Source of the DNA: Streptomyces sp. ML-6
GTDB lineage: Bacteria > Actinomycetota > Actinomycetes > Streptomycetales > Streptomycetaceae
Direction: 5' to 3'
Assembly: GCF_030116705.1 (NCBI RefSeq)
Contig: NZ_JAOTIK010000001.1
Span: 4,864,501-4,928,500 of the forward strand
DNA length: 64,000 bases
A program made the translations under genes and the position numbers. Of this stretch, positions 1 through 64,000 are shown one piece after another; position 1 is the first letter of the stretch; every line of letters begins with the position of its first letter. The notes beneath the pieces are model-generated. The model was not told the origin of the DNA and made no database searches. It saw only the letters and a program-made list of their open reading frames with translations.

Positions 1-369
1 GTCCGGCACGAAACCGTCGGTCAGCACGGTGACCGCCTCGGTCAGCTCGATGGCCGCGATCTCCTTGGGCGTGTAGAAGTGCCGCGACTCCTCCCACGCG
101 CCGAGCTGGATGATCCGCTCGACCGACTCGCCCGCCGCGAGCGCGTCCTTGGTGTGCATGTCGAGGCAGAAGGCGCAGTGGTTCAGCTGCGAGGCCCGGA
201 TCTTCACCAGCTCGGCCAGGACCGGATCGAGACCCTTCCGGGACGCCCTGTCCAGCTGGACCATCGCCCGGTAGGCGTCGGGGGCCAGCTCGGCCCAGGA
301 CTGCTTCAGGCGGGGGGTGTGCTCGGGGTTGAGGCCGGAGGCCGGTGCGCTGTTCTCGTTCGTCGTCAT
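1..369 (-). CDS. carboxymuconolactone decarboxylase / AhpD-like protein (3' end outside window)
   Basis: The 123 visible residues carry the AhpD-type redox motif C65-x-x-C68-x-x-x-H72 (sequence NHCAFCLDMH). This marks the carboxymuconolactone decarboxylase family, whose AhpD-like members act as thiol-dependent peroxidase partners. The family is usually 150-180 residues, so the C-terminal part lies outside the window. The ATG at 367-369 is the start, and the gene diverges from the MocR-type regulator at 417 with only 47 bases between them. That regulator is therefore a likely controller. The family is clear from the motif; the exact reaction is not. Confidence 0.85.
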   Translation of the reverse strand, partial: MTTNENSAPASGLNPEHTPRLKQSWAELAPDAYRAMVQLDRASRKGLDPVLAELVKIRASQLNHCAFCLDMHTKDALAAGESVERIIQLGAWEESRHFYTPKEIAAIELTEAVTVLTDGFVPD

Positions 370-400
370 GCGTACGACACTACGAGCCGGGTGGCACACA

Positions 401-419
401 TGTATGGTCCATTTCCATG
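401..419 (+). promoter_or_regulatory. probable promoter/operator of the MocR regulator, possible leaderless start
   Basis: In the 47-base divergent gap, TATGGT at 403-408 sits about 9 bases before the ATG at 417 and could be a -10 box. No Shine-Dalgarno sequence precedes that ATG, so a leaderless transcript is plausible. ATGGTCCAT (404-412) is a perfect 4+4 inverted repeat around one base and could be the autoregulatory site. This is inference from sequence only. Confidence 0.35.
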
Positions 420-1826
420 ACGGATTCATGGGCCACTTTCGGTGCCGACCTGCATCTCGACACCACCGGATCGACCGGGCTGCGGGCCGGGCTCATGGAC
501 GCCCTGCGGGAGGCCGTGCGGACGGGCAGGCTGGCCCCCGGCACCCGGCTGCCGTCGTCCCGCGGGCTCGCCGCCGACCTCGGCATCGCCCGGAACACCG
601 TCGCCGACGCCTACGCGGAACTGGTCGCCGAGGGCTGGCTCACCGCCCGGCAGGGCTCGGGCACCCGGGTGGCCCGGCGGGCCGAGCCGCGCCCCTCGGC
701 CGTCCGGGTCACCCGGACCCGGACGCGGGGCTCCCGGGCCGCGCACAACCTGCTGGGCGGGTCGCCCGACCTCTCGACGTTCCCGCGCGCCGAATGGCTC
801 AAGGCGGCCCGCCGCGCCCTGACGGCCGCGCCCCACGACGCCTTCGGGTACGGCGACCCGCGGGGGCGCGTCGAACTGCGCACCGTGCTCGCCGGCTACC
901 TGGCCCGCGCCCGGGGCGTCCACGCCGACCCGGAACGCATCATGATCTGCGCCGGGTTCGTGCACGCGCTGAAACTGATGGGGCCGGTGCTGCGCAAGCG
1001 ACGGGTGCGGGAGGTGGCCGTCGAGTCGTACGGGCTGGACTTCCACTACGACCTGCTCCGGGACGCCGGGCTGCGGCTGCCCTGCCTGCCGGTCGACGGC
1101 TTCGGGGCGCGCACCGACGAACTGGCCGGACTGCGGGGCGTGGGCGCGGTCCTGATGACGCCCGCGCACCAGTTCCCCACCGGGGTGCCGCTGCACCCCG
1201 ACCGCCGGGCCGCGGCGGTGGACTGGGCACGGGCCACGGGCGGGCTGATCCTGGAGGACGACTACGACGGCGAGTTCCGCTACGACCGCCAGCCGGTCGG
1301 CGCGCTCCAGGGCCTCGACCCCGACCGCGTGGTGCACCTGGGGACGACGAGCAAGTCGCTGGCCCCCGGCCTGCGGCTGGGATGGATGGTGCTGCCGGAG
1401 GACCTGGTGGGGGAGGTGTCCGAGGCCAAGGGGGTGAGCGACTGGTCGTCGAGCGCGCTGGACCAGCTGACGCTCGCGGAGTTCATCGCGTCGGGCGCGT
1501 ACGACCGCCATGTGCGCTCGATGCGGCTGCGCTACCGGCGCCGCCGCGACCAGCTCGTCGAGGCACTGGCCCAACGGGCCCCGGAGGTCCGGATCAGCGG
1601 CATCGCCGCAGGACTGCACGCCGTGCTCGAACTCCCCGAGGGCAGCGAGCCGTCCGTGCTGCGGGCGGCCGCGTGGCAGGGGCTGGCGCTGGAGGGGATA
1701 TCGCGCTTCCGCCACCCCGACGCGGCACCGGGGCGGGACGCGCTGGTCATCGGCTACGGAACCCCCACCGACAGCGCCTGGCCCGGCGCCCTGGAGGCCC
1801 TCTGCCGGGTCCTGCCCACCCGGTGA
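417..1826 (+). CDS. MocR/PdxR-type regulator: GntR winged helix fused to aminotransferase-fold domain
   Basis: This 469-residue protein has an N-terminal GntR winged-helix domain (about residues 20-85, with LPSSRGLAADLGIARNTV as the recognition region). A fold-type-I aminotransferase-like domain follows (about 110-465). The PLP lysine is K313 in TTSKSLAPG, and ILEDDYDGEF (278-287) is the characteristic MocR signature. Members bind PLP and often regulate vitamin B6 or amino-acid genes, usually in combination with a divergent target. Here the divergent neighbour is the AhpD-like gene. The ATG at 417 was chosen over an in-frame start at 345 because the longer version adds a basic stretch that does not look like the family. 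Confidence 0.88.
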   Translation: MTDSWATFGADLHLDTTGSTGLRAGLMDALREAVRTGRLAPGTRLPSSRGLAADLGIARNTVADAYAELVAEGWLTARQGSGTRVARRAEPRPSAVRVTRTRTRGSRAAHNLLGGSPDLSTFPRAEWLKAARRALTAAPHDAFGYGDPRGRVELRTVLAGYLARARGVHADPERIMICAGFVHALKLMGPVLRKRRVREVAVESYGLDFHYDLLRDAGLRLPCLPVDGFGARTDELAGLRGVGAVLMTPAHQFPTGVPLHPDRRAAAVDWARATGGLILEDDYDGEFRYDRQPVGALQGLDPDRVVHLGTTSKSLAPGLRLGWMVLPEDLVGEVSEAKGVSDWSSSALDQLTLAEFIASGAYDRHVRSMRLRYRRRRDQLVEALAQRAPEVRISGIAAGLHAVLELPEGSEPSVLRAAAWQGLALEGISRFRHPDAAPGRDALVIGYGTPTDSAWPGALEALCRVLPTR

Positions 1827-1977
1827 CCGTGCCCCTCCCGACCCGTGCCCCTCCCGACCCGTGCCCCCCGGGCCCGGGACCTGTGCTGCCGGGGCCCGAA
1901 CCCCCCGCGCTAGTCTGATGAACGGTCGCGTTCGATGGTCGCACTGGCTTGATCTTTACCATGGGGGAGACGGGGAC

Positions 1978-2250
1978 ATGGCTGTACGAAGGCTGCGGTC
2001 GAGCACGGTGGTGCTCGGCGGCATGGGGGTGCTCGCCGCGATGATCACCTCCTGCGGTTCGGAACCGGACAAGCGGTGCGTCGACCCGGTCAGCCGGGAC
2101 AAGCTGCCGAGCTACGAGTGCAAGGGCGGCGGCAAGGGCTCGTACTACTACGGCGGCAGCAGCAGGAACGGCAAGGCCGAGGGCGGCAGCTTCGACAAGT
2201 CGGCGGTCGACCGGGGCGGTTTCGGCTGCTCGGGCACCGGCGGCGGCTGA
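1978..2250 (+). CDS. small Gly/Ser/Tyr-rich lipoprotein, YgiB-like
   Basis: This 90-residue protein has a basic N-terminus, a hydrophobic stretch and a lipobox ending at C26 (MITSC), so it is probably a lipoprotein. The mature part carries four cysteines in all (including the lipidated one) and ends in a low-complexity tail with YYYGG and RGGFG motifs. That tail resembles the end of E. coli YgiB (DUF1190), a protein roughly twice as long. The gene ends six bases before the ATP-grasp gene at 2257, the same pairing as ygiB-ygiC, so the two probably work together. The YgiB link is my reading of the tail and the context. The ATG at 1978 follows a purine-rich GGGGGAGACGGGG stretch. Confidence 0.7.
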   Translation: MAVRRLRSSTVVLGGMGVLAAMITSCGSEPDKRCVDPVSRDKLPSYECKGGGKGSYYYGGSSRNGKAEGGSFDKSAVDRGGFGCSGTGGG

Positions 2251-2256
2251 GCCGGC

Positions 2257-3456
2257 ATGGAGCGCCGCACCACACAGCCGCGTCCCGACTGGCAGGGGAC
2301 CGTGGAGGAGCAGGGGATCGTCTTCCCGCTCACCCGCTACCCGGACGGGTCGCTGCGCCCGTACTGGGACGAGAGCGCCTACTACGTCTTCTCCCTGCCC
2401 GAGGTCGAGGCCCTGGAGGACGTGGTCGAGGAGCTGCACGCGATGTGCCTGGCCGCGGCCGCGCACATCGTGGCGAAGGACCGGTTCGCCGAACTCGGCA
2501 TCACCGACCGCAGGCTGGCCGGCCTGATCGCCCAGTCCTGGCACCGCAGGGCCGAACTCCCGTCCCTGTACGGCAGGTTCGACCTGCGCTACGACGGGAC
2601 CGGCCCGGCGAAGATGCTGGAGTACAACGCGGACACCCCCACCTCCCTGGTGGAGGCCGCGAGCGCCCAGTGGTTCTGGATGGAGGACCGCTTCCCGGGC
2701 GCCGACCAGTGGAACTCGCTGCACGAACGGCTCGTCGAGGCGTGGCGGCGGCAGGCAGCCCTGCTGCCGCCGGGGCCACTGCACTTCGCGCACTCCGACG
2801 GGGACGAACTGGGCGAGGACCTGATGACGGTCGCCTATCTGCGGGAGACCGCGGAGCAGGCCGGCATCGAGACCGAGGCCCTCTCCGTCGAACGGATCGG
2901 CTGGGACCGGCTGAGCGGGCGGTTCGTCGACGAACGGCTCCGGTTCATCCGCAGCTGCTTCAAGCTGTACCCGTGGGAGTGGCTGGCCACCGACCGGTTC
3001 GGCCCGCACGTGCTGGACACCCTCGACAACGGCGGCGGCACCGGCACCACCTGCTGGATCGAGCCCGCCTGGAAGATGCTGCTGTCCAACAAGGCGCTGC
3101 TGGCGATCCTCTGGGAGCTCTACCCGGGCCACCCGAACCTGCTCGCGTCCTACCTCGACGGCCCCCGCGAACTGGCGACGGGCCCGGTCGGCGGGCCCGG
3201 CCCCGGCTATGTCGCCAAGCCGCTGCTCGGCCGCGAGGGGGCCGGGGTCACGGTCCACGGACCGGGCAGCCCCGCGGTGTTGCGCGACGAACCGTGCTGC
3301 TACCAGGAGCTCGCGCTGCTGCCGGACTTCGACGGCAACCGCGTGGTGCTGGGGGCCTGGGTCGTCGAGGACGAGGCGGCCGGCCTGGGCATCCGGGAGT
3401 CCGCCGGACCGGTCACCGACGAGTACGCCCGCTTCCTGCCGCACGTCATCCTCTGA
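2257..3456 (+). CDS. glutathionylspermidine synthase-like ATP-grasp protein (YgiC/YjfC family)
   Basis: This 399-residue protein matches the length and motifs of the glutathionylspermidine synthase preATP-grasp family. DLRYDGTGPAKMLEYNADTP (about residues 109-128) is the family signature, and KPLLGREGAG (about 323-332) is the ATP-binding loop. E. coli YgiC and YjfC lack the amidase half of the bifunctional Gsp enzyme, and so does this protein. The family forms amide bonds between a carboxylate and an amine using ATP. The substrate here is unknown; actinomycetes make mycothiol rather than glutathione, so a glutathione substrate is unlikely. It is coupled to the lipoprotein gene six bases upstream. 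Confidence 0.85.
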   Translation: MERRTTQPRPDWQGTVEEQGIVFPLTRYPDGSLRPYWDESAYYVFSLPEVEALEDVVEELHAMCLAAAAHIVAKDRFAELGITDRRLAGLIAQSWHRRAELPSLYGRFDLRYDGTGPAKMLEYNADTPTSLVEAASAQWFWMEDRFPGADQWNSLHERLVEAWRRQAALLPPGPLHFAHSDGDELGEDLMTVAYLRETAEQAGIETEALSVERIGWDRLSGRFVDERLRFIRSCFKLYPWEWLATDRFGPHVLDTLDNGGGTGTTCWIEPAWKMLLSNKALLAILWELYPGHPNLLASYLDGPRELATGPVGGPGPGYVAKPLLGREGAGVTVHGPGSPAVLRDEPCCYQELALLPDFDGNRVVLGAWVVEDEAAGLGIRESAGPVTDEYARFLPHVIL

Positions 3457-3528
3457 GGGCCGGGCGAGCCGGTCCGGGCCGATCCGGCTCGGCCCGGCGG
3501 GGCGGAGCGGCGGGAACCCGTCGCCCCG

Positions 3529-4335
3529 TCAGGCCCCGGCCGCGCGCAGCCAGCCGATCAGGTCGTCCGTCACGGCTTCGCCCGCCGCCGCGACGTCCGC
3601 GCAGACCGCGCCCAGGCCGAGCCGGTGGACGGAGACGCGGTCGCGGCCGTGGCGGCGCATGAAGAACCCGTCGCCCCCGCTGTCGTCCCCGACCAGCACC
3701 CAGTGGGGCGCGTACCGGGCCACTTCGAAGGTCTCGTTGCGTTCCGCGAGGGTGTGCGGGCCGTAGACGTGGATCCCGTTGTCGAGCAGCACGCCCGGGG
3801 TCGAGCGCCACAGCCGGGCGATCGTGGGGTTGGGGCCGTCCCGCAGCCCGCGCAGCCGTGCGGCCCGGACGGCCAGGAACCCGGCGAAGGACTCCGCCAC
3901 CGGGTACTCCTCGCCGTCGACGCCGTCCCGGCACACCACCGGGTGCTCCCCCTCCCCGGCCTCCCCGCTCCGGTCGAGGGCGAAGGAGTAGCCGTCCCCG
4001 CAGTCGGGCTCGACGGCGAAGCACAGCCGGGCGCCGTTCAGCCGCCACGCGGCGGTGATGGCCTCGTACATGTCGCCGTACATGTCGTCGTCGGCCGCCC
4101 CGGCGGGCCCGGCCGTCGCGATCTGCGCGCCGCCGGCCTGCCCGTGGCCGAACTCGGCCAGCCACCACCGGTACGAGGGCGGCAGCGGGCCGACGCGCGT
4201 CTCGGCGTCCCGGATCGCCTCCTCCGGCACGGCGGCGGCCGGCCCGCCGACGCCGAACCCCGGCGACTCCTCGACGAGATCCCGCAGTTGCGTCAGGTCA
4301 GGTCTCACGGCGCAGAGTCTGCCAGGCCCCGCCAC
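3529..4335 (-). CDS. SMI1/KNR4 (SUKH) family protein
   Basis: The protein has up to 268 residues. It opens with a SUKH-type segment containing LPPSYRWWLAEFGHGQ and PEEAIRDAETRVGPLP, then a second half with a WHVLVGDD-like pattern (HWVLVGDDSGGDGFFMRRHG) typical of SMI1/KNR4 proteins. Many SUKH proteins are immunity partners of polymorphic toxins, but others stand alone. No toxin gene adjoins this one, so no such role can be claimed. The start is uncertain: the long version begins at 4335, while a GTG at 4308 gives VRPDLTQLRDLVEE, which fits the family better. It converges with the ATP-grasp gene. Confidence 0.75.
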   Translation of the reverse strand: MAGPGRLCAVRPDLTQLRDLVEESPGFGVGGPAAAVPEEAIRDAETRVGPLPPSYRWWLAEFGHGQAGGAQIATAGPAGAADDDMYGDMYEAITAAWRLNGARLCFAVEPDCGDGYSFALDRSGEAGEGEHPVVCRDGVDGEEYPVAESFAGFLAVRAARLRGLRDGPNPTIARLWRSTPGVLLDNGIHVYGPHTLAERNETFEVARYAPHWVLVGDDSGGDGFFMRRHGRDRVSVHRLGLGAVCADVAAAGEAVTDDLIGWLRAAGA

Positions 4336-4380
4336 CGGGACGGGCCGGCTCCCGGGGCCAGTGGCGCGACGGCCCCCCGG

Positions 4381-6845
<2,465 letters not shown>

Positions 6846-6956
6846 GTCCAAGGGCCCTGGCGGTTTCGGTGCCGCAGGCGGCACACTGGCGACGGAAGCC
6901 GACCAGGTGGGTGGCCGAAAACAGGTCATCGACCATCGAGGATTGAGGAGAACGAC

Positions 6957-7547
6957 GTGGGGACCGTAACGCTCGGCGTTTCGATCGCGGTCCCGGAGCC
7001 CTACGGCAGCCTGCTCCAGGAGCGGCGCGCGAGCTTCGGGGATCCTGCCGCGTACGGCATTCCCACCCACGTCACCCTGCTTCCGCCGACCGAGGCCGAC
7101 GCGGCCGCCCTGCCCGCGATCGAGGCGCACCTCGCCCAGATCGCGACGGGCGGCCGTCCCTTCCCGATGCGGCTGTCCGGCACGGGGACCTTCCGGCCGC
7201 TCTCGCCGGTGGTCTTCGTGCAGGTCGTCGAGGGCGGCTCGGCCTGCTCCTGGCTCCAGAAGCGGGTCCGGGACGGTTCGGGGCCGCTGGTCCGCGAGCT
7301 CCAGTTCCCGTACCACCCGCACGTGACCGTGGCGCACGACATCCCCGAGGCGGCGATGGACCGGGCGTACGAGGAGCTCTCCGACTACGAGGCGTCCTGG
7401 ACCTGCGGTTCCTTCGCGCTGTACGAGCAGGGCGCGGACAGCGTCTGGCGCAAGATCAACGAGTTCCCGTTCGGGGCCGGGGACGGCATGCCGGCCGTGC
7501 CCGCGCAGAGCGGCTCGTCCGTGGACGAGCCCTCTCTGCAGCCCTGA
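6957..7547 (+). CDS. 2'-5' RNA ligase family protein (2H phosphoesterase)
   Basis: This 196-residue protein contains the two HxT motifs that define 2H phosphoesterases, HVT at 38-40 and HVT at 122-124, about 84 residues apart. Members cleave or form 2',5' or cyclic phosphodiester bonds in RNA and nucleotides, and the substrate cannot be predicted from sequence. The GTG start at 6957 is supported by GAGGAG about 8 bases upstream. The C-terminal 20 residues are low-complexity. It lies just downstream of trpS on the same strand, and the trpS/2H arrangement is common in Streptomyces as far as I recall. Confidence 0.88.
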   Translation: MGTVTLGVSIAVPEPYGSLLQERRASFGDPAAYGIPTHVTLLPPTEADAAALPAIEAHLAQIATGGRPFPMRLSGTGTFRPLSPVVFVQVVEGGSACSWLQKRVRDGSGPLVRELQFPYHPHVTVAHDIPEAAMDRAYEELSDYEASWTCGSFALYEQGADSVWRKINEFPFGAGDGMPAVPAQSGSSVDEPSLQP

Positions 7548-7614
7548 TCACCACCCTCCGCACGCCCTCTTCGCCCCCCGGCGTGCCCCGGGTGACCCCT
7601 TCACCTCCTCCGGT

Positions 7615-8478
7615 TCAGAGCGGCAGGCGCCGGAACAGCGGGCGCGGCACGTGCCGCAGTGCCGACATCACCGCGCGGAGCGACCCGGGCACCCAGACCG
7701 TCTCCGAGCGCCGTCGCAGCCCCGCCACGATGGCCTCCGCGATCGCGTCCGGGGTCGTGGTGAGGGACGGCGCCTCCAGGGGAGCCGAGGCGAACCGGGC
7801 GGCGGCCAGCCGGGCCGCCTCGACCCGGGGCGCCCCGATCCACGGCGTACCGGCCGCCTCCCCGGCCCCGGCCGTCTCCGTCGCGTCGTCGGGGGCCGCC
7901 CCCGGCCGCACGACACCGGGGCGCACGACCATCACATGCACCCCGGTGTCGTGCAGCGCGTCGCCCAGCCCCTGCGCGAACGTGTCCAGGCCCGCCTTGC
8001 TGGACCCGTAGATGAAGTCGGCGCGGCGCACGCGCTCGCCCGCCACCGAGGACAGCACCACCAGCGAACCGTGCCCCTGCGCCTGGAGCGCGCCGGCGCA
8101 CACCAGCCCGGCGGAGACGGCCCCCGTGTAGTTGGTCCGGACGACCCGGACCGCGGACAGCGGCTCCTCCTCGTCGCGTTCCTGGTCGCCCGCGATCCCG
8201 AAGGCGAGCAGCACCATGTCGATGTCGCCCTCGGCGAAGACCTCGCCGAGCACGGCCTCGTGGGACTCGGAGTCGAGGGCGTCGAAGTCGACCGTGCGGA
8301 CGTCGGCGCCGCGTGCGCGCAGTTCGGCGGCGGCCGCGTCGAGGGCGGGGGAGGGGCGCCCGGCCAGCCGGACCGTGCGGGTCCGCAGCGCGATCAGCCG
8401 CCGCGCGGTGGCCAGGGCGATCTCCGAGGTGCCGCCGAGTACGAGCAGGGACTGCGGGGCTCCGAAGGCGTCCTTCAC
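7615..8478 (-). CDS. DprE2-like SDR reductase
   Basis: This 287-residue short-chain dehydrogenase has an NAD-binding GGTSEIA motif at 15-21, an NAG-like motif replaced by FGIAGDQ, and the catalytic SS...YxxxK pair in VLSSVAGERVRRADFIYGSSK. The N-terminal LLVLGGTSEIALA pattern and the adjacent DprE1-like oxidase point to decaprenylphosphoryl-2-keto-ribose reductase, the second half of the DPR-to-DPA epimerase. The GTG start at 8478 has AGGAG 8 bases upstream. The gap to the upstream oxidase is 89 bases on the same strand, so an operon is likely. Streptomyces is not known to make arabinogalactan, so the product's role is open. Confidence 0.82.
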   Translation of the reverse strand: MKDAFGAPQSLLVLGGTSEIALATARRLIALRTRTVRLAGRPSPALDAAAAELRARGADVRTVDFDALDSESHEAVLGEVFAEGDIDMVLLAFGIAGDQERDEEEPLSAVRVVRTNYTGAVSAGLVCAGALQAQGHGSLVVLSSVAGERVRRADFIYGSSKAGLDTFAQGLGDALHDTGVHVMVVRPGVVRPGAAPDDATETAGAGEAAGTPWIGAPRVEAARLAAARFASAPLEAPSLTTTPDAIAEAIVAGLRRRSETVWVPGSLRAVMSALRHVPRPLFRRLPL

Positions 8479-8567
8479 GAAAACGCTCCTTGCAGACAGG
8501 TGTGATGACCAGGGGTGGGGGTGGTGACGGAGGGCATGGTGACGGAGGGCGCGGAACGCGGCGCCGG

Positions 8568-9932
8568 TCAGAGCGACAGACGGCGCGACAGGTCCGAGCG
8601 GAACGCCCCGTACGGGTCCAACTCGGCGCGCAGCGAACGGAATTCGTCCAGTTTCGGATACATGGCGGCCAGCAGTTCGGGCCGCAGCCGGGAGTCCTTC
8701 GCCAGGCAGACCCGGCCGCCGGCCGCCGCCACCTCCTCGTCCAGCGAGTCCAGGAACCGGGCCAGGCCGGGCAGGGCGGCGGGCAGGTCGAGGGCGAGCG
8801 TCCAGCCGGGCACGGGGAACGACAGCCAGCCCGGGTCGCTCGCGCCGAACCGCTTCAGCACCGCGTACGACGACGGGCAGCGCCGCAGGGAGATCCGGCG
8901 CACGATCCGCCGCAGCGCCTCCTCCTGTCCGAAGCCGACGGCGAACTGGTACCGCACCGACCCGCCGCGCCCCCGGGGCCGGTCCCGGGCCGGCCCGTCC
9001 AGGAAGCGGAAGAACGCGGCGGGCCGCTGGAGTTCGCCGGGCCGGTACCCGGGCGCGCCGCGGTACCGGAGCTCGCCCAGGAGGGCGGCGCAGACCCCGC
9101 CGGGCAGCGAGTGGGGCACGAGGGCGGAGAGGGAGGGCAGCCGGCCCGGACGGAACGCGAACGGGGTGCGCCGGGCGGGCGCCGGGCGCGCGTACCGGGG
9201 CGCCCGGCCGTCCCGGGGCACGGGCTCGGCCCGGGTGAGCACGCCGCGCCCCGTCGCCCGGCCGCGGGCGAGGAGGTCGATCCGGGCGGCCGAGTAGCGG
9301 TAGCGATGGTCCCCGGCGGAGAGCCGGTCCATCAGGTCGTCCAGGTCGACGGCGCGTTCGGTGTCGACCGACAGCCACGATCCGGTGACGCGGTGGCAGC
9401 GCAGCGTCGCCGAGAGGATCACGCCCGTCAGGCCCAGACCGCCCGCGGTCGCGTGGAAGAGCACGGTGCCGGGGCGGACCGTGTGGATCTCGCCGTCGGC
9501 GGTCAGCAGCTCCAACTCCTGGACGTGGCGCGAGAAGGAGCCGGAGTGGTGCTGGTCGTGGCCGTGCGCGTCGACGCCGATCGCGCCGCCCACGGTGACG
9601 TACCGGTTCGGGGACGGGGTGGGCACGGACCAGCCGAGCGGCCGCAGGACCTCCGCCAGCCGGTGCAGGCCGACCCCGGCGTCGCAGACCACCAGCCCGG
9701 CGGTGGCGTCGACGGTGCGGATCCGGTCGAGCGCGGTCATGTCGAGGACGGAGCCGCCCGCGTTCTGCGCCGCGTCGCCGTGGGATCCGCCCAGCCCCCG
9801 GGCGATGGAGCCGCGGGGCCCGCAGCCGCGTACCGTCGCCGCCGCCTCCTCGTACGTGCGCGGGCGGAACCGCAGAGCGGTCGTCGGGGCGGTACGGCCC
9901 CAGCCGGTCAGGGACACCGTGTCGACAGACAT
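8568..9932 (-). CDS. DprE1-like FAD-binding oxidoreductase
   Basis: This 454-residue protein belongs to the vanillyl-alcohol-oxidase fold. The FAD-binding signature is RGLGGSHGDAAQNAGG (45-60), followed by SVPTPSPNRYVTVGGAIGVD. The C-terminal half contains VLKRFG, SFPVPGW and AKDSRL, all typical of decaprenylphosphoryl-ribose 2'-oxidase DprE1. The position equal to the benzothiazinone-reactive cysteine (Cys387 in M. tuberculosis, in NVCVDFP) is A380 here (TLALDLP). The ATG at 9932 (MSVDTVSL) was chosen because the 57-residue upstream extension is unlike the family. It probably forms an operon with the DprE2-like gene and diverges from the YihY gene. Confidence 0.85.
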   Translation of the reverse strand: MSVDTVSLTGWGRTAPTTALRFRPRTYEEAAATVRGCGPRGSIARGLGGSHGDAAQNAGGSVLDMTALDRIRTVDATAGLVVCDAGVGLHRLAEVLRPLGWSVPTPSPNRYVTVGGAIGVDAHGHDQHHSGSFSRHVQELELLTADGEIHTVRPGTVLFHATAGGLGLTGVILSATLRCHRVTGSWLSVDTERAVDLDDLMDRLSAGDHRYRYSAARIDLLARGRATGRGVLTRAEPVPRDGRAPRYARPAPARRTPFAFRPGRLPSLSALVPHSLPGGVCAALLGELRYRGAPGYRPGELQRPAAFFRFLDGPARDRPRGRGGSVRYQFAVGFGQEEALRRIVRRISLRRCPSSYAVLKRFGASDPGWLSFPVPGWTLALDLPAALPGLARFLDSLDEEVAAAGGRVCLAKDSRLRPELLAAMYPKLDEFRSLRAELDPYGAFRSDLSRRLSL

Positions 9933-10074
9933 GACGGTGACCGTAGCGCCAGGGAAAACCCTTTTGGGGGATTTGTTACGGTGCTCACCGTTATGGGTGA
10001 TTGAGGGGGTGCCGGGTCGCACACCGGCGGGGCCGGGCACGGTTCCCGGCGCCCGGACGGGTAAGCCGTACGTC

Positions 10075-11016
10075 ATGGACTGGCTGAAAAAACTCCCCGT
10101 CATCGGGCCGATCGTCTCCCGGCTGATGGCGACGCACGCGTGGCGTTCCTACGAGACGCTGGAACGGGTCCACTGGACCAGGCTCGCCGCCGCGATCACC
10201 TTCACCAGTTTCCTGGCGCTCTTCCCGCTGATCGCGGTCGGTGCGGCGATCGGTGCCGCGCTGCTCTCCGACGAGCAGCTGCGCAAGATCGAGGACAAGC
10301 TCGCCGAGCAGGTGCCGGGCATCTCCGACCAGCTCGGCATCGAGGGCCTGGTGGCCCACGCGGGCACGGTCGGGGCGGTGGCCGGTGCGCTGCTGCTCCT
10401 CACCGGGATCGGCTGGCTCGGCTCGATGCGCGACTGCCTGCGCGCCGTCTGGGGCCGGGACGACGTGGACACCGGCAACCCGGTCGTCCGCAAGCTCAAG
10501 GACGCGGGGCTGCTGCTCGGGCTCGGCGGCGCGGCGCTCGCGACCCTCGCGATCTCCTCGGTGGGCACCGTCGCGGTCGGCCGGACCGCCGGTCTGCTGA
10601 ACATCCCGGACCGGGGCGCGGGCGGTGTGGTGCTCCAGGTGGCCGCCATGGCCGTGGGGGCGCTCTGCGGCTTCCTGCTGCTGCTCTACCTGCTGACCCT
10701 GCTGCCCGGGGTGGAGCCGCCGCGGCGCAGGCTGCTGGTCGCGGGCGCGATCGGCGCGATCGGCTTCGAACTGCTCAAGCTGCTGCTCGGCAGCTACATG
10801 AAGGACGTGGCGTCCAAGAGCATGTACGGCGCCTTCGGGGTGCCCGTGGCCCTGCTGCTCTGGCTCAACTTCACGGCGAAACTGCTGCTGTTCTGCGCCG
10901 CCTGGACGGCGACGCAGAACAGCGGGGGCGCCGAGGACGCCGAAGGGGCCGGGAAGGGGGCCGTCAGCGGCGGGGGAGGCGACGCACCAGGTCCGGCAGC
11001 GGCCAGCGCCGGTTGA
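10075..11016 (+). CDS. YihY/BrkB family inner membrane protein
   Basis: This 313-residue membrane protein has the YihY/virulence-factor-BrkB layout: LAAAITFTSFLALFPLIAV (about 38-56) as the first membrane segment, a soluble loop, then several more segments to about residue 290. A charged Gly-rich tail follows. The family was once called RNase BN but is now seen as a membrane protein of unknown transport function. The ATG at 10075 has only a weak upstream purine stretch. Its last 53 bases overlap, tail to tail, the end of the carboxypeptidase gene on the other strand. Confidence 0.85.
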   Translation: MDWLKKLPVIGPIVSRLMATHAWRSYETLERVHWTRLAAAITFTSFLALFPLIAVGAAIGAALLSDEQLRKIEDKLAEQVPGISDQLGIEGLVAHAGTVGAVAGALLLLTGIGWLGSMRDCLRAVWGRDDVDTGNPVVRKLKDAGLLLGLGGAALATLAISSVGTVAVGRTAGLLNIPDRGAGGVVLQVAAMAVGALCGFLLLLYLLTLLPGVEPPRRRLLVAGAIGAIGFELLKLLLGSYMKDVASKSMYGAFGVPVALLLWLNFTAKLLLFCAAWTATQNSGGAEDAEGAGKGAVSGGGGDAPGPAAASAG

Positions 11017-12217
11017 CCAGGAACACCCCGCCGGCCAGCAGCACCAGGACGCCGCCGACGATGCCCAGCGCGACCCCGACACCACTGCTGCCGCCCTCGT
11101 CGTCGGCGGCCGTCTTCCCGGCGCTCTCGGGGCCGTGCCCGCCCCTGTCCTCGCCCTGCGCGGCCGGGGCGCCCTTGCCCGATCCGGTGTCGGCGGACTT
11201 CGGGGGCACCAGCTCACCGACCGGGGTGACCTTGCCGCTCGCCTGGAAGCCCCAGTCCAGCAGGCTCGCGGCCTCCTTGTAGACGGCGTGGGTCTCCTCG
11301 GATGACGGGTTCATGACGGTGACGAGCAGCACCTTGCCGTCGCGTTCGGCGACACCGGTGAAGGTGTTCCCGGCGTGCGAGGTGTAGCCGTTCTTGACGC
11401 CCGCGATCCCCTTGTACGGCTCGACGCCGTCCGCGCCGGTCAGCAGCCGGTTGGTGTTCTGGATCGCGAAGCTCTCCCGCTTCCCGCCCTTCTTCTTCGC
11501 GCCGGGGAACTGCGCCTCGACCGTCGAGGCGTACTCCCGGAAGTCCGCCTTCTGCAGCCCGCTGCGGGCGAACAGCGTCAGGTCGTACGCGCTGGAGACC
11601 TGCCGGGGCGCGTCGTACCCGTCGGGCGAGACCACCGTGGTGTCGAGCGCCTGCAACTCCTCGGCGTGCGTCTGCATGGCCTCGACGGCCTTGGGCACGC
11701 CGCCGTACATCGCGGACAGCACGTGCACCGCGTCGTTGCCCGAGCGCAGGAACACCCCGAGCCACAGGTCGTGGACCGTGTAGGAGAGGTCCTCCTTGAT
11801 GCCGACCAGGCTGCTGCCCTCGCCGAGATCGGCCAGGTCCTCGTCCCGGACGGTGTACTCACGGGTCTTCGGCTGGAGCGCGGGCATCAGGGTGTCCGCG
11901 AAGAGCATCTTCAGGGTGGAGGCGGGCGGCAGCCGCCAGTGCGCGTTGTGCGAGGCGAGGACCTCGCCGTTCTCCGCGTCCGCGACGATCCAGGACCGGC
12001 CCGTGAGGTCCTTCGGCAGCACCGGGGCGCCCGGCTTCAGCCGGACCTGCGTACCGCTCCTCCCCAGCAGTTCGCCACCGACCCGGGACATGCCTGCGGG
12101 CGGCTTCGGCGCGTCGTCGGAGGTGTCCTTGCCGACCGCCGATGCCGGCGCGATGGCAAAACTGGACAACAAGGCGGCTGAGATGACCGTCAGGGCGGTC
12201 TTTTTGAGAGCAGGCAC
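10964..12217 (-). CDS. D-alanyl-D-alanine carboxypeptidase, membrane-anchored (SCO4847-like)
   Basis: This 417-residue low-molecular-weight penicillin-binding protein has a signal peptide (1-27, ending APASA). The active-site motifs are SxxK at S100-K103 (ASTLKM), SGN at 159-161, and KNG at 275-277 (GVKNGYTSHAGN) where most relatives have KTG. A Pro/Gly linker and a C-terminal transmembrane helix (about 383-405) with a basic tail anchor it outside the membrane. It trims D-Ala from peptidoglycan stem peptides. The GTG at 12217 was chosen because the signal peptide begins there. The larger in-frame opening upstream is not credible, because it runs through the divergent gene. Confidence 0.9.
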   Translation of the reverse strand: MPALKKTALTVISAALLSSFAIAPASAVGKDTSDDAPKPPAGMSRVGGELLGRSGTQVRLKPGAPVLPKDLTGRSWIVADAENGEVLASHNAHWRLPPASTLKMLFADTLMPALQPKTREYTVRDEDLADLGEGSSLVGIKEDLSYTVHDLWLGVFLRSGNDAVHVLSAMYGGVPKAVEAMQTHAEELQALDTTVVSPDGYDAPRQVSSAYDLTLFARSGLQKADFREYASTVEAQFPGAKKKGGKRESFAIQNTNRLLTGADGVEPYKGIAGVKNGYTSHAGNTFTGVAERDGKVLLVTVMNPSSEETHAVYKEAASLLDWGFQASGKVTPVGELVPPKSADTGSGKGAPAAQGEDRGGHGPESAGKTAADDEGGSSGVGVALGIVGGVLVLLAGGVFLVNRRWPLPDLVRRLPRR

Positions 12218-12338
12218 GGTCGGAAACGTACAGGCAGATGATATGGGAAGGAGGGCGGATGGCTTGACCCGCCGCATGTACCGCCGGGACGGCCCACCCC
12301 GGGCGGCTTTGCCGGAGCGCGGCGGAGATACTGGGTCC

Positions 12339-12584
12339 ATGAAGCTCAGCCGCCCCGTTTCCTGGTTCCTGCTCGCTTTCGGGGTGTGGAGCTGGTTCAT
12401 CTGGATCACTTTCGTCAAAAACCTATGGAAGGACGGCAGCGGACTCGCCTTCGACGACGCGGGTGACCCGACTGCGTACTTCTGGGTGCATCTGCTGCTC
12501 GCGATCACGTCCTTTCTCCTGGGGACGGTCATCGGCGTGATCGGGTTCCGTGGTGTCAGGGCGCTGCGTCGCGACCGTACGTGA
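12339..12584 (+). CDS. SCO4848-family small membrane protein
   Basis: This 81-residue protein has two predicted membrane helices: VSWFLLAFGVWSWFIWITFV (7-26) and a segment around 49-70 (HLLLAITSFLLGTVIGVIGF). They are joined by an acidic loop, and a basic tail follows. It matches the SCO4848 family of small actinobacterial membrane proteins, whose function is unknown. It diverges from the carboxypeptidase gene and lies 15 bases before the metallophosphoesterase gene, so it may be the first gene of that operon. The start is ATG 12339. Confidence 0.8.
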   Translation: MKLSRPVSWFLLAFGVWSWFIWITFVKNLWKDGSGLAFDDAGDPTAYFWVHLLLAITSFLLGTVIGVIGFRGVRALRRDRT

Positions 12585-12599
12585 CGAGCAGTAGGCCGG

Positions 12600-14066
12600 G
12601 TGGGGAGCAAGCTGGTGGCAGTGGCGGGTTTCGTGGTGATGGTGGTCGTGGTGCTCGCGCTGTTCGGCGGCGTGCACCGCTACCTGTGGTGCCGACTGGT
12701 CCGTGACACGACGGCCGGGGGCGGCGCCCTGCGCAGGGCCGGCACCGCGGCCGCGTTCGTCCTGCCGCTGCTGAGCCTCGGCGCCCTGGTCTCCGGCCGT
12801 GTGGGGGCGCCCTTCCCGCTCCAGCAGGCGCTGGCCTGGCCCGGCTACCTCTGGCTGGCCGCGGTGCTGTACCTGACCCTGGCCCTGCTGGTGGGGGAGG
12901 CGGTACGGCCGGTCCTGCGCCGGGTGCTCGCGAGGCGGGCGGACCGGGCGGGAAGCGGTGGGGGCGGGGCACGGGAGCCCGGTACGGATGACGGGAGCCA
13001 CCCGGACCGCTCCCCGGCCGCGGAGCCGACCGGGCCGACCGAGTTGGCCGAGCCGGCCGAGGTGGCCGCGTCGACCGGGCCGGTCACCGGATCCCGGCAG
13101 GCCGCGACGGAGGGAGCCGACGGGACGGCCGGTGCGGCCGGCGCACCCGGCTCCCTGGCGGTCGCCACCGCCGCCGGCGACGCGCCGGCCCCCGACGCCC
13201 CGAGCACTGTCGACGCCTCCGCCCCGCGCCGCCCCCTCGGCCCCTCGCGCCGGTTGTTCGTCTCCCGGATCGTCGGCGGTGCCGCCGCCGTCGCGGGGCT
13301 CGGGACGGTCGGCCTGGGCGCCCACGGGGTGCTGCGCGGGCCGAGGGTCGAGCGGGTCACCGTCCCGCTCGCCAAACTGCCCCGCTCCGCGCACGGCTTC
13401 CGGATCGCCGTCGTCAGCGACATCCACCTCGGCCCGATCCTCGGCAGCGCCCACACCCGGCGGATCGTCGACACGATCAACCGGACCGGGCCGGACCTGA
13501 TCGCCGTCGTCGGCGACCTCGTCGACGGAACCGTCGCCGACCTCGGCCCGGCGGCGGAGCCGCTCGCCGGACTGCGCGCCCGGCACGGCAGTTTCTTCGT
13601 CACCGGAAACCACGAGTACTACTCCGGTGCGGCCCAATGGATCGACCAGGTACGCGAGTTGGGCCTCCACCCGCTGGAGAACGCCCGGGTGGAGATCGAC
13701 GGGTTCGACCTCGCGGGCGTCAACGACGTCGCCGGGGAGAGCGAGGGGCAGGGCCCCGACTTCGCCCGCGCGCTCGGCGACCGGGACCGGGCCCGCGCCG
13801 CCGTCCTCCTCGCCCACCAGCCCGTCGTCATCCACGACGCCGTCGCCCATGGCGTGGACCTCCAGCTCTCCGGCCACACCCACGGCGGTCAGCTCTGGCC
13901 GGGCAACCTCATCGCCGGCCTGGCCAACCCCACCGTCGCCGGCCTCGACCGGTACGGCGACACCCAGCTCTACGTCTCGCGCGGCGCGGGCGCCTGGGGG
14001 CCGCCCGTGCGGGTCGGCGCCCCCTCCGACATCACCGTCGTGGAACTCGCCTCGCTTCGGGCCTGA
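12600..14066 (+). CDS. membrane-associated metallophosphoesterase
   Basis: This 488-residue protein has about three N-terminal membrane segments (residues 4-110) and a long Ala/Pro/Thr low-complexity linker (about 115-210). A short RR-containing hydrophobic stretch follows (SRRLFVSRIVGGAAAV), then a calcineurin-like phosphoesterase domain. The metal-binding motifs are all present: VVSDIHLG, GDLVDG, GNHEYY and LSGHTHGGQLWP. The domain resembles YkuE/YaeI-type lipid or phosphodiester hydrolases and is probably outside the membrane. The substrate is not predictable. The GTG start at 12600 leaves a 15-base gap to the small membrane protein. Confidence 0.86.
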   Translation: MGSKLVAVAGFVVMVVVVLALFGGVHRYLWCRLVRDTTAGGGALRRAGTAAAFVLPLLSLGALVSGRVGAPFPLQQALAWPGYLWLAAVLYLTLALLVGEAVRPVLRRVLARRADRAGSGGGGAREPGTDDGSHPDRSPAAEPTGPTELAEPAEVAASTGPVTGSRQAATEGADGTAGAAGAPGSLAVATAAGDAPAPDAPSTVDASAPRRPLGPSRRLFVSRIVGGAAAVAGLGTVGLGAHGVLRGPRVERVTVPLAKLPRSAHGFRIAVVSDIHLGPILGSAHTRRIVDTINRTGPDLIAVVGDLVDGTVADLGPAAEPLAGLRARHGSFFVTGNHEYYSGAAQWIDQVRELGLHPLENARVEIDGFDLAGVNDVAGESEGQGPDFARALGDRDRARAAVLLAHQPVVIHDAVAHGVDLQLSGHTHGGQLWPGNLIAGLANPTVAGLDRYGDTQLYVSRGAGAWGPPVRVGAPSDITVVELASLRA

Positions 14067-14275
14067 CCTCGTGGTTCGTGGGTCCGGGCCGCGGGGAACG
14101 GCAGGTTCCGGCCTTTTGGGTGCACCCGAGGTTTCAAGTGTCCAACGAAAGGCTATGAATGCCAGTTTCACTCTTCCAGATGTGAATATCGTGTGATTGG
14201 GTGAGCGGGAGCGTGCGGTGATGTGCGTATCTGAAGCACAACACCGAGGTGGGGCTGGTAAGGGAGAGCACGACA

Positions 14276-15832
14276 ATGCAGTCGATCCGGCTACGGATTC
14301 TTGCGATCATCGGGGTTCTGCTTGTCGTGGGCGTCGGGGTCTGGCAGCTGCTCCCCTCGAGCGATGTGGACGAGACCCCGATCGCGGTCGGTACCACGGA
14401 CGTGGTCACCTCGCTGGACCCGGCCGGTGCGTACGACGCGGGTTCCTGGGCGATCTACAGCAACCTCTACCAGTCCCTCCTGACCTTCAAGCCCGGGGCG
14501 ACCGTCCCCGAGCCCGACGCCGCCGAGAGCTGCGGATTCGTCGGCCAGAAGCTTCAGACGTACCAGTGCAAGCTCCGTGACGACCTGACCTTCTCCAACG
14601 GCCGGCCGATCACCGCGGCCGATGTCAAGTACTCCATCGACCGCATGCTCAAGATCAAGACGGAAGCCGGCCCGTGGGTGCTGTTCCCGAGCCTGAAGAA
14701 CGTCGTGACCGAGGGCCGCACCATCACGTTCAACCTCTCCTCGCGCGACGCGACCTTCCCGCAGAAGCTCGCCACGGGAGCCGGTTCGATCGTCGACCGC
14801 GCGTCGTACCCGGCGGACAAGCTCAGGAGCGGCAACACGGTCGACGGCTCGGGGCCCTTCACTTTGAAGTCGTACCGGTCGGGCGTCATCGCCGAGCTGG
14901 TCCCCAACCCCCGGTACAAGGGCGCGCTGAAGGAGACCGGCGTCCCGGTCACCGTGCGCTACTACGAGAACTCGGACAAGCTCCTGGCCGCATGGGAGGG
15001 CAAGCGGATCGACATCACGCACCGCGAGCTGCCGCCGGCCACGATCGCCGAGCTGAACCCCGGTGACCCCGACCTGCGCGTCACCGAGGCGGACAGCGCC
15101 GAGATCCGCAACCTCGTCTTCAACGTCCGCCCCGGTTCCCCGATGGCCGACAAGAAGGTCCGGCAGGCGGTCGCCTCGATCGTCGACCGCGGGCCCCTGG
15201 TGAGCAACGTCTACAAGAGCACCGTCGAGCCGCTCTACTCGCTGATACCGCAGGGGTACATCGGGCACAGCACGCCGTTCTTCGACGCCTACCCGACGCC
15301 CGACCCCGAGCGCGCCAGGAAGCTGCTGGACGAAGCCGGCGTGCAGACGCCGGTGCGCATCAAATTCGGCTACGGCGGTGGCGACGAGATCCAGGCGAAG
15401 GAGACCGAGGAGCTCCGCCGCCAGCTGGAGGAGGACGGGCTGTTCAAGCTGGAGGTCCACGCCGTCGAGTGGACGAAGTTCCAGAAGGAGTACGCGGCCG
15501 GCAAGTACGACGCGTACACGGTCGGCTGGTTCCCCGACTACCCGGACCCCGACACCTTCAGCCAGCCGCTGGTCGGCCGGGGCAACGCCCTCCACAACGG
15601 CTACTCCAGCAAGAAGGTGGACAGCCTGATCGGCTCCACGCTGCAGTACAGCGACCGGGGCCGCACCACGGACGACTTCAAGTCCCTCCAGGCGCAGGTC
15701 GGCGAGGACGTGCCGCTGATCCCGTTGTGGCAGAAGAAGGAGTACTCCGTCAGCACGACGAGCGTGGCCGGCTCGCAGTACCTCTCGGACGGTACCGGCA
15801 TCTGGCGACTCTGGGAGCTGCGCCGGATCTGA
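14276..15832 (+). CDS. ABC transporter family 5 (peptide-type) solute-binding protein
   Basis: This 518-residue protein starts with a short basic N-terminus and an uncleaved-looking hydrophobic helix (7-24). There is no lipobox cysteine, so it is probably anchored by that helix. The family-5 solute-binding fold follows: YQSLLTFKPG, CKLRDDLTFSNGRPITAADV (the family signature) and YTVGWFPDYPDPDTF near the C-terminus. Family members deliver di- and oligopeptides or nickel. No permease or ATPase gene is nearby, so the partners must be elsewhere. The ATG at 14276 has AAGGGAGA upstream, and the 209-base gap before it holds its promoter. Confidence 0.86.
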   Translation: MQSIRLRILAIIGVLLVVGVGVWQLLPSSDVDETPIAVGTTDVVTSLDPAGAYDAGSWAIYSNLYQSLLTFKPGATVPEPDAAESCGFVGQKLQTYQCKLRDDLTFSNGRPITAADVKYSIDRMLKIKTEAGPWVLFPSLKNVVTEGRTITFNLSSRDATFPQKLATGAGSIVDRASYPADKLRSGNTVDGSGPFTLKSYRSGVIAELVPNPRYKGALKETGVPVTVRYYENSDKLLAAWEGKRIDITHRELPPATIAELNPGDPDLRVTEADSAEIRNLVFNVRPGSPMADKKVRQAVASIVDRGPLVSNVYKSTVEPLYSLIPQGYIGHSTPFFDAYPTPDPERARKLLDEAGVQTPVRIKFGYGGGDEIQAKETEELRRQLEEDGLFKLEVHAVEWTKFQKEYAAGKYDAYTVGWFPDYPDPDTFSQPLVGRGNALHNGYSSKKVDSLIGSTLQYSDRGRTTDDFKSLQAQVGEDVPLIPLWQKKEYSVSTTSVAGSQYLSDGTGIWRLWELRRI

Positions 15833-15890
15833 CGGCCCCGCAGGGCGGGCCGAGGACCGGGCCCCCGCAGAGCGGGCCCCGCAGGACGAG

Positions 15891-15940
15891 CGAGGGGCGG
15901 TGCGCCCCCGGCAGAACGCCGGGGAGCGCACCGCCCCTCG
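15891..15940. terminator. bidirectional terminator between solute-binding protein and TetR genes
   Basis: A 15-bp perfect stem (15891-15905 with 15926-15940) encloses a second 7-bp stem CCCCGGC/GCCGGGG. It lies between convergent genes, 58 bases past one stop and 19 bases past the other. There is no T tract, as is usual in Streptomyces. Confidence 0.8.
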
Positions 15941-15959
15941 GTCCGTTCGCCCCCGGCTC

Positions 15960-16703
15960 TCAGGGCTTCTTCGGCTCCGGTCCGCCGGACGGCCCGTCCT
16001 TGGCCCTCGCCGCGCCGGGCAGGAACTCCTCCAGCACGTCGTGCATCTGCCGCACCACCGGACGCAGCATCCGGAACCGGGAGAGCGCGATGACGCGGGC
16101 GCCGATCGGGGTGCAGCGCTCGACCAGCCGGCGGCTGCGTTCGGCGTGCTCGGTCCGGTCGTACACCCAGTACAGCACCAGGCCCATCTGGACCAGCCAC
16201 ATCAACTGCGGCAGGTAATCGTCCAGTTCGGGGTCGGTGCGGGTGTCGGAGCCGTCCAGGCACCGCCGGTGGATGGCGATCGCCGCCTCGCGCGCCGCGA
16301 CGGACTGGGCCGAGAACGGGCTGAGCGGACTCTCCGGGTCGGCGGCGTTCTTGAAGAACTGGGCGGCGAAGCGGTGGTACGGCTCCGCCACGTCCAGCCA
16401 GGTGAGCAGGACCCCCCGCATGCGCGCCGCGAGGTCCTTCTCCTCGTCCAGGACCTTCTGCACGGCCGCCGCGTGCTCGGCGGCGAGCCGGTCGTAGAAG
16501 CCCTGGACGAGATGTTCCTTGCTCGTGAAGTAGTAGTAGGCGTTCCCGACGGAGACGCCCGCCTCCTGGGCGATGGCCCGCATCGTCGTCCTGTCGTAGC
16601 CGCGTTCCTGGAAGAGCCGGAGCGCGGTTTCGAGGATGAGGGCGCGGGTCTGCTCGCTCTTGGGAGCCTTGACTGCCTTTACGTCCTTCACTTCCTTCAC
16701 CAC
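15960..16703 (-). CDS. TetR/AcrR family transcriptional regulator
   Basis: This protein of about 247 residues has a Lys-rich N-terminal extension and a TetR helix-turn-helix: TRALILETALRLFQERGYD, then MRAIAQEAGVSVGNAYYYF. The C-terminal ligand-binding region is long and contains FAAQFFKNAADPESPLSPFS and YDRTEHAERSRRLVER. Two adjacent GTG codons (16703 and 16700) could start it; AGGA lies 2 or 5 bases upstream, which slightly favours the second. No operator was recognised in the 122 bases upstream. The target genes are unknown. Confidence 0.87.
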   Translation of the reverse strand: MVKEVKDVKAVKAPKSEQTRALILETALRLFQERGYDRTTMRAIAQEAGVSVGNAYYYFTSKEHLVQGFYDRLAAEHAAAVQKVLDEEKDLAARMRGVLLTWLDVAEPYHRFAAQFFKNAADPESPLSPFSAQSVAAREAAIAIHRRCLDGSDTRTDPELDDYLPQLMWLVQMGLVLYWVYDRTEHAERSRRLVERCTPIGARVIALSRFRMLRPVVRQMHDVLEEFLPGAARAKDGPSGGPEPKKP

Positions 16704-16825
16704 GGTCCTGAGGGTATCGGCCCGGGGCCGCACGACCCCGGGCCGGTGGTGACGGACCACGGCCGCGGACCGCAGAAACAGAACGCGGGAGGTGGTGCGG
16801 GGTGCCCGAAAGGTCCGGCGTAACC

Positions 16826-17413
16826 TCAGACGCTCATGGCGCGGGCCGTGTTGAGCTGGGCCATCACCATGGGGAAGGTGTCCGGGGAGACCGCCGGGAT
16901 CATCGTCGAGTGGTGCCGGCCGCCGCTGGTCACCGTGACCTGGATGAAGCCGGTCGTCCGCTTCTCCTTCATCAGGAGGAACAGCAGACCGATCAGGCAG
17001 AGCAGCGCGAAGACGATCGCGAGCACGATCGCCACCGTCGGGATCTTCTCCTCGGTGCGCGACAGGTCCGTGGCCGTCCACACCGCGCCCTTGAGGGGCA
17101 TCGGCCCGGCCGGCGTCACGATCTGGTCGTTCATGACGGCGATGTCGCCGAACGTCAGCACCGGCATGCCGGCTCCGGGCGGCATCCCCGGCTGCGGGAA
17201 ACCGGCGCCGGGCATGGTCGGCTGGGCGGCGGCCCCCTGCGGATAGCCGTGGGCGGGGCCGGGCTGGGCGGCGGACTCGGGCAGCGGCTGCGGATAGCCG
17301 TACGCCGGGGCGCCGCCCCCCTGGCCGTCCGCGGCGGTGGGCGGATTGTTCTGCTGCCGGGGGTCAGGACCCCACTTGTACGATTCGTCCGCGTACGGAT
17401 TCGGATCGCTCAA
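16826..17413 (-). CDS. single-pass membrane protein with Pro/Gly-rich N-terminus, unknown function
   Basis: This protein of about 195 residues begins with a TTG (17413) giving SDPNPYADESYKWGPDP. A Pro/Gly/Gln-rich region follows to about residue 85, then a folded segment VLTFGDIAVMNDQIVTPAG. One membrane helix (about 126-148, VAIVLAIVFALLCLIGLLFLLM) precedes a C-terminal domain ending TARAMSV. N-terminal disorder with a single helix is typical of actinobacterial envelope proteins. I do not recognise the family. It lies downstream of sdhB and is separated from it by a strong terminator, so it has its own promoter in the roughly 180-base gap. Confidence 0.7.
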   Translation of the reverse strand: MSDPNPYADESYKWGPDPRQQNNPPTAADGQGGGAPAYGYPQPLPESAAQPGPAHGYPQGAAAQPTMPGAGFPQPGMPPGAGMPVLTFGDIAVMNDQIVTPAGPMPLKGAVWTATDLSRTEEKIPTVAIVLAIVFALLCLIGLLFLLMKEKRTTGFIQVTVTSGGRHHSTMIPAVSPDTFPMVMAQLNTARAMSV

Positions 17414-17525
17414 CGTTCCCCGCTCTCGGTCGGTCCTGCGCGCCCCGGGGCCCTGCCGCACCGGGGCGGTGAACCGGTGACCGGTTCCGCACGACCGTAC
17501 CGTCAAGTGCCGGGCGGCGCAGCAA

Positions 17526-17570
17526 GGCGGCCCCGTCTCCCGCGCGAACACTGCGGGGGACGGGGCCGCC
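17526..17570 (-). terminator. terminator of the sdhCDAB operon
   Basis: An 18-bp inverted repeat with one mismatch (17526-17543 and 17553-17570) has a 9-base loop. It starts 24 bases past the sdhB stop codon and should end transcription of the succinate dehydrogenase operon. Confidence 0.8.
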
Positions 17571-17594
17571 GATGCGGTCGGTGACCGAGGGGGC

Positions 17595-18353
17595 TCAGAA
17601 GCGGCGCGTGATCAGCGCCCGCTTGACCTCCTGGATCGCCTTGGTGACCTCGATGCCACGCGGGCAGGCGTCCGTGCAGTTGAACGTGGTGCGGCAACGC
17701 CACACGCCGTCACGGTCGTTGAGGATCTCCAGGCGCTGCTCGCCGCCCTCGTCGCGCGAGTCGAAGATGAAGCGGTGCGCGTTGACGATCGCCGCCGGGC
17801 CGAAGTACTGGCCGTCGTTCCAGAACACCGGGCACGAGGACGTGCACGCGGCGCACAGGATGCACTTGGTGGTGTCGTCGAAGCGCTCGCGGTCCTCGGC
17901 GGACTGCAGGCGCTCGCGGGTCGGCTCGTTCCCCTTGGTGATGAGGAAGGGCATGACGTCGCGGTACGCCTGGAAGAACGGCTCCATGTCGACCACGAGG
18001 TCCTTGAGGACCGTGAGGCCCTTTATGGCCTCGATCGTGATCGGCTTGTCCGGGTTGATGTCCTTGATCAGGGTCTTGCAGGCGAGCCGGTTCTTGCCGT
18101 TGATCCGCATCGCGTCGGAGCCGCAGATGCCGTGCGCGCAGGAGCGGCGGAACGTCAGGGTCCCGTCCATGTCCCACTTGATCTTGTGAAGGGCGTCGAG
18201 CACACGCTCCTTCGGGTCGATCGTGACCTGGAAGTCCTGCCACTGGGCCTCGTCGGAGACCTCGGGGTTGAAGCGGCGGATCCGGAAGGTCGCCGTGATG
18301 TACGGCGAGGCGGCGGACTGCGTCTCGACCTTGTCCAGAGTCGGGGTTGCCAT
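17595..18353 (-). CDS. sdhB: succinate dehydrogenase iron-sulfur subunit
   Basis: This 252-residue subunit carries the three Fe-S clusters that pass electrons from the flavin to quinone. The 2Fe-2S ligands are in RRSCAHGICGSDAM and a downstream C (RLACKTL). CILCAACTSSCP binds the 4Fe-4S cluster, and CRTTFNCTDACPRGI completes the 3Fe-4S and 4Fe-4S ligands. The length is normal. Its ATG overlaps the stop of sdhA by one base, which implies translational coupling. It is the last gene of sdhCDAB. Confidence 0.97.
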   Translation of the reverse strand: MATPTLDKVETQSAASPYITATFRIRRFNPEVSDEAQWQDFQVTIDPKERVLDALHKIKWDMDGTLTFRRSCAHGICGSDAMRINGKNRLACKTLIKDINPDKPITIEAIKGLTVLKDLVVDMEPFFQAYRDVMPFLITKGNEPTRERLQSAEDRERFDDTTKCILCAACTSSCPVFWNDGQYFGPAAIVNAHRFIFDSRDEGGEQRLEILNDRDGVWRCRTTFNCTDACPRGIEVTKAIQEVKRALITRRF

Positions 18354-20107
18354 CAGTACTTACGCTCCATCGGCTGGTAGCGGGTCTGGACGACCGGCTT
18401 GTAGTCGAGCCGGATCGACTCGGTGCCGTCGGCCGCGACCTCGCGGTACGCCATGGTGTGGCGCATGAAGTTGACGTCGTCGCGGTTCGGGTAGTCCTCG
18501 CGGTAGTGACCGCCGCGGGACTCCTTGCGGGCCAGCGCGGAGGTCGCCATGACCTCGGCCAGGTCGAGCAGGTTGCCCAGCTCGATGGCTTCCAGGAGGT
18601 CCGTGTTGAACCGCTTGCCCTTGTCCTGGATGGACACGTCGAGGTAGCGCCTGCGCAGCTCGGCGATCTTGTCGACGGCCGTCTTGATGGTCTGCTCGGT
18701 GCGGAACACCATCACGTTGGCGTCCATGCACTCCTGCAGCTCCTGGCGGAGCGCCGCGACGCGCTCGGTGCCCGTCGAGTTGCGCAGGCGCTCGACCTGC
18801 TCCTCGACCAGCTGCGCCGGGTTCTCGGGAAGCTCGACGAAGTCGTGCTTCGCGGAGTACTCGGCGGCGGCGATGCCCGCGCGACGCCCGAAGACGTTGA
18901 TGTCGAGCAGCGAGTTGGTGCCCAGGCGGTTGGCGCCGTGCACGGACACGCACGCGACCTCGCCGGCGGCGTACAGGCCCGGGACGACGGTGGTGTTGTC
19001 GGCCAGCACCTCGCCCTCGACGTTGGTCGGGATGCCGCCCATGGCGTAGTGCGCGGTCGGCTGGATCGGGATCGGGTCCGTGTAGGGCTCGATGCCGAGG
19101 TACGTGCGCGCGAACTCGGTGATGTCCGGGAGCTTGGCGTCCAGCTGCTCCGGCGGCAGGTGCGTGAGGTCGAGGTAGACGTGGTCGCCCTCGGGACCGC
19201 AGCCGCGGCCCTCGCGGATCTCCGTGTAGATGGAGCGGGACACGACGTCACGGGACGCGAGGTCCTTCATGACCGGCGCGTACTTCTCCATGAAGCGCTC
19301 GCCGTCCTTGTTGCGGAGGATGCCGCCCTCACCGCGGGCGCCCTCCGTCAGCAGGATGCCCATGCGCCAGATGCCCGTCGGGTGGAACTGGAAGAACTCC
19401 ATGTCCTCCAGCGGCAGCCCGCGGCGCCAGGCGGCGGCCTGGCCGTCACCGGTCAGGGTGTGCGCGTTCGACGTCACCTTGAAGAACTTGCCGGTGCCGC
19501 CGGAGGCGAAGATGATCGACTTCGCCTGGAAGACGTGGATCTCGCCGGTCGCCAGCTCGTACGCGACGACGCCCGCGGACTTCTTGACCCCGTCGACCTC
19601 CTGGAGCAGCAGGTCGAGGACGTAGAACTCGTTGAAGAACTCCACGCCCTCCTTGACGCAGTTCTGGTACAGCGTCTGGAGGATCATGTGGCCGGTGCGG
19701 TCCGAGGCGTAGCAGGACCGGCGGACGGGGGCCTCGCCGTGGTTGCGGCTGTGCCCGCCGAAGCGGCGCTGGTCGATGCGGCCCTCGGGCGTGCGGTTGA
19801 ACGGCAGGCCCATCTTCTCCAGGTCGAGGACGGAGTCGATGGCCTCCTTCGCCAGGATCTCGGCGGCGTCCTGGTCGACCAGGTAGTCACCGCCCTTGAT
19901 CGTGTCGAAGGTGTGCCACTCCCAGTTGTCCTCCTCCACGTTGGCCAGCGCGGCGGCCATGCCGCCCTGCGCGGCGCCCGTGTGGGAGCGGGTGGGGTAG
20001 AGCTTGGTGAGCACGGCGGTGCGGCTGCGCTTCGTGGACTCGATGGCCGCGCGCATACCGGCGCCGCCGGCGCCGACGATGACGGTGTCGTACTTGTGGA
20101 TCTGCAT
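18353..20107 (-). CDS. sdhA: succinate dehydrogenase flavoprotein subunit
   Basis: This 584-residue subunit oxidises succinate to fumarate in the TCA cycle. It has the dinucleotide-binding [13 protein letters not shown] near the start and the histidine that holds FAD covalently in [10 protein letters not shown]. The active-site segments include EFFQFHPTG and [10 protein letters not shown], with [14 protein letters not shown] near the flavin. The start is ATG 20107. It lies 29 bases downstream of sdhD. Confidence 0.97.
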
Positions 20108-20136
20108 GATTTCCTCTGGTCCCTCTGGCCCGGCGC

Positions 20137-20613
20137 CTAGCGGATGTTCGGGTCGAAGGTGAAGATCACCAGCGTGCCCAGCAGGACGGTGAACACCGTG
20201 GCGGTGTACAGGAGCATCTTCAGCCAGAAGCGGGTGTTCTCACGCTCGGCGTAGTCGTTGATGACCGTACGGAGGCCGTTGGCGCCGTGGAGCATGGCCA
20301 GCCACAGCATCGTCAGGTCCCAGACCTGCCAGAACGGCGAGGCCCAGCGGCCCGCGACGAAGGCGAAGCCGATCTTGGAGACGCCGCCGTCCAGCACCAG
20401 CTGGATCAGCAGGTGGCCCAGGACCAGGACGACCAGGACGATGCCCGACAGGCGCATGAAGAGCCAGGCGTACATCTCGAAGTTGGTGCGCGAACCCTTG
20501 GGGGTCTTGCCGGTGCGCTTGCGCGGCGGCTCGATGACCGGGGCCGGGTTGTCGACGTCGTACAGGCTCACGGCCTCGACGGAGCCGATCGCGGCGGAGG
20601 ACTCGGTGGACAT
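20137..20613 (-). CDS. sdhD: succinate dehydrogenase hydrophobic membrane anchor subunit
   Basis: This 158-residue subunit has a hydrophilic N-terminal extension of about 55 residues and then three membrane helices: [40 protein letters not shown] and [19 protein letters not shown]. The His in LGHLL and the HGANGLR motif are the expected haem/quinone-site residues. The ATG at 20613 follows the sdhC stop by five bases. Together with SdhC it anchors the complex in the membrane. Confidence 0.93.
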
Positions 20614-20618
20614 TGGCC

Positions 20619-20999
20619 TCAGCTCCCGAAGACTTCGCGTACGGCGTGGCCGAGGACGGGGTACAGCGCCCCGACCATCAGCACGACCCAGATGCCCACG
20701 ACGGACCAGAGCATCTGCTTCTGGTACCGCGGACCCTTGGCCCAGAAGTCCACGGCGATGATGCGCAGACCGTTCAGCGCGTGGAAGAGAATGGCGGCCA
20801 CCAGGCCGTATTCGAGGAGCGCGACGATCGGCGTCTTGTACGTGGCCACGACGTCGTCGTACGCCTCGGGGGAGACACGGACGAGAGCGGTGTCCAGGAC
20901 GTGTACGAACAGGAAGAAGAAAATGAGGACACCGGTGACTCGATGAGCCACCCAGGACCACATGCCTTCCCGGCCGCGGTACAGCGTTCCAGCCGGCAC
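20619..20999 (-). CDS. sdhC: succinate dehydrogenase cytochrome b556 subunit
   Basis: This 126-residue protein has the SdhC pattern TLYRGREGMWSWVAHRVTG at its start and three membrane helices. The haem-ligand region is in FFFLFVHVLDTALVR, and FHALNGLRIIAVDF follows the second helix. The GTG at 20999 was chosen because GGAGGG lies about 8 bases upstream and the length equals the usual Streptomyces SdhC. It is the first gene of sdhCDAB. The promoter should be in the 209-base gap upstream. Confidence 0.93.
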   Translation of the reverse strand: MPAGTLYRGREGMWSWVAHRVTGVLIFFFLFVHVLDTALVRVSPEAYDDVVATYKTPIVALLEYGLVAAILFHALNGLRIIAVDFWAKGPRYQKQMLWSVVGIWVVLMVGALYPVLGHAVREVFGS

Positions 21000-21208
21000 G
21001 GAAGAACCCTCCGGGAGCGGGGATTGGGGTCGGCCGGCTTGACTGTCGGTCTGACCCGGCCGGGTACGGTCCACCGGCCCCGGCCATCGTAGCGACGGAT
21101 TGTCGGTTCGTTCGCGCGGGGGCCCACGGTGTGATCAAAGTGGCAATCAAACGGGCACGGACGGCCTAGAACGCCCTGTCGACCTCCCCGATCGAGCCCG
21201 TTCCGTTA

Positions 21209-21736
21209 TCAAGCCGATACCAGGTCGATGATGCGGCCCCGGGCGAGCCGCCGCATCTCGTCGGCCGTGACCACCCGCTCGTGGTCGGGTTCGTGGCCCA
21301 GCCTGGTCCGGATCGCGGCGAGCACCTGGTCGGGCTGCTCGGCCGGCTCCATGCCGTCCAGGCAGATCACGAAGACATGGCCGAAGCGGCTCTCGTACGC
21401 GGCGTGCGCGGCCCGCAGCGCGAGATGGGCGGAGGGCGGGGCGGCGTGGTGCAGACCGGGGGAGACCTCGGCGGTGAGCGCCTCGGAGAGGTCGGCGGGC
21501 GCCAGGTCGTACCCCGCCTCGTCGGCCGCGGCCAGCAGGGCGTCGAGGTCGGGGTAGGGGCGGTGGAGCGTCAGCCGGTGCGCCCAGCGACGGCTGCCGC
21601 AGCACGCCAGCAGGGCCGCCTCGGCCTCGGCGGCCGGCACGGCGTTGAACCGGTCGAGAGCCGGGTGACGGGCCGGACCCCGGGCGGGCGCGGGCCCCTG
21701 GACGGGCAGGGCCGTCCGGGTGACCGGTTGCCGCAA
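21209..21736 (-). CDS. OHCU decarboxylase-like protein (divergent; catalytic motif not evident)
   Basis: This protein of about 175 residues has the overall pattern of 2-oxo-4-hydroxy-4-carboxy-5-ureidoimidazoline decarboxylase: RFNAVPAAEAEAALLACCGS near the start, RPYPDLDALLAAADEA, and AAYESRFGHVFVICLDG near the C-terminus. That enzyme gives (S)-allantoin in purine breakdown. The canonical HPxIG motif that carries the catalytic histidine is not visible; the region reads LTAEVSPGLHHAAPP. It may use another residue or have a different role. The TTG start at 21736 has GGAG four bases upstream. No other ureide genes are nearby. Confidence 0.7.
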   Translation of the reverse strand: MRQPVTRTALPVQGPAPARGPARHPALDRFNAVPAAEAEAALLACCGSRRWAHRLTLHRPYPDLDALLAAADEAGYDLAPADLSEALTAEVSPGLHHAAPPSAHLALRAAHAAYESRFGHVFVICLDGMEPAEQPDQVLAAIRTRLGHEPDHERVVTADEMRRLARGRIIDLVSA

Positions 21737-22172
21737 CCGCTCCGGGAGGCCGGCGTGGGACTCGCTGGACCTGGACAGCGTGGGCTCCTCGGATCAACGG
21801 CATCTGTGACCCTGAGTGGGAAGGGACGGAAGAGACCGGACAGATGCAGGGTGAAGGGAGAGACGAATGTGCCTCAAAGCTACCGAGACGGGGCAACAGA
21901 CGTCCGACGGATGCGCGAATTTCACCCGGACGAGAGGGTTTCGGAACGGCTGAGGGTCCGCGATCCGGTCTGATGGGCGGTGCCCCCGAGGAGAACGTCC
22001 GGCATGGGCCTCCTCGTTCCCGACCGTTGCCGACTGTTTCCAGCTTCTTCCGACTGTTTCCGGCTGTTCCCGACCGCTCTCGGCTGCCCCGGCAGTTGTC
22101 CGACCGGCTTCCTTTTTCTCCCTGTCCCGTTTCCTGCTCCCCGCTTCCCGCGAACAATGGAGGTTCCTGACC
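21737..22172. other. 436-base divergent intergenic region with a short tandem repeat
   Basis: No gene is supported here. The right half is pyrimidine-rich on the + strand and contains three imperfect 20-bp units at 22031-22090 (each begins CGACTG or CGACCG), in the leader of the hexosaminidase gene. A short inverted repeat (CGAGGAG at 21988-21994 with CTCCTCG near 22011-22017) lies just upstream of it. Confidence 0.6.
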
Positions 22173-23780
22173 ATGTCGCCCTCACGCGGCGCCCTCGCGG
22201 CCGGCGCGGTCCTCACCGCGGCGGCCGCCGCGACGATCGCCGTCGTCGTCTGGCCGGAGGGCTCCGACAGCGGGCTCGCGGGGCAGACCTCGGCCTCCCG
22301 CGCCTCCGCGCCCTCCTCCGCCGCCCCCTCGCCGACCCGGAGCTACCCGCTCTCCACGGCCCCCCGCACCATCCCCGCCGTGCGGGAACACCGGGCGGCC
22401 CGCGGCCCCGGCTGGCGCCCCGGCCCGGACGGCGGGGTCGTCGTCGCCGATGGCAGCGGGGCGCTCGCGGACGAGGGGCGGCTGCTGGCCCAGGAGCTGA
22501 AGATCCGTTACCGGGGCGACGTCCCCGCCCGCGCGGGCGACGTGGAACTGGCGATCGTCCCGGGCGGCGGCACCCCCGAGTCGTACACCCTCGTCGTCCG
22601 CGACGGACGGGTGCGGATCAGCGGGCCCGACCAGGCGGGCGTCTTCTACGGGACCCGCACGCTGAAGCAGTCGGTGCGGGCCGACGGGGTGATGCCGGAG
22701 GGCGAGGTGCGCGACCGCCCCGACCGGCCGCAGCGCGGCCTCAACCTCGACATCGCGCGCAAGCACTACACCGCCGCCTGGATCGAGGACCGGCTGCGCG
22801 AGATGGCCGACCTCAAGCTCAACCAGCTGGGCCTGCACTTCTCCGACGACCAGGCCTTCCGCATCGAGTCCGACACCCACCCCGAGGTGGTGTCGCCGCA
22901 GCACCTCACCAAGGCGGAGGTGCGCCGGATCCTCGGGCTCGCGGGCCGGCTGCACATCGAGGTCGTCCCCGAGATCGACTCCCCGGGCCACCTCGGCGCG
23001 GTGCTGCGGGCCCACCCCGGCCTCCAGCTGCGCAGCGCCTCGGGCCGGCTCTCGCCCGGCTCGCTGGACATCTCCGACCCGGGGGCGGCGAAGCTCGTCG
23101 ACGAACTCCTCGGCGAGTACACCGAGCTGTTCGACGGCGCGTACTGGCACCTCGGCGCCGACGAGTACCTGGCGCTGATGGCCCGCGACCCGGCCGCCTC
23201 GTACCCGCAGCTCCAGCGCGCCGCCCAGCGGAAGTACGGGGCGGGGGCCGGGATCAAGGACCTCGCCACCGGCTGGCTCAACGACCGCGCGGCCGTGGTG
23301 CGCCCGCACGGCAAGCAGCCCAAGGCGTGGAACGACGGCTTCTTCCGCGGCGGGACCGTCACCGCCGACAAGAACATCGAGGTCGAGTACTGGACGGGCA
23401 AGGAGTACGGCGCCCGCGAGCCGGAGGAGTACCTGCGCGAGGGGCGGCGGGTGGTGAACCTCAACGACGAGTTCCTCTACTACGTGCTCGGCCAGCCCAA
23501 CAACTTCGTCTACCCGACGGGCGAGCGGATCTACGAGCAGTGGACCCCGCTCGTCCTGCGCGGCACCAAGCCGGTCCCGGCGCGCTGGTCGGGCCGGATC
23601 CTCGGCGGCCGGTTCGCCGTCTGGGGCGACCTCCCGCAGGCGCAGACCCCGGACCAGGTGGCGCGCGGCATCCGGATGCCGCTGCGGGCGACCGCCCAGA
23701 AGCTGTGGGTGCCGGGCAAGCCCGCGCTGAGCTGGGACGAGTTCCGGGCCCTGGCCGCCCGGATCGACGGGACGGGCTGA
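22173..23780 (+). CDS. secreted beta-N-acetylhexosaminidase, GH20
   Basis: This 535-residue protein has a signal/anchor segment at 5-27 and a Ser/Ala/Pro linker. A GH20 N-terminal domain follows, then a GH20 barrel starting at RGLNLDIARKHY. The catalytic D330-E331 pair is in HLGADEYL (His-x-Gly-x-Asp-Glu), and it uses substrate-assisted catalysis to release terminal GlcNAc or GalNAc. Other barrel landmarks are LNQLGLHFSDDQAFRIES and EVVPEIDSPGH. It probably acts on chitin oligomers or peptidoglycan fragments outside the cell. The start is ATG 22173, with GGAGG upstream. Confidence 0.92.
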   Translation: MSPSRGALAAGAVLTAAAAATIAVVVWPEGSDSGLAGQTSASRASAPSSAAPSPTRSYPLSTAPRTIPAVREHRAARGPGWRPGPDGGVVVADGSGALADEGRLLAQELKIRYRGDVPARAGDVELAIVPGGGTPESYTLVVRDGRVRISGPDQAGVFYGTRTLKQSVRADGVMPEGEVRDRPDRPQRGLNLDIARKHYTAAWIEDRLREMADLKLNQLGLHFSDDQAFRIESDTHPEVVSPQHLTKAEVRRILGLAGRLHIEVVPEIDSPGHLGAVLRAHPGLQLRSASGRLSPGSLDISDPGAAKLVDELLGEYTELFDGAYWHLGADEYLALMARDPAASYPQLQRAAQRKYGAGAGIKDLATGWLNDRAAVVRPHGKQPKAWNDGFFRGGTVTADKNIEVEYWTGKEYGAREPEEYLREGRRVVNLNDEFLYYVLGQPNNFVYPTGERIYEQWTPLVLRGTKPVPARWSGRILGGRFAVWGDLPQAQTPDQVARGIRMPLRATAQKLWVPGKPALSWDEFRALAARIDGTG

Positions 23781-23886
23781 ACCGGACGGGGCGCGGGACC
23801 GGCGGACGGGGCGCGGTGCTGCGGGGCCGGGGAGGCGGATCGGGCGAGCCTGCCGGGCCGGGCCGGGACGCGTCGTGAAGGGGGAC

Positions 23887-23905
23887 GAGGACGACCGGGG
23901 CCGCC
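23887..23905 (+). repeat. 19-bp direct repeat, left copy
   Basis: GAGGACGACCGGGGCCGCC occurs here and again at 24788-24806. The two copies bracket the Uma2 gene at 23932 and the small reading frame at 24599. Confidence 0.7.
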
Positions 23906-23931
23906 TCTGCGTGCTCCCTGCCAAGGCCCCT

Positions 23932-24513
23932 TCAGCTGCTTCGGGGAGGTGTGAGCTTGTCCAGGTCGAGACTGATCTCGAAGGGCACCGGGCGCCGGAG
24001 GGAGCCCCGGAAGATACCGGCGGGCGCGTAGGCGCCCGTTGGCCGGTCGAGCTCGTAGACGTGGACGACAGGTGTGCCGTCCTCGTCCTCGATGCACCAG
24101 TAGTGCGGGATGCCGGCCTCCGCGTATTTGTGGAGCTTGACCGTACGGTCGCGGTGGGCGGACTCGGGGGAGACGACCTCGACGACGAGCTTCACGTGCT
24201 CCGGGGCGTACCAGGTACGGTCCGGTTCGTACGGCAGGTCAGTCAGGAGGAGGTCGGGCTCGGGGCGGTTCCGGGCGTCGAGGCGAATCGTCATTTCTCG
24301 CTCGACCTCTACGCCGGCCGGTGCCTGCGCCATCAGCGTGGTGGTCAGAGCGGTGATCAGGCGGCCGTGCCAGGACCGCTGGGGCGACATCATGAATACG
24401 AGGGCTCCGTCAATCAGCTCGGTATGGCGCGGGGCCTCGGGAAGGTGATCCAGGTCCTCCGCGAACCAGCCTTCCGCGCGGGGCGGGCGCATCCAGTCGG
24501 GCAGTGCGGTCAT
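23932..24513 (-). CDS. Uma2 family (DUF820) putative endonuclease, copy 1
   Basis: This 193-residue protein has the Uma2 PD-(D/E)XK-like layout: HTELIDGALVFMMSPQRSWHG, RPEPDLLLTDLP (with the conserved Asp after a Pro), LVVEVVSPESAHRD (Glu-x-Val-Ser) and the Lys of DRTVKLHKYAEAGIPHYWCI. These correspond to the E-D-E-K catalytic set. Uma2 proteins are abundant in Streptomyces and cyanobacteria, and their role is unsettled. The ATG at 24513 was chosen because the family starts near MTALPDWM. Flanking 19-bp direct repeats suggest it moved in with the small frame upstream. Confidence 0.87.
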   Translation of the reverse strand: MTALPDWMRPPRAEGWFAEDLDHLPEAPRHTELIDGALVFMMSPQRSWHGRLITALTTTLMAQAPAGVEVEREMTIRLDARNRPEPDLLLTDLPYEPDRTWYAPEHVKLVVEVVSPESAHRDRTVKLHKYAEAGIPHYWCIEDEDGTPVVHVYELDRPTGAYAPAGIFRGSLRRPVPFEISLDLDKLTPPRSS

Positions 24514-24598
24514 GCCCTTACGGTAACGGCTGCGGTTGCGGCGCGCCGGGAGCTTCCCGGAGCCTCGGATCAAGGCTTCGCACGGCCACCGGCGATCG

Positions 24599-24718
24599 TT
24601 ACGGCACGGGGACGACGCCTTCGTCCAGAGCGTCGTGACGGATGCGTCGCATCAGAGCGATCTGGTCCTGCACCAGGCGCTCGTAGCGGATCAGGCCTCC
24701 TGAGAGGCCTGGGGGCAT
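24599..24718 (-). CDS. possible 39-residue small protein upstream of Uma2 copy 1
   Basis: An ATG at 24718 preceded by GGGAG opens a 39-residue frame, MPPGLSGGLIRYERLVQDQI and so on, with a basic helical middle (LMRRIRHDAL) and the end DEGVVPVP. It stops 85 bases before Uma2 copy 1 on the same strand, inside the segment framed by the 19-bp repeats. The Shine-Dalgarno match and the amphipathic sequence make it plausible. I do not recognise it, and a chance frame cannot be excluded. Confidence 0.3.
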   Translation of the reverse strand: MPPGLSGGLIRYERLVQDQIALMRRIRHDALDEGVVPVP

Positions 24719-24787
24719 CAGGCTCCCGCGCTTTGGATCATGCCTGATCAGAGGCGCAGAGGCGCAGAGAAAAAGCTCGGAGAAAAA

Positions 24788-24806
24788 GAGGACGACCGGG
24801 GCCGCC
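24788..24806 (+). repeat. 19-bp direct repeat, right copy
   Basis: This is the second exact copy of the sequence at 23887-23905. It overlaps the left arm of the terminator hairpin at 24791-24834. Confidence 0.7.
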
Positions 24807-24834
24807 ACCCCCCACAGGAGAGGCCCCGGTCGTC
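24791..24834. terminator. strong hairpin, probable terminator
   Basis: A perfect 13-bp stem GACGACCGGGGCC/GGCCCCGGTCGTC (24791-24803 and 24822-24834) has an 18-base loop. It lies between the small frame and the sigma factor gene and insulates the sigma factor promoter. It may once have ended the hexosaminidase transcript. Confidence 0.75.
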
Positions 24835-24916
24835 TTCCGACAGGGCCGTAGGACGACCCCGTACTCCTCTCAGCGCCATCGCTGCGTTTTCTGTCACACC
24901 GCCTCACGGCCGAGGA

Positions 24917-25819
24917 ATGTTGCGGGTTGTACAAGTCATGGACGCGGGCCCCGCGAAGGACGTAGCGTGCTGTGTCGCGCAGGGTGGCGCGAGCAGTGAT
25001 GACCAGCTGCGATTCGCGACGGCAGGGCAGGTTGAGGGAGTGCTGGGGGACGACGCGGAGTTGACTGCCGCGGTGGTCGCGGCACAGGACGGGGACGAGG
25101 ACGCCTTCCGTACTGTGTACCGCGCCGTACAGCCGCGGCTGCTGGGCTACATACGGACACTGGTGGGAGAGCCGGACGCCGAGGACGTGGCCTCCGAGTC
25201 CTGGTTGCAGATAGCCCGCGACCTCGGCCGGTTCAGCGGCGACGCCGACCGCTTCCGGGGCTGGGCGGCGCGCATAGCCCGCAACCGCGCGCTGGACCAT
25301 CTGCGGATGCGCGGCAGACGCCCGGCCGTCGGCGGCGACGAGTCGGAACTGTCCGAGCGGCCTGCCGAGTCCGACACCGCCGACGAGGCGATCGAGGCAC
25401 TGGCCACCGGCCGTACGATGTCGCTCATCGCCCAGCTGCCGCAGGACCAGGCCGAGGCGGTGGTGCTGCGGGTGGTCGTGGGCCTGGACGCGAAGAGCGC
25501 CGCGCAGACGTTGGGCAAGCGCCCGGGAGCGGTCCGCACGGCGGCGCACCGGGGGCTGAAGCGGTTGGCCGAACTGCTGCGCACGGACGGTGCCGGCGGC
25601 TCCGGCACCGGCTCCCGCGCGGCGGACGGCGGGGACGACGACACCGCCGCGGACCGCGCCGCCGGGGAGGACCCGGCCGACCCGACCGCCCTCCGCCGGA
25701 GCGTGGCGGGCCCCGCGGCGGAACTCGATGCCGTACCCCCCCAACGCCCCGTCCGCAACGGTCTGGCGGCGCCGGCGGGTGTGACGCATTCGCGTCCCTG
25801 GACGCAGAAGGACATGTGA
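24917..25819 (+). CDS. ECF-type RNA polymerase sigma factor
   Basis: This protein of about 300 residues has sigma region 2 (AFRTVYRAVQPRLLGYIRTL to FRGWAARIARNRALDHLRMR) and region 4 (IAQLPQDQAEAVVLRVVVGL to RPGAVRTAAHRGLKRLAELL). A Gly/Ala/Asp-rich C-terminal tail of about 90 residues follows; most ECF factors lack such a tail. Start candidates are ATG 24917, ATG 24938 (MDAGPAKDV) and a GTG near 25040; the conserved part begins after residue 50. Its stop overlaps the next gene's start (TGATG), so the two are coupled and the partner is a candidate regulator of it. Confidence 0.87.
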   Translation: MLRVVQVMDAGPAKDVACCVAQGGASSDDQLRFATAGQVEGVLGDDAELTAAVVAAQDGDEDAFRTVYRAVQPRLLGYIRTLVGEPDAEDVASESWLQIARDLGRFSGDADRFRGWAARIARNRALDHLRMRGRRPAVGGDESELSERPAESDTADEAIEALATGRTMSLIAQLPQDQAEAVVLRVVVGLDAKSAAQTLGKRPGAVRTAAHRGLKRLAELLRTDGAGGSGTGSRAADGGDDDTAADRAAGEDPADPTALRRSVAGPAAELDAVPPQRPVRNGLAAPAGVTHSRPWTQKDM

Positions 25820-27072
25820 TGGCCGACGAGCAGTACGAATGGCTTGACAAGGAAGTCGCGGAGAGACTGCTCCGCGGCGAACCGGTCGATCCCGTCGGTG
25901 GTCACGCGTGTACGGAGGCGGAGAGCCTGGTGGCCGCGCTGGACGCCGCCGCCCGGGCCGCCCGCCCGGCCACCGGTGAACTGCCCGGCGAGGCCGCGGC
26001 GCTGGCCGCCTTCCGCACCGCCAGGCGCTCCGCACGCGATTCCGCGCGCGCCCGGAAGACGGCGGGCGCGCAGGCGGGCGGCGCGGAGAACGCCACCCGG
26101 CAGACCGGGACCGAGGTCCTGCCGACGGTGCGCATCAGGGCCGCGTCCGGCGGTTCCGGCCCGCGCACGTCCGCCGCGTCGGTGGGCGCGGGCCGGAACC
26201 GTCTCTCGCGGTGGAGCCGTCCCGTCCGCTTCGGCCTGGTGGCCTCCTTCGCGGGCTGCGCGCTCGGCGGGGTGGCCGTGGCGGCGGGTACGGGAATGCT
26301 TCCCGGGCCGTTCGGCGGCCGTGCCCCGGTGCCCGCGACCTCGGTCTCGGCCGCGGCGACCCCCGAGGAACTGGGCTCGCGGCCCGCCGGGGCCGAGACC
26401 CCGCGGGCCCCGTCGTCCGCTCCGGAACGGGGCGTGACCGAGCCGACGCCGGACCGTTCCGCCTCCTCGTCCGGCCGGTCGGCCGACGCCGGATCGAACC
26501 GCACCGAGAAACGCGGTGCGCGCGAGCCCGGCGGCTCCGCGAGCGGCCCGACGAAGACCCCCGGCAGGGGCGGGCTGCCCGATCGCTCCGGCGGCGGCTC
26601 GTCCGGCGAGTGGTACGCCAAGGCGCTCAAGGCCTGCCGCGACTACCGCAACGGCCACCTGGACGACGACCGCAGGCGGAAGCTGGAGATCCTGGCCAAG
26701 GGGGCCCGCAACCTGGACCGGTTCTGCGACCGGGTGATCGAGGGGTCGGACAAGGGGGGGAACGGCGCCCCGGGCAGCGACGGCGGCGGCAGCGGTGGCA
26801 ATGGCGGCCACGGCGGCAACGGCGGCAACGGCGGCAAGGGTGACGGGGGCCAGGGCGGCGACGACGGCCGGGGCGACGGCGACAGTGACGGAGACGGGGA
26901 GGGAGAGGGGGACGGGGACGGGGACGGGGACGGGGACGGGTCGAACGGCGAGAACGGTTCGGCCGGTGGCGGTTCCGGCGGTGGCTCCGATGGCGGTTCC
27001 GGTGGCGGTTCCGACGGGTCCCCCACGCCCCCGCCCTCGCCCTCCATGGCCCTGTTCAGCAGCCGCGCGTAG
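25819..27072 (+). CDS. membrane-anchored protein coupled to the ECF sigma factor, Gly/Asp-rich C-terminus
   Basis: This 417-residue protein has a cytoplasmic acidic N-terminus (MADEQYEWLDKEVAERLL) and one membrane helix around 136-160 (FGLVASFAGCALGGVAVAAG). A long Ser/Pro/Gly-rich segment follows, then a small folded patch, EWYAKALKACRDYRNGHLDD to NLDRFCDRVIEG, with two cysteines. The last 110 residues are Gly/Asn/Asp repeats. The layout (short cytoplasmic domain, one helix, extracytoplasmic part) and the coupling to the sigma gene suggest an anti-sigma-like role. However, I see no clear zinc-type anti-sigma motif. ATG 25819 was preferred to GTG 25816. Confidence 0.7.
   Translation: MADEQYEWLDKEVAERLLRGEPVDPVGGHACTEAESLVAALDAAARAARPATGELPGEAAALAAFRTARRSARDSARARKTAGAQAGGAENATRQTGTEVLPTVRIRAASGGSGPRTSAASVGAGRNRLSRWSRPVRFGLVASFAGCALGGVAVAAGTGMLPGPFGGRAPVPATSVSAAATPEELGSRPAGAETPRAPSSAPERGVTEPTPDRSASSSGRSADAGSNRTEKRGAREPGGSASGPTKTPGRGGLPDRSGGGSSGEWYAKALKACRDYRNGHLDDDRRRKLEILAKGARNLDRFCDRVIEGSDKGGNGAPGSDGGGSGGNGGHGGNGGNGGKGDGGQGGDDGRGDGDSDGDGEGEGDGDGDGDGDGSNGENGSAGGGSGGGSDGGSGGGSDGSPTPPPSPSMALFSSRA
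26907..26940 (+). repeat. GGGGAC hexanucleotide tandem repeat, potential G-quadruplex
   Basis: Five perfect copies of GGGGAC plus GGG run from 26907 within the coding strand and encode alternating Asp and Gly. Six G tracts separated by two-base loops make a textbook intramolecular quadruplex motif. Gain or loss of a unit keeps the reading frame. Confidence 0.75.
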
Positions 27073-27527
27073 GCCTTCTCGTAAACCGAGCCGCAGACCG
27101 GGGTGCCGGCCGTGCGCCTGACCGGACCGCGCGGGGCGGCCGAATCCCACTGGCCGAATCAGGTCGGCCGAATCGGGCGGACCGCTTCCCCGGCCGCGCC
27201 GTGCCGATCCGGGGAGACCCGCGCCGACCGTGCCGCGAACCGGTCGAACCGCAGGCCGGACCGGGTCGGACGCCCCGAACACGACAGGTTTCTCCGGCCC
27301 CGCAGCACCGGGTGTGACACTTTTCGAGGCTGTGACGCAGTACAGATTGAGCCGACTGGTCATCGGCAGCGCACAGAGCCGGGGTTCCCCCCGTACCTAC
27401 GGCTCAGCGCACATGGCGCGGGCGGGACACGTTCCCCCGGTCCCGTCCGCGCCCCTTCTCCTCCGGGCCGCAGGGCCCTTCCCGTGGGGCCCGTCAGGGC
27501 CGACCGCAGCCCATCCTCCGCGGCCTG
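27073..27527. other. 455-base intergenic region without a recognisable gene
   Basis: This lies between the convergent sigma-partner and L,D-transpeptidase genes. The small open frames here have no RBS, domain or normal codon bias. The first 250 bases repeat CGG/CCG-type words such as GGCCGAATC. No clear terminator stem was found. Confidence 0.5.
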
Positions 27528-28490
27528 TCAGTAGACGATGACCTTGTCGCCCGTCTTCACCTGGTCGAAGAGCGAGGCGATCTTCCCCCTGTCCCGGACG
27601 TTGACGCAGCCGTGCGAGGCGCCGTTGTAGCCGCGGGCCGCGAAGTCCGCCGAGTAGTGCACCGCCTGGCCGCCGCTGAAGAACATCGCGTACGGCATGG
27701 GCGTGTCGTAGATCGTCGACACGTGGTCCCGCGATTTCCACTGGACCGAGAAGGTGCCCTCGCGGGTGGGCGTGTACTGGGAGCCGAAGCGGACGTCCAT
27801 CGACGAGAGCACCCGGCCGTCGATCATCCACGACAGCGTCCGGCTGTTCTTGCTGATGCACAGGACCCGGCCGGTCAGGCAGCGCTTGTCCGGCTTGGCG
27901 ACCGGCCTGGTGGTCGGCGGGTTCAGCTCGGTGGCCGTCGGACGGCGCGTCATGCCGAGCAGCTTCTGCCAGGTGAGGGTGTCCGTCCTGCCGGTGCGGG
28001 AGAGACCGCGCTTGCCCTGGAACGACTGGACGGCGGCGACCGTGACGGTGCCGTAGTAGCCGGTCGGGCTGCGGTCGAAGTGGCCGATCTGCCGCAGCCG
28101 CGCCTGGAGTTCCCGGACCTGTTCGCCCTGGGAACCGTTCGACATCAGCGTCCTGCCCTGCGGGTCCGGCTTCGGCGTGGGCGACGTCGTGGCCGTCGGC
28201 GACGGTGACGAGGACGGCGAGGACGACGGTGACGGCGACGGCGGGGCCGGGGTGGTGGGCGAGGGCGGCGGACTGGACCTGCCGTCGTCGCTCGCGGTGG
28301 CCCGGGGCGATGACGGCCGGGCCGCCGACGCGCTGCCGGTGGCCTCCGCCCGGCAGCCCGCCGCCGTGGTCACGGCGAGCACGGCGAGTGCCGCGGTCGC
28401 CCCCGCCCGGCCCCGCGGCCCGAACCGCAGTGCCCTGTTCCGTGCCCGTATACCTGCCCGTGTCGTGCTTCCGCTGGTGCTGTGTCTCAT
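27528..28490 (-). CDS. L,D-transpeptidase lipoprotein with peptidoglycan-binding domain
   Basis: This 320-residue lipoprotein has a lipobox AAGC after a basic N-terminus, a Ser/Pro/Thr-rich spacer, and a PG_binding_1 domain (QGEQVRELQARLRQIGHFD to FQGKRGLSRTG). A YkuD L,D-transpeptidase domain follows. The catalytic cysteine is C295 in ASHGCVNVRD, with the upstream His in AVHYSADF. It forms 3-3 crosslinks between stem peptides at the outer face of the membrane. The length and order match actinobacterial YkuD lipoproteins. The start is ATG 28490. It diverges from the mutase gene with 147 bases between them. Confidence 0.92.
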   Translation of the reverse strand: MRHSTSGSTTRAGIRARNRALRFGPRGRAGATAALAVLAVTTAAGCRAEATGSASAARPSSPRATASDDGRSSPPPSPTTPAPPSPSPSSSPSSSPSPTATTSPTPKPDPQGRTLMSNGSQGEQVRELQARLRQIGHFDRSPTGYYGTVTVAAVQSFQGKRGLSRTGRTDTLTWQKLLGMTRRPTATELNPPTTRPVAKPDKRCLTGRVLCISKNSRTLSWMIDGRVLSSMDVRFGSQYTPTREGTFSVQWKSRDHVSTIYDTPMPYAMFFSGGQAVHYSADFAARGYNGASHGCVNVRDRGKIASLFDQVKTGDKVIVY

Positions 28491-28637
28491 CTCGGCCCCC
28501 TGGACGTCCGGTAACTCATGAGACGGATTCCCGCTCTGCCCGGTTGCCAAAGCCCGCGCATGATGGGGGAACGGTGCCGGAACCGTGGTCACCGGGCAAG
28601 CGGCTGCGGCGAGCAGCTCCAACGGGAGGCACAGCGG

Positions 28638-30218
28638 ATGACGCGCAAGTCGGAGTCGGGACTGCCCATCGAGCCGGTGTACGGGCCGGAGGCGTTGGAG
28701 GGGTGGGACGCCGGTGAGCGGTTGGGGGTGCCGGGGGGTTATCCGTTCACGCGCGGGGTGTACGGGTCGATGTACACGGGGCGGCCGTGGACGATGCGGC
28801 AGTACGCGGGGTTCGGGACGGCGGTGGAGTCCAACGCCCGCTACCGGCAGCTGATCGCGAACGGGACGACGGGGCTGTCGGTGGCGTTCGACCTGCCCAC
28901 GCAGATGGGGTACGACTCCGACGCCCCGGTCGCGGCGGGGGAGGTGGGCAGGGTGGGGGTGGCGGTCGACTCCCTCGACGACATGCGGGTCCTGTTCGAC
29001 TCCATCGCGCTGGACCGGGTGTCCACGTCGATGACGATCAACGCCCCGGCCGCGGTGCTGTTGCTGCTGTACCAGCTGGTGGGCGAGGAACAGGGGGTGG
29101 CGGGGCGGGAGCTGACGGGGACGGTGCAGAACGACGTGCTCAAGGAGTACGTCGCGCGCGGTACGTACATCTTCCCGCCGGGGCCCTCGCTGCGGCTGAC
29201 GGCGGACGTCTTCGGGTACTGCCGGGACGAGCTGCCGCGGTGGAACACGATCTCGGTCTCCGGTTACCACATGGCCGAGGCCGGGGCCACGCCGGTGCAG
29301 GAGGTGGCCTTCACCCTGGCCGACGGCATCGCGTACGTGCGCACGGCCCTGGCGGCGGGCATGGACGTGGACGACTTCGCGCCCCGGCTGTCGTTCTTCT
29401 TCGTCGCCCGCACCACGCTCCTGGAGGAGGTCGCGAAGTTCCGGGCGGCCCGCCGGATCTGGGCGCGGGTGATGCGGGAGGAGTTCGGGGCGGAGAACCC
29501 CAAGTCGCTGATGCTGCGCTTCCACACGCAGACCGCCGGGGTCCAGCTCACCGCGCAGCAGCCCGAGGTCAACCTGGCCCGGGTCACCGTCCAGGCCCTG
29601 GCCGCGGTCCTGGGCGGCACCCAGTCCCTGCACACCAACTCCTACGACGAGGCCATCGCCCTGCCCACCGACAAGTCCGCCCGCCTGGCCCTGCGCACCC
29701 AGCAGGTCCTGGCCCACGAGACGGACGTGACCGCGACCGTCGACCCGTTCGCCGGGTCGTACGCCGTGGAGCGGATGACCGACGACATCGAGACGGCCGT
29801 GCGGGAACTGATGGGGCGGGTGGAGGCGATGGGCGGGGCGGTGCGCGCGATCGAGCACGGCTTCCAGAAGAGCGAGATCGAGCGCTCCGCCTACCGCGTC
29901 GCGCTGGAGACCGAGGAGGCCCGCCGGGTCGTGGTCGGCGTCAACCGCTTCCGCCTCGACGAGGAGGAACCCTACGAACCCCTGCGCGTCGACCCCGCCA
30001 TCGAGGCCGAACAGGCCGCCCGCCTGGCGAAACTGCGCGCCGGGCGCGACGGGGACGCCGTGGCGGCCGCACTGGACCGGCTGCGCGGGGCCGCCGGGGG
30101 AACGGACAACGTCCTGCACCCGATGAAGGACGCGCTCAGGGCCCGGGCCACGGTGGGCGAGGTCTGCGACGCCCTGCGCGAGGTGTGGGGGAGGTACGAG
30201 CCGTCGGACGCGTTCTGA
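28638..30218 (+). CDS. methylmalonyl-CoA mutase-like large subunit (no B12 domain)
   Basis: This 526-residue protein is the catalytic barrel of a B12-dependent acyl-CoA mutase, without the C-terminal cobalamin domain. Three active-site positions match methylmalonyl-CoA mutase of Propionibacterium: Y56 (Tyr89, in MRQYAGF), R174 (Arg207, in [10 protein letters not shown]) and H211 (His244, in SGYHMAEAG). Spacings are identical (118 and 37 residues). Isobutyryl-CoA mutase has Phe and Gln at the first two. This favours methylmalonyl-CoA or another carboxylated substrate. A separate small B12-binding subunit must exist elsewhere; none is in the window. The ATG at 28638 has GGGAGG upstream. Confidence 0.9.
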
Positions 30219-30307
30219 GCGGGTGGTGTACCCGCGCGGGTGATCCCTCGCCGAATGCCTGCGGCCGTGGATAAGCTCGTGAACAGTGGTCCCGAAAGGA
30301 GGATGCC

Positions 30308-30919
30308 GTGGCCGTAATACAGCACGAGGAGCAGGTGCACGTGCAGGAACAGCCGGAGCTGACGCTCGGCGAGGCAGCCGACCAGCTCGCTCGCTCGCTG
30401 CCTGGGCATCGCGTGGAGATTCTCCAGGGGAGGCTCACTGTGACACCACCGGCGGACGTAGCGCACGCTCTGGCTCTGTCCTGGCTCGGCGAGGAGTTCG
30501 GAGCGCGGGCGCGCACCGTGGGGCTCAGACTCGTCCAGGGGGTCGGGCTGTGGTTGCCTTCCGGGCCGGAGGACTACGCGATTCCCGACCTGTCGGTCGT
30601 CGAGGCCGACATCAAGGACGCCCATGTCATGAAGAACTGCTACGCCGCCCACGTCTTCCGCATGGTCGTGGAGGTGACCTCGACCAACTGGGCGGACGAC
30701 CTCGGTCCCAAGGTCGAGGACTACGCCCAGGCGGGCATCCCGGTCTACGTGGTGGCCGACCGCAAGCACGACCGGGTGCTGCTCTGCACCGACCCCCGGG
30801 GCGGCGAGTACAAGAACAAGGCGCACCACAAGCGCGGCACCTCGTTCACCGTGCCGGAAGTGGTCGGGGTCGAGATGAAGCTCTCCGTGGACCGGCTTCT
30901 GGACGGTGACGAGGACTGA
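30308..30919 (+). CDS. Uma2 family (DUF820) putative endonuclease, copy 2
   Basis: This 203-residue protein has the Uma2 pattern with HRVEILQGRLTVTPPADVAH, an YAIPDLSVVEAD segment (the conserved Asp), FRMVVEVTSTNWADD (Glu-x-Thr-Ser) and KVEDYAQAGIPVYVV (Lys). It differs from copies 1 and 3 throughout and in having a longer N-terminus, so it is not a recent duplicate. The GTG at 30308 has AAAGGAGG about 6 bases upstream. Function in Streptomyces is unknown. Confidence 0.86.
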   Translation: MAVIQHEEQVHVQEQPELTLGEAADQLARSLPGHRVEILQGRLTVTPPADVAHALALSWLGEEFGARARTVGLRLVQGVGLWLPSGPEDYAIPDLSVVEADIKDAHVMKNCYAAHVFRMVVEVTSTNWADDLGPKVEDYAQAGIPVYVVADRKHDRVLLCTDPRGGEYKNKAHHKRGTSFTVPEVVGVEMKLSVDRLLDGDED

Positions 30920-31002
30920 CTCCGGGCCGCTTCCGTCCGGGGCTTCCCGAATTCTGGAACCCCCTGGACAGAGGGTCGTACTCGCGTGCGACACTCCGGT
31001 CC

Positions 31003-31680
31003 ATGCTGGGTGTCACCGATCTTCCCACCTATCTCGCCGGCCTGCTGCTGATCGTCCTGCTGCCGGGGCCGAACTCGCTGTACGTGCTGTCCGTCGCCGC
31101 CCGGCGCGGGGTGCGGACCGGGTACGTGGCGGCGGCCGGGGTGTGGACCGGGGACACCGTGCTGATGACGCTGTCCGCGCTCGGCGTCTCCTCGCTGCTG
31201 CGGACGAACCCGGTGCTGTTCGCCGTCGTCAAGTTCGCCGGTGCGGGCTATCTGGCCTGGCTGGCCGTCGGCATGCTGCGGGCCGCGGTCACGATGTGGC
31301 GCGAGCGGCACCGGAAGGCGGCCGAGCCGGCCGGGGAGGGCGACGGCGCCGGGTCCGGTGTCGGGGCCCCGGCGCCGATGGAGCGGCCGTACCGGCGGGC
31401 GCTGGTGGTCAGCCTCCTCAACCCGAAGGCGATCCTGTTCCTGATTTCGTTCTTCGTGCAGTTCGTCGACCCCGACTATGCCTATCCGGCGCTGTCCTTC
31501 CTGGTGCTGGGCACCCTGCTGCAGATCGCCAGCGCGCTCTACCTGTCGATGCTGATCTTCGGCGGCACCCGGCTGGCCGCCGCGTTCCGCCGCCGCAAGC
31601 GGCTGTCGGCGGGGGCCACGTCGGCGGCCGGGCTGCTGTTCCTCGGGTTCGCCACGAAGCTCTCGCTCAGCAGCGTGTGA
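31003..31680 (+). CDS. LysE/LeuE-type amino-acid exporter
   Basis: This 225-residue membrane protein shows the LysE superfamily signature PGPNSLYVLSVAARRGVRTG (about 21-40) and about six membrane helices. A charged Gly/Ala loop lies in the middle (about 105-125), followed by a second conserved block SLLNPKAILFLISFFVQF. The sequence resembles LeuE (leucine efflux) more than LysE or RhtB, but the substrate is not certain. The start is ATG 31003; no good RBS is visible, so a leaderless message is possible. Confidence 0.84.
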   Translation: MLGVTDLPTYLAGLLLIVLLPGPNSLYVLSVAARRGVRTGYVAAAGVWTGDTVLMTLSALGVSSLLRTNPVLFAVVKFAGAGYLAWLAVGMLRAAVTMWRERHRKAAEPAGEGDGAGSGVGAPAPMERPYRRALVVSLLNPKAILFLISFFVQFVDPDYAYPALSFLVLGTLLQIASALYLSMLIFGGTRLAAAFRRRKRLSAGATSAAGLLFLGFATKLSLSSV

Positions 31681-31730
31681 TGCTCAGCGGCGTGTGACGT
31701 TCAGCAGTGTGTGATGTTCCGGTTCAGGGT

Positions 31731-33215
31731 TCAGGAGGCCGTGACCGGGGCGAGTCCGAACCGGGCCAGGTACCGCACCAGTTCCGCGGGGTCCTCGCCC
31801 GCCCAGCCGATGTAGCCGTCGGGGCGGACCAGGAACAGGCCCTTCCCGTATGCCTCGTACGCCTCGTGGGCGTCGGTGCGGTGGGTACGGAGCAGGGCGC
31901 CGTCGGGCAGGGGGAGCACGGGCGGTGCGGTGTCCGGGCCGACCGCCAGCAGGGTGAAGTGCGGGCCGCGGAAGACGTCGAAGAGGCGCCGGCCCCCGCC
32001 CGCCGGGCCGTCCGGGGCGCGGTCGCCGGAGTGCAGGGCGCCGGCCCGGCCCACCGACAGCGGGCCGGTGCGGTAGCCGAGGCCGAGCTGCTGGACCGCC
32101 GCGCCGCGCTTCTGCTCGCCCCGGTGGATGCGGGTGGACAGGCCGAGCATGTCGGCGGCGACCGGGCGGCGCTCCTGCTCGTAACTGTCCAGCAGGGCGT
32201 CCGGCGCCCCGTGCCGCAGGACCTGGCCGAGCTTCCAGCCCAGGTTGTACGCGTCCTGCACGCTGGTGTTCAGCCCCTGGCCGCCCGCGGGGGAGTGCAC
32301 GTGCGCGGCGTCGCCCGCGAGGAAGACCCGGCCCGCGCGGAACCGGTCGGCCAGCGCGGCGCGCGGCCGGAAGTCGGAGGCCCAGCGGACCTCGGTGACG
32401 TCCCGCGCCGTCAGATGGGTACGGGCGGCGACCAGGGCGCGCACCCCCTCCGGTGACGTGTCGGGCTCGCCCTCCTCGAACCGGGCGACCAGCTGGAAGT
32501 CCGCCGTGCCGGGCAGCGGGCAGAGCGCGAGGAAGCCCTGCCCGCCGGTCATCACATGCCAGTTGAGCCGGTCCAGCACGTCCTCGGCCACCCGTACGTC
32601 GGCCACCAGCATCGGCGCCGGGTCCACGTCCTCGCCGGTCATCGCGATGCCCAGGGCGCGCCGCACCGTACTGCGCCCGCCGTCCGCCGCGACCAGGAAG
32701 GCGGCCCGGACCGGGCCCGTGGTCAGGTGGGCGGTGACGCCGTCCGCGTCCTGGTCGAGGCCGGTCAGCCCGGTGGAGAAGGCCACGTCGCCGCCCAGTT
32801 CGCGCAGCCGGGCCAGCAGGATCTCCTGGGTGCGCCACTGCGGCATCAGCCACGGCTCCCCGTACGGCTCGGTCCCGGTCGGGGCCGCGCGGCGGAACAT
32901 CTCGTGCTCCCCCTGCCGTTCCCCGTCCTTCCAGGCCATCCCCACCGGGGCCGGTCCGCCGTGCTCGCGGACCGCGTCGCCGACGCCGAGGTCGTCCAGG
33001 ACCTCCCGGGTGCGCGGCTGGATGCCCTTGCCGCGCGAGCCGGGGAAGAGGCCCGGGGCCTGCTCGGCGACCAGGACGCGCACCCCGCGCCGGACCAGGT
33101 CGCAGGCGAGGGCCAGCCCGCAGGGGCCGGCGCCGACGACCACGACCTCGGGTCCGGTCCTCGCCCCTGCGGGAGTTGCCTCACCGACCGTTTCCTTAAC
33201 GCTGTTAAGTTCCAT
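31731..33215 (-). CDS. FAD-dependent aromatic monooxygenase (PHBH/RdmE type)
   Basis: This 494-residue group-A flavoprotein monooxygenase has the N-terminal GxGxxG motif (VVVVGAGPCGLALACDLVRR), the DG motif (LVAADGGRSTVRRALG) and the C-terminal FAD motif GRVFLAGDAAHVHSP. A thioredoxin-like C-terminal domain follows, as in polyketide hydroxylases such as PgaE and RdmE. It hydroxylates an aromatic substrate with NAD(P)H and O2. It is transcribed divergently from a TetR gene. One matching operator lies at codons 3-7, so repression is likely and probably relieved by the substrate. The family also includes rifampicin monooxygenases; the substrate is unknown. Confidence 0.88.
   Translation of the reverse strand: MELNSVKETVGEATPAGARTGPEVVVVGAGPCGLALACDLVRRGVRVLVAEQAPGLFPGSRGKGIQPRTREVLDDLGVGDAVREHGGPAPVGMAWKDGERQGEHEMFRRAAPTGTEPYGEPWLMPQWRTQEILLARLRELGGDVAFSTGLTGLDQDADGVTAHLTTGPVRAAFLVAADGGRSTVRRALGIAMTGEDVDPAPMLVADVRVAEDVLDRLNWHVMTGGQGFLALCPLPGTADFQLVARFEEGEPDTSPEGVRALVAARTHLTARDVTEVRWASDFRPRAALADRFRAGRVFLAGDAAHVHSPAGGQGLNTSVQDAYNLGWKLGQVLRHGAPDALLDSYEQERRPVAADMLGLSTRIHRGEQKRGAAVQQLGLGYRTGPLSVGRAGALHSGDRAPDGPAGGGRRLFDVFRGPHFTLLAVGPDTAPPVLPLPDGALLRTHRTDAHEAYEAYGKGLFLVRPDGYIGWAGEDPAELVRYLARFGLAPVTAS
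33195..33209. promoter_or_regulatory. TetR-type operator O1, inside the monooxygenase 5' coding end
   Basis: CTTAACGCTGTTAAG is a perfect 6-bp inverted repeat with a 3-base spacer. It encodes residues 3-7 (LNSVK) of the monooxygenase, so binding there would block elongation or the promoter just upstream. Confidence 0.8.
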
Positions 33216-33230
33216 GGTCGGGAGTGTGGG

Positions 33231-33245
33231 CTTAACGCTGTTAAA
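33231..33245. promoter_or_regulatory. TetR-type operator O2, upstream of the TetR gene
   Basis: CTTAACGCTGTTAAA repeats O1 with one changed end base. The two centres are 36 bp apart, and O2 ends 8 bases before the GTG of the regulator. This fits autoregulation combined with control of the divergent monooxygenase. Confidence 0.8.
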
Positions 33246-33253
33246 TTGTCAAG

Positions 33254-33898
33254 GTGGGTATGACGAAGATCGACCGGGCCCGGGTGGCCGACACCGGGCT
33301 GCGGCTGTTGAACGAGGTGGGCCTCGACGGCCTCACCCTGCGCGCCATCGCCAGGGAGCTGGACGTCAAGGCGCCCGCCCTCTACTGGCACTTCAAGGAC
33401 AAACAGGCGCTGCTCGACGAGATGGCCACCGTGATGTACCGCCGGATGCTCGCCGAGGGACTGCCGGGCCCGGCCCCGGCGCGCTGGCAGGACCAGCTCG
33501 TCGCGTACAACAGCGCGTTGCGCGCCGCCCTGCTGCGCTACCGCGACGGGGCCAAGGTCTACAGCGGTGCCAAATTCACCGGCACCGACCACGCCGAGGG
33601 CCTGGAGACCCATCTGCGGACCATGGTCGACGCCGGGTTCGAGCTGTGGCAGGCCGTGCGGGCGGGCACCACGGCCTACTCGTACACGATGGGCTTCGTC
33701 ACCGAGGAGCAGGGCGTCCTGCCGATGCCGGACGAACGGCGGGACGGCTTCGACATCGACGAACGGGCCGACCGCATGGCCGCGTACCCGCTCGCCGCGG
33801 CGGCCGGTGCCGAGATCTTCGCGAACTACGACGAACGCTTCGAGGACGGTCTGCGGCTGATCGTCGCGGGCATCGAGGCGCGGTACGGGGTGCGCTGA
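33254..33898 (+). CDS. TetR family regulator with TetR_C-type ligand domain
   Basis: This 214-residue regulator has the helix-turn-helix LTLRAIARELDVKAPALYWHF. The C-terminal half (YSGAKFTGTDHAEGLETHLR to FEDGLRLIVAGIEARYG) resembles the tetracycline-repressor C-terminal domain. That domain usually binds polycyclic or aromatic compounds. It sits divergent to an aromatic monooxygenase, with matching palindromes O1 and O2 in the gap, so it most likely controls that gene and itself. GTG 33254 or ATG 33260 (six bases later) can start it. Downstream, 33921-33957 holds three copies of CCGCGTGTCG. Confidence 0.9.
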   Translation: MGMTKIDRARVADTGLRLLNEVGLDGLTLRAIARELDVKAPALYWHFKDKQALLDEMATVMYRRMLAEGLPGPAPARWQDQLVAYNSALRAALLRYRDGAKVYSGAKFTGTDHAEGLETHLRTMVDAGFELWQAVRAGTTAYSYTMGFVTEEQGVLPMPDERRDGFDIDERADRMAAYPLAAAAGAEIFANYDERFEDGLRLIVAGIEARYGVR

Positions 33899-34088
33899 GT
33901 CGCCCCTGGGCGCGTCGCGCCCCGCGTGTCGCCCCCGCGTGTCGTCCCGCGTGTCGCGCCCCCCGGGTCATGCGCGCCGCGTCACGCGAGCGTCGTCCAG
34001 AGTTCACCGCCCGTCGCCCCGTCCGCCACCCTCCCCTCGGCGCGCCTCATTACGTTGGGCGGCCACAAGACCGAAGGCGAGGGCCGGC

Positions 34089-35054
34089 GTGCCGAAACTG
34101 TCCGTTGTCGTACCGCTCCACAATGTCGCCCCGTATGCCGACACCACGCTGGGCAGCCTGGCCCGCAACGCGGCCGGGGACGTGGAGTTCCTGCTGGTGG
34201 ACGACTGCTCCACGGACGAGACACCGGCCGTCATCGACCGCTGGGCCGAGCGGCTCCCGCAGGCCCGGGTCATCCGCCACGAGGTGAACGTCGGCATCGC
34301 CACCGCCCGCAACAGCGGCATCGAGGCGGCGGACGGGGAGTACCTCACCTTCCTCGACGGCGACGACTGGTACGCCCCCGGCCACCTGGACCGACTGCTG
34401 CGCGCCACCGAGGAGTTGGGCGTCGACTTCGTCCGCCACGACCACGTGCAGGCGACGGGCACCGGCCGGGTGGTCCGCCGCGCCCCGGCCCGGATCCGGG
34501 ACCGGGCGACCGACCCCCGGGAGGGCATCGCGTACCCGGGGATGGAGACGATGGTCGACTACCCCTTCGTCTGGGCCGGCCTCTACCACCGGCGGCTCTT
34601 CGAGGACGGGGCCATGCGCTTCGACCCGGCACTGCGCACCGCCGAGGACCGGCTGTGGACCTGGCGGCTGCACCTGCGGGCCCGCTCCTGCGCGGTCCTG
34701 GGGCTCCACGGGATCTTCTACCGGCGCGGGGTCACCACCTCGCTGACCCAGATCAAGGACTCCCGCCAGCTGGACTTCTTCCCCGCCTACGACACCCTGC
34801 TGGCGGAGCTGGCACAGGACCGGGACGCGGAACTCCTCCTGCCCAAGGCGGTCCGCACCTACTGCGCGCTGATCGCCTTCCACACCGAGAAGGCGGGGGA
34901 GTACGAAGCCGCCACCGCCCGCCGGCTGCGGCAGGAGTCGGCCGCCGCGCTGCACCGCATGCCCCCGCACGTGCTGGACCACATCCTGACGACGATGGAC
35001 ACGAAGCGCAGCACCTTGCTCCGACGCCTGCGTGACAAGCAGAAGGCGGCCTGA
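34089..35054 (+). CDS. family 2 glycosyltransferase (module A)
   Basis: This 321-residue GT-A enzyme has VPLHNVAPY at the start, LVDDCSTDETP for nucleotide binding, and the metal-binding DGDDW in LTFLDGDDWYAPG. The C-terminal third (LPKAVRTYCALIAFH to LRRLRD) is shared with the paralogue at 38932-39912, so the two are duplicates. The GTG start at 34089 has GAGGG upstream. The 50-residue upstream extension is a low-complexity read-through. The next gene, a polysialyltransferase family protein, follows by three bases. The pair probably adds and extends one sugar unit of a wall polymer. Confidence 0.88.
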   Translation: MPKLSVVVPLHNVAPYADTTLGSLARNAAGDVEFLLVDDCSTDETPAVIDRWAERLPQARVIRHEVNVGIATARNSGIEAADGEYLTFLDGDDWYAPGHLDRLLRATEELGVDFVRHDHVQATGTGRVVRRAPARIRDRATDPREGIAYPGMETMVDYPFVWAGLYHRRLFEDGAMRFDPALRTAEDRLWTWRLHLRARSCAVLGLHGIFYRRGVTTSLTQIKDSRQLDFFPAYDTLLAELAQDRDAELLLPKAVRTYCALIAFHTEKAGEYEAATARRLRQESAAALHRMPPHVLDHILTTMDTKRSTLLRRLRDKQKAA

Positions 35055-35057
35055 CCC

Positions 35058-36401
35058 ATGCCCACCCGCACCCAGATCTTCCAGGTCTCGACCCTGTACG
35101 GGGCCGCCACGCTCGCCGCCGCCCTCGACGCCGGCCAGTTCGGACCGCCGGCGGACAGCCGCCGCATCCTGCTGGTGTGCAACAACGCCCCGGTGCCGGA
35201 GACCGCCGCCGGCCCGGACGCGCTGCTCGGCTACGACCGCATCGCCGCCCGTTTCGACTCCGTCATCAGCTGGAACGAGACGATCCGCCCCTATCACCCC
35301 GGCGCCTGGGGGCCGCGCGCCGACGACGTCGTGCTGTGGCAGCGCGCGCTGCGGCTCGCCTGGGGGCTGGGCGAGGAACCCGTCGAACTGGTCCTGGAGT
35401 CCATCCAGGTCGACCCCGCCCGCGCACTCGCGGCGATCTTCTCCGAGAGCGCCCTGCACGTCTACGCGGACGGCCTCATGAGCTACGGCCCGACCCGCAC
35501 CCGGCTGCCCCAGTCGATCGGCTGCCGGGTCCGTCGGGTGCTCCACCTCGACCTGGTGCCCGGCCTGAAGCCCCTGCTGCTGTCCGAGTTCGACGTGGCG
35601 ACCGAACTCGTGCCGGAGGACGCCTTCCGCAAGGTCCTGGGCGAGATCGCCGCGTCGGCGGACGGCGACCGGCAGCTCGCCGAGGCCGTCGCGCAGGCTC
35701 CCACCGCCGTGCTCCTGGGCCAGTACCTGGCCGCCCTCGACATCCTGACCGTCGAGGAGGAGGAGGCCCTGCACATCCGCATGCTGCACGGGGCCGCCCG
35801 GGCCGGGCATACTTCCGTCCTCTTCAAGCCCCACCCCACCGCCCCCGTCCGCTACTCCGACGCCCTGGAGCGGGCCGCGGCCGAGGCCGGGGTCCGGCTC
35901 GTCACGACGGATACGCCCCTGCTGGCGGAGACCCTCTTCGAGAGGTGCGCGCCCACGCTCGTCGTCGGCTGCTTCTCGACCGCCATGCTCACCGCCGCCG
36001 TGTACTACGGCATCCCGGTCGCCCGGGTCGGCACCGGCCTGGTCCTGGACCGCATCGCCCCGTACGAGAACAGCAACCGCGTCCCGCTGACGATCGTCGA
36101 CCACTACGTGCCCGACCTGGAACGGCACGGCGGCGGGGAGGTGCCCGCCCTGCCCGCCACCGCGCCCGCGACCCTGGGACCGCTGGTCCGCACGGTCGGC
36201 TACTGCATGCAGTCCGAACTCCACCCGGAGCTGCGCGACGAGGCGGAGAGCTGGCTGCGGGAGCGGCTGGACGACAGCACCCGGCGCTACTTCAAGCGCC
36301 GCCGGCTCGGCAAGCTCTCCCTGCCCGGCGGCAGCACCCCGGGCGCCGCGGCCCGGCTGCGCAGCACGGTACGGCGCACCCGCAGCACCCTGCGGGTGTG
36401 A
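35058..36401 (+). CDS. polysialyltransferase family protein (module A)
   Basis: This 447-residue protein belongs to the alpha-2,8-polysialyltransferase (POLYST) family. Family-like segments are FQVSTLYGAATLAAALDAG, YADGLMSYGPTRTRLP, LHLDLVPGL, and the GT-B-type donor motif FKPHPTAP, then VVGCFSTAMLTA. Members transfer sialic acid or related CMP-sugars to build linear polymers. It directly follows module A GT2 and overlaps the acyltransferase gene by GTGA. A close paralogue lies at 37619-38935. The acceptor is unknown; a Kdn-containing polymer fits the nearby synthesis genes. Confidence 0.85.
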   Translation: MPTRTQIFQVSTLYGAATLAAALDAGQFGPPADSRRILLVCNNAPVPETAAGPDALLGYDRIAARFDSVISWNETIRPYHPGAWGPRADDVVLWQRALRLAWGLGEEPVELVLESIQVDPARALAAIFSESALHVYADGLMSYGPTRTRLPQSIGCRVRRVLHLDLVPGLKPLLLSEFDVATELVPEDAFRKVLGEIAASADGDRQLAEAVAQAPTAVLLGQYLAALDILTVEEEEALHIRMLHGAARAGHTSVLFKPHPTAPVRYSDALERAAAEAGVRLVTTDTPLLAETLFERCAPTLVVGCFSTAMLTAAVYYGIPVARVGTGLVLDRIAPYENSNRVPLTIVDHYVPDLERHGGGEVPALPATAPATLGPLVRTVGYCMQSELHPELRDEAESWLRERLDDSTRRYFKRRRLGKLSLPGGSTPGAAARLRSTVRRTRSTLRV

Positions 36402-37549
36402 CGGCCTCCCCGCCGGTCCCGCCGGCCTCCTCGCCCGTACCGCCGGTCCCGCCGGCCTCCTCGTCCGTACCGCCCGTACCGGTGGCGGCGGACCCGCGGG
36501 GCGGGCGCCCGCCCCGCGAGCACCGTTACGACATCGACCTGATCAGGCTGCTCTGCTCGGTCGGCGTGATCCTCTGCCACACGGGCTCCGCGTTCGTGAA
36601 CGCCGTCGGCCGCGAGCCCTCGGGCGGCGCGGGCACCTACTGGGCGGGGCTGGTGGCGGACTCGGCCGGCCGGTTCGCCGTGCCGCTGTTCTTCGCCATC
36701 GCCGGGTGGGTCGTCCTGGTCGGCGCCCCGCCGAAGGACGGCGTGCAACTGCGGCGGCGCATCGTGCGCATCGTGCTGCCGCTCGCCGTGTGGACCGCCC
36801 TTTACCTGGCATGGGGGCGACTGCGCGGCACCAACGACGACCCGGTCGGCGACCTGGCGCTCGACTCGCTCCTCGCCTCGGTGCGCCCCGCCTACCACCT
36901 CTGGTACCTGTACGCCTACATCCCCGTGGTCATGCTCCTGGCCTTCGTGGTGCTGGTGCGGTCGGGCAGGCGGCCGTGGGGGCTGGGCGCGGCGCTCCTG
37001 GTCCTGGCGGCGGCCCCGTCCCTCTTCGGCGACCTCTCCCGGGTCACGGGGGCGGAACTGCCGCGCTTCGGCTGGGGCTTCGGCCCGTACCAGCTGATTT
37101 ACGCGGTGCTGGGCGCGTTCCTGCTCGCGCTGCCCGCCGGGATCGCCGGGATCGCCGGGATCGCCGGGCGCAAGCGCCTGCTGTGGACCCTGCCGGCGCT
37201 GGTGGCGCTGACCGCGGTGATCGGCTACCAGCACCGGGTCCACTACGCGATCCCGTACGCCAGCGTGCTGGTGGCGCTGTTCAGCGCGGGGGTGCTGCTC
37301 TCCCTGCACCGGCTGCGGATTCCCGAGCGGCTGCGCCCCCGTCTGACCCGGCTGGCCGACGCGTCGTTCGGCGCCTACCTGGTCCACGTCCTGGTCCTCG
37401 GCGTGCTCACGGACCTGTTCGTCTCCGCCGACCTGGCACTGCTGCCGGCCGCCGCGCTGATGGTCGCGGTGACGGCGGCGACCACGCTGCTGTCGTTCGG
37501 CGCGGCGCTGCTGTGGGGGCGGCTGGGAATGAGCAGGGTGCTCGGCTGA
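36398..37549 (+). CDS. acyltransferase family 3 membrane protein
   Basis: This 383-residue protein begins with a Pro/Ser repeat (about 35 residues, encoded by the 30-bp tandem repeat at 36411-36470), then REHRYDIDLIRLLCSVGVIL. That is the start of an acyltransferase-3 domain with its catalytic His in LCHTGSAF. About ten membrane helices follow. A small GIAGIAGIAG repeat (nine-base units at 37139-37165) lies between two of them. The family O-acetylates sugars of surface polymers. GTG 36398 overlaps the previous stop (GTGA). A bidirectional terminator follows. Confidence 0.87.
   Translation: MTASPPVPPASSPVPPVPPASSSVPPVPVAADPRGGRPPREHRYDIDLIRLLCSVGVILCHTGSAFVNAVGREPSGGAGTYWAGLVADSAGRFAVPLFFAIAGWVVLVGAPPKDGVQLRRRIVRIVLPLAVWTALYLAWGRLRGTNDDPVGDLALDSLLASVRPAYHLWYLYAYIPVVMLLAFVVLVRSGRRPWGLGAALLVLAAAPSLFGDLSRVTGAELPRFGWGFGPYQLIYAVLGAFLLALPAGIAGIAGIAGRKRLLWTLPALVALTAVIGYQHRVHYAIPYASVLVALFSAGVLLSLHRLRIPERLRPRLTRLADASFGAYLVHVLVLGVLTDLFVSADLALLPAAALMVAVTAATTLLSFGAALLWGRLGMSRVLG
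36411..36470 (+). repeat. 30-bp tandem duplication in the acyltransferase N-terminus
   Basis: Two 30-bp units (36411-36440, 36441-36470) differ at one base. They encode PPVPPASSPV and PPVPPASSSV, a disordered extension before the first membrane helix. Unit-number changes preserve the frame. Confidence 0.8.
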
Positions 37550-37571
37550 AACCGGGCGACCCCCGGAACGC

Positions 37572-37607
37572 CGAACGGACGGGACCACAGGTGGTCCCGC
37601 CCGTTCG
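37572..37607. terminator. bidirectional terminator between the convergent halves of the glycopolymer cluster
   Basis: A 17-bp stem with one mismatch (37572-37588 and 37591-37607) has a two-base loop. It lies 23 bases after the acyltransferase stop and 12 bases after the polysialyltransferase stop (minus strand), so it serves both directions. Confidence 0.8.
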
Positions 37608-37618
37608 ACATTCCCGGC

Positions 37619-38935
37619 TCAGCGCAGCACGGCCCGCCCCAGCCGACGCGCCTTCCGGGCCGCCCGCCGCACCGCCGGATTGCGGGAGAGGGCGGCGAGC
37701 CGGCCGGGCAGACCGCCGGGGAGCCCGAGCGCCGTGAGCCTGCGCCGGGGGAACAGCCGCTGCTCGTCCGGAGTGACACCGTCCGTGAGGTACGCGGTGG
37801 CGGCCGGCCGCAGCCCCGGATGGATCCGCGGCTGCATCGTGAATCCGATCGCGGTCACCAGCCGGCCCGTGTCGCCCGGCGTCCGGGTGCGCCCCGTCTC
37901 CAGCTCGGGCAGCAGGGTGTGGGCGAGGACCGCCGGTACCCGGTTGCTGTTCTGATACGGCGTCAGCCGCGCCAGCAGCATCCCCGTACCGGTGCGGGCG
38001 GTGTCCAGACCGTACAACTGCCGTGCCGTGAACAGCGCGGTGGAGAAACAGCCCACGACGAGCACCGGCCGCAACCGTTCGTACAGCGTCTCCGCGAGCA
38101 CCGGCGCGTCGAGCACGGTGAACTCCACGCACAGCCGGGCGGCCTCGGCCTCCAGCAGCCGGGACCAGCGGGCGGGCGCCGTCGGATGGGGCTTGAAGAC
38201 GATCTGCCGGTGCCCGCGCGCGGCGGTCCCGCGCAGCATGCGCAGATGCAGCTCCTCTTCCTCCTCGACGGTGAGGATGTCCAGCGCCGAGAGGTACTGG
38301 CCGAGCAGGAGCGCCGGACTGTCGTACGGGACCTCCGGGGCGGGCGTGCGCGCCCCGATCTGTTCGAGTACCGCGCGGAAGGCGTCGTCGGGGATCGTCT
38401 CCGCCCCGACGCCGAACTCCGTGAGCAGCAGGGGGGCCAGGCCCGGCACCAGATCGAGGTGGAGGACCCGGCGCACCCGCGTACCGAGCAGCGGGTCGAG
38501 CTTGATCCGGGTGGGCCCGTAACTCATCAGCCCGTCCGCGTACACGTCCACGGCCGCGCCCGTGAAGATCCCGGTGACCGCGAGGGCCGGGTTGACCTGG
38601 ATGGACTCGACGGCGAACTCGACGTCGTCGTCGCCCAGTTCCCACAGCCTGCGCAGATGGCGCTCCCACAGCGGGACGTCCTCGGCCCGCGGCGACCAGC
38701 CCGACGGGTGGAACGGCTCGATCGCCGCGTTCCAGGAGAGCACCTCGTCGAACCGGTCCCGGATCGCCTCGAAGCCCGGCATCGCGTCGAGCGGCGGCGC
38801 GACCTCGGGGACGGCGGCGTTGTTGCTGATCAGCAGGACGCGCCGGTCCGCGGGCCGGATGAGGCCCGTGTCGACGGCCGCGGCCAGGGTGGCCGCCCCG
38901 TAGAGGGTGGACGCGCAGAGGATCTGAGTGGTCAT
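37619..38935 (-). CDS. polysialyltransferase family protein (module B)
   Basis: This 438-residue paralogue of the 35058-36401 product shares CASTLYGAATLAAAVDTG, YADGLMSYGPTRIKLDP, LHLDLVPGL, ALDILTVEEEEELHLRML, FKPHPTAPARW and VVGCFSTALFTA. Module B lies in the opposite orientation to module A. Its ATG overlaps the stop of the GT2 gene by ATGA, so the two are coupled as in module A. The pair probably makes a second linkage or a second polymer. Sequence differences are spread evenly, so the duplication is old. Confidence 0.86.
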   Translation of the reverse strand: MTTQILCASTLYGAATLAAAVDTGLIRPADRRVLLISNNAAVPEVAPPLDAMPGFEAIRDRFDEVLSWNAAIEPFHPSGWSPRAEDVPLWERHLRRLWELGDDDVEFAVESIQVNPALAVTGIFTGAAVDVYADGLMSYGPTRIKLDPLLGTRVRRVLHLDLVPGLAPLLLTEFGVGAETIPDDAFRAVLEQIGARTPAPEVPYDSPALLLGQYLSALDILTVEEEEELHLRMLRGTAARGHRQIVFKPHPTAPARWSRLLEAEAARLCVEFTVLDAPVLAETLYERLRPVLVVGCFSTALFTARQLYGLDTARTGTGMLLARLTPYQNSNRVPAVLAHTLLPELETGRTRTPGDTGRLVTAIGFTMQPRIHPGLRPAATAYLTDGVTPDEQRLFPRRRLTALGLPGGLPGRLAALSRNPAVRRAARKARRLGRAVLR

Positions 38936-39912
38936 GCGGCGGCCCTCGCAGCGGCGAAGGGGCGACGGCGCAGTCGTCGCAACCGGGCGGACCTGTCGGC
39001 GTCCATGGCGTCGATCGTCTCTTTCAGAATGTCCTGCGGCATGCGGTGCAGCGCTGCCGCGCCCCTGTCGAGAAGACCGCGGGCCACGGCCGGCTCGAAT
39101 TTCGAAATGGTCGCCACGTGGTGGGAGATCAGCGCGCAATAGGTGCGCACCGCTTTCGGCAGCAGCGCGTCGGCCTCCGGATCCCGCGCGGTCTCCTCCA
39201 GGACCTGGTCGAACGCGCGAATGAAATCGAGCTGCCGGATGTCACCGATCTGGGTCAATGACGAGGAGACCCCGCGCCGGTAGAAAACTCCGAGCAGACC
39301 GACCGCGGCGAACGATTCCGCCTCCCGGTGCAGCCGCCAGATCCACGGCCGGTCCTCGGCGGTGCGCAGCCCGTCCGTGAAGTGGATCAGCCCGCGCTCG
39401 ACCAGACGGCGGTGGTAGACGCCGGCCCAGGCGTACGGGTAGTCGACGGACGTGGTGCGCCCGACCGGGAGGATCGCGTCGCGCGGGTTCATCGGCACGG
39501 CGCGCAGGCCGTGCGGCACCCGGGCCACGGTGCGCGACCTGGCGTGGCACTGCACGTGGTCGGTCCGCAGGAAGTCGCACCCCAACCGGTCCATGGCGGC
39601 GACGAGTTCGGCGCAGTAGCCGGGTGCCAGCCAGTCGTCCCCGTCGAGGAACGTGACGTACTGGCCGCCCGCCGCGTCGAGACCGGTGTTGCGGGCGGTC
39701 GCCAGCCCCTGGTTCTGTTCGTGCCGCCGCAGCACCACCCCGGGGATCTCGTCCCGCGCCCGGAGCAGGACGTCCGAGGTCCCGTCGGTCGAGGCGTCGT
39801 CGACGAGGACGAACTCGAAGTCCTCGCGCGCGTTGGCGCGCAGACTTCGAAGGGTGTCGGGGGCATATGTCCGCACGTTGTAGAACGGCACGATGACGGA
39901 GAGCTTAACCAC
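38932..39912 (-). CDS. family 2 glycosyltransferase (module B)
   Basis: This 326-residue paralogue of the 34089-35054 product has VPFYNVRTYAPDTLRSLRAN, LVDDASTDGTSDV and VTFLDGDDWLAPGYC, with the DGDDW metal site. LPKAVRTYCALISHH is at the C-terminus. It is the first gene of the minus-strand pair, with its promoter in the 208-base divergent region. The ATG at 39912 has GGAGAGCTTAACC upstream. Its sugar donor and acceptor cannot be told from sequence. Confidence 0.88.
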   Translation of the reverse strand: MVKLSVIVPFYNVRTYAPDTLRSLRANAREDFEFVLVDDASTDGTSDVLLRARDEIPGVVLRRHEQNQGLATARNTGLDAAGGQYVTFLDGDDWLAPGYCAELVAAMDRLGCDFLRTDHVQCHARSRTVARVPHGLRAVPMNPRDAILPVGRTTSVDYPYAWAGVYHRRLVERGLIHFTDGLRTAEDRPWIWRLHREAESFAAVGLLGVFYRRGVSSSLTQIGDIRQLDFIRAFDQVLEETARDPEADALLPKAVRTYCALISHHVATISKFEPAVARGLLDRGAAALHRMPQDILKETIDAMDADRSARLRRLRRRPFAAARAAA

Positions 39913-40120
39913 TCGGTCACGCTAAGGGCGGTTTCGGCATTTGCCCTGTCCCGGAGAAGTACGGCGGATGAACGGCACATGCGGAAATGATGAACCGGCG
40001 TGAATGCGCGGGTTCTCCGGCGTGTGAAACGGGCCGATTAGCCAATCGTCGGCGGGCTGTTAACCAGCTGTTGCCATCGCGTTGGGCCGCGAATCGAAAT
40101 GCCTTCCTAAGTTCTGGGAC
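39913..40120. promoter_or_regulatory. divergent promoter region of the glycopolymer cluster
   Basis: This 208-base gap is AT-richer than its surroundings and drives genes both ways. GATTAGCCAATC at 40036-40047 is a near-perfect 12-bp palindrome, a candidate operator. TTGCCA at 40071-40076 could be a -35 box for the rightward gene, though the matching -10 box is unclear. Confidence in each element is low. Confidence 0.45.
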
Positions 40121-41470
40121 GTGCCCCCACGTACCGAAAAGACGACCGCCCTCCGGGTAGCCGTGCTCGCCGACTCCGACACCCGGTGGAAATGGGGCGC
40201 GCTCACCGCGCGCCGCCTCACCGCCGGTGCGTCCGGGGCGCCGGCGCAGCGCGTCGAGATCAGCGGACTGCTGCTGCGCGGCCGGGCCACCCCGACCCCG
40301 CGCCAGCTCGCCGAGGTCGGCGACGTCGGCATCGGACCCGACCGGGTGCGCGAGGTGACGGCCGTCGAGTTCCTGCACACCGTGCGCGACGAGGGGTACG
40401 ACGTGGTCGTCCTCGCCCTCGTCGGCGGTGGCGTCCAGGCCATGCTGCACGGCCTCGCCGCGCTGCGGCTGCCGACCCGGCCCGTCGTCGTCACCGGCTA
40501 CGTCGGCGTCGTCTACGAGAAGCTCGCCGACGGACTGCTGCTGCGGCACGGCGCGGACATCGTCCTCGCCAACTCCCGCCACGACGCCGAGCGTTTCCGC
40601 GCGGTGTACGAGGGAGTGGGCGCCGACGCCTCGGCCGTCACGGAGGCCGCCCTGCCGTTCCTCGGCGGTGAACCGCACCGCCCGCAGGAGGGCCGCGACA
40701 CCGTCGTCTTCGCCGCCCAGCCGTCCGTACCGGCCTCCCGCGCCGACCGCACGTACCTGCTGCGCAGGCTCGTCGAGCACGCCCGGCTGCACCCCGGCCG
40801 CGAGGTGGTGCTGAAACTGCGCTCCAAGCCCGGCGAGCACACCACGCACATCGAGGAGCTCCCCTACCAGCGGCTCGCCGAGAAGCTGCCCGGCGGAACA
40901 CCGCCCAACTTCCGCCTGGCGTACGGAAACATGGGCGAGGTCCTGGACCGCACCGACCTGCTGGTCACGGTCTCCTCGACCGCCGCGCTGGAGTCCCTGC
41001 ACCGGCGCATCCCGACCGCGGTCCTCACCGACCTCGGCGTCCGCGAGGCCCTCGGCAACCACCACTTCGTGGGCTCCGGCCTGCTCACTTCCTGGGACCA
41101 CCTCGACGGCGGCTTCCGTCCCGAGCCCGACCCGGAGTGGCTGGCCGGCCAGGGCGTCGCCGCCGACGGCACGTACGCCACCGCCTACGACCGCGCCCGC
41201 GCCCGTGTCGACGCGCTGCTTGCCGCCCCCCGGCTGCCCGACCTCGCCCCCTACTACACCCCGGCCACCGCGCCCGGCTACCTCCCCGGCATCCTCGCCC
41301 GCCACCACCTCGCCCCCGACGGCCACCCGCTGCCGGGCGCCGAACGGCCGCGCGAGACGGGCGGGGTGCGCGGCGCGGTCCGGGAGGCGGTCCGGGAGGC
41401 GGCGCGCGGGGCGTACCGGCAGGGCGTCCAGCGGGTCGCCCCGGTCATCCGGCGGATGGGCGAACTGTGA
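40121..41470 (+). CDS. DUF6716-type putative glycosyltransferase
   Basis: This protein of about 449 residues has an N-terminal LRVAVLADSDTRWKWG and a GT-B-like middle (VVVTGYVGVVYEKLADGLLL). A C-terminal half follows with LKLRSKPGEHT and LLVTVSSTAALESLHRRIPT, the donor-site region. It fits a family annotated as DUF6716 putative glycosyltransferase, usually found in Streptomyces next to neuA/neuB-type genes. The GTG at 40121 was chosen because the conserved part begins right after it; no strong RBS is visible. It overlaps the following frame by GTGA at 41467. Confidence 0.78.
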   Translation: MPPRTEKTTALRVAVLADSDTRWKWGALTARRLTAGASGAPAQRVEISGLLLRGRATPTPRQLAEVGDVGIGPDRVREVTAVEFLHTVRDEGYDVVVLALVGGGVQAMLHGLAALRLPTRPVVVTGYVGVVYEKLADGLLLRHGADIVLANSRHDAERFRAVYEGVGADASAVTEAALPFLGGEPHRPQEGRDTVVFAAQPSVPASRADRTYLLRRLVEHARLHPGREVVLKLRSKPGEHTTHIEELPYQRLAEKLPGGTPPNFRLAYGNMGEVLDRTDLLVTVSSTAALESLHRRIPTAVLTDLGVREALGNHHFVGSGLLTSWDHLDGGFRPEPDPEWLAGQGVAADGTYATAYDRARARVDALLAAPRLPDLAPYYTPATAPGYLPGILARHHLAPDGHPLPGAERPRETGGVRGAVREAVREAARGAYRQGVQRVAPVIRRMGEL

Positions 41471-41592
41471 CCCCGCAGCCCACCACTTCGCCAACTCCGT
41501 CCCCGAACCCGCTGCCGGCCCCGAACCGGCCTCCGGCCCCGACTCCCGACCCGACTCCGACTCCCGACCCGACCTCGACTCCAGGAGCAGCG

Positions 41593-42819
41593 ATGACGCC
41601 GCCCACCGTGCTCGCCGTGATCCCCGCCCGCGGCGGATCCAAGGGCGTACCGGCCAAGAACCTCGCCCAGGTCGGCGGCGTACCGCTGGTCGCCCGCGCC
41701 GTACGCGCCTGCCTGGCCTCCCACGAGGTCACGGACGTCGTCGTGACGACCGACGACGCGGCCATCGCCGACGCGGCCCGCGCGGCGGGCGACACCACGG
41801 CCACCCCCGAGCGGCTGCACATCGTCCAGCGCCCCGCAGCCATCGCCGGGGACAGGTCCAGCAGCGAGGACGCGGTGCTGCACGCCCTGGACGCGTACGA
41901 GGCGATGCGCGACCGGAAGGCCGACGTGGTGCTGCTCGTCCAGTGCACCAGCCCCTTCGTCGTACGGGAGGACATCGACGGCGTCGCCGTCGCGGTCGCC
42001 CGCGACGGCGCCGACACGGCGGTCACGGTCGCCCCCTTCCACGGCTTCCTCTGGCGCGACGGCAGCGCGGTCGAGGAGGGCAACTACGGCGTCAACCACG
42101 ACAAGTCCATACGCCAGATGCGTCAGGACCGCCCCGAGGACCTCCTCGAGACCGGCACCGCGTACGCCATGGACGTCGAGGGCTTCCGCACCCACCGCCA
42201 CCGCTTCTTCGGCCACACCGCACTGGTGCGCACCGACGCCGCCCGGGTCCTGGAGGTCGACGACCCGCACGACCTGGCCCGCGCCCGCGCCCTCGCCCCG
42301 CTGCTCGACCCGTCGCCGCTGCCCACCCTCGACGACATCGACGCCGTCGTGCTGGACTTCGACGGCACCCAGACCGACGACCGGGTCCTCATCGACGCCG
42401 ACGGACGCGAGACCGTCGCCGTCCACCGCGGCGACGGCCTCGGCATCGCCGCACTGCGCAGGGCCGGGCTGCCGCTGCTGATCCTGTCCACCGAGCAGAA
42501 CCCGGTCGTCGCGGCCCGCGCCCACAAGCTCCGCATCCCGGTCCTGCACGGCATCGACCGCAAGGACCTCGCGCTCAAGCAGTGGTGCGACGAACAGTCC
42601 ATCGCCCCCGAACGCGTCCTCTACGTCGGCAACGACGTCAACGACCTGCCCTGCTTCGCGCTCGCCGGCTGGCCCGTCGCCGTCGCGAGCGCCCACGACT
42701 CGGTACGGGCGGCCGCACGCGCCGTCACGACCGTCCCCGGCGGCTTCGGCGCCATCCGCGAGATCGCGGCCTGGCTGCTCGGCCCCACCCTCACGGCCAC
42801 CGTCAAGTCCCCCAAGTGA
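41593..42819 (+). CDS. neuA: CMP-acylneuraminate/Kdn cytidylyltransferase fused to a KdsC-like HAD phosphatase
   Basis: This protein of about 408 residues joins two enzymes. Residues 1-225 are a CMP-sialate synthetase (IPARGGSKGVPAKNLAQVGG, LVQCTSPFVVREDI, GTAYAMDVEGF). Residues 245-400 are a HAD phosphatase of the KdsC/Kdn-9-phosphatase type (VVLDFDGTQTDDRV, GNDVNDLPCFALAG). The ATG at 41593 has AGGAG five bases upstream. An upstream in-frame GTG at 41467 (overlapping the previous stop) would add a Pro/Thr/Asp-repeat tail and is also possible. It probably dephosphorylates a 9-phosphate and activates the free sugar as a CMP derivative. The fused order fits Kdn formation from Kdn-9-phosphate. 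Confidence 0.88.
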   Translation: MTPPTVLAVIPARGGSKGVPAKNLAQVGGVPLVARAVRACLASHEVTDVVVTTDDAAIADAARAAGDTTATPERLHIVQRPAAIAGDRSSSEDAVLHALDAYEAMRDRKADVVLLVQCTSPFVVREDIDGVAVAVARDGADTAVTVAPFHGFLWRDGSAVEEGNYGVNHDKSIRQMRQDRPEDLLETGTAYAMDVEGFRTHRHRFFGHTALVRTDAARVLEVDDPHDLARARALAPLLDPSPLPTLDDIDAVVLDFDGTQTDDRVLIDADGRETVAVHRGDGLGIAALRRAGLPLLILSTEQNPVVAARAHKLRIPVLHGIDRKDLALKQWCDEQSIAPERVLYVGNDVNDLPCFALAGWPVAVASAHDSVRAAARAVTTVPGGFGAIREIAAWLLGPTLTATVKSPK

Positions 42820-42986
42820 CCCCGGGCCCCCAAGCCCACCACGTCACCCGAGCTCACCAAGTCCCCCAATTCCCCCAAGCCATCCGGGCCAACCGAGCTC
42901 ACCCGAGCTCATCCGCGCCCACCAGGGCCCCCAAGGCCACCAGGGCCCCAAGCCCCCAACTCACCCGAGCTAAGGAAACACACCTC
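42820..42986 (+). other. C-rich, G-poor leader between the neuA-HAD and neuB genes
   Basis: By hand count the 167 bases hold 85 C, 31 G, 39 A and 12 T. It repeats the word CACCCGAGCT three times (near 42847, 42901 and 42962, allowing one variation) and runs of CCCCCAA. The opposite strand is G-rich. There is no coding potential. The composition resembles a Rho utilisation site. RBS AAGGA of neuB lies at its right end. Confidence 0.6.
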
Positions 42987-43919
42987 ATGAGCACCTCCCG
43001 CCTGCGCACCCTCGGCACCCGCACCGCCGGCCCCGGCCGCCCCGTCTACATCACCGGCGAGATCGGCATCAACCACAACGGCGACCTCGACAACGCCCTC
43101 GCCCTGATCGACGTCGCCGCCGAGGCGGGCTGCGACGCGGTCAAGTTCCAGAAGCGCACCCCGGAGATCTGCACCCCGCGCGACCAGTGGGACATCGAGC
43201 GCGACACCCCCTGGGGCCGGATGACGTACATCGACTACCGCCACCGCGTCGAGTTCGGCGAGGACGAGTACCGGGCCATCTCCGAGCACTGCGCCCGGCG
43301 CGGCATCGACTGGTTCGCCTCCCCGTGGGACACCGAGGCCGTCGCCTTCCTGGAGAAGTTCGACGTCCCCGCCCACAAGGTCGCCTCGGCCTCGCTCACC
43401 GACGACGAGCTGCTGCGCGCGCTGCGCGCCACCGGCCGCACGGTCATCCTCTCCACCGGCATGTCCACCCCGAAGCAGATCCGCCACGCGGTGGAGGTCC
43501 TCGGTTCGGACAACATCCTGCTCTGCCACGCCACTTCGACGTACCCGGCCAAGGCCGAGGAGCTGAACCTGCGGGTCATCAACACCCTCCAGCAGGAGTA
43601 CCCCAACGTCCCGATCGGCTACAGCGGCCACGAGACCGGCCTCCAGACCACCCTGGCCGCCGTCGCCCTCGGCGCCACGTTCGTCGAGCGCCACATCACC
43701 CTGGACCGTGCCATGTGGGGCTCCGACCAGGCCGCCTCCGTCGAGCCGCAGGGCCTCAGCCGCCTGGTCCGCGACATCCGCACCATCGAGGCCTCGCTCG
43801 GCGACGGCGTCAAGAAGGTGTACGAGTCCGAGCTCGGCCCGATGAAGAAGCTTCGCCGGGTCACGGGCGTCGTCGCCGAGAGCGAGGCGGCCCCGGCCGC
43901 CGAGCCGGTCGCGGTCTGA
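42987..43919 (+). CDS. neuB: N-acetylneuraminate/Kdn-9-phosphate synthase family protein, no antifreeze-like domain
   Basis: This 310-residue protein is a NeuB TIM barrel: YITGEIGINHNGDLDNALAL, CDAVKFQKRTPEIC, SPWDTEAVAFLEKF, VILSTGMSTPKQI and GYSGHETGLQTT. The last conserved block reads ERHITLDRAMWGSDQAAS. The usual C-terminal SAF (antifreeze-like) domain of about 60 residues is absent; the protein ends in a short Ala/Glu tail. It condenses phosphoenolpyruvate with ManNAc, Man-6-P or a related sugar. The neighbouring phosphatase fusion and lack of NeuC favour Man-6-P giving Kdn-9-P. ATG 42987 has AAGGA upstream. Confidence 0.87.
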   Translation: MSTSRLRTLGTRTAGPGRPVYITGEIGINHNGDLDNALALIDVAAEAGCDAVKFQKRTPEICTPRDQWDIERDTPWGRMTYIDYRHRVEFGEDEYRAISEHCARRGIDWFASPWDTEAVAFLEKFDVPAHKVASASLTDDELLRALRATGRTVILSTGMSTPKQIRHAVEVLGSDNILLCHATSTYPAKAEELNLRVINTLQQEYPNVPIGYSGHETGLQTTLAAVALGATFVERHITLDRAMWGSDQAASVEPQGLSRLVRDIRTIEASLGDGVKKVYESELGPMKKLRRVTGVVAESEAAPAAEPVAV

Positions 43920-43930
43920 CGGGCCGACCG

Positions 43931-44986
43931 GTGAACCTCGCCTTCGTCGAGAGCCCGGTCCAGCTCCTGAACGTCCTGGAGTGGGCCTACGCAGAGGGAG
44001 GCGACGACCGGGTCCTGACGGACATCACGGTCGTCGTCCTCCCCCCGGTCGACCCGATGTCGCGCGGCCAGCTGCGCCGGATGGCGGAGCTGGCCCGCGA
44101 CGAGGGCATCCACGTCCGCTGGCAGGAGGCGCGCGGCGGTGCGAGCGCTCCCCTGAAGAGCCTCCGCGACCTGGCCGGTCTCGTCCGCAGGGCCCGCCAC
44201 GTCGTCATCGGCGACCCGTTCTCCCGGTATGTCCAGCTCCTGCTCACCATGGTCCGGGCCCGCCGCCTCACGGTGGTCGACGACGGCACCGCCACCATGG
44301 AGTTCGTCGCCCAACTGGAGCGCGGCGAACGCCTGGTGCGCTGGCACCGCAAGGGCGGCTCGGGCCCGCGCGAACTGGTCCTGGCCCCGGTCACGGCCCG
44401 CGCCCGCAGCCGCTTCGTCCCGTCCGGCACCCGCACGGTCGAGGTCTTCACGGCGATGCCGGTCGAGGCTCCGCCCGGCGTCACCCTCACCCCCAACACC
44501 TTCGCCTGGACCCGCGCCCGCTTCGGCCCGCCGAACCTCACCAGGGGCGCGGACCTGGTCGGCACCTCCCTCGTCGAGACGGGCGTGGTCGACCGGGACC
44601 AGTACCTGGAGGCCGTAGCCGCCCTGTCCCGCACCCACGGGGCCACCCGCTACTTCGCCCACCGCCGCGAGTCCACCGACAAGCTCCACGCCCTGGAGGC
44701 CCTCACCGGCCTGGAGATCGTCCGCCCCGACCTTCCCCTGGAACTCATTGCCCGCCGCGGCCCCATCGGCCGTACGGTCCTCAGCTTCCCCTCCACCGTC
44801 GTCCACACCCTGCCCCTCGCCCTGGCCGGCACCGAGGCGAAGGTCGCGGTCTGCGACATCGCCCCGGAATGGCTCCGCGACACGGCCTCCCCCCGCGCCC
44901 AGGGCTTCCTGAGCGGCGTCACGGCGACCGCCCGCGACGTACAGCGCCTGGCCCCGTGGCGGGCCACGGCGGTGACGGAGGCGTAG
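43931..44986 (+). CDS. GT52-like putative sialyl/Kdn transferase
   Basis: This 351-residue protein opens with NLAFVESPVQLLNVLEWAYA. In the middle it has HVVIGDPFSRYVQLLLTMVR and LTVVDDGTATMEFV. The DDGT motif after a short conserved block recalls the GT52 family of bacterial sialyltransferases. A C-terminal RPDLPLELIARRGPIGRTVL block follows. It starts 11 bases after neuB, so it should be the last gene of that operon. Assignment as a CMP-sugar transferase is inferred from the motif and context; a fold comparison would decide it. Confidence 0.6.
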   Translation: MNLAFVESPVQLLNVLEWAYAEGGDDRVLTDITVVVLPPVDPMSRGQLRRMAELARDEGIHVRWQEARGGASAPLKSLRDLAGLVRRARHVVIGDPFSRYVQLLLTMVRARRLTVVDDGTATMEFVAQLERGERLVRWHRKGGSGPRELVLAPVTARARSRFVPSGTRTVEVFTAMPVEAPPGVTLTPNTFAWTRARFGPPNLTRGADLVGTSLVETGVVDRDQYLEAVAALSRTHGATRYFAHRRESTDKLHALEALTGLEIVRPDLPLELIARRGPIGRTVLSFPSTVVHTLPLALAGTEAKVAVCDIAPEWLRDTASPRAQGFLSGVTATARDVQRLAPWRATAVTEA

Positions 44987-45125
44987 GAACCATTCCCGCT
45001 GCCGCTGTCCGAGAGGAGTACCCGGCAGCCACCGGATCGTCCGGACAACTGGACGGCCTCTGCGTAGAGTTCTGGAGATTCCCTCTCCCGGGAATCTTCT
45101 TCTTCGTGGAACTGGGGTGGGGATC

Positions 45126-46133
45126 ATGCGAGGACGCTTGTGCCGTCGAAGAGGGCTCGGAGTGGTGGCCGTCGCCGCGCTGAGCCTCGTCGCGGGAGGG
45201 GCGCTGGCACCACAGGCGACGGCGGCGGACCCGGCGGCGGTGCGGGCCGGCAGTGAAGCCGGGGCGAACGGGGAGGCCGGCGTCCGGTGGAGTCCGGCGG
45301 GGATCTCGCCGAAACCCTCCGGCCCGGGCCGCACGACCGGTCTGCCGCAGCAGTTCGGACAGGGGCAGGCAGTCAAGGGGCGTTGGCAGTTCGAGGAGAT
45401 GACCACCGGTGCGCCTGCGAGCACCCCGGACTCCGCGGCACAGTCCGGCCCGATGAACCTGCACGGGGGCGTGCAGCTCGGACCGGGGTGGATCGACGCC
45501 AGTGGTCTTCGGCTGAACGGCGTCGATTCCTACGCCGAGCTTCCGGCCGTGTCGGTCGACACGAGTTCGAGTTTCACGGTGACCGCATGGGTTCAGGCGT
45601 CCGAGCTGTCGGACCAGCCCATGACCGTGATCAACGCTGCGGGAAACAAGCGCAGCGCCTTCGCCCTGCGCTTCCTGTCGACTCCCGATGATTCCGAAGG
45701 CTTCGGACACTGGGAACTGACGCTGGCCCACGCGGACCGCCCAGGGGCTGCGACCAGGCAGGCCGGCAGCAGTGAGTTCTACGACGTCCGTGAGTGGAAC
45801 CACCTGACGGTCGTCTACGACAGCATCGCCGAGCAGGCCCGGCTCTACGTCAACGGCCTGCTCCAGGAATTCAGGTGCCCCGACGACGACGGAGACGGCG
45901 AGCCGGACGACAGCACCTGCCAGGACGAGGTGGCCTGGGCGGACGACGTGCGGATGTTCAGGGCCGACGGGCCCCTGCAGGTGGGGCGTGCGATGTCGGA
46001 CACGGCGGGTGAGTACTTCGCCGGAACGATCGACGACGTCTGGGTCTTCCAGGGCGCGCTGAACGAAAGCCAGGTCAGGTGGCTCTCCTCTCACTACTTC
46101 GACCTTCCGACCGAGGTTCCGGCCGGCAGCTGA
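45126..46133 (+). CDS. secreted LamG-like (concanavalin-type) protein
   Basis: This 335-residue protein has a signal peptide (CRRRGLGVVAVAALSLVAGG, cleavage after ATA). A single LamG jelly-roll domain runs from about residue 95 to the end: LNGVDSYAELPAVSVDTSSS, NAAGNKRSAFALRFLS, WNHLTVVYDSIAEQARLYVN and GTIDDVWVFQGALNESQVRW. The FRCPDDDGDGEPDDSTCQDE loop has two cysteines and acidic residues suited to calcium. No catalytic domain follows. Such domains often sit at the N-terminus of long RHS proteins, and an RHS fragment lies just downstream, so this may be a stand-alone remnant. Confidence 0.8.
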   Translation: MRGRLCRRRGLGVVAVAALSLVAGGALAPQATAADPAAVRAGSEAGANGEAGVRWSPAGISPKPSGPGRTTGLPQQFGQGQAVKGRWQFEEMTTGAPASTPDSAAQSGPMNLHGGVQLGPGWIDASGLRLNGVDSYAELPAVSVDTSSSFTVTAWVQASELSDQPMTVINAAGNKRSAFALRFLSTPDDSEGFGHWELTLAHADRPGAATRQAGSSEFYDVREWNHLTVVYDSIAEQARLYVNGLLQEFRCPDDDGDGEPDDSTCQDEVAWADDVRMFRADGPLQVGRAMSDTAGEYFAGTIDDVWVFQGALNESQVRWLSSHYFDLPTEVPAGS

Positions 46134-46154
46134 GGCCACCGCCCTGCCGACCCG

Positions 46155-46191
46155 AAGGCCCTCTCCGCGCCCCTGTCGCGGTGAGGGCCTT
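46155..46191. terminator. terminator after the LamG gene
   Basis: A 15-bp stem with one T-T mismatch (46155-46169 and 46177-46191) lies 21 bases beyond the LamG stop. It is homologous to the terminator at 49055-49087 of the inhibitor gene. Confidence 0.75.
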
Positions 46192-46232
46192 CGGCGCGTC
46201 CTGATCGTCCGCCGTGGGCCGGAGGCGTCGGG

Positions 46233-46251
46233 TCAGACGCAGTTGACCCAC
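46233..46251 (-). repeat. relic of the 3' end of a peptidase-inhibitor gene
   Basis: TCAGACGCAGTTGACCCAC is identical to 49115-49133, which encodes the last residues (WVNCV, stop) of the inhibitor at 49115-49498. Together with the related terminator upstream, this marks a duplicated inhibitor gene whose body is gone. Confidence 0.75.
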
Positions 46252-46686
46252 AGCTATTCCGCGGCAGGCTCGCCGCCCGGAGGCGGGTCCGGCTACGCCT
46301 ACGACGATGAGACGCTCCGGCTGATCTCGGTCTCCGGCGAGGGGATGCCGTCGAGCGTCTCCTACAGCCTGACGGGCAAGCCCTTGGAGTATGCAATGGG
46401 CTTGCCCGGCAGCACCAAGAAGACCCGGGTGACCAACGCGTACGAGTGGGGCACCCAGCGGCTGGCGACCTCACGTGTCGACCGCCAGGACCAGCTGGGC
46501 GTCGATCGCAGCGTCACTTACCGGTACGACGAGGTCGGCAACGTGCTGTCGATGGCGGACGTCTCCCGCAGCGGCACCGACAACCAGTGTTTCGTCTACG
46601 ACTGCCTCGGTCGGGTCACGGAGGCATGGGCCCAGCCCGTCACCATCTGCGCGGGCGCAGGCCGGCGGGCAGCGGGGTACCGCTGA
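46252..46686 (+). pseudogene. fragment of an RHS/YD-repeat protein
   Basis: About 140 residues in one frame show YD/RHS repeats: YAYDDETLRLISVSGEG, YRYDEVGNVLSMADVS and CFVYDCLGRVTEAWAQP. Full RHS proteins are over 1500 residues and end with a core and a toxin domain; none of that is here. The left edge coincides with the inhibitor-gene relic, and the right edge with the GntR gene. It is a broken piece with no start of its own. Confidence 0.8.
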
Positions 46687-47066
46687 CGTTCGAGGTCATC
46701 GCCGAGACCCTGCGCGAGCGCATCCGCTCCGGCGGGCTGCGGCCGGGTGACGCGCTGCCGACGCAGGCCGTGTTGATGCGGGAGTTCGGGGCGTCGAGCC
46801 TGACCGTGCAGAAGGCCATGGTCCTGCTGAAGCAGGAGGGGTGGGCGGTTTCCCGGCCCGGCAAGGGTGCCTTTGTCGCCCACCGCGACCACGCCGCAGG
46901 CGACGCTGATGACCTCGACGGTCCCGAGGCGACCGCGCCCGCCACCGGGACGGCGGCCCGCGTCGAGGCGCTGGAACGTGCGCTGGCCGAGGCTGTTCAG
47001 CAGATTGCCGACCTCCGTGGCCGTGTCGAGGCCCTGGAGTCAGGCGGCGGCGAGCGGGGCCGCTGA
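46626..47066 (+). CDS. GntR-type regulator with altered 5' end
   Basis: The conserved part begins at VPLTFEVIAETLRERIRSGG and continues with the GntR recognition helix ASSLTVQKAMVLLKQEGWAV, then a short linker and a coiled coil RVEALERALAEAVQQIADLR. Normal homologues start at that first Val, but its codon here is GTA, not GTG. The nearest in-frame start is ATG 46626, in the RHS fragment, giving 17 extra residues. Either the gene is translated from there or it is inactive. It is about 146 residues from that start. Confidence 0.6.
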   Translation: MGPARHHLRGRRPAGSGVPLTFEVIAETLRERIRSGGLRPGDALPTQAVLMREFGASSLTVQKAMVLLKQEGWAVSRPGKGAFVAHRDHAAGDADDLDGPEATAPATGTAARVEALERALAEAVQQIADLRGRVEALESGGGERGR

Positions 47067-47729
47067 CCCGCCGTACCGCGTGGCCCAGGACCGGACAAGC
47101 GTCGCCCGGGGGCGTGCGTTCAGATTTTCTCTACGAGGTTCAAGGCGGGCACCGCCCGCCTGAGCGGGCCGCCGTCGCCGACAAGGCCCACCGTCTACTC
47201 CCGTGATCAGGCGCTACTGGAGGCACCGAGCCGACGCGGCAGCCGGGCTGCGGGAGCGGCAGCCAACCAGATCACCGGGATGACCGGAGCCGGACTCCTG
47301 GCGGAGCAAGCTATCGCCTGCGACCGTCCTACGGCTGGATCGCAGGCAAGGGCCGACCAGGGGGCCGACCCTCAATATCCCTCGCCGGGCTTACCGAGGG
47401 CGGCGGCCGGCGTCGCCTCCGGCGGGGAGCGAGCTCCCGACCGCCCGTGACAGACCGAACCCTCCCGCCCCGGTCCCCGCGCCGCCAGACCGGGCGACGC
47501 ATCAGCCCGGCCGTACGCTGCCTCTCCCGCTCGGGCCCGATCCCGCCGGAAGAAGCCGACCCTGCGCCGCCCCGGCCGGTTGCCGCTGGTTTGCGACACC
47601 GCCGCCGCATCAGGATGAGGGGGGACCATTGGGGCGTGCGACGCCGGAGTGGCTGCGATCGCGGCAACGGCACACGACCTGAACTACGAAGCCGCGCTCT
47701 TGCCCCCCGCGCCATATAGCATCGGTGCT
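47067..47729. other. 663-base region without a recognisable gene
   Basis: Open frames here lack RBS, domains and normal codon bias. No transposase remnant was recognised. Its right end contains the operator-like palindrome before the toxin start. It is probably debris of past insertions. Confidence 0.5.
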
Positions 47730-47731
47730 AT
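47716..47731 (+). promoter_or_regulatory. operator-like palindrome at the toxin start
   Basis: ATAGCATCGGTGCTAT has 6-bp arms around four bases and overlaps the toxin ATG at 47730. This is the usual place for autoregulation by a toxin-antitoxin complex. Confidence 0.6.
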
Positions 47732-48113
47732 GGACGGCGGGCGCTACTCGATCGAGATCGAGCCGTAGGCAAGGCTGTGGCTGGAGAACATTCCCGCCCA
47801 TCACTACAAACAGGCCGAACGCGTCGCCGACCTGCTCGCCGAACAGCCCACCACACTCGACGAACCGCACTCCCGCCATCTGGGCGGCAAGGTCCGCGAG
47901 CTGCGCTTCCGTCTCGGCGATGCCCATCAGCGGATCATCTACTGGCTGGTGCCCGGCCGACGTGTCGTGCTGCTCACCGTGTTCCACAAAACCAAGATGC
48001 GCGAGCAGGCCGAAGTGGACCGCGCCCACGCCGCACAGCGATTGTGCGAGGCAGAGCATGAAGCCGCCGCCGAGCACGACCTCTACAGTCGCAACCTCAA
48101 GGAGAACCGATGA
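47730..48113 (+). pseudogene. RelE/HigB-like toxin gene interrupted by an amber codon
   Basis: The frame starts MDGGRYSIEIEP and meets TAG at 47766-47768 (codon 13). It then runs on without interruption for about 114 residues to a TGA at 48111-48113. The rest matches a RelE/HigB-type toxin (ARLWLENIPAHHYKQAERVA, LGGKVRELRFRLGDAHQRII, LLTVFHKTKMREQAE). Homologues appear to have a Glu codon where TAG stands, consistent with one GAG to TAG change. No in-frame ATG or GTG follows close to the stop. Its end overlaps the antitoxin ATG (ATGA), so the operon layout is preserved. Confidence 0.85.
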
Positions 48114-48448
48114 ACCACAGCGAATGGAGGACCCGTCGCCACCGCCAGCTGCTGGGCGAACACCTGGACGCCGACCCCGAGTACGACCGGGTCTACGAAG
48201 AGGCCGGCCTCGCCATGACACTGGGCAAGGCCGTCTACAACCGGCGTAAGCAGCTGGGCCTGAGCGAGGCCGACCTCGCCGAGCGCATGCACGTCGACGT
48301 CGATGACATCGAAGGCATCGAGACGGCCACCGAGCTGCCGCCCATCGCGGTCATCATGCGCCTGGCCCGCGCCCTGGACCTCACGGTCGACGTGCACCTC
48401 GCCGGCGGAGACGAGCCCACCGTCACCATCGTCGCCCCAGCGGCCTGA
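48110..48448 (+). CDS. XRE-type antitoxin of the broken toxin
   Basis: This 112-residue protein has a helix-turn-helix (KAVYNRRKQLGLSEADLAER, then MHVDVDDIEGIE) and a C-terminal dimerisation segment DLTVDVHLAGGD. It begins with ATGA overlap on the toxin frame and has AAGGAGAA upstream. HigA-like antitoxins neutralise the RelE-type toxin and repress the operon. With the toxin truncated, this one is an orphan and might still repress or protect against related toxins. Confidence 0.8.
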   Translation: MNHSEWRTRRHRQLLGEHLDADPEYDRVYEEAGLAMTLGKAVYNRRKQLGLSEADLAERMHVDVDDIEGIETATELPPIAVIMRLARALDLTVDVHLAGGDEPTVTIVAPAA

Positions 48449-48462
48449 AGCGGGGAGGAACC

Positions 48463-48699
48463 ATGCAGGACCCGCCTTCCGCGCTCGCCCGTGAGCTCGG
48501 GCAACTCGTCCACGACCGGCGCATCGAGCTCGGGCTGTCCCAGGCCGAGCTGGCCGAGCGGTGCGGGATGAAACAGCCGCAGATCTCCCGCTTCGAAGGC
48601 GGCGGGACCGTGCCCACACTTCCCCTCCTGCGCCGCCTGGCTCAGGCTCTCGGCGCCGACCTGACCATCAGCCTCACCCTGCACGGCAAAGCCGCTTGA
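48463..48699 (+). CDS. small XRE/HTH protein, HigA-like
   Basis: This 78-residue protein is almost entirely a helix-turn-helix domain (LVHDRRIELGLSQAELAERC, then MKQPQISRFEGG). The end is LTISLTLHGKAA, as in HigA-type antitoxins. It starts 14 bases after the previous antitoxin, with GGGGAGG upstream, so it is in the same operon. A second HTH next to an antitoxin is unusual. Its toxin, if any, is not beside it. Confidence 0.75.
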   Translation: MQDPPSALARELGQLVHDRRIELGLSQAELAERCGMKQPQISRFEGGGTVPTLPLLRRLAQALGADLTISLTLHGKAA

Positions 48700-48943
48700 C
48701 ACGTATTCGGAATTCCTGGAACTCCCCAGGCGGGGTAGACCGCCGATCGGACGGCGAGACGCCCAGCGCACGAGCACAGACGGCAACAAGAGCCGGGGAG
48801 GCAGGCTTCTGCCCGCACTCCACCTTCGACAACAACGACTTGGACACATGGGCGCGCATCGCCAGCCCCTGCTGCGTCAGACCGCGCTGCTTCCGGATGC
48901 GGGCGATCCGGGCGCCGGTGTACTCCTCGGGGCTCTGCGACAC
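48674..48943 (-). pseudogene. truncated XRE-family regulator
   Basis: From GTG 48943 the frame reads VSQSPEEYTGARIARIRKQR, then GLAMRAHVSKSLLSKVECGQ and ALVAVCARALGVSPSD. This is the start of the roughly 400-residue Streptomyces XRE regulators that carry TPR-like C-termini. After about 67 residues similarity stops (near 48745) and the frame continues as a short unrelated stretch. It is a fragment left by a rearrangement. Confidence 0.65.
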
Positions 48944-49054
48944 GGCGAACTCCGTTCTGAGACAACACCCAGACGGTACCCCCGCCACGCCGCCCCGGAT
49001 CAGCCGAACAACGATCGACCGGGGTGGTCAGGGGGCCCGGCCTGCCGACCCGAA

Positions 49055-49087
49055 GGCCCCCTCCGCGAGCCTGTCGCGGAGGGGGCC
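49055..49087 (-). terminator. terminator of the inhibitor gene
   Basis: A perfect 13-bp stem (49055-49067 and 49075-49087) has a 7-base loop, 28 bases past the stop of the I36 inhibitor gene. Confidence 0.85.
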
Positions 49088-49114
49088 CGATGCCCTGACG
49101 GCGGATGCATCGGA

Positions 49115-49498
49115 TCAGACGCAGTTGACCCACTTGTTGGACTTGATGAAGTGGGTGGTGGACCCGGTCAGCTTGGAGCCCCGCTTGATGATGCCGCTGC
49201 TGCCCGTGTAGTTCGTCCCCGAGTACCACTTGAAGTCGCAGTTCCTGCCGTGCTGGTAGCGGGACTTGAAGCCCTGGAAGACCACGAACCGGGTCAGGTC
49301 CGCGTTGTTCCCCTCGACCTTCTGCATCCTGCCGGTGTAGTTCTCCCCGGACCAGACGCAGTACCAGCCCGACGGGCAGTCCGACGCCGCGCTCGGCGTG
49401 ACCTCCCTCGCGCCGACGGTTCCCGCGCTGGTGACCAGCAGGCCCCCGGTCAGTGCGATGCCATTGGTGACGGCGGCGAACTTCCTGGTCATGTGCAT
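49115..49498 (-). CDS. secreted peptidase inhibitor family I36 protein
   Basis: This 127-residue protein has a signal peptide (to about residue 30, ending VGA). A beta-gamma-crystallin-like mature domain follows: CPSGWYCVWSGENYTGRMQK and WYSGTNYTGSSGIIKRGSKL, with paired cysteines. This is the I36 (SMPI-like) inhibitor family, which blocks metalloproteases in Streptomyces. Starts at 49498 (MHMTRK) and 49492 (MTRK) are equivalent. A relic of a second copy's 3' end lies at 46233-46251. Whether this copy inhibits any protease is not known. Confidence 0.82.
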   Translation of the reverse strand: MHMTRKFAAVTNGIALTGGLLVTSAGTVGAREVTPSAASDCPSGWYCVWSGENYTGRMQKVEGNNADLTRFVVFQGFKSRYQHGRNCDFKWYSGTNYTGSSGIIKRGSKLTGSTTHFIKSNKWVNCV

Positions 49499-49689
49499 GC
49501 GTTACCCCCTTCGTCCGGACCGCTTCCCCCCGCCCCGGCATTCCCTCCGGGCGGACGGCCCGTTGTCGTGGGACCACGATGACGCGGACGGGCGCGCCCC
49601 CGACAGGACATTCGACGCCGCTCCAAAGACGCAGCCCGGAGGCGGTCCGGGTGACTCGTGGCGGGGGGCGGGCCAGTGCGGGTCCGGGC

Positions 49690-50664
49690 TCAGCGGGGTG
49701 TCCGCAGCAGTGCCGCACCGATCGGGGTCACCGTGTGCAGGACCGTGTTCGCGTACCGGTGGCTGCTGATCAGCCCCGCCTCGCGCAGTACGGAGGTGTG
49801 GTGGGTGGCGGTGGCCGGGGAGACGCCCAGCGCGCGGGCCGGCTCCGAGGTGGTGGCGCCCAGACGGGCGGTGCGCAGGGCGGCGGCGCGGGTCCGGCCG
49901 AGCAGCGCGCCGAGCGAGGCGGCGCCGGGAGGTTCGGGCTCGGGGGCCCTGTCGCGGTGCAGCGGGTACAGCAGGGTCGGTTCGAGCGCCGGGTCGGCGA
50001 AGGCGACCGCCCGGTGCCAGCAGAAGTACGAGGGGACCAGGCGCAGCCCGCGGCCGTCCAGGTGCATGTCGCGGTCCTCCGCGTAGTCGACCTCCAGCAC
50101 CGGGGGCCGCCAGTGCATGCCCGGCTTCAGCCCGGCCAGCAGCCCGTCCAGGCCCTCGTCGAGGACGGAGCGGCCGAGCAGCGCCCGTTCGCCGTCGATC
50201 CTTGCCAGGATGCGGTCGTGGTGCGGGGCGATCACGGCGGAGTGGTACGCGCGCAGGGTGCTCACCAGCTCCTCCCGCGCCCGCCGCTCCGCCAGCCGGG
50301 CCGCCCAGGCGGGAGCCCCGACGACCTTGTCGAGGGTCTCCAGCTCCCGCCGGACCCGGTCCGGCGGGGTGTCGAGGATCGCCGTGCAGCCGGCGTCCAG
50401 TCCTTCTTCGGCCTCGGGCGGGGTGAGGAAGTCCGGGAAGTAGCGGGCCCTGGGCACCACCTGGAACAGGATCTTGCGGACGGCGATGCCGAGCGGCGTA
50501 CCGATCAGTTTCAGCCGGGCGGTGCGGTGCCACTCGGCGAAGGCCCAGCGGCCCGGGGTGCTCTGGAGCCGGTGGAGGCTGAAGGCGGTCTCCCACAGCG
50601 GGTCGGGCGTTCTCGCGATCCGGATACGGGTCAGGTCTTCGGAGGTGAAGTGAATACGCAGCAT
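49690..50664 (-). CDS. ArsR-type winged-helix regulator with long N-terminal domain
   Basis: This 324-residue protein begins MLRIHFTSEDLTRIRIARTP. A long effector-like domain fills residues 20-235. A winged helix follows near the C-terminus (ARLGATTSEPARALGVSPAT, then HHTSVLREAGLISSHRYANT). The layout matches Streptomyces DUF5937/ArsR-like regulators that have a C-terminal HTH. The ligand is unknown. It starts at ATG 50664. The 519-base gap before the M20 gene should contain its promoter. It is separated from the inhibitor gene by 191 bases without any recognised gene. Confidence 0.8.
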   Translation of the reverse strand: MLRIHFTSEDLTRIRIARTPDPLWETAFSLHRLQSTPGRWAFAEWHRTARLKLIGTPLGIAVRKILFQVVPRARYFPDFLTPPEAEEGLDAGCTAILDTPPDRVRRELETLDKVVGAPAWAARLAERRAREELVSTLRAYHSAVIAPHHDRILARIDGERALLGRSVLDEGLDGLLAGLKPGMHWRPPVLEVDYAEDRDMHLDGRGLRLVPSYFCWHRAVAFADPALEPTLLYPLHRDRAPEPEPPGAASLGALLGRTRAAALRTARLGATTSEPARALGVSPATATHHTSVLREAGLISSHRYANTVLHTVTPIGAALLRTPR

Positions 50665-51183
50665 GCGGCGTCCCCCGAGATGCGGGCCGTACCCTCTCCC
50701 CCCTGGCGAGGCGGCCGTACGGAAAAGATCCCACCGCCCGTCGCCGAGCCAAAGGGGGCAAGGACGGCGGGCGCCGACCGGGCCGGGGGAGTGGCGGATT
50801 CCTGACCGTTCCGACGTCCTCCGACGGTTCCGGGGGCCACGGCTTCGCGCCAGGTGGGGCGCCGCCCCGTTCCGGTGGTCACCAAACGCTGTGAGCGGGA
50901 AGCGGTGGTTTTCGGTCGATCCTGGCGGGGGCGTCCCGGTCGGTGTGTCGCCCGGGTGTTCGGTCGGTGCCGGGCTCCCGGTGGGGGCCGCGACCCCGGC
51001 GGACGTGCCGGAACGCCCTGCTCCCGTGAGCCGTATCCTCGAAATGGCGGGGCAGCTTACCCGTCCGTCGGCCACATCACTCGCCGTCACACCATCTTTT
51101 GTTCGTCTATGTGGCTGAACTTTTCTTGTTTCATGGTCAGTTGAAGGGGGAAGGGCCGTACCCTTCGCCAGGTGAACCAGTTG
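50665..51183. other. 519-base divergent intergenic region
   Basis: No credible gene is present. The first 300 bases are very GC-rich. The stretch 51094-51145 is markedly AT-richer (TTTTGTTCGTC, CTTTTCTTGTTTCATGG) and is the likely promoter zone of the M20 gene, though -35/-10 pairs are ambiguous. Confidence 0.5.
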
Positions 51184-52413
51184 ATGTCCCGCGATTCCGA
51201 CGCCGAGCCGACGCCTCACGACGAACGGCTTCCCGGCACCCTGCCCGAGGACCTGCGTGCCGAACTGATCGCCTTCCGGCGCGATCTGCACATGCACCCC
51301 GAGCTCGGCAACCAGGAGTTCCGCACCACCGCGGCCATCAAGGCCCGGCTGGAGAAGGCCGGTCTGCGGCCCCGGGTGCTCTCCACCGGAACCGGACTCA
51401 TCTGTGACGTGGGTACGCGGGACGAGTCCACCCCGCCCGTCCTCGCCCTGCGCGCCGACATCGACGCCCTGCCCATTCCGGACACCAAGAGCGGCGTCCC
51501 GTACCGTTCCACCGTCCCCGACCGGGCCCACGCCTGCGGGCACGACGTCCACACCACCGCGGTCCTCGGTGCCGGCCTCGTGCTCGCCGACCTCGACCGG
51601 CGGGGGCTGCTCCCGAACCCGGTGCGGCTGATCTTCCAGCCGGCCGAGGAGGTGCTGCCCGGCGGGGCGCCCGAGACGATCCTGTCCGGGGCGCTGGAGG
51701 GTGTCGGGCGGATCATCGGGGTGCACTGCGACCCGAAGGTGGACGTGGGCCGGATCGGCCTGCGGGTCGGGGCGATCACCTCGGCCTGCGACCGCCTGGA
51801 GGTCTCCCTCGACGGGCCGGGCGGCCACACCGCCCGCCCGCACCTGACCACCGACCTGGTCACCGCCGCCGCCAAGGTGGCCACCGAGGTGCCCGCGCTG
51901 CTGGCCCGCCGGGTCGACGCCCGCTCGGGTCTCGCCGTCACCTGGGGGCGGCTGGAGACCGGCCACGCCTGCAACGTGATCCCGCAGCACGCCGAGCTGT
52001 CGGGCACCGTCCGCTGCCTGGACCTGGCGGCCTGGCGGGAGGCGCCGGACCTGGTGCACGCCGCGATCGACGAGGTGGCCGGGCTGCACGGCGCCAAGAC
52101 GGTGATCAACTACATCCGGGGCGTCCCGCCCGTCGTGAACGACGCCGCCATGATCGACCTGCTCGCCGGGGCGATGACCGCCCGCCGCGGACCGCAGTCG
52201 ATCGAGAGCACCGAGCAGAGCCTCGGCGGCGAGGACTTCTCCTGGTACCTGGAGCACGTCCCCGGCGCCATGGCCCGCCTCGGCGTCCGCACCCCCGGCG
52301 ACACCGCCCGCCTCGACCTGCACCGCGGCGACTTCGACGCGGACGAGGAGGCGATCACGGTGGCCGTCGAACTCTTCACCGCCTCGGCACTCCTGGACGG
52401 CCGCGGCGACTGA
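51184..52413 (+). CDS. M20 family amidohydrolase (metallopeptidase)
   Basis: This 409-residue enzyme has the M20 features: FRRDLHMHPELGNQEF, the metal-ligand HACGHDVHTT, the acidic pair in FQPAEEVLPGG, and the C-terminal LGGEDFSWYLEHVPG. The family hydrolyses amide bonds in N-acyl amino acids, indole-acetyl conjugates or similar substrates. The sequence looks like a Streptomyces amidohydrolase of the AbgB/HipO type. The ATG at 51184 was chosen; a GTG at 51172 is also in frame and would add four residues. It is not in a clear operon. The gap downstream has a strong terminator. Confidence 0.86.
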   Translation: MSRDSDAEPTPHDERLPGTLPEDLRAELIAFRRDLHMHPELGNQEFRTTAAIKARLEKAGLRPRVLSTGTGLICDVGTRDESTPPVLALRADIDALPIPDTKSGVPYRSTVPDRAHACGHDVHTTAVLGAGLVLADLDRRGLLPNPVRLIFQPAEEVLPGGAPETILSGALEGVGRIIGVHCDPKVDVGRIGLRVGAITSACDRLEVSLDGPGGHTARPHLTTDLVTAAAKVATEVPALLARRVDARSGLAVTWGRLETGHACNVIPQHAELSGTVRCLDLAAWREAPDLVHAAIDEVAGLHGAKTVINYIRGVPPVVNDAAMIDLLAGAMTARRGPQSIESTEQSLGGEDFSWYLEHVPGAMARLGVRTPGDTARLDLHRGDFDADEEAITVAVELFTASALLDGRGD

Positions 52414-52560
52414 CCGGGAACGGCGACCGGAACGGCAGCGGCGACCGGACGGAAACGGCGACCGGGGGAGAGTGGTAACCGGACGGGAACGGCGACCGGA
52501 CGGCAGCGGCGGGAACGGCGACCGATCAGGAACGGTGGTAACGGCGGGAACGGTGGAAAC

Positions 52561-52610
52561 GGTCGGGAAACGGGGCGGAATCACTGCGGCCCCCGCCCCG
52601 TTTCCCGACC
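52561..52610. terminator. strong 18-bp terminator between the M20 and Bmp genes
   Basis: A perfect 18-bp inverted repeat (52561-52578 and 52593-52610) has a 14-base loop. It should end M20 transcription and insulate the Bmp operon. Confidence 0.85.
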
Positions 52611-52761
52611 GCCCGAACAGGCCCTGCCGCGCGGCGGGTACCGTGTCCCCGGGCCGTTCGCTGTCTCCGTGTCGACCGATGGCAACCACCCGTAACCGGG
52701 TCGGTCACCTCCCGTTCGCGACGATCCGATAACGGCTTCCGTACGGGGCTTTATCTGACAT

Positions 52762-52773
52762 CTACGCGCGTTA
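52762..52773. promoter_or_regulatory. nucleoside-regulon candidate operator, site 1
   Basis: CTACGCGCGTTA is a near-perfect 12-bp palindrome with a central CG, 60 bases before the TTG of the Bmp gene. TTACGAT, a possible -10 box, overlaps its right end. Confidence 0.55.
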
Positions 52774-52833
52774 CGATCGCCGCGAAACCAGCGCCGGAAG
52801 AGGCGCTTCGGTCAGGTTTGAAGGAGCCTTCCC

Positions 52834-53883
52834 TTGCGCCGGATCACCCGGATTGCCACCGTGGGCCTCGCGTCCGCGGCGCTCGCACTCAGCGCCACGG
52901 CCTGTGGCAGTAAGACGTCGTCGGATGCTGGTTCCGACTCCAAGGAAGCCAAGGCGGCCATCGCGTACGACGTCGGCGGTCGCGGCGACCAGTCGTTCAA
53001 CGACGCCGCCTACGCCGGTCTGTCCAAGGCCGAGAAGGAACTCGGCTTCAAGGGCACCGAGGCCGAGCCGTCGGACGGCGAGGCGGACGCCGACAAGGTG
53101 CAGCGCCTCACCACGCTGGCCCGCGCCGGCAACAACCCGGTGATCGGCGTCGGCTTCGCGTACGCGCCCGCCATCAAGAAGGTCGCGGAGAAGTTCCCGA
53201 AGACCACCTTCGGCATCATCGACGACGCCTCGGTGACCGGCAAGAACATCGCCAACATGGTCTTCAACGAGGAGCAGGGCTCCTACCTCGCCGGTGTCGC
53301 GGCGGCCAAGGTGACCAAGTCCAAGACGGTCGGCTTCATCGGCGGTGTGGAGACCCCGCTGATCAAGAAGTTCCAGGCCGGCTTCGAGCAGGGCGTCAAG
53401 GACACCGACTCGTCGGTGAAGGTCCTGTCGCAGTACCTGACCCAGCCGCCGAACTTCGACGGCTTCTCCAAGCCCGACCTCGGCAAGGCCGCCGCTCAGG
53501 GGCAGCTCGACAAGAAGGCCGACGTCGTCTACGCGGCGGCCGGTCTGGCCGGCTCCGGCTCCATCGAGGCCACCGCCAAGGCGGGCAAGTGGGCCATCGG
53601 CGTCGACTCCGACCAGTACAACCAGAAGGGCCTGGCCGCCTACAAGGACCAGATCCTCACCTCGGTCACCAAGGACGTCGCGGACTCCGTCTACAACCTG
53701 ATCAAGTCGGTCAAGGACGGCAAGCCGCAGTCCGGCGAGGTCCGCTACGGCCTGGACAAGGACGGCGTCGGCCTGGCCGACTCCAACCCGGCCTTCACCA
53801 AGATGACCGACGTCATCGCCGCCGTGGACAAGGCGAAGAAGGACATCATCGACGGCAAGGTCACCGTCAAGACCACCCCGTAA
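52834..53883 (+). CDS. BMP-type ABC transporter substrate-binding lipoprotein (nucleoside)
   Basis: This 349-residue lipoprotein has a signal and lipobox ending at C24 (LSATAC). The mature BMP/PnrA domain follows with YDVGGRGDQSFNDAAYAGL, NPVIGVGFAYAPAIKKVAE, VGFIGGVETPLIKKFQAGF and GSIEATAKAGKWAIGVDSDQ. These match the purine/nucleoside-binding BMP lipoproteins. It is followed by the ABC genes, so it delivers nucleosides to that transporter. The start is TTG 52834 with AGGAG eight bases upstream. A hairpin after it shows it has its own terminator. Confidence 0.9.
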   Translation: MRRITRIATVGLASAALALSATACGSKTSSDAGSDSKEAKAAIAYDVGGRGDQSFNDAAYAGLSKAEKELGFKGTEAEPSDGEADADKVQRLTTLARAGNNPVIGVGFAYAPAIKKVAEKFPKTTFGIIDDASVTGKNIANMVFNEEQGSYLAGVAAAKVTKSKTVGFIGGVETPLIKKFQAGFEQGVKDTDSSVKVLSQYLTQPPNFDGFSKPDLGKAAAQGQLDKKADVVYAAAGLAGSGSIEATAKAGKWAIGVDSDQYNQKGLAAYKDQILTSVTKDVADSVYNLIKSVKDGKPQSGEVRYGLDKDGVGLADSNPAFTKMTDVIAAVDKAKKDIIDGKVTVKTTP

Positions 53884-53913
53884 CGGCACCTGCCGTAACG
53901 GCTGCTTCCCCGG

Positions 53914-53943
53914 GCCCGGAGCGCGCACACCGCCGCTCCGGGC
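53914..53943 (+). terminator. terminator of the Bmp lipoprotein gene
   Basis: A perfect 10-bp stem GCCCGGAGCG/CGCTCCGGGC (53914-53923 and 53934-53943) has a 10-base loop, 30 bases past the stop codon. Confidence 0.75.
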
Positions 53944-53960
53944 TCAGGGGGTGTTTCGAA

Positions 53961-54085
53961 GAAGTCCTGAGCAGCCCTGAGCAGTCCTGAGAAATCCTGA
54001 GCAGCCCCGAAGAAGTCCTGTGGGAAGTCCTGCGAGAAGCCATGCAGGAAGTCCCGCGGGAAGTTCCGAAGAAGTTCCGCCCGTC
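53961..54085 (+). repeat. degenerate 10-bp tandem repeats upstream of the ABC ATPase gene
   Basis: Five units of about ten bases (GAAGTCCTGA, GCAGCCCTGA, GCAGTCCTGA, GAAATCCTGA, GCAGCCCCGA) run 53961-54010. Looser copies of AAGTCC or AAGTTCC continue to about 54085. A ten-base period equals one DNA helical turn. The 367 bases from 53884 to 54250 hold no gene. Confidence 0.7.
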
Positions 54086-54162
54086 ACGGCGTCTTCCCAG
54101 CACAGAGGCATGACCCCGGTCTTTCGCCGTGTTGAGCACAGGCGTCTTACGATTCGGCAGCG

Positions 54163-54174
54163 CTACGCGTGTAG
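54163..54174. promoter_or_regulatory. nucleoside-regulon candidate operator, site 2
   Basis: CTACGCGTGTAG is a near-perfect palindrome 76 bases before the expected ATPase start. CTTACGAT lies 17 bases upstream, as a likely -10 box. Confidence 0.6.
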
Positions 54175-54250
54175 ACAGCCCTCCGGCGCGATAACTTCAC
54201 CCCGCCCCTGCCCCTCCGCCCCGCTCCTGTCCGGCCAAGGAGAGTGCGTC

Positions 54251-55810
54251 ATCAACGCGTCCAGCCCCCCTGCCGTAGAACTGCACGGCATCACCAAACG
54301 CTTCCCCGGCGTCGTCGCCAACCGGGACATCGACATCACCATCCGCAAGGGCACGGTCCACGCCCTCGTCGGTGAGAACGGTGCCGGCAAGTCCACCCTG
54401 ATGAAGATCCTCTACGGCATGCAGAAGCCGGACGAGGGCACCATCACGGTCGACGGGACCGAGGTGACGTTCGGCAGTCCGGCCGATGCCATCGGCTGCG
54501 GCATCGGCATGGTGCACCAGCACTTCATGCTCGCCGACAACTTCACCGTCCTGGAGAACGTGGTCCTCGGCGGTGAGAAGCTGCACGGCATCGGCTCCGC
54601 AGCCCGCAAGAAGATCCTGGAGATCTCGGACGCGTACGGTCTGGGGGTCCGGCCCGACGCCCTCGTCGAGGACCTCGGGGTCGCCGACCGCCAGCGGGTG
54701 GAGATCCTCAAGGTCCTCTACCGCGGCGCGCGCATCCTGATCCTGGACGAGCCGACCGCCGTGCTCGTGCCCCAGGAGGTCGACGCGCTCTTCGACAACC
54801 TGCGCGAGCTCAAGGCCGAGGGCCTGACCGTCATCTTCATCTCGCACAAGCTGGGCGAGGTCCTGTCGGTCGCCGACGACATCACGGTGATCCGCCGCGG
54901 CACGACGGTCGGCACCGCCGACCCGGCCACCACCACCACCAAGCAGCTCGCCGAGCTGATGGTCGGCAGCGAACTGCCCTCCCCCGAGACCCGTGAGTCC
55001 ACGGTGACGGACGTTCCGATGCTGCGCGTCGAGGACCTCGCGCTCACCGTGACCGACCCGGACGGCGCGGTGCGCGACGTGCTGGCCGGCATCGACCTCA
55101 CCATCCACAAGGGCGAGGTCCTGGGCATCGCCGGGGTGGAGGGCAACGGCCAGACCGAGCTGATCGAGGCCCTGATCGGCATGCGGAACCCCGACGGCGG
55201 GGTGATCACCCTCGACGGCGAGGACATCTCCCACATCCCCACCCGCAAGCGGCGCGAGAGCGGCATCGGCTACATCCCCGAGGACCGCCACCGGCACGGC
55301 ATGCTGCTGGAGGCGCCCCTCTGGGAGAACCGTATCCTCGGCCACGTCACGGAACGGCCCAACAGCCGGCACGGAATGCTGGACATCAAGGCGGCCCGCG
55401 CCGACACCGAGCGGATCGTGCGCGAGTACGACGTCCGCACCCCCGGCATCGAGGTCACCGCGGCCTCCCTCTCCGGCGGCAACCAGCAGAAGCTGATCGT
55501 CGGCCGGGAGATGAGCCACGACCCGAAGCTCCTGATCGCCGCCCACCCCACCCGCGGCGTGGACGTCGGCGCGCAGGCGCAGATCTGGGACCAGATCCGG
55601 GAGGCGCGCCGGGAGGGCCTCGCCGTCCTGCTCATCTCGGCGGACCTGGACGAGCTGATCGGGCTCTCCGACACCCTGCGCGTCATGTACCGCGGTCGGC
55701 TGGTCGCCGACGCCGACCCCGGCACCATCACCCCGGAGGAACTGGGCTCGGCCATGACCGGCGCCGCCACCGGTCATCTCGAGGCAGCACCGGAGGACGA
55801 GGACCGATGA
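54251..55810 (+). CDS. ABC transporter ATPase for nucleosides (two nucleotide-binding domains), non-canonical start
   Basis: This protein of about 519 residues fuses two ATPase domains, as in RbsA/NupA-type transporters. Domain 1 has Walker A GENGAGKST and the LILDEPTAVL Walker B. Domain 2 lacks the GKS of Walker A (GVEGNGQTE) but has the intact signature LSGGNQQKLIVGRE, normal for the family. The conserved protein begins around INASSPPAVELHGITKRF, but the codons there are GTC and ATC. AAGGAG ends eight bases before the ATC at 54251, so I place the start there. Its stop overlaps the permease start (ATGA). Confidence 0.8.
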   Translation: MNASSPPAVELHGITKRFPGVVANRDIDITIRKGTVHALVGENGAGKSTLMKILYGMQKPDEGTITVDGTEVTFGSPADAIGCGIGMVHQHFMLADNFTVLENVVLGGEKLHGIGSAARKKILEISDAYGLGVRPDALVEDLGVADRQRVEILKVLYRGARILILDEPTAVLVPQEVDALFDNLRELKAEGLTVIFISHKLGEVLSVADDITVIRRGTTVGTADPATTTTKQLAELMVGSELPSPETRESTVTDVPMLRVEDLALTVTDPDGAVRDVLAGIDLTIHKGEVLGIAGVEGNGQTELIEALIGMRNPDGGVITLDGEDISHIPTRKRRESGIGYIPEDRHRHGMLLEAPLWENRILGHVTERPNSRHGMLDIKAARADTERIVREYDVRTPGIEVTAASLSGGNQQKLIVGREMSHDPKLLIAAHPTRGVDVGAQAQIWDQIREARREGLAVLLISADLDELIGLSDTLRVMYRGRLVADADPGTITPEELGSAMTGAATGHLEAAPEDEDR

Positions 55811-56925
55811 AGAAATTCGACAAGGACCGGCTGATCCTGGGCTTCGCCGGCCCCGTTCTCGCCCTGGTCGTCGCCTTCGTGCTCACCACCGTGGTGCTGC
55901 TCGCCTCGGGCAAGAACCCGTTCGAGCCGTACCAGCTGATGCTCGACTCGGCGGCGTACGTCGACGTGCAGGTGCTGATCATCAACCAGGCCGGTACGTA
56001 CTACCTCGCCGCCCTCGCGGTCGCCATCGGCTTCCGGATGAACCTCTTCAACATCGGTGTCGACGGCCAGTACCGGCTCGCCGCGATGATGGCCGCGCTG
56101 GTCGGCGCGAGCGTCGACCTGCCCGGACCGCTGCAGATCGCGCTGATCGTGATCGTCGCGATGCTGGTCGGCGCCTTCTGGGCGGGCATCGCCGGCTTCC
56201 TCAAGACCACCCGGGGAGTGAGCGAGGTCGTCTCGACGATCATGCTCAACTCCATCGCGACCGCGCTGATCGCCTGGCTGATCCTGCCGAAGAACTTCGG
56301 TGTGCAGCCGGCCGGCTCCAACAACCTGACCACCGGTGACCTCCCGGAGTCCGCCTGGTTCCCCGGCCTGTCCATGGGCGCGGAGGCGGGGGAGATCTAC
56401 GGATTCACCTTCGTCGCGGCCGCCTGCGGCGTCATCTACTGGTTCGTCCTGAACCGCACCCGCTTCGGCTTCGACCTGCGGGCCACGGGCGAGAGCGAGA
56501 GCGCCGCCCAGGCCTCCGGCGTGGACGCCAAGAAGATGATCCTCACCTCGATGCTGATCTCCGGCGCCGTCGCCGGTCTCGCGGGCATGCCGACGCTCCT
56601 GGGCGACGCGCACACCTACAGCCTCGACTTCCCGACCGGGATCGGCTTCACCGGCATCACCATCGCCCTGCTCGGCCGGAACAACCCGGTCGGCATCGCC
56701 TTCAGCGCCCTGCTGATCGCCTTCCTGGACAAGGCGTCCGCCTCGCTCGACCAGTTCGGGTACGAGAAGGAGATCGCCACGATCATGCAGGGGCTGATCG
56801 TGATCTCGGTCGTCGTCAGCTACGAACTCGTGCGCCGTTACGGAACCCGCCGCCAGCAGCAGAAGGTCGGCGAGGAACTCGCCGCCGGCCATGCCCTCAA
56901 GACCGAGAAGGAGGCCGCACTGTGA
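55807..56925 (+). CDS. nucleoside ABC transporter permease 1
   Basis: This 372-residue membrane protein of the BPD_transp_2 (ribose/nucleoside) family has about ten hydrophobic segments, starting with LILGFAGPVLALVVAFVLTT. The conserved EAA-like FAAQASGVDAKKMIL type loop reads SESAAQASGVDAKKMILTSM, and GIGFTGITIALLGRNNPVGI is the signature near the end. It forms the membrane pore with the permease at 56922 and is powered by the upstream ATPase. ATG 55807 overlaps the ATPase stop. Confidence 0.93.
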   Translation: MKKFDKDRLILGFAGPVLALVVAFVLTTVVLLASGKNPFEPYQLMLDSAAYVDVQVLIINQAGTYYLAALAVAIGFRMNLFNIGVDGQYRLAAMMAALVGASVDLPGPLQIALIVIVAMLVGAFWAGIAGFLKTTRGVSEVVSTIMLNSIATALIAWLILPKNFGVQPAGSNNLTTGDLPESAWFPGLSMGAEAGEIYGFTFVAAACGVIYWFVLNRTRFGFDLRATGESESAAQASGVDAKKMILTSMLISGAVAGLAGMPTLLGDAHTYSLDFPTGIGFTGITIALLGRNNPVGIAFSALLIAFLDKASASLDQFGYEKEIATIMQGLIVISVVVSYELVRRYGTRRQQQKVGEELAAGHALKTEKEAAL

Positions 56926-58187
56926 GCGCAACCCAGGTTTCCGCCGCGAGCGTCGCCCCCAAGAAGGGCGGCGGCCGCCGCAAGCTCACCCTGCCCGTCG
57001 TCCTGCTGATCATCGCGGGCGGTCTCGCACTGGTCTCGCTCGTCCGCCTGATCAGCGGCGCCAACGACGTGACGTCCGTCGGACAGGTCGCGGGCGCACT
57101 CGAACTGGCGGTCCCGATCGGCCTCGCCGGACTCGGCGGCCTGTGGGCCGAGCGCGCGGGCGTCGTCAACATCGGTCTCGAAGGCATGATGATCCTGGGC
57201 ACCTGGTTCGGTGCCTGGGCCGGGTTCCAGTGGGGCCCGTGGGTGGGCGTCCTGTTCGGCATCATCGGCGGCGCCCTCGGCGGCCTGCTGCACGCGATCA
57301 TCACCGTCACCTTCGGGGTGAACCACATCGTCTCCGGTGTGGCCATCAACATCCTCGCGGTCGGCGCCACCCGCTACCTCTCCAACTACGCCTTCGACGG
57401 CGTCGAGGGCGGCTCCTCCAAGCAGTCCCCGCGGATCGACGCGATCGACCGCATCACCATCCCCGGACTGTCGGACTGGCTCCTGGACATCCAGCAGAAG
57501 CACTGGTTCCTCGTCTCCGACATCGCCGGGGTCCTCGGTGGCCTGGTCACCAACCTCTCCTGGCTGACCGTCGTCGCGCTGCTGCTGATCCCCGGCACCT
57601 GGTGGGTGCTGTGGCGCACGTCGTTCGGGCTGCGGCTGCGTTCCTGCGGCGAGAGCCCGGTCGCCGCCGAGTCGCTCGGCGTCAACGTCTACAAGTACAA
57701 GTACATCGCCGTCGTCGTCTCCGGCGGTCTCGCCGGACTCGGCGGAGCCTTCCTGGCGATCGTCTCCACCGGCATCTACCAGGAGAGCCAGACCGGCGGA
57801 CGCGGCTACATCGGTCTCGCCGCGATGATCTTCGGCAACTGGATGCCGGGCGGAATGGCGCTCGGCGCGGGCCTGTTCGGCTTCACCGACAGCCTCAAGC
57901 TGCGCGGCGGTGCCGAGAACGTGCACGCGATGCTCCTGCTGCTCGCGATCCTGCTGGTGGCCGTGCTGATCTGGCAGCTGTACCGGAAGAAGTACGTGGC
58001 GGCGGTGGTCTCGGCAGCGGTCTCCGGGCTGCTCTTCACCTGGTACGCGCTGACCGACCAGGTACCGAGCCAGTTCGTCGACGCCGCCCCCTACGTCACC
58101 ACGCTGCTCGTCCTCTCACTCTCCGCGCAACGGCTGCGCATGCCCAAGGCGGACGGTCTCGTCTACCGGAAGGGCCAGGGCAAGTGA
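56922..58187 (+). CDS. nucleoside ABC transporter permease 2
   Basis: This 421-residue partner of permease 1 has AGLGGLWAERAGVVNIGLEG, HIVSGVAINILAVGATRYLS, the coupling-loop GESPVAAESLGVNVYKYKYI, and GRGYIGLAAMIFGNWMPGGM. The GTG start at 56922 overlaps the permease 1 stop (GTGA). Its stop overlaps the cytidine deaminase start (GTGA), so all five genes to cdd are translationally linked except the Bmp gene. It is longer than usual because of an extra C-terminal helix pair. Confidence 0.93.
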   Translation: MSATQVSAASVAPKKGGGRRKLTLPVVLLIIAGGLALVSLVRLISGANDVTSVGQVAGALELAVPIGLAGLGGLWAERAGVVNIGLEGMMILGTWFGAWAGFQWGPWVGVLFGIIGGALGGLLHAIITVTFGVNHIVSGVAINILAVGATRYLSNYAFDGVEGGSSKQSPRIDAIDRITIPGLSDWLLDIQQKHWFLVSDIAGVLGGLVTNLSWLTVVALLLIPGTWWVLWRTSFGLRLRSCGESPVAAESLGVNVYKYKYIAVVVSGGLAGLGGAFLAIVSTGIYQESQTGGRGYIGLAAMIFGNWMPGGMALGAGLFGFTDSLKLRGGAENVHAMLLLLAILLVAVLIWQLYRKKYVAAVVSAAVSGLLFTWYALTDQVPSQFVDAAPYVTTLLVLSLSAQRLRMPKADGLVYRKGQGK

Positions 58188-58582
58188 CGGCCGCCGCGGA
58201 GGTCGACTGGACGGTGCTGCGCGGTGCCGCACGGGCCGCCATGACGCGTGCGTACGTGCCGTACTCGCACTACCCCGTCGGCGCCGCGGCCCGGGTCGAC
58301 GACGGCCGCACCGTCTCCGGCTGCAACGTCGAGAACGCCTCGTACGGGCTCGGGCTGTGCGCCGAGTGCGGCCTGGTCTCCGAACTGCACGCCACCGGCG
58401 GCGGCCGGCTGACCCACTTCACCTGCGTGGACGGGGCCGGCGAGATCCTGGTGCCGTGCGGCAGGTGCCGGCAGCTGCTGTACGAGTTCGGCGGGCCGGA
58501 ACTGGTCCTGGAGACGCCGGACGGGCTGCGCACGCTCGACGAGATGCTGCCGCAGGCGTTCGGCCCGGGGCACCTGAAGTAA
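58184..58582 (+). CDS. cdd: cytidine deaminase
   Basis: This 132-residue tetrameric-type cytidine deaminase has the zinc motif CAEC in YGLGLCAECGLVSELHATGG and PCGRCRQ in ILVPCGRCRQLLYEFGG. YVPYSHYPVGAAARVDDG and VENASYGLG are the nucleoside-binding segments. It turns cytidine and deoxycytidine into uridine forms after uptake by the linked transporter. GTG 58184 overlaps the permease stop. A hairpin follows at 58677-58705. Confidence 0.95.
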   Translation: MTAAAEVDWTVLRGAARAAMTRAYVPYSHYPVGAAARVDDGRTVSGCNVENASYGLGLCAECGLVSELHATGGGRLTHFTCVDGAGEILVPCGRCRQLLYEFGGPELVLETPDGLRTLDEMLPQAFGPGHLK

Positions 58583-58676
58583 CCGGGACACCCGGGGCGG
58601 CGGCGGACATCCGCACCGCGCCCACCGCGCCCACCGCGCCCCGGGCCATCACGGCCCCGAGGTCACCGCGACCACC

Positions 58677-58705
58677 GTGGCCCTCCCGCCCGTCGGGAGG
58701 GCCAC
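58677..58705. terminator. terminator of the nucleoside transport/cdd operon
   Basis: A perfect 12-bp stem GTGGCCCTCCCG/CGGGAGGGCCAC (58677-58688 and 58694-58705) has a five-base loop. CGCGCCCAC-type repeats lie just upstream at 58617-58642. It separates cdd from deoA, which therefore has its own promoter. Confidence 0.8.
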
Positions 58706-58720
58706 TCCCCTCCCCACCCT

Positions 58721-58732
58721 CTATGCGCGTAG
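58721..58732. promoter_or_regulatory. nucleoside-regulon candidate operator, site 3
   Basis: CTATGCGCGTAG is a near-perfect palindrome, 75 bases before the deoA start. TAGAGT, a possible -10 box, overlaps its right end. Confidence 0.6.
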
Positions 58733-58806
58733 AGTCATCCGGGACTCTCGCGTACCGTACGCACGCACACGCACACGCACGTACCGGCCGGAAGGACTCC
58801 CAGGAC

Positions 58807-60084
58807 ATGGACGCCATCTCCGTCATCCGCACCAAGCGGGACCGAGGCGAGCTGACCCCCGAACAGATCGACTGGGTCATCGACGCGTACACCCGCGGTG
58901 AGGTCGCCGACGAGCAGATGTCCGCGCTGGCCATGGCGATCCTGCTGAACGGAATGAACCGCACCGAGATCGCCCGCTGGACCGCCGCGATGATCGCCTC
59001 CGGCGAGCGGATGGACTTCGCCTCGCTCTCCCGGCCCACCACCGACAAGCACTCCACCGGCGGCGTCGGCGACAAGATCACCCTGCCGCTCGCCCCGCTG
59101 GTCGCCGCCTGCGGCGCCGCTGTGCCGCAGCTCAGCGGCCGGGGCCTCGGCCACACCGGCGGCACGCTGGACAAGCTGGAGTCCATCCCCGGCTGGCGCG
59201 CGCACCTGTCCAACGAGGAGATGCTGAACGTCCTGGACACCACCGGCGCGGTCATCTGCGCCGCCGGTGACGGCCTGGCCCCCGCCGACAAGAAGCTGTA
59301 CGCGCTCCGCGACGTCACCGGCACCGTCGAGGCCATCCCGCTGATCGCCAGCTCCATCATGTCCAAGAAGATCGCCGAGGGCACCGGCGCGCTCGTCCTG
59401 GACGTCAAGGTCGGCTCCGGCGCCTTCATGAAGACCATCGAGGACGCCCGCGAACTGGCCTCCACCATGGTCGCGCTGGGCACCGACAGCGGTGTGCGCA
59501 CGGTCGCCCTGCTCACCGACATGGCCACCCCGCTCGGCCTGACCGCGGGCAACGCCCTGGAGGTGCGCGAGTCCGTCGAGGTGCTGGCCGGCGGCGGTCC
59601 GAAGGACGTCGTCGACCTCACTCTCGCCCTGGCCCGCGAGATGCTGGACGCGGCCGGCCTCAAGGACGCCGACCCGGAGAAGGCCCTCGCCGACGGCTCC
59701 GCGATGGACGTCTGGCGCCGCATGATCTCCGCCCAGGGCGGCGACCCGGACGCGCCGCTCCCGGTCGCCCGCGAGCAGCACGTGGTCACGGCTCCGTCCA
59801 CCGGCGTGCTGACCCGCCTGGACGCCTACGACATCGGCGTCGCCGCCTGGCGCCTGGGCGCGGGCCGGGCCCGCAAGGAGGACCCGGTGCAGGCGGGCGC
59901 GGGCGTCGAACTGCACGCCAAGCCGGGCGACACGGTCACGGCCGGCCGGCCGCTGCTGACGCTGCACACCGACACCCCGGAGAAGTTCGACTACGCGCTG
60001 AAGGCCCTGCCCGACGCGTACGACATCGCCCCGGCGGGCACGGCCTTCACCGCCACCCCCGTGGTGCGGGAACGCATCGCCTGA
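58807..60084 (+). CDS. deoA: thymidine phosphorylase
   Basis: This 425-residue enzyme splits thymidine (and deoxyuridine) with phosphate into the base and deoxyribose-1-phosphate. The family marks are the phosphate site KHSTGGVGDKITL, SGRGLGHTGGTLDKLESIPG, the KKLYALRDVTGTVE motif and the Lys in DVKVGSGAFMK. The length is normal. ATG 58807 has AAGGA upstream. It comes after the transport/cdd operon terminator but has its own copy of the shared palindrome, so it is probably co-regulated. Confidence 0.95.
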   Translation: MDAISVIRTKRDRGELTPEQIDWVIDAYTRGEVADEQMSALAMAILLNGMNRTEIARWTAAMIASGERMDFASLSRPTTDKHSTGGVGDKITLPLAPLVAACGAAVPQLSGRGLGHTGGTLDKLESIPGWRAHLSNEEMLNVLDTTGAVICAAGDGLAPADKKLYALRDVTGTVEAIPLIASSIMSKKIAEGTGALVLDVKVGSGAFMKTIEDARELASTMVALGTDSGVRTVALLTDMATPLGLTAGNALEVRESVEVLAGGGPKDVVDLTLALAREMLDAAGLKDADPEKALADGSAMDVWRRMISAQGGDPDAPLPVAREQHVVTAPSTGVLTRLDAYDIGVAAWRLGAGRARKEDPVQAGAGVELHAKPGDTVTAGRPLLTLHTDTPEKFDYALKALPDAYDIAPAGTAFTATPVVRERIA

Positions 60085-60106
60085 CCTGCGGTTTTCCCGT
60101 ACGGGT

Positions 60107-60140
60107 GAACGGGACCGGTGGACCACCGCCGGTCCCGTTC
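60107..60140 (+). terminator. terminator after deoA
   Basis: A 15-bp stem with one T-G wobble (60107-60121 and 60126-60140) has the four-base loop ACCA, 22 bases past the deoA stop. Confidence 0.75.
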
Positions 60141-60182
60141 GGCATGCTGGACTCGGTGACGCACCGATAAGAGGAGACCGCC

Positions 60183-60773
60183 ATGAGCGCACTCACCGTC
60201 GATCCCGCTCCGGGCCACGGCCGGGAATGGGACGACCTCGTCCGGATCTGGGAGGAGACGGACGCACCCGAGGGCTGCAAGGTGGAGATCATCGAGGGGA
60301 TCGTCACCGTGTCGCCACCGCCGTCCAAGGACCACAATCTCACCGCGGCGCGCCTCCAGCGCAGGCTGTACCGCGTCATTCCGGAGGACTGGGAAATCTT
60401 CCAGACCCTCGGTCTCTCGGTACCGGGCCGGGCCGGGCTCTACATCCCGGACTTGGTCGTCGTGCCGGACACCGTGGTGATCGGACCGGGCAACCGCCTC
60501 CCCGCCGAAGAAGCCCGCCTCGTCGTCGAGATCACCTCGAAGACCAACGCCAACCAAGACCGCATCGGCAAGGTGCGCGGCTACGCGAAGGCAGGGGTGG
60601 AGCTGTTCCTGCTGCTCGACCCGTGGCACTCGGGCCGCCCCACCGCCACGCTGTACGGGGAGCCGGAAGGCGGCACCTACCGGGTGCTGGACACGGTCGA
60701 GTACGGGGAGAAGCTGACGCTGCCCGAGCCGTTCGGGCTCGTCCTGGACACCGGGGTGTTCCCGGTGAGCTGA
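60183..60773 (+). CDS. Uma2 family (DUF820) putative endonuclease, copy 3
   Basis: This 196-residue protein has the Uma2 set: CKVEIIEGIVTVSPPPSKDH (Glu), GLYIPDLVVVPDTVV (Asp), EEARLVVEITSKTNANQDRI (Glu-x-Thr-Ser) and KVRGYAKAGVELFLLLDP (Lys). It is clearly different from copies 1 and 2. ATG 60183 has GAGGAGA upstream. It is followed by a strong bidirectional terminator before the convergent protease gene. Confidence 0.87.
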   Translation: MSALTVDPAPGHGREWDDLVRIWEETDAPEGCKVEIIEGIVTVSPPPSKDHNLTAARLQRRLYRVIPEDWEIFQTLGLSVPGRAGLYIPDLVVVPDTVVIGPGNRLPAEEARLVVEITSKTNANQDRIGKVRGYAKAGVELFLLLDPWHSGRPTATLYGEPEGGTYRVLDTVEYGEKLTLPEPFGLVLDTGVFPVS

Positions 60774-60795
60774 CAAGTGCTGCCGGGAAGGCGAA

Positions 60796-60833
60796 CGGCC
60801 CGCCGGGGCGGAGGAATCCGTCCCGGCGGGCCG
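60796..60833. terminator. bidirectional terminator between Uma2 copy 3 and the protease gene
   Basis: A 17-bp stem with one G-T wobble (60796-60812 and 60817-60833) has the loop GGAA. It lies 22 bases past the Uma2 stop and 87 bases past the protease stop. Confidence 0.8.
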
Positions 60834-60919
60834 CTGTCATGCGTGGTCATGCGCTGTTATGCGCGGTCGGGCGGGGTCGTGCGCGGGCGGGGGCCTGTCG
60901 GCTCACCGCCCGGGGCCGG

Positions 60920-63900
60920 TCACTTGCCGAAGTAGGCGTGGTAGATCGACACCGACGACTTGTTGCCCTTCTTGTCCGTGACATCGGCCCGGTAGGAGAT
61001 GGACTTCCCCTTCGCCGGGTTCTTCACGGAGAGCTTGCCCTTCTTCACGGCGGACTTCTTCCACGTCTTGCCGCCGTCGTAACTGACGTACACCGTCAGC
61101 GACTTGAGGTTCTTGCCGGCGGCGGCGCCCTGCACCGTCACGGGCACGGAAGCGGTCCGGCCGGCCGTGACCCGGCTGTCCGCGGTGACGTTGGGCGTGA
61201 ACCGCACCGTGGAGACCGGCAGCATGGTCGGACCCGAGGTCCGCTTGGAGCGGAAGGTCCAGCTCGCGTCGATCCGGGTGGAGACCGGGGAGAGCGCCGC
61301 GCTGCGCCGCATCGAGGTCGTCAGCCGGTAGTCGGCGGCGCCGGACGGCACGGCGAAGGGGGTGCCACCCGTCAGCGGGTCCTCGTTCCGGGCGAACTTC
61401 TTGCCGTTGCGGTACAGGACCGTCTTGGCCGAACTGTAGGCGGAACCACCGAGGTTGCCCTGTCCGTCGGTCACCAGCGGCAGCATGCCGACGAGGTCGT
61501 TGCCGTCGCGGATGATGCCGTACTCGGAGGTGACCGCGGGGCCGAACACCGCGGTGTTGACCTTCTTCGTGTAGGACTTGCCCGCCTTGAGGGGCTGCGG
61601 GGCGCCGAGGGAGTACTGCGCCTCGACCACCGGGTAGCCGTCCTCGTCGAGTTCGCCGTTCTGGCCGAAGTCGAAGCCCCACTTCACCTTGTCGGCGGTG
61701 GAGACGTAGGCGGTGACGTTGCCGGGGATCTTGTGGAGGGTCCAGTTCGTCCAGCCGCCGCTCGAGCCGGGCAGCGTGGCCCACGCGGCGACCTCACCGG
61801 TCTTGCCCTTGGCGGGCGAGCCGAGGGTGAGGCCGACCTTGGCCAGCTGGCCGGTGGTGTACTTCCGCTCGAAACCGGTGGCCGCCTGCGTCACCGGGCC
61901 GCCGGCCATGATGTCGTACCGGGTGGAGGCACCCTTGGACCAGCTGCCGAGCCACTGCTGGGAGAGCGAGCCGTCGGTCACCTTCGGGCCGAAGTGCGCG
62001 GTGCGGAAGTTCTTGTACGTGTCGAGGAGCCAGCCGTAGGAGTAGCTGGTGTCCTTGGTCGTGAACTGGAGGTCGGGCGCGGCCAGCAGGGACTTCGCCC
62101 CGGCGGCGGGCACGGTGATGTTCACCGGCTTGGCCTTGCGCGCGTCGAGCGTCACGGTGAGGTTCTTGGTGACGTCCAGCTTCGGATGGGCCAGCCAGTC
62201 GGCGCCCTTGGAGTAGTCCTCGGGGTCGACGGTGACGGTCTCGTTCAGCGCGTAACGGCCCTTGGGGACCCGGATCTTTGCCGTACCGTCGGTGCTCGTC
62301 GGGGAGAACCACTGGTCGAGCGCCGTGCCCGAGAGGCCGAAGAGGTCGGTCTCGGCGAACTCGGCCGGCTTGCCGTCGCGCCCGATGCTCTTGACGGTGA
62401 CGTCGTACGACTCGACCTCGCGCTCGACTGCGGCCGCCGTGCGGATGCTCTGGCCGCCGCCGGTCCCGACGACGTACGCGGAGTAGACGCCGTCGGCGGT
62501 GCCGCCGAGCTTGGTGTTCACGGTCAGCGGCACGTCGGCGGTGCCGCCCGCGGGGACGGTGACCTTGTCGGCGCCGAGGGTGAAGAAGCCGGCCGGGGCG
62601 GGCTTGCCCTTCGGGCCGGTCGCGGTGACCGCGAGGTCGAGGGTGACGTCACTGGTGCCGAGGTTGCGGTACGTCACCTGCTTGGTGACCGGGGTGTCGT
62701 CGGTGTGCGGCCACTGCTGGAGGCCGAAGCTCAGCGAGGCCGGCTCGGCGACGACGGTCTGGGCGATCGCCCGGTCGACGGAGATCCGGCCCGTGCCCTG
62801 CTCGAACGGGGTGTACGCGCCCGGCTTTGTCGAGGCGGTGAGCGCGCCCTTGAGCTCGGCGTACTTCCACTCCGGATGCTGCTGCTTGAGGAGCGCGGCG
62901 GCGCCCGCGACGTGCGGGGTCGCCATCGACGTGCCGGAGATCGTCAGGTAGCCCGGCGGGTTCTGCCCGACCTCCTGGTCGATGGCGGAACCGGGGGCGG
63001 CGGCGGCCGTGATGTCCACGCCGGGGGCGGTGACGTCGGGCTTGATCGCGCTGTCGCCCAGGCGCGGGCCGCGGCTGGAGAACTCCGCCAGGGCGTCCTT
63101 GTCGTCGACGGCGCCGACGGTCAGCGCGGCGTCCGCACTGCCGGGGGAACCGACGGTGCCGGCGTCGGGGCCCTCGTTGCCCGCCGCGATGGCGAACAGG
63201 ACGCCCTTGTCGGCCGACAGCTTGTTGACCGCCGCCTCCAGCGGGTCGATCTCGGGGGTGTCGCTGCCGCCGAGGCTCAGGTTGACGATGTCGGCGCCCT
63301 GCGCGACCGCCCACTCGATCCCGGCCAGGATGCCGGAGTCGTCGCCGAAGCCGTCGTCGTCGAGGACCTTGCCCTCCAGGAGCTTGGCGTCCGGGGCCAC
63401 GCCCTTGAACTTGCCGCCCGACTTGGCGCCCGTACCGGCCGCGATCGACGAGACGTGGGTGCCGTGGCCGACCCGGTCCTTGGCGTCGGGGGAGGAGGTG
63501 AAGTTCTTCGTGGCGAGGATCTGGCCCTTGAGGTCGGGGTGGGTGGCGTCCACTCCGGTGTCCAGGACGGCGATCTTGACGCCCTTCCCGGTGTAACCGG
63601 CCTTCCACGCGGCCGGGGTGCCGATCTGCGGGACGCTCTTGTCGAGGCTCGCCCTGCGCACGCCGTCCAGCCAGACCCGGTCGATCCCGGCGGCGGTGGT
63701 GAGCCGGCCGCCGCGGGAGGTCTTGCTGGTCAGCGCCTGCCAGATGTCCCCGGCGTCGCGCTGCGGGGTGACCACCGACTCGGCGTTCAGCGTCTTCAGG
63801 GTCCGGGCGACCCGGGTGGAACCGGCGTCGTGGACCTCGGCCTTCGCGGTGGCGGCCTTCGCGCCCCGGTAGGAGACGATCAGCTTCAGGCCCGACTTCT

Positions 63901-64000
63901 GGGCCCGGCGGTTCTCCGCCCGGCTCAGCTCGGTGATGTCGAACAGCCGGCGGTCCAGCTTCCCGGAGCTGATCAGCCGGTGTGCGTCGGCCGGGACGAG
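60920..64000 (-). CDS. secreted S8 subtilisin-like serine protease (5' end outside window)
   Basis: At least 1026 residues are visible and the reading frame is open to the window edge, so the signal peptide lies outside. The catalytic triad is Asp in VLDTGVDATHPD (near 63540-63575), His in GHGTHVSSIAAG (near 63450-63472) and Ser in SGTSMATPHVAGAAAL (near 62908-62940). A propeptide-like region precedes it. The C-terminal half has Fn3/CARDB-like beta segments ending SVSIYHAYFGK, typical of large Streptomyces S8 peptidases. An ATG-like GTG at 63775 is internal. It should act outside the cell. Confidence 0.92.
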   Translation of the reverse strand, partial: LVPADAHRLISSGKLDRRLFDITELSRAENRRAQKSGLKLIVSYRGAKAATAKAEVHDAGSTRVARTLKTLNAESVVTPQRDAGDIWQALTSKTSRGGRLTTAAGIDRVWLDGVRRASLDKSVPQIGTPAAWKAGYTGKGVKIAVLDTGVDATHPDLKGQILATKNFTSSPDAKDRVGHGTHVSSIAAGTGAKSGGKFKGVAPDAKLLEGKVLDDDGFGDDSGILAGIEWAVAQGADIVNLSLGGSDTPEIDPLEAAVNKLSADKGVLFAIAAGNEGPDAGTVGSPGSADAALTVGAVDDKDALAEFSSRGPRLGDSAIKPDVTAPGVDITAAAAPGSAIDQEVGQNPPGYLTISGTSMATPHVAGAAALLKQQHPEWKYAELKGALTASTKPGAYTPFEQGTGRISVDRAIAQTVVAEPASLSFGLQQWPHTDDTPVTKQVTYRNLGTSDVTLDLAVTATGPKGKPAPAGFFTLGADKVTVPAGGTADVPLTVNTKLGGTADGVYSAYVVGTGGGQSIRTAAAVEREVESYDVTVKSIGRDGKPAEFAETDLFGLSGTALDQWFSPTSTDGTAKIRVPKGRYALNETVTVDPEDYSKGADWLAHPKLDVTKNLTVTLDARKAKPVNITVPAAGAKSLLAAPDLQFTTKDTSYSYGWLLDTYKNFRTAHFGPKVTDGSLSQQWLGSWSKGASTRYDIMAGGPVTQAATGFERKYTTGQLAKVGLTLGSPAKGKTGEVAAWATLPGSSGGWTNWTLHKIPGNVTAYVSTADKVKWGFDFGQNGELDEDGYPVVEAQYSLGAPQPLKAGKSYTKKVNTAVFGPAVTSEYGIIRDGNDLVGMLPLVTDGQGNLGGSAYSSAKTVLYRNGKKFARNEDPLTGGTPFAVPSGAADYRLTTSMRRSAALSPVSTRIDASWTFRSKRTSGPTMLPVSTVRFTPNVTADSRVTAGRTASVPVTVQGAAAGKNLKSLTVYVSYDGGKTWKKSAVKKGKLSVKNPAKGKSISYRADVTDKKGNKSSVSIYHAYFGK

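Follow-up and report, generated by a model that had tools for sequence, protein, structure and literature searches.

According to the accessible portions of the published accounts, Kdn teichulosonic acid is a main wall polymer of Streptomyces, and the teichulosonic acid of S. coelicolor is a Gal-Kdn polymer whose genes, SCO4873-SCO4882, are controlled by PhoP. In these portions, SCO4877, SCO4879 and SCO4882 are given as hypothetical, SCO4878 as a glycosyltransferase, SCO4880 as a putative transferase or sialic acid synthase and SCO4881 as a polysaccharide biosynthesis gene; we found in them no description of the enzymes that polymerise Kdn teichulosonic acid. Ostash 2014 is said to be the original paper on this cluster. 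The capsule polymerases of meningococcal serogroups W and Y combine a hexosyltransferase and a sialyltransferase in one protein and make an alternating chain. On the one hand, this coupling resembles the two natural GT2-POLYST fusions described below. On the other hand, the meningococcal enzymes use other glycosyltransferase families, and in Streptomyces the two parts are normally encoded by two genes. In the Streptomyces TUA (Utr) loci, as described in the available text of PMC13274773, a few core genes are accompanied by transferases and acetyltransferases that vary by species, as in our locus, but the sugars and enzymes are different (ManNAc3NAcA-GalNAc), and they are targets of umbrella toxins; the terms sialic, Kdn and nonulosonic are absent from the available main text of that paper.

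Here we analysed a window of 64,000 nucleotides from Streptomyces sp. ML-6. Its locus at positions 34089-44986 appears to be of an already known kind, matching the SCO4873-SCO4882 cluster in gene order and annotation. The S. coelicolor cluster (SLI_5146-SLI_5156 in S. lividans) contains GT2, NeuB-like and "hypothetical" genes in a fitting order, and in our locus the NeuB and NeuA genes adjoin GT2 and POLYST genes, as in a teichulosonic acid cluster. Our locus has in addition a second GT2-POLYST pair with an acyltransferase, which may set it apart from the S. coelicolor cluster. A PHO-box scan with a loose, weak pattern gave four matches in the window against 3.18 expected, none of them in the locus. 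We consider it probable that this is a Kdn teichulosonic acid locus in which a constant CMP-Kdn core is joined to a variable cassette of GT2-POLYST two-step polymerases.

Organization of the locus

Open frames and their translations gave nine genes, in the order GT2a, POLYSTa, acyltransferase, POLYSTb, GT2b, DUF6716, NeuA-HAD, NeuB and P0009, all on the plus strand except POLYSTb and GT2b. The family 2 glycosyltransferase GT2a (34089..35054; PF00535, 4.4e-32), which pairs with the POLYSTa type in relatives, precedes the polysialyltransferase-family protein POLYSTa (35058..36401; PF07388, 3.5e-29) and a membrane acyltransferase of the Acyl_transf_3 family (36398..37549; PF01757, 5.4e-35). On the minus strand, POLYSTb (37619..38935; PF07388, 5.5e-27) overlaps its partner GT2b (38932..39912; PF00535, 7.3e-33) by 4 bp. 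These are followed by the putative glycosyltransferase DUF6716 (40121..41470; PF20471, 4.4e-110; start codon at 40082 or 40121) and by the NeuA-HAD fusion (41467..42819; CTP_transf_3, 8e-18, plus HAD), whose real start may be the ATG at 41593 and which comprises a CMP-nonulosonate synthetase part (about 41608-42291) and a C0-type HAD phosphatase part (about 42334-42801). The NeuB-family synthase (42987..43919; PF03102, 3e-82) gave no SAF match in the frame searched from 42966, and P0009 (43916..44986, start probably the GTG at 43931) is a predicted GT-B transferase. The original prediction of a nine-gene cluster with two GT2-POLYST pairs is thus confirmed by the open frames and Pfam matches, which also bear out its labels of acyltransferase, DUF6716, NeuA-HAD fusion and SAF-less NeuB.

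Among 80 named Streptomyces loci found with NeuA-HAD, DUF6716 was present in 73/73 and GT2b with POLYSTb in 72/73 of those with upstream room, and NeuB with P0009 in 76/76 of those with downstream room. Because these counts are near-complete, the co-occurrence of the locus genes is not due to chance. The NeuA-HAD motifs are retained in 101/101 relatives. An acyltransferase-like gene lies within 5 kb of 18 of the 28 type-a modules; of the 10 without one at this distance, some are near a locus edge. The Acyl_transf_3 family suggests that the polymer is probably O-acylated.

The label "GT52-like" given earlier to P0009 does not hold at the profile level: the protein matched no Pfam or NCBIfam family at E 0.01 and no PDB sequence at E 10, so we rejected a profile-based assignment to GT52. 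In the ranking of its modelled fold, chains of the GT38 polysialyltransferase structures 5wcn and 5wc6 came first, and no GT52 chain was among the 50 fold matches listed, which does not by itself exclude a GT52 fold. D122-D123-G124, H249 and S293-T294 of P0009 are invariant across 30 aligned rows. P0009 and DUF6716 may be constant transferases, and any role assigned to them is a guess.

GT2-POLYST pairs

A GT2 gene lies immediately upstream of POLYST in 172 of 180 cases, and seven of the remaining eight are at a locus edge. In each of 142 GT2-POLYST pairs the two partners are of matching type, and the distances of POLYSTb and GT2b correlate at 0.77 (78 loci, core genes taken out; 0/2000 permutations). 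Two natural fusion proteins, of 816 and 831 residues, each contain both domains. The pairing of GT2 with POLYST is fixed.

The modelled fold of POLYSTa is GT-B, with the solved bacterial polysialyltransferase MhPST as its nearest structure. An unrelated fold would have spoken against the POLYST assignment, and for POLYSTa, the one modelled, the prediction is favourable. The window proteins seem to share with GT38 (Mannheimia PST, PDB 5wc6 and 5wcn) a GT-B fold, an acidic base before Gly, the His of an HP motif and a Ser-Thr pair, although their identity to GT38 polysialyltransferases is 11-13%. The catalytic roles of these residues in polysialyltransferases are taken from the accessible text of PMC5517516. 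Both window copies have them in place (D138, H259, S307 and T308 in POLYSTa; D134, H250, S298 and T299 in POLYSTb), in agreement with the two polymerase modules proposed earlier, and POLYSTb keeps 67 of 68 conserved columns. Unlike GT38 polysialyltransferases, POLYST of this locus is paired with a GT2; its donor is probably CMP-Kdn and its product probably alternating, whereas the GT38 product is a sialic homopolymer.

Constant core and variable cassette

The precursor core is constant across the genus; the variable part, about 5.9 kb long, holds the acyltransferase and both pairs. In the window this cassette, GT2a-POLYSTa-acyltransferase-POLYSTb-GT2b (33990..39912), is probably exchangeable, as the nearest species changes at both ends: the flanks are nearest to S. 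gelaticus-type genomes and the two pairs to other species. TetR, DUF6716, NeuB and P0009 are 94-98% identical to proteins of two loci, L033 or L032, to which GT2b shows 74% identity. To two other loci, L122 and L126, the identities are 81% for GT2b, 85-86% for GT2a and 81-83% for POLYSTa. In the DNA alignment, the match to L033 ends at 33898 and that to L122 and L126 begins at 33990. However, the acyltransferase is nearest to a further locus, L042 (76%, against 67-68% to L122 and L126), and POLYSTb differs little (68-70% vs 66-67%), which speaks against a clean import of the cassette in one piece. The deviating nearest relative of the acyltransferase makes us hold our best explanation slightly less firmly.

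POLYSTa and POLYSTb are convergent genes and together constitute long inverted repeats that are imperfect (72-80%). Gene conversion between them was not supported, POLYSTb being no closer to the POLYSTa of its own genome than to others. GT29-like genes in relatives are a lead at most, since their matches fell under the Pfam cut-off and the PDB search gave mainly TPR-like repeats.

Loss of catalytic residues in POLYSTb

In relatives, POLYSTb has lost a catalytic residue in 15/26 loci with module a adjacent, in 1/11 loci beside a third pair type (type c) and in 0/91 other loci. The 91 comprise 22 short loci whose surroundings are outside view, 61 without module a in the fetched locus (it may be elsewhere in the genome) and 8 with module a elsewhere. 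With module a adjacent, at least one full motif is missing in 20/26 POLYSTb, and the lineage that is sister to the POLYSTb of the window is among those affected. Not all degenerate POLYSTb can be considered dead, as 11/26 keep every catalytic residue, among them five degenerate griseus-type genes that have lost other conserved columns.

The link of POLYSTb loss to a second pair is strong by count and non-significant by independent contrasts. The loci are related, and the core tree (91 loci) gives four independent contrasts. When any adjacent second module is counted, 4/4 point in the same direction in most draws, with a median p of 0.125. Restricting the test to module a leaves 3/4 in that direction, one without a difference and none opposite (median p 0.25). 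The non-significance reflects the small number of loss events (3-4). The counts are limited by locus L147, whose second pair is type c and whose long branch is of unsure placement, and by L051, where adjacency is deduced from an acyltransferase gene at the locus edge. The POLYSTb tree is a quick one, for which the plain rows were subsampled at random.

The original prediction inferred two distinct polymers or linkages, one from each pair, in this strain. The window's two pairs, both with catalytic residues intact, agree with this, the GT2s being 54% and the POLYSTs 53% identical to each other, and where module a lies apart from the core, POLYSTb is intact in 8/8 genomes checked (five more than 1 Mb off on one contig, three on other contigs), as would follow from the use of both. 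In contrast, the POLYSTb losses in relatives with adjacent modules indicate substitution or a changed role. Accordingly, replacement is at least as likely as two distinct polymers, and we regard the latter as somewhat unlikely.

Both pairs could also build one polymer, one pair making the main chain and the other a branch or linkage unit. The GT2b motifs are intact in 26/26 genomes, also where POLYSTb is degenerate, indicating that hexose transfer is seemingly still needed beside module a. However, among 141 Streptomyces genomes in which POLYST was matched, 45 list two or more and 96 list one (weak copies may be missed), indicating that a single pair suffices for the essentials; we consider this explanation unlikely.

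Alternatively, POLYSTb may be dying by neutral decay after its replacement by module a. Losses of the base, His and Ser/Thr differ between lineages, and broken POLYSTb genes occur in L035, where no module a was seen, and in L130, beside a type c pair. Against this, close degenerate POLYSTb pairs have a median dN/dS of 0.32 (29 pairs), equal to that of intact pairs (0.32, 154 pairs), while neutral simulation gave 1.1-1.5; the values were obtained by NG86, which is biased in GC-rich genes, and the GC3 of the degenerate genes is 0.934 (20 genes). The lack of stops in those 20 genes is partly by construction, as POLYST pieces under 85% coverage (10, including the broken genes of L035 and L130) were dropped. 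As judged from dN/dS, POLYSTb stays under purifying selection, and neutral decay is quite improbable.

We propose, tentatively, that in Streptomyces with two adjacent modules POLYSTb repeatedly became an impaired but selected pseudo-polysialyltransferase that keeps GT2b working in an obligate complex, with POLYSTa supplying Kdn transfer; the window would then represent the state just before the switch, and its cassette would be exchanged in the manner of capsule-type genes. The non-significant contrasts lowered our confidence in this reading slightly.

Identity of the sugar

The absence of NeuC had been taken to favour Kdn, and the whole genome (99.99% complete by tool estimate) strengthens this: its only Epimerase_2 protein is WecB, and neither NeuC nor NanE was found. 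Kdn is therefore favoured over Neu5Ac, the lack of a ManNAc-making route (NeuC, NanE) being what is expected for a mannose-based nonulosonate. NeuB is a single match in the genome. The type I mannose-6-phosphate isomerase catalytic domain is present in the genome, and the C-terminal family of that enzyme, PF01238, gave no match there.

The fused phosphatase was also taken as a sign of Kdn. The fusion of a HAD domain to NeuA stands, but the HAD part scored 71.2 bits against the Kdn-9-phosphate phosphatase model NF058599, under the curated cut-off of 180, so the step from phosphatase to Kdn is one that we infer. It gave 95 bits with the KdsC model (cut-off 208) and matched PDB 3mmz at 1e-89. NeuB scored 254.9 bits with the N-acetylneuraminate synthase model TIGR03569 (NeuB_NnaA; cut-off 399.65), and both proteins are below all curated cut-offs that name a substrate. 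It is very improbable that the sugar is Neu5Ac, pseudaminic acid or legionaminic acid instead of Kdn: that NeuB match and the best synthetase model of the NeuA part, pseudaminate PseF (93 bits, below the cut-off of 205.7), point in that direction, but the genome has no NeuC or NanE match, a Pfam search of the nine locus genes found no family for Pse or Leg precursors, and the sugar reported for S. coelicolor walls in the accessible text is Kdn. The genes point to a nonulosonate wall-polymer locus, with Kdn as the likely sugar.

Proposed pathway and significance

In the proposed pathway, NeuB would join PEP to a sugar derived from mannose (probably mannose-6-phosphate). The HAD domain would then strip the phosphate, and the NeuA domain of the same chain would form CMP-Kdn. 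P0009 and DUF6716 would probably add the first or last residues. The GT2-POLYST pair may act as one two-step polymerase, with hexose added by GT2 and Kdn by POLYST, alternately. The pairs, the acyltransferase and other decorating genes of the cassette would vary by species while the CMP-Kdn core stays, and close relatives of the window, with both its pairs catalytically equipped, may have moved on through the loss of POLYSTb catalytic residues.

In summary, a concrete two-part candidate for the polymerase emerges from the constant association of GT2 with POLYST and from their two natural fusions. The variable cassette may account genetically for the diversity of cell surfaces in Streptomyces, a genus in which toxins directed against surface polymers are known. 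If true, repeated catalytic loss under continued selection would be an uncommon example of how a glycosyltransferase becomes a partner protein.

Gene content and shared core

The region 34089-44986 of the window, from a Streptomyces genome of 9.1 Mb, contains nine genes with open frames. On the forward strand lie a family 2 glycosyltransferase gene (GT2a), a gene of the PF07388 polysialyltransferase family (POLYSTa) and an Acyl_transf_3 acyltransferase gene (AT); the second pair, POLYSTb and GT2b, is on the reverse strand, and after GT2b, DUF6716, a NeuA-HAD fusion, NeuB and the protein P0009 follow on the forward strand. The original prediction was right about the parts and the kind of locus. 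The upstream neighbours are a methylmalonyl-CoA mutase, a Uma2 protein, LysE, an FAD monooxygenase and a TetR regulator, and a LamG protein and then, about 6 kb on, an M20 peptidase lie downstream. Because P0009 and the M20 peptidase gene are only ~1 kb apart in the related loci L032 and L033, the ~6 kb at 44986-51049, which includes the LamG-domain protein, looks like an insertion. RHS-like fragments were also noted there, judged by the look of the translation.

PF07388 was present in 141 of 150 Streptomyces genomes, 45 of which had at least two matches. The POLYSTa protein search matched 36/37 Streptomyces genomes and, within the same order or class, 0/24 from outside the genus. Among 80 named loci found via NeuA-HAD, DUF6716 was present in 73/73 and GT2b and POLYSTb in 72/73 loci with upstream room, and NeuB and P0009 in 76/76 with downstream room. 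Based on these counts, POLYSTb-GT2b-DUF6716-NeuA/HAD-NeuB-P0009 is a core common to many Streptomyces, and GT2a-POLYSTa-AT is an addition. In Streptomyces sp. XM4193 (L108), DUF6716, NeuA-HAD, NeuB and P0009 are kept, and the fetched locus yielded no GT2-POLYST pair.

Putative sugar

A single NeuB match was found in the genome, whose sole Epimerase_2 protein is WecB (293.7 bits, cut-off 210), scoring 52 bits with the NeuC model (cut-off 236), and the NanE search of the genome gave no match. For type I phosphomannose isomerase, the catalytic domain was found, and the separate C-terminal family had no match in the genome. NeuB has no SAF domain, and two SAF proteins are encoded elsewhere. Among PDB entries, 3mmz is closest to the HAD part, a C0-type phosphatase (1e-89), and 9t4z, named PpNeuA, to the NeuA part (4.8e-20). 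The original prediction had proposed Kdn from a missing NeuC and a fused phosphatase. The HAD part fell under the cut-offs of the KdsC and Kdn-9-P phosphatase models. On these grounds, Kdn is the best inference for the sugar rather than a result. The NeuB group (window 42987-43919 and relatives) has the motifs YSGH and GSDQ in 98/98 sequences, whereas SDH occupies the first motif in the three PDB relatives shown.

Pairing of GT2 and POLYST

GT2 and POLYST are one unit. A GT2 gene lies directly upstream on the same strand for 172/180 POLYST genes, a count that includes near-duplicate loci from one genome; seven of the others are at a locus edge and one is an orphan (L012). The 142 pairs comprised 20 type a, 114 type b and 6 of a third type, c, each POLYST with its own GT2 type, plus two outliers, and no mixed pairing occurred among them. 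After regressing out core genes, POLYSTb and GT2b distances correlated at 0.77 over 78 loci, which 0/2000 permutations reached. When the search was restricted to long proteins, two of the three matches were natural fusions in the order GT2, linker, POLYST: 816 aa in S. similanensis (64% identical to GT2a) and 831 aa in a metagenome. More distant pairs, outliers to all three types, adjoin a neu core in L010, L112 and L150.

Variable cassette

Module a (GT2a-POLYSTa) adjoins the core in several orientations or stands apart; in five genomes that carry the two on a single contig, it lies >1 Mb away. In relatives, the slot next to POLYSTb holds decorating genes encoding acyltransferases, Methyltransf_24, TPR-pyruvyltransferase, YfhO and GT29-like proteins. 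The YfhO membrane proteins (L036:3609-6092, L113:10008-12623), found both in this slot and next to a module a that stands alone, are a possible export or modification gene. The GT29-like genes (L129:12288-13559, L033:1999-3573, L053:1446-3275) match the sialyltransferase profile weakly (E 3e-4 to 2e-3, under the cut-off), cover the same part of it, and sit in the slot beside or near TPR-pyruvyltransferase genes. P0253 is a POLYST protein with TPR and, by eye, a C-terminal part resembling them.

In the window, TetR, DUF6716, NeuB and P0009 share 94-98% identity with L033 or L032 (LysE 89%, monooxygenase 90%, NeuA 87-88%), whose fetched loci have no module a. GT2b is 74% identical to L033/L032 versus 81% to L122 and L126, which have GT2a and POLYSTa in common with the window; POLYSTb shows 66-67% versus 68-70%. 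The DNA alignment to L033 ends at 33898, and that to L122 and L126 begins at 33990. The block from ~33990 to ~39912 therefore has a history different from its flanks. The acyltransferase is off this pattern (67-68% to L122/L126, 76% to L042), and import followed by a later acyltransferase change would most simply describe the block.

Fate of POLYSTb

The catalytic base, His and Ser/Thr pair were all kept in 91/91 distinct POLYSTb without a second module seen alongside (61 with none in the locus, 22 from short loci and 8 whose module a lies elsewhere); the same held for 10/11 next to a type c pair, all except L147. In the 26 POLYSTb with adjacent module a, the base or His was lost in 12, any of the three in 15, and all were kept in 11; at least one full motif was missing in 20, and the GT2b motifs VDD, DGDDW and TAED were intact in 26/26 of these loci. 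Median dN/dS was 0.32 both in degenerate POLYSTb (29 close pairs), lacking catalytic residues or other conserved motifs, and in intact POLYSTb (154 pairs), and neutral simulation gave 1.1 to 1.5. Over a wider distance range, it was slightly higher in degenerate copies (0.50 versus 0.45). GC3 of the degenerate copies was 0.934. In L035:6022-7373 and L130:11220-12212, POLYSTb is split over two frames or partly absent, from sequencing error or real decay.

In the POLYSTb tree, the sister group of the intact window copy consists of degenerate L122 and L126, and that of intact L123 of degenerate L120, L142 and L080 (support 100 each). This placement of intact copies suggests that module a comes first and the losses within POLYSTb come later. 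The minimum number of state changes was three on the POLYSTb tree and four on the core tree, and independent contrasts for adjacent second module versus losses within POLYSTb gave p 0.125 at best. On the core tree, L043 falls within a set of degenerate griseus-type loci, yet its POLYSTb is intact and its locus has no module a, which suggests back-exchange of the cassette.

Known counterpart and significance

According to the literature, the teichulosonic acid genes are SCO4873-SCO4882 in S. coelicolor, under PhoP control, and SLI_5146-SLI_5156 in S. lividans, and the polymer is Gal-Kdn of at most seven repeats, often with GlcNAc or methyl groups. Compared by annotation, the core gene order of the window fits the lists for this S. 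coelicolor cluster. In the teichulosonic acid and Streptomyces wall polysialyltransferase literature covered, mostly outside subscription journals, we found no description of GT2-POLYST pairing or POLYSTb losses. New here are the polymerase pair, the cassette and the change that POLYSTb has undergone repeatedly beside a second module. Judging from their sequences, both GT2-POLYST modules of the window look active, and they may make one polymer or two.
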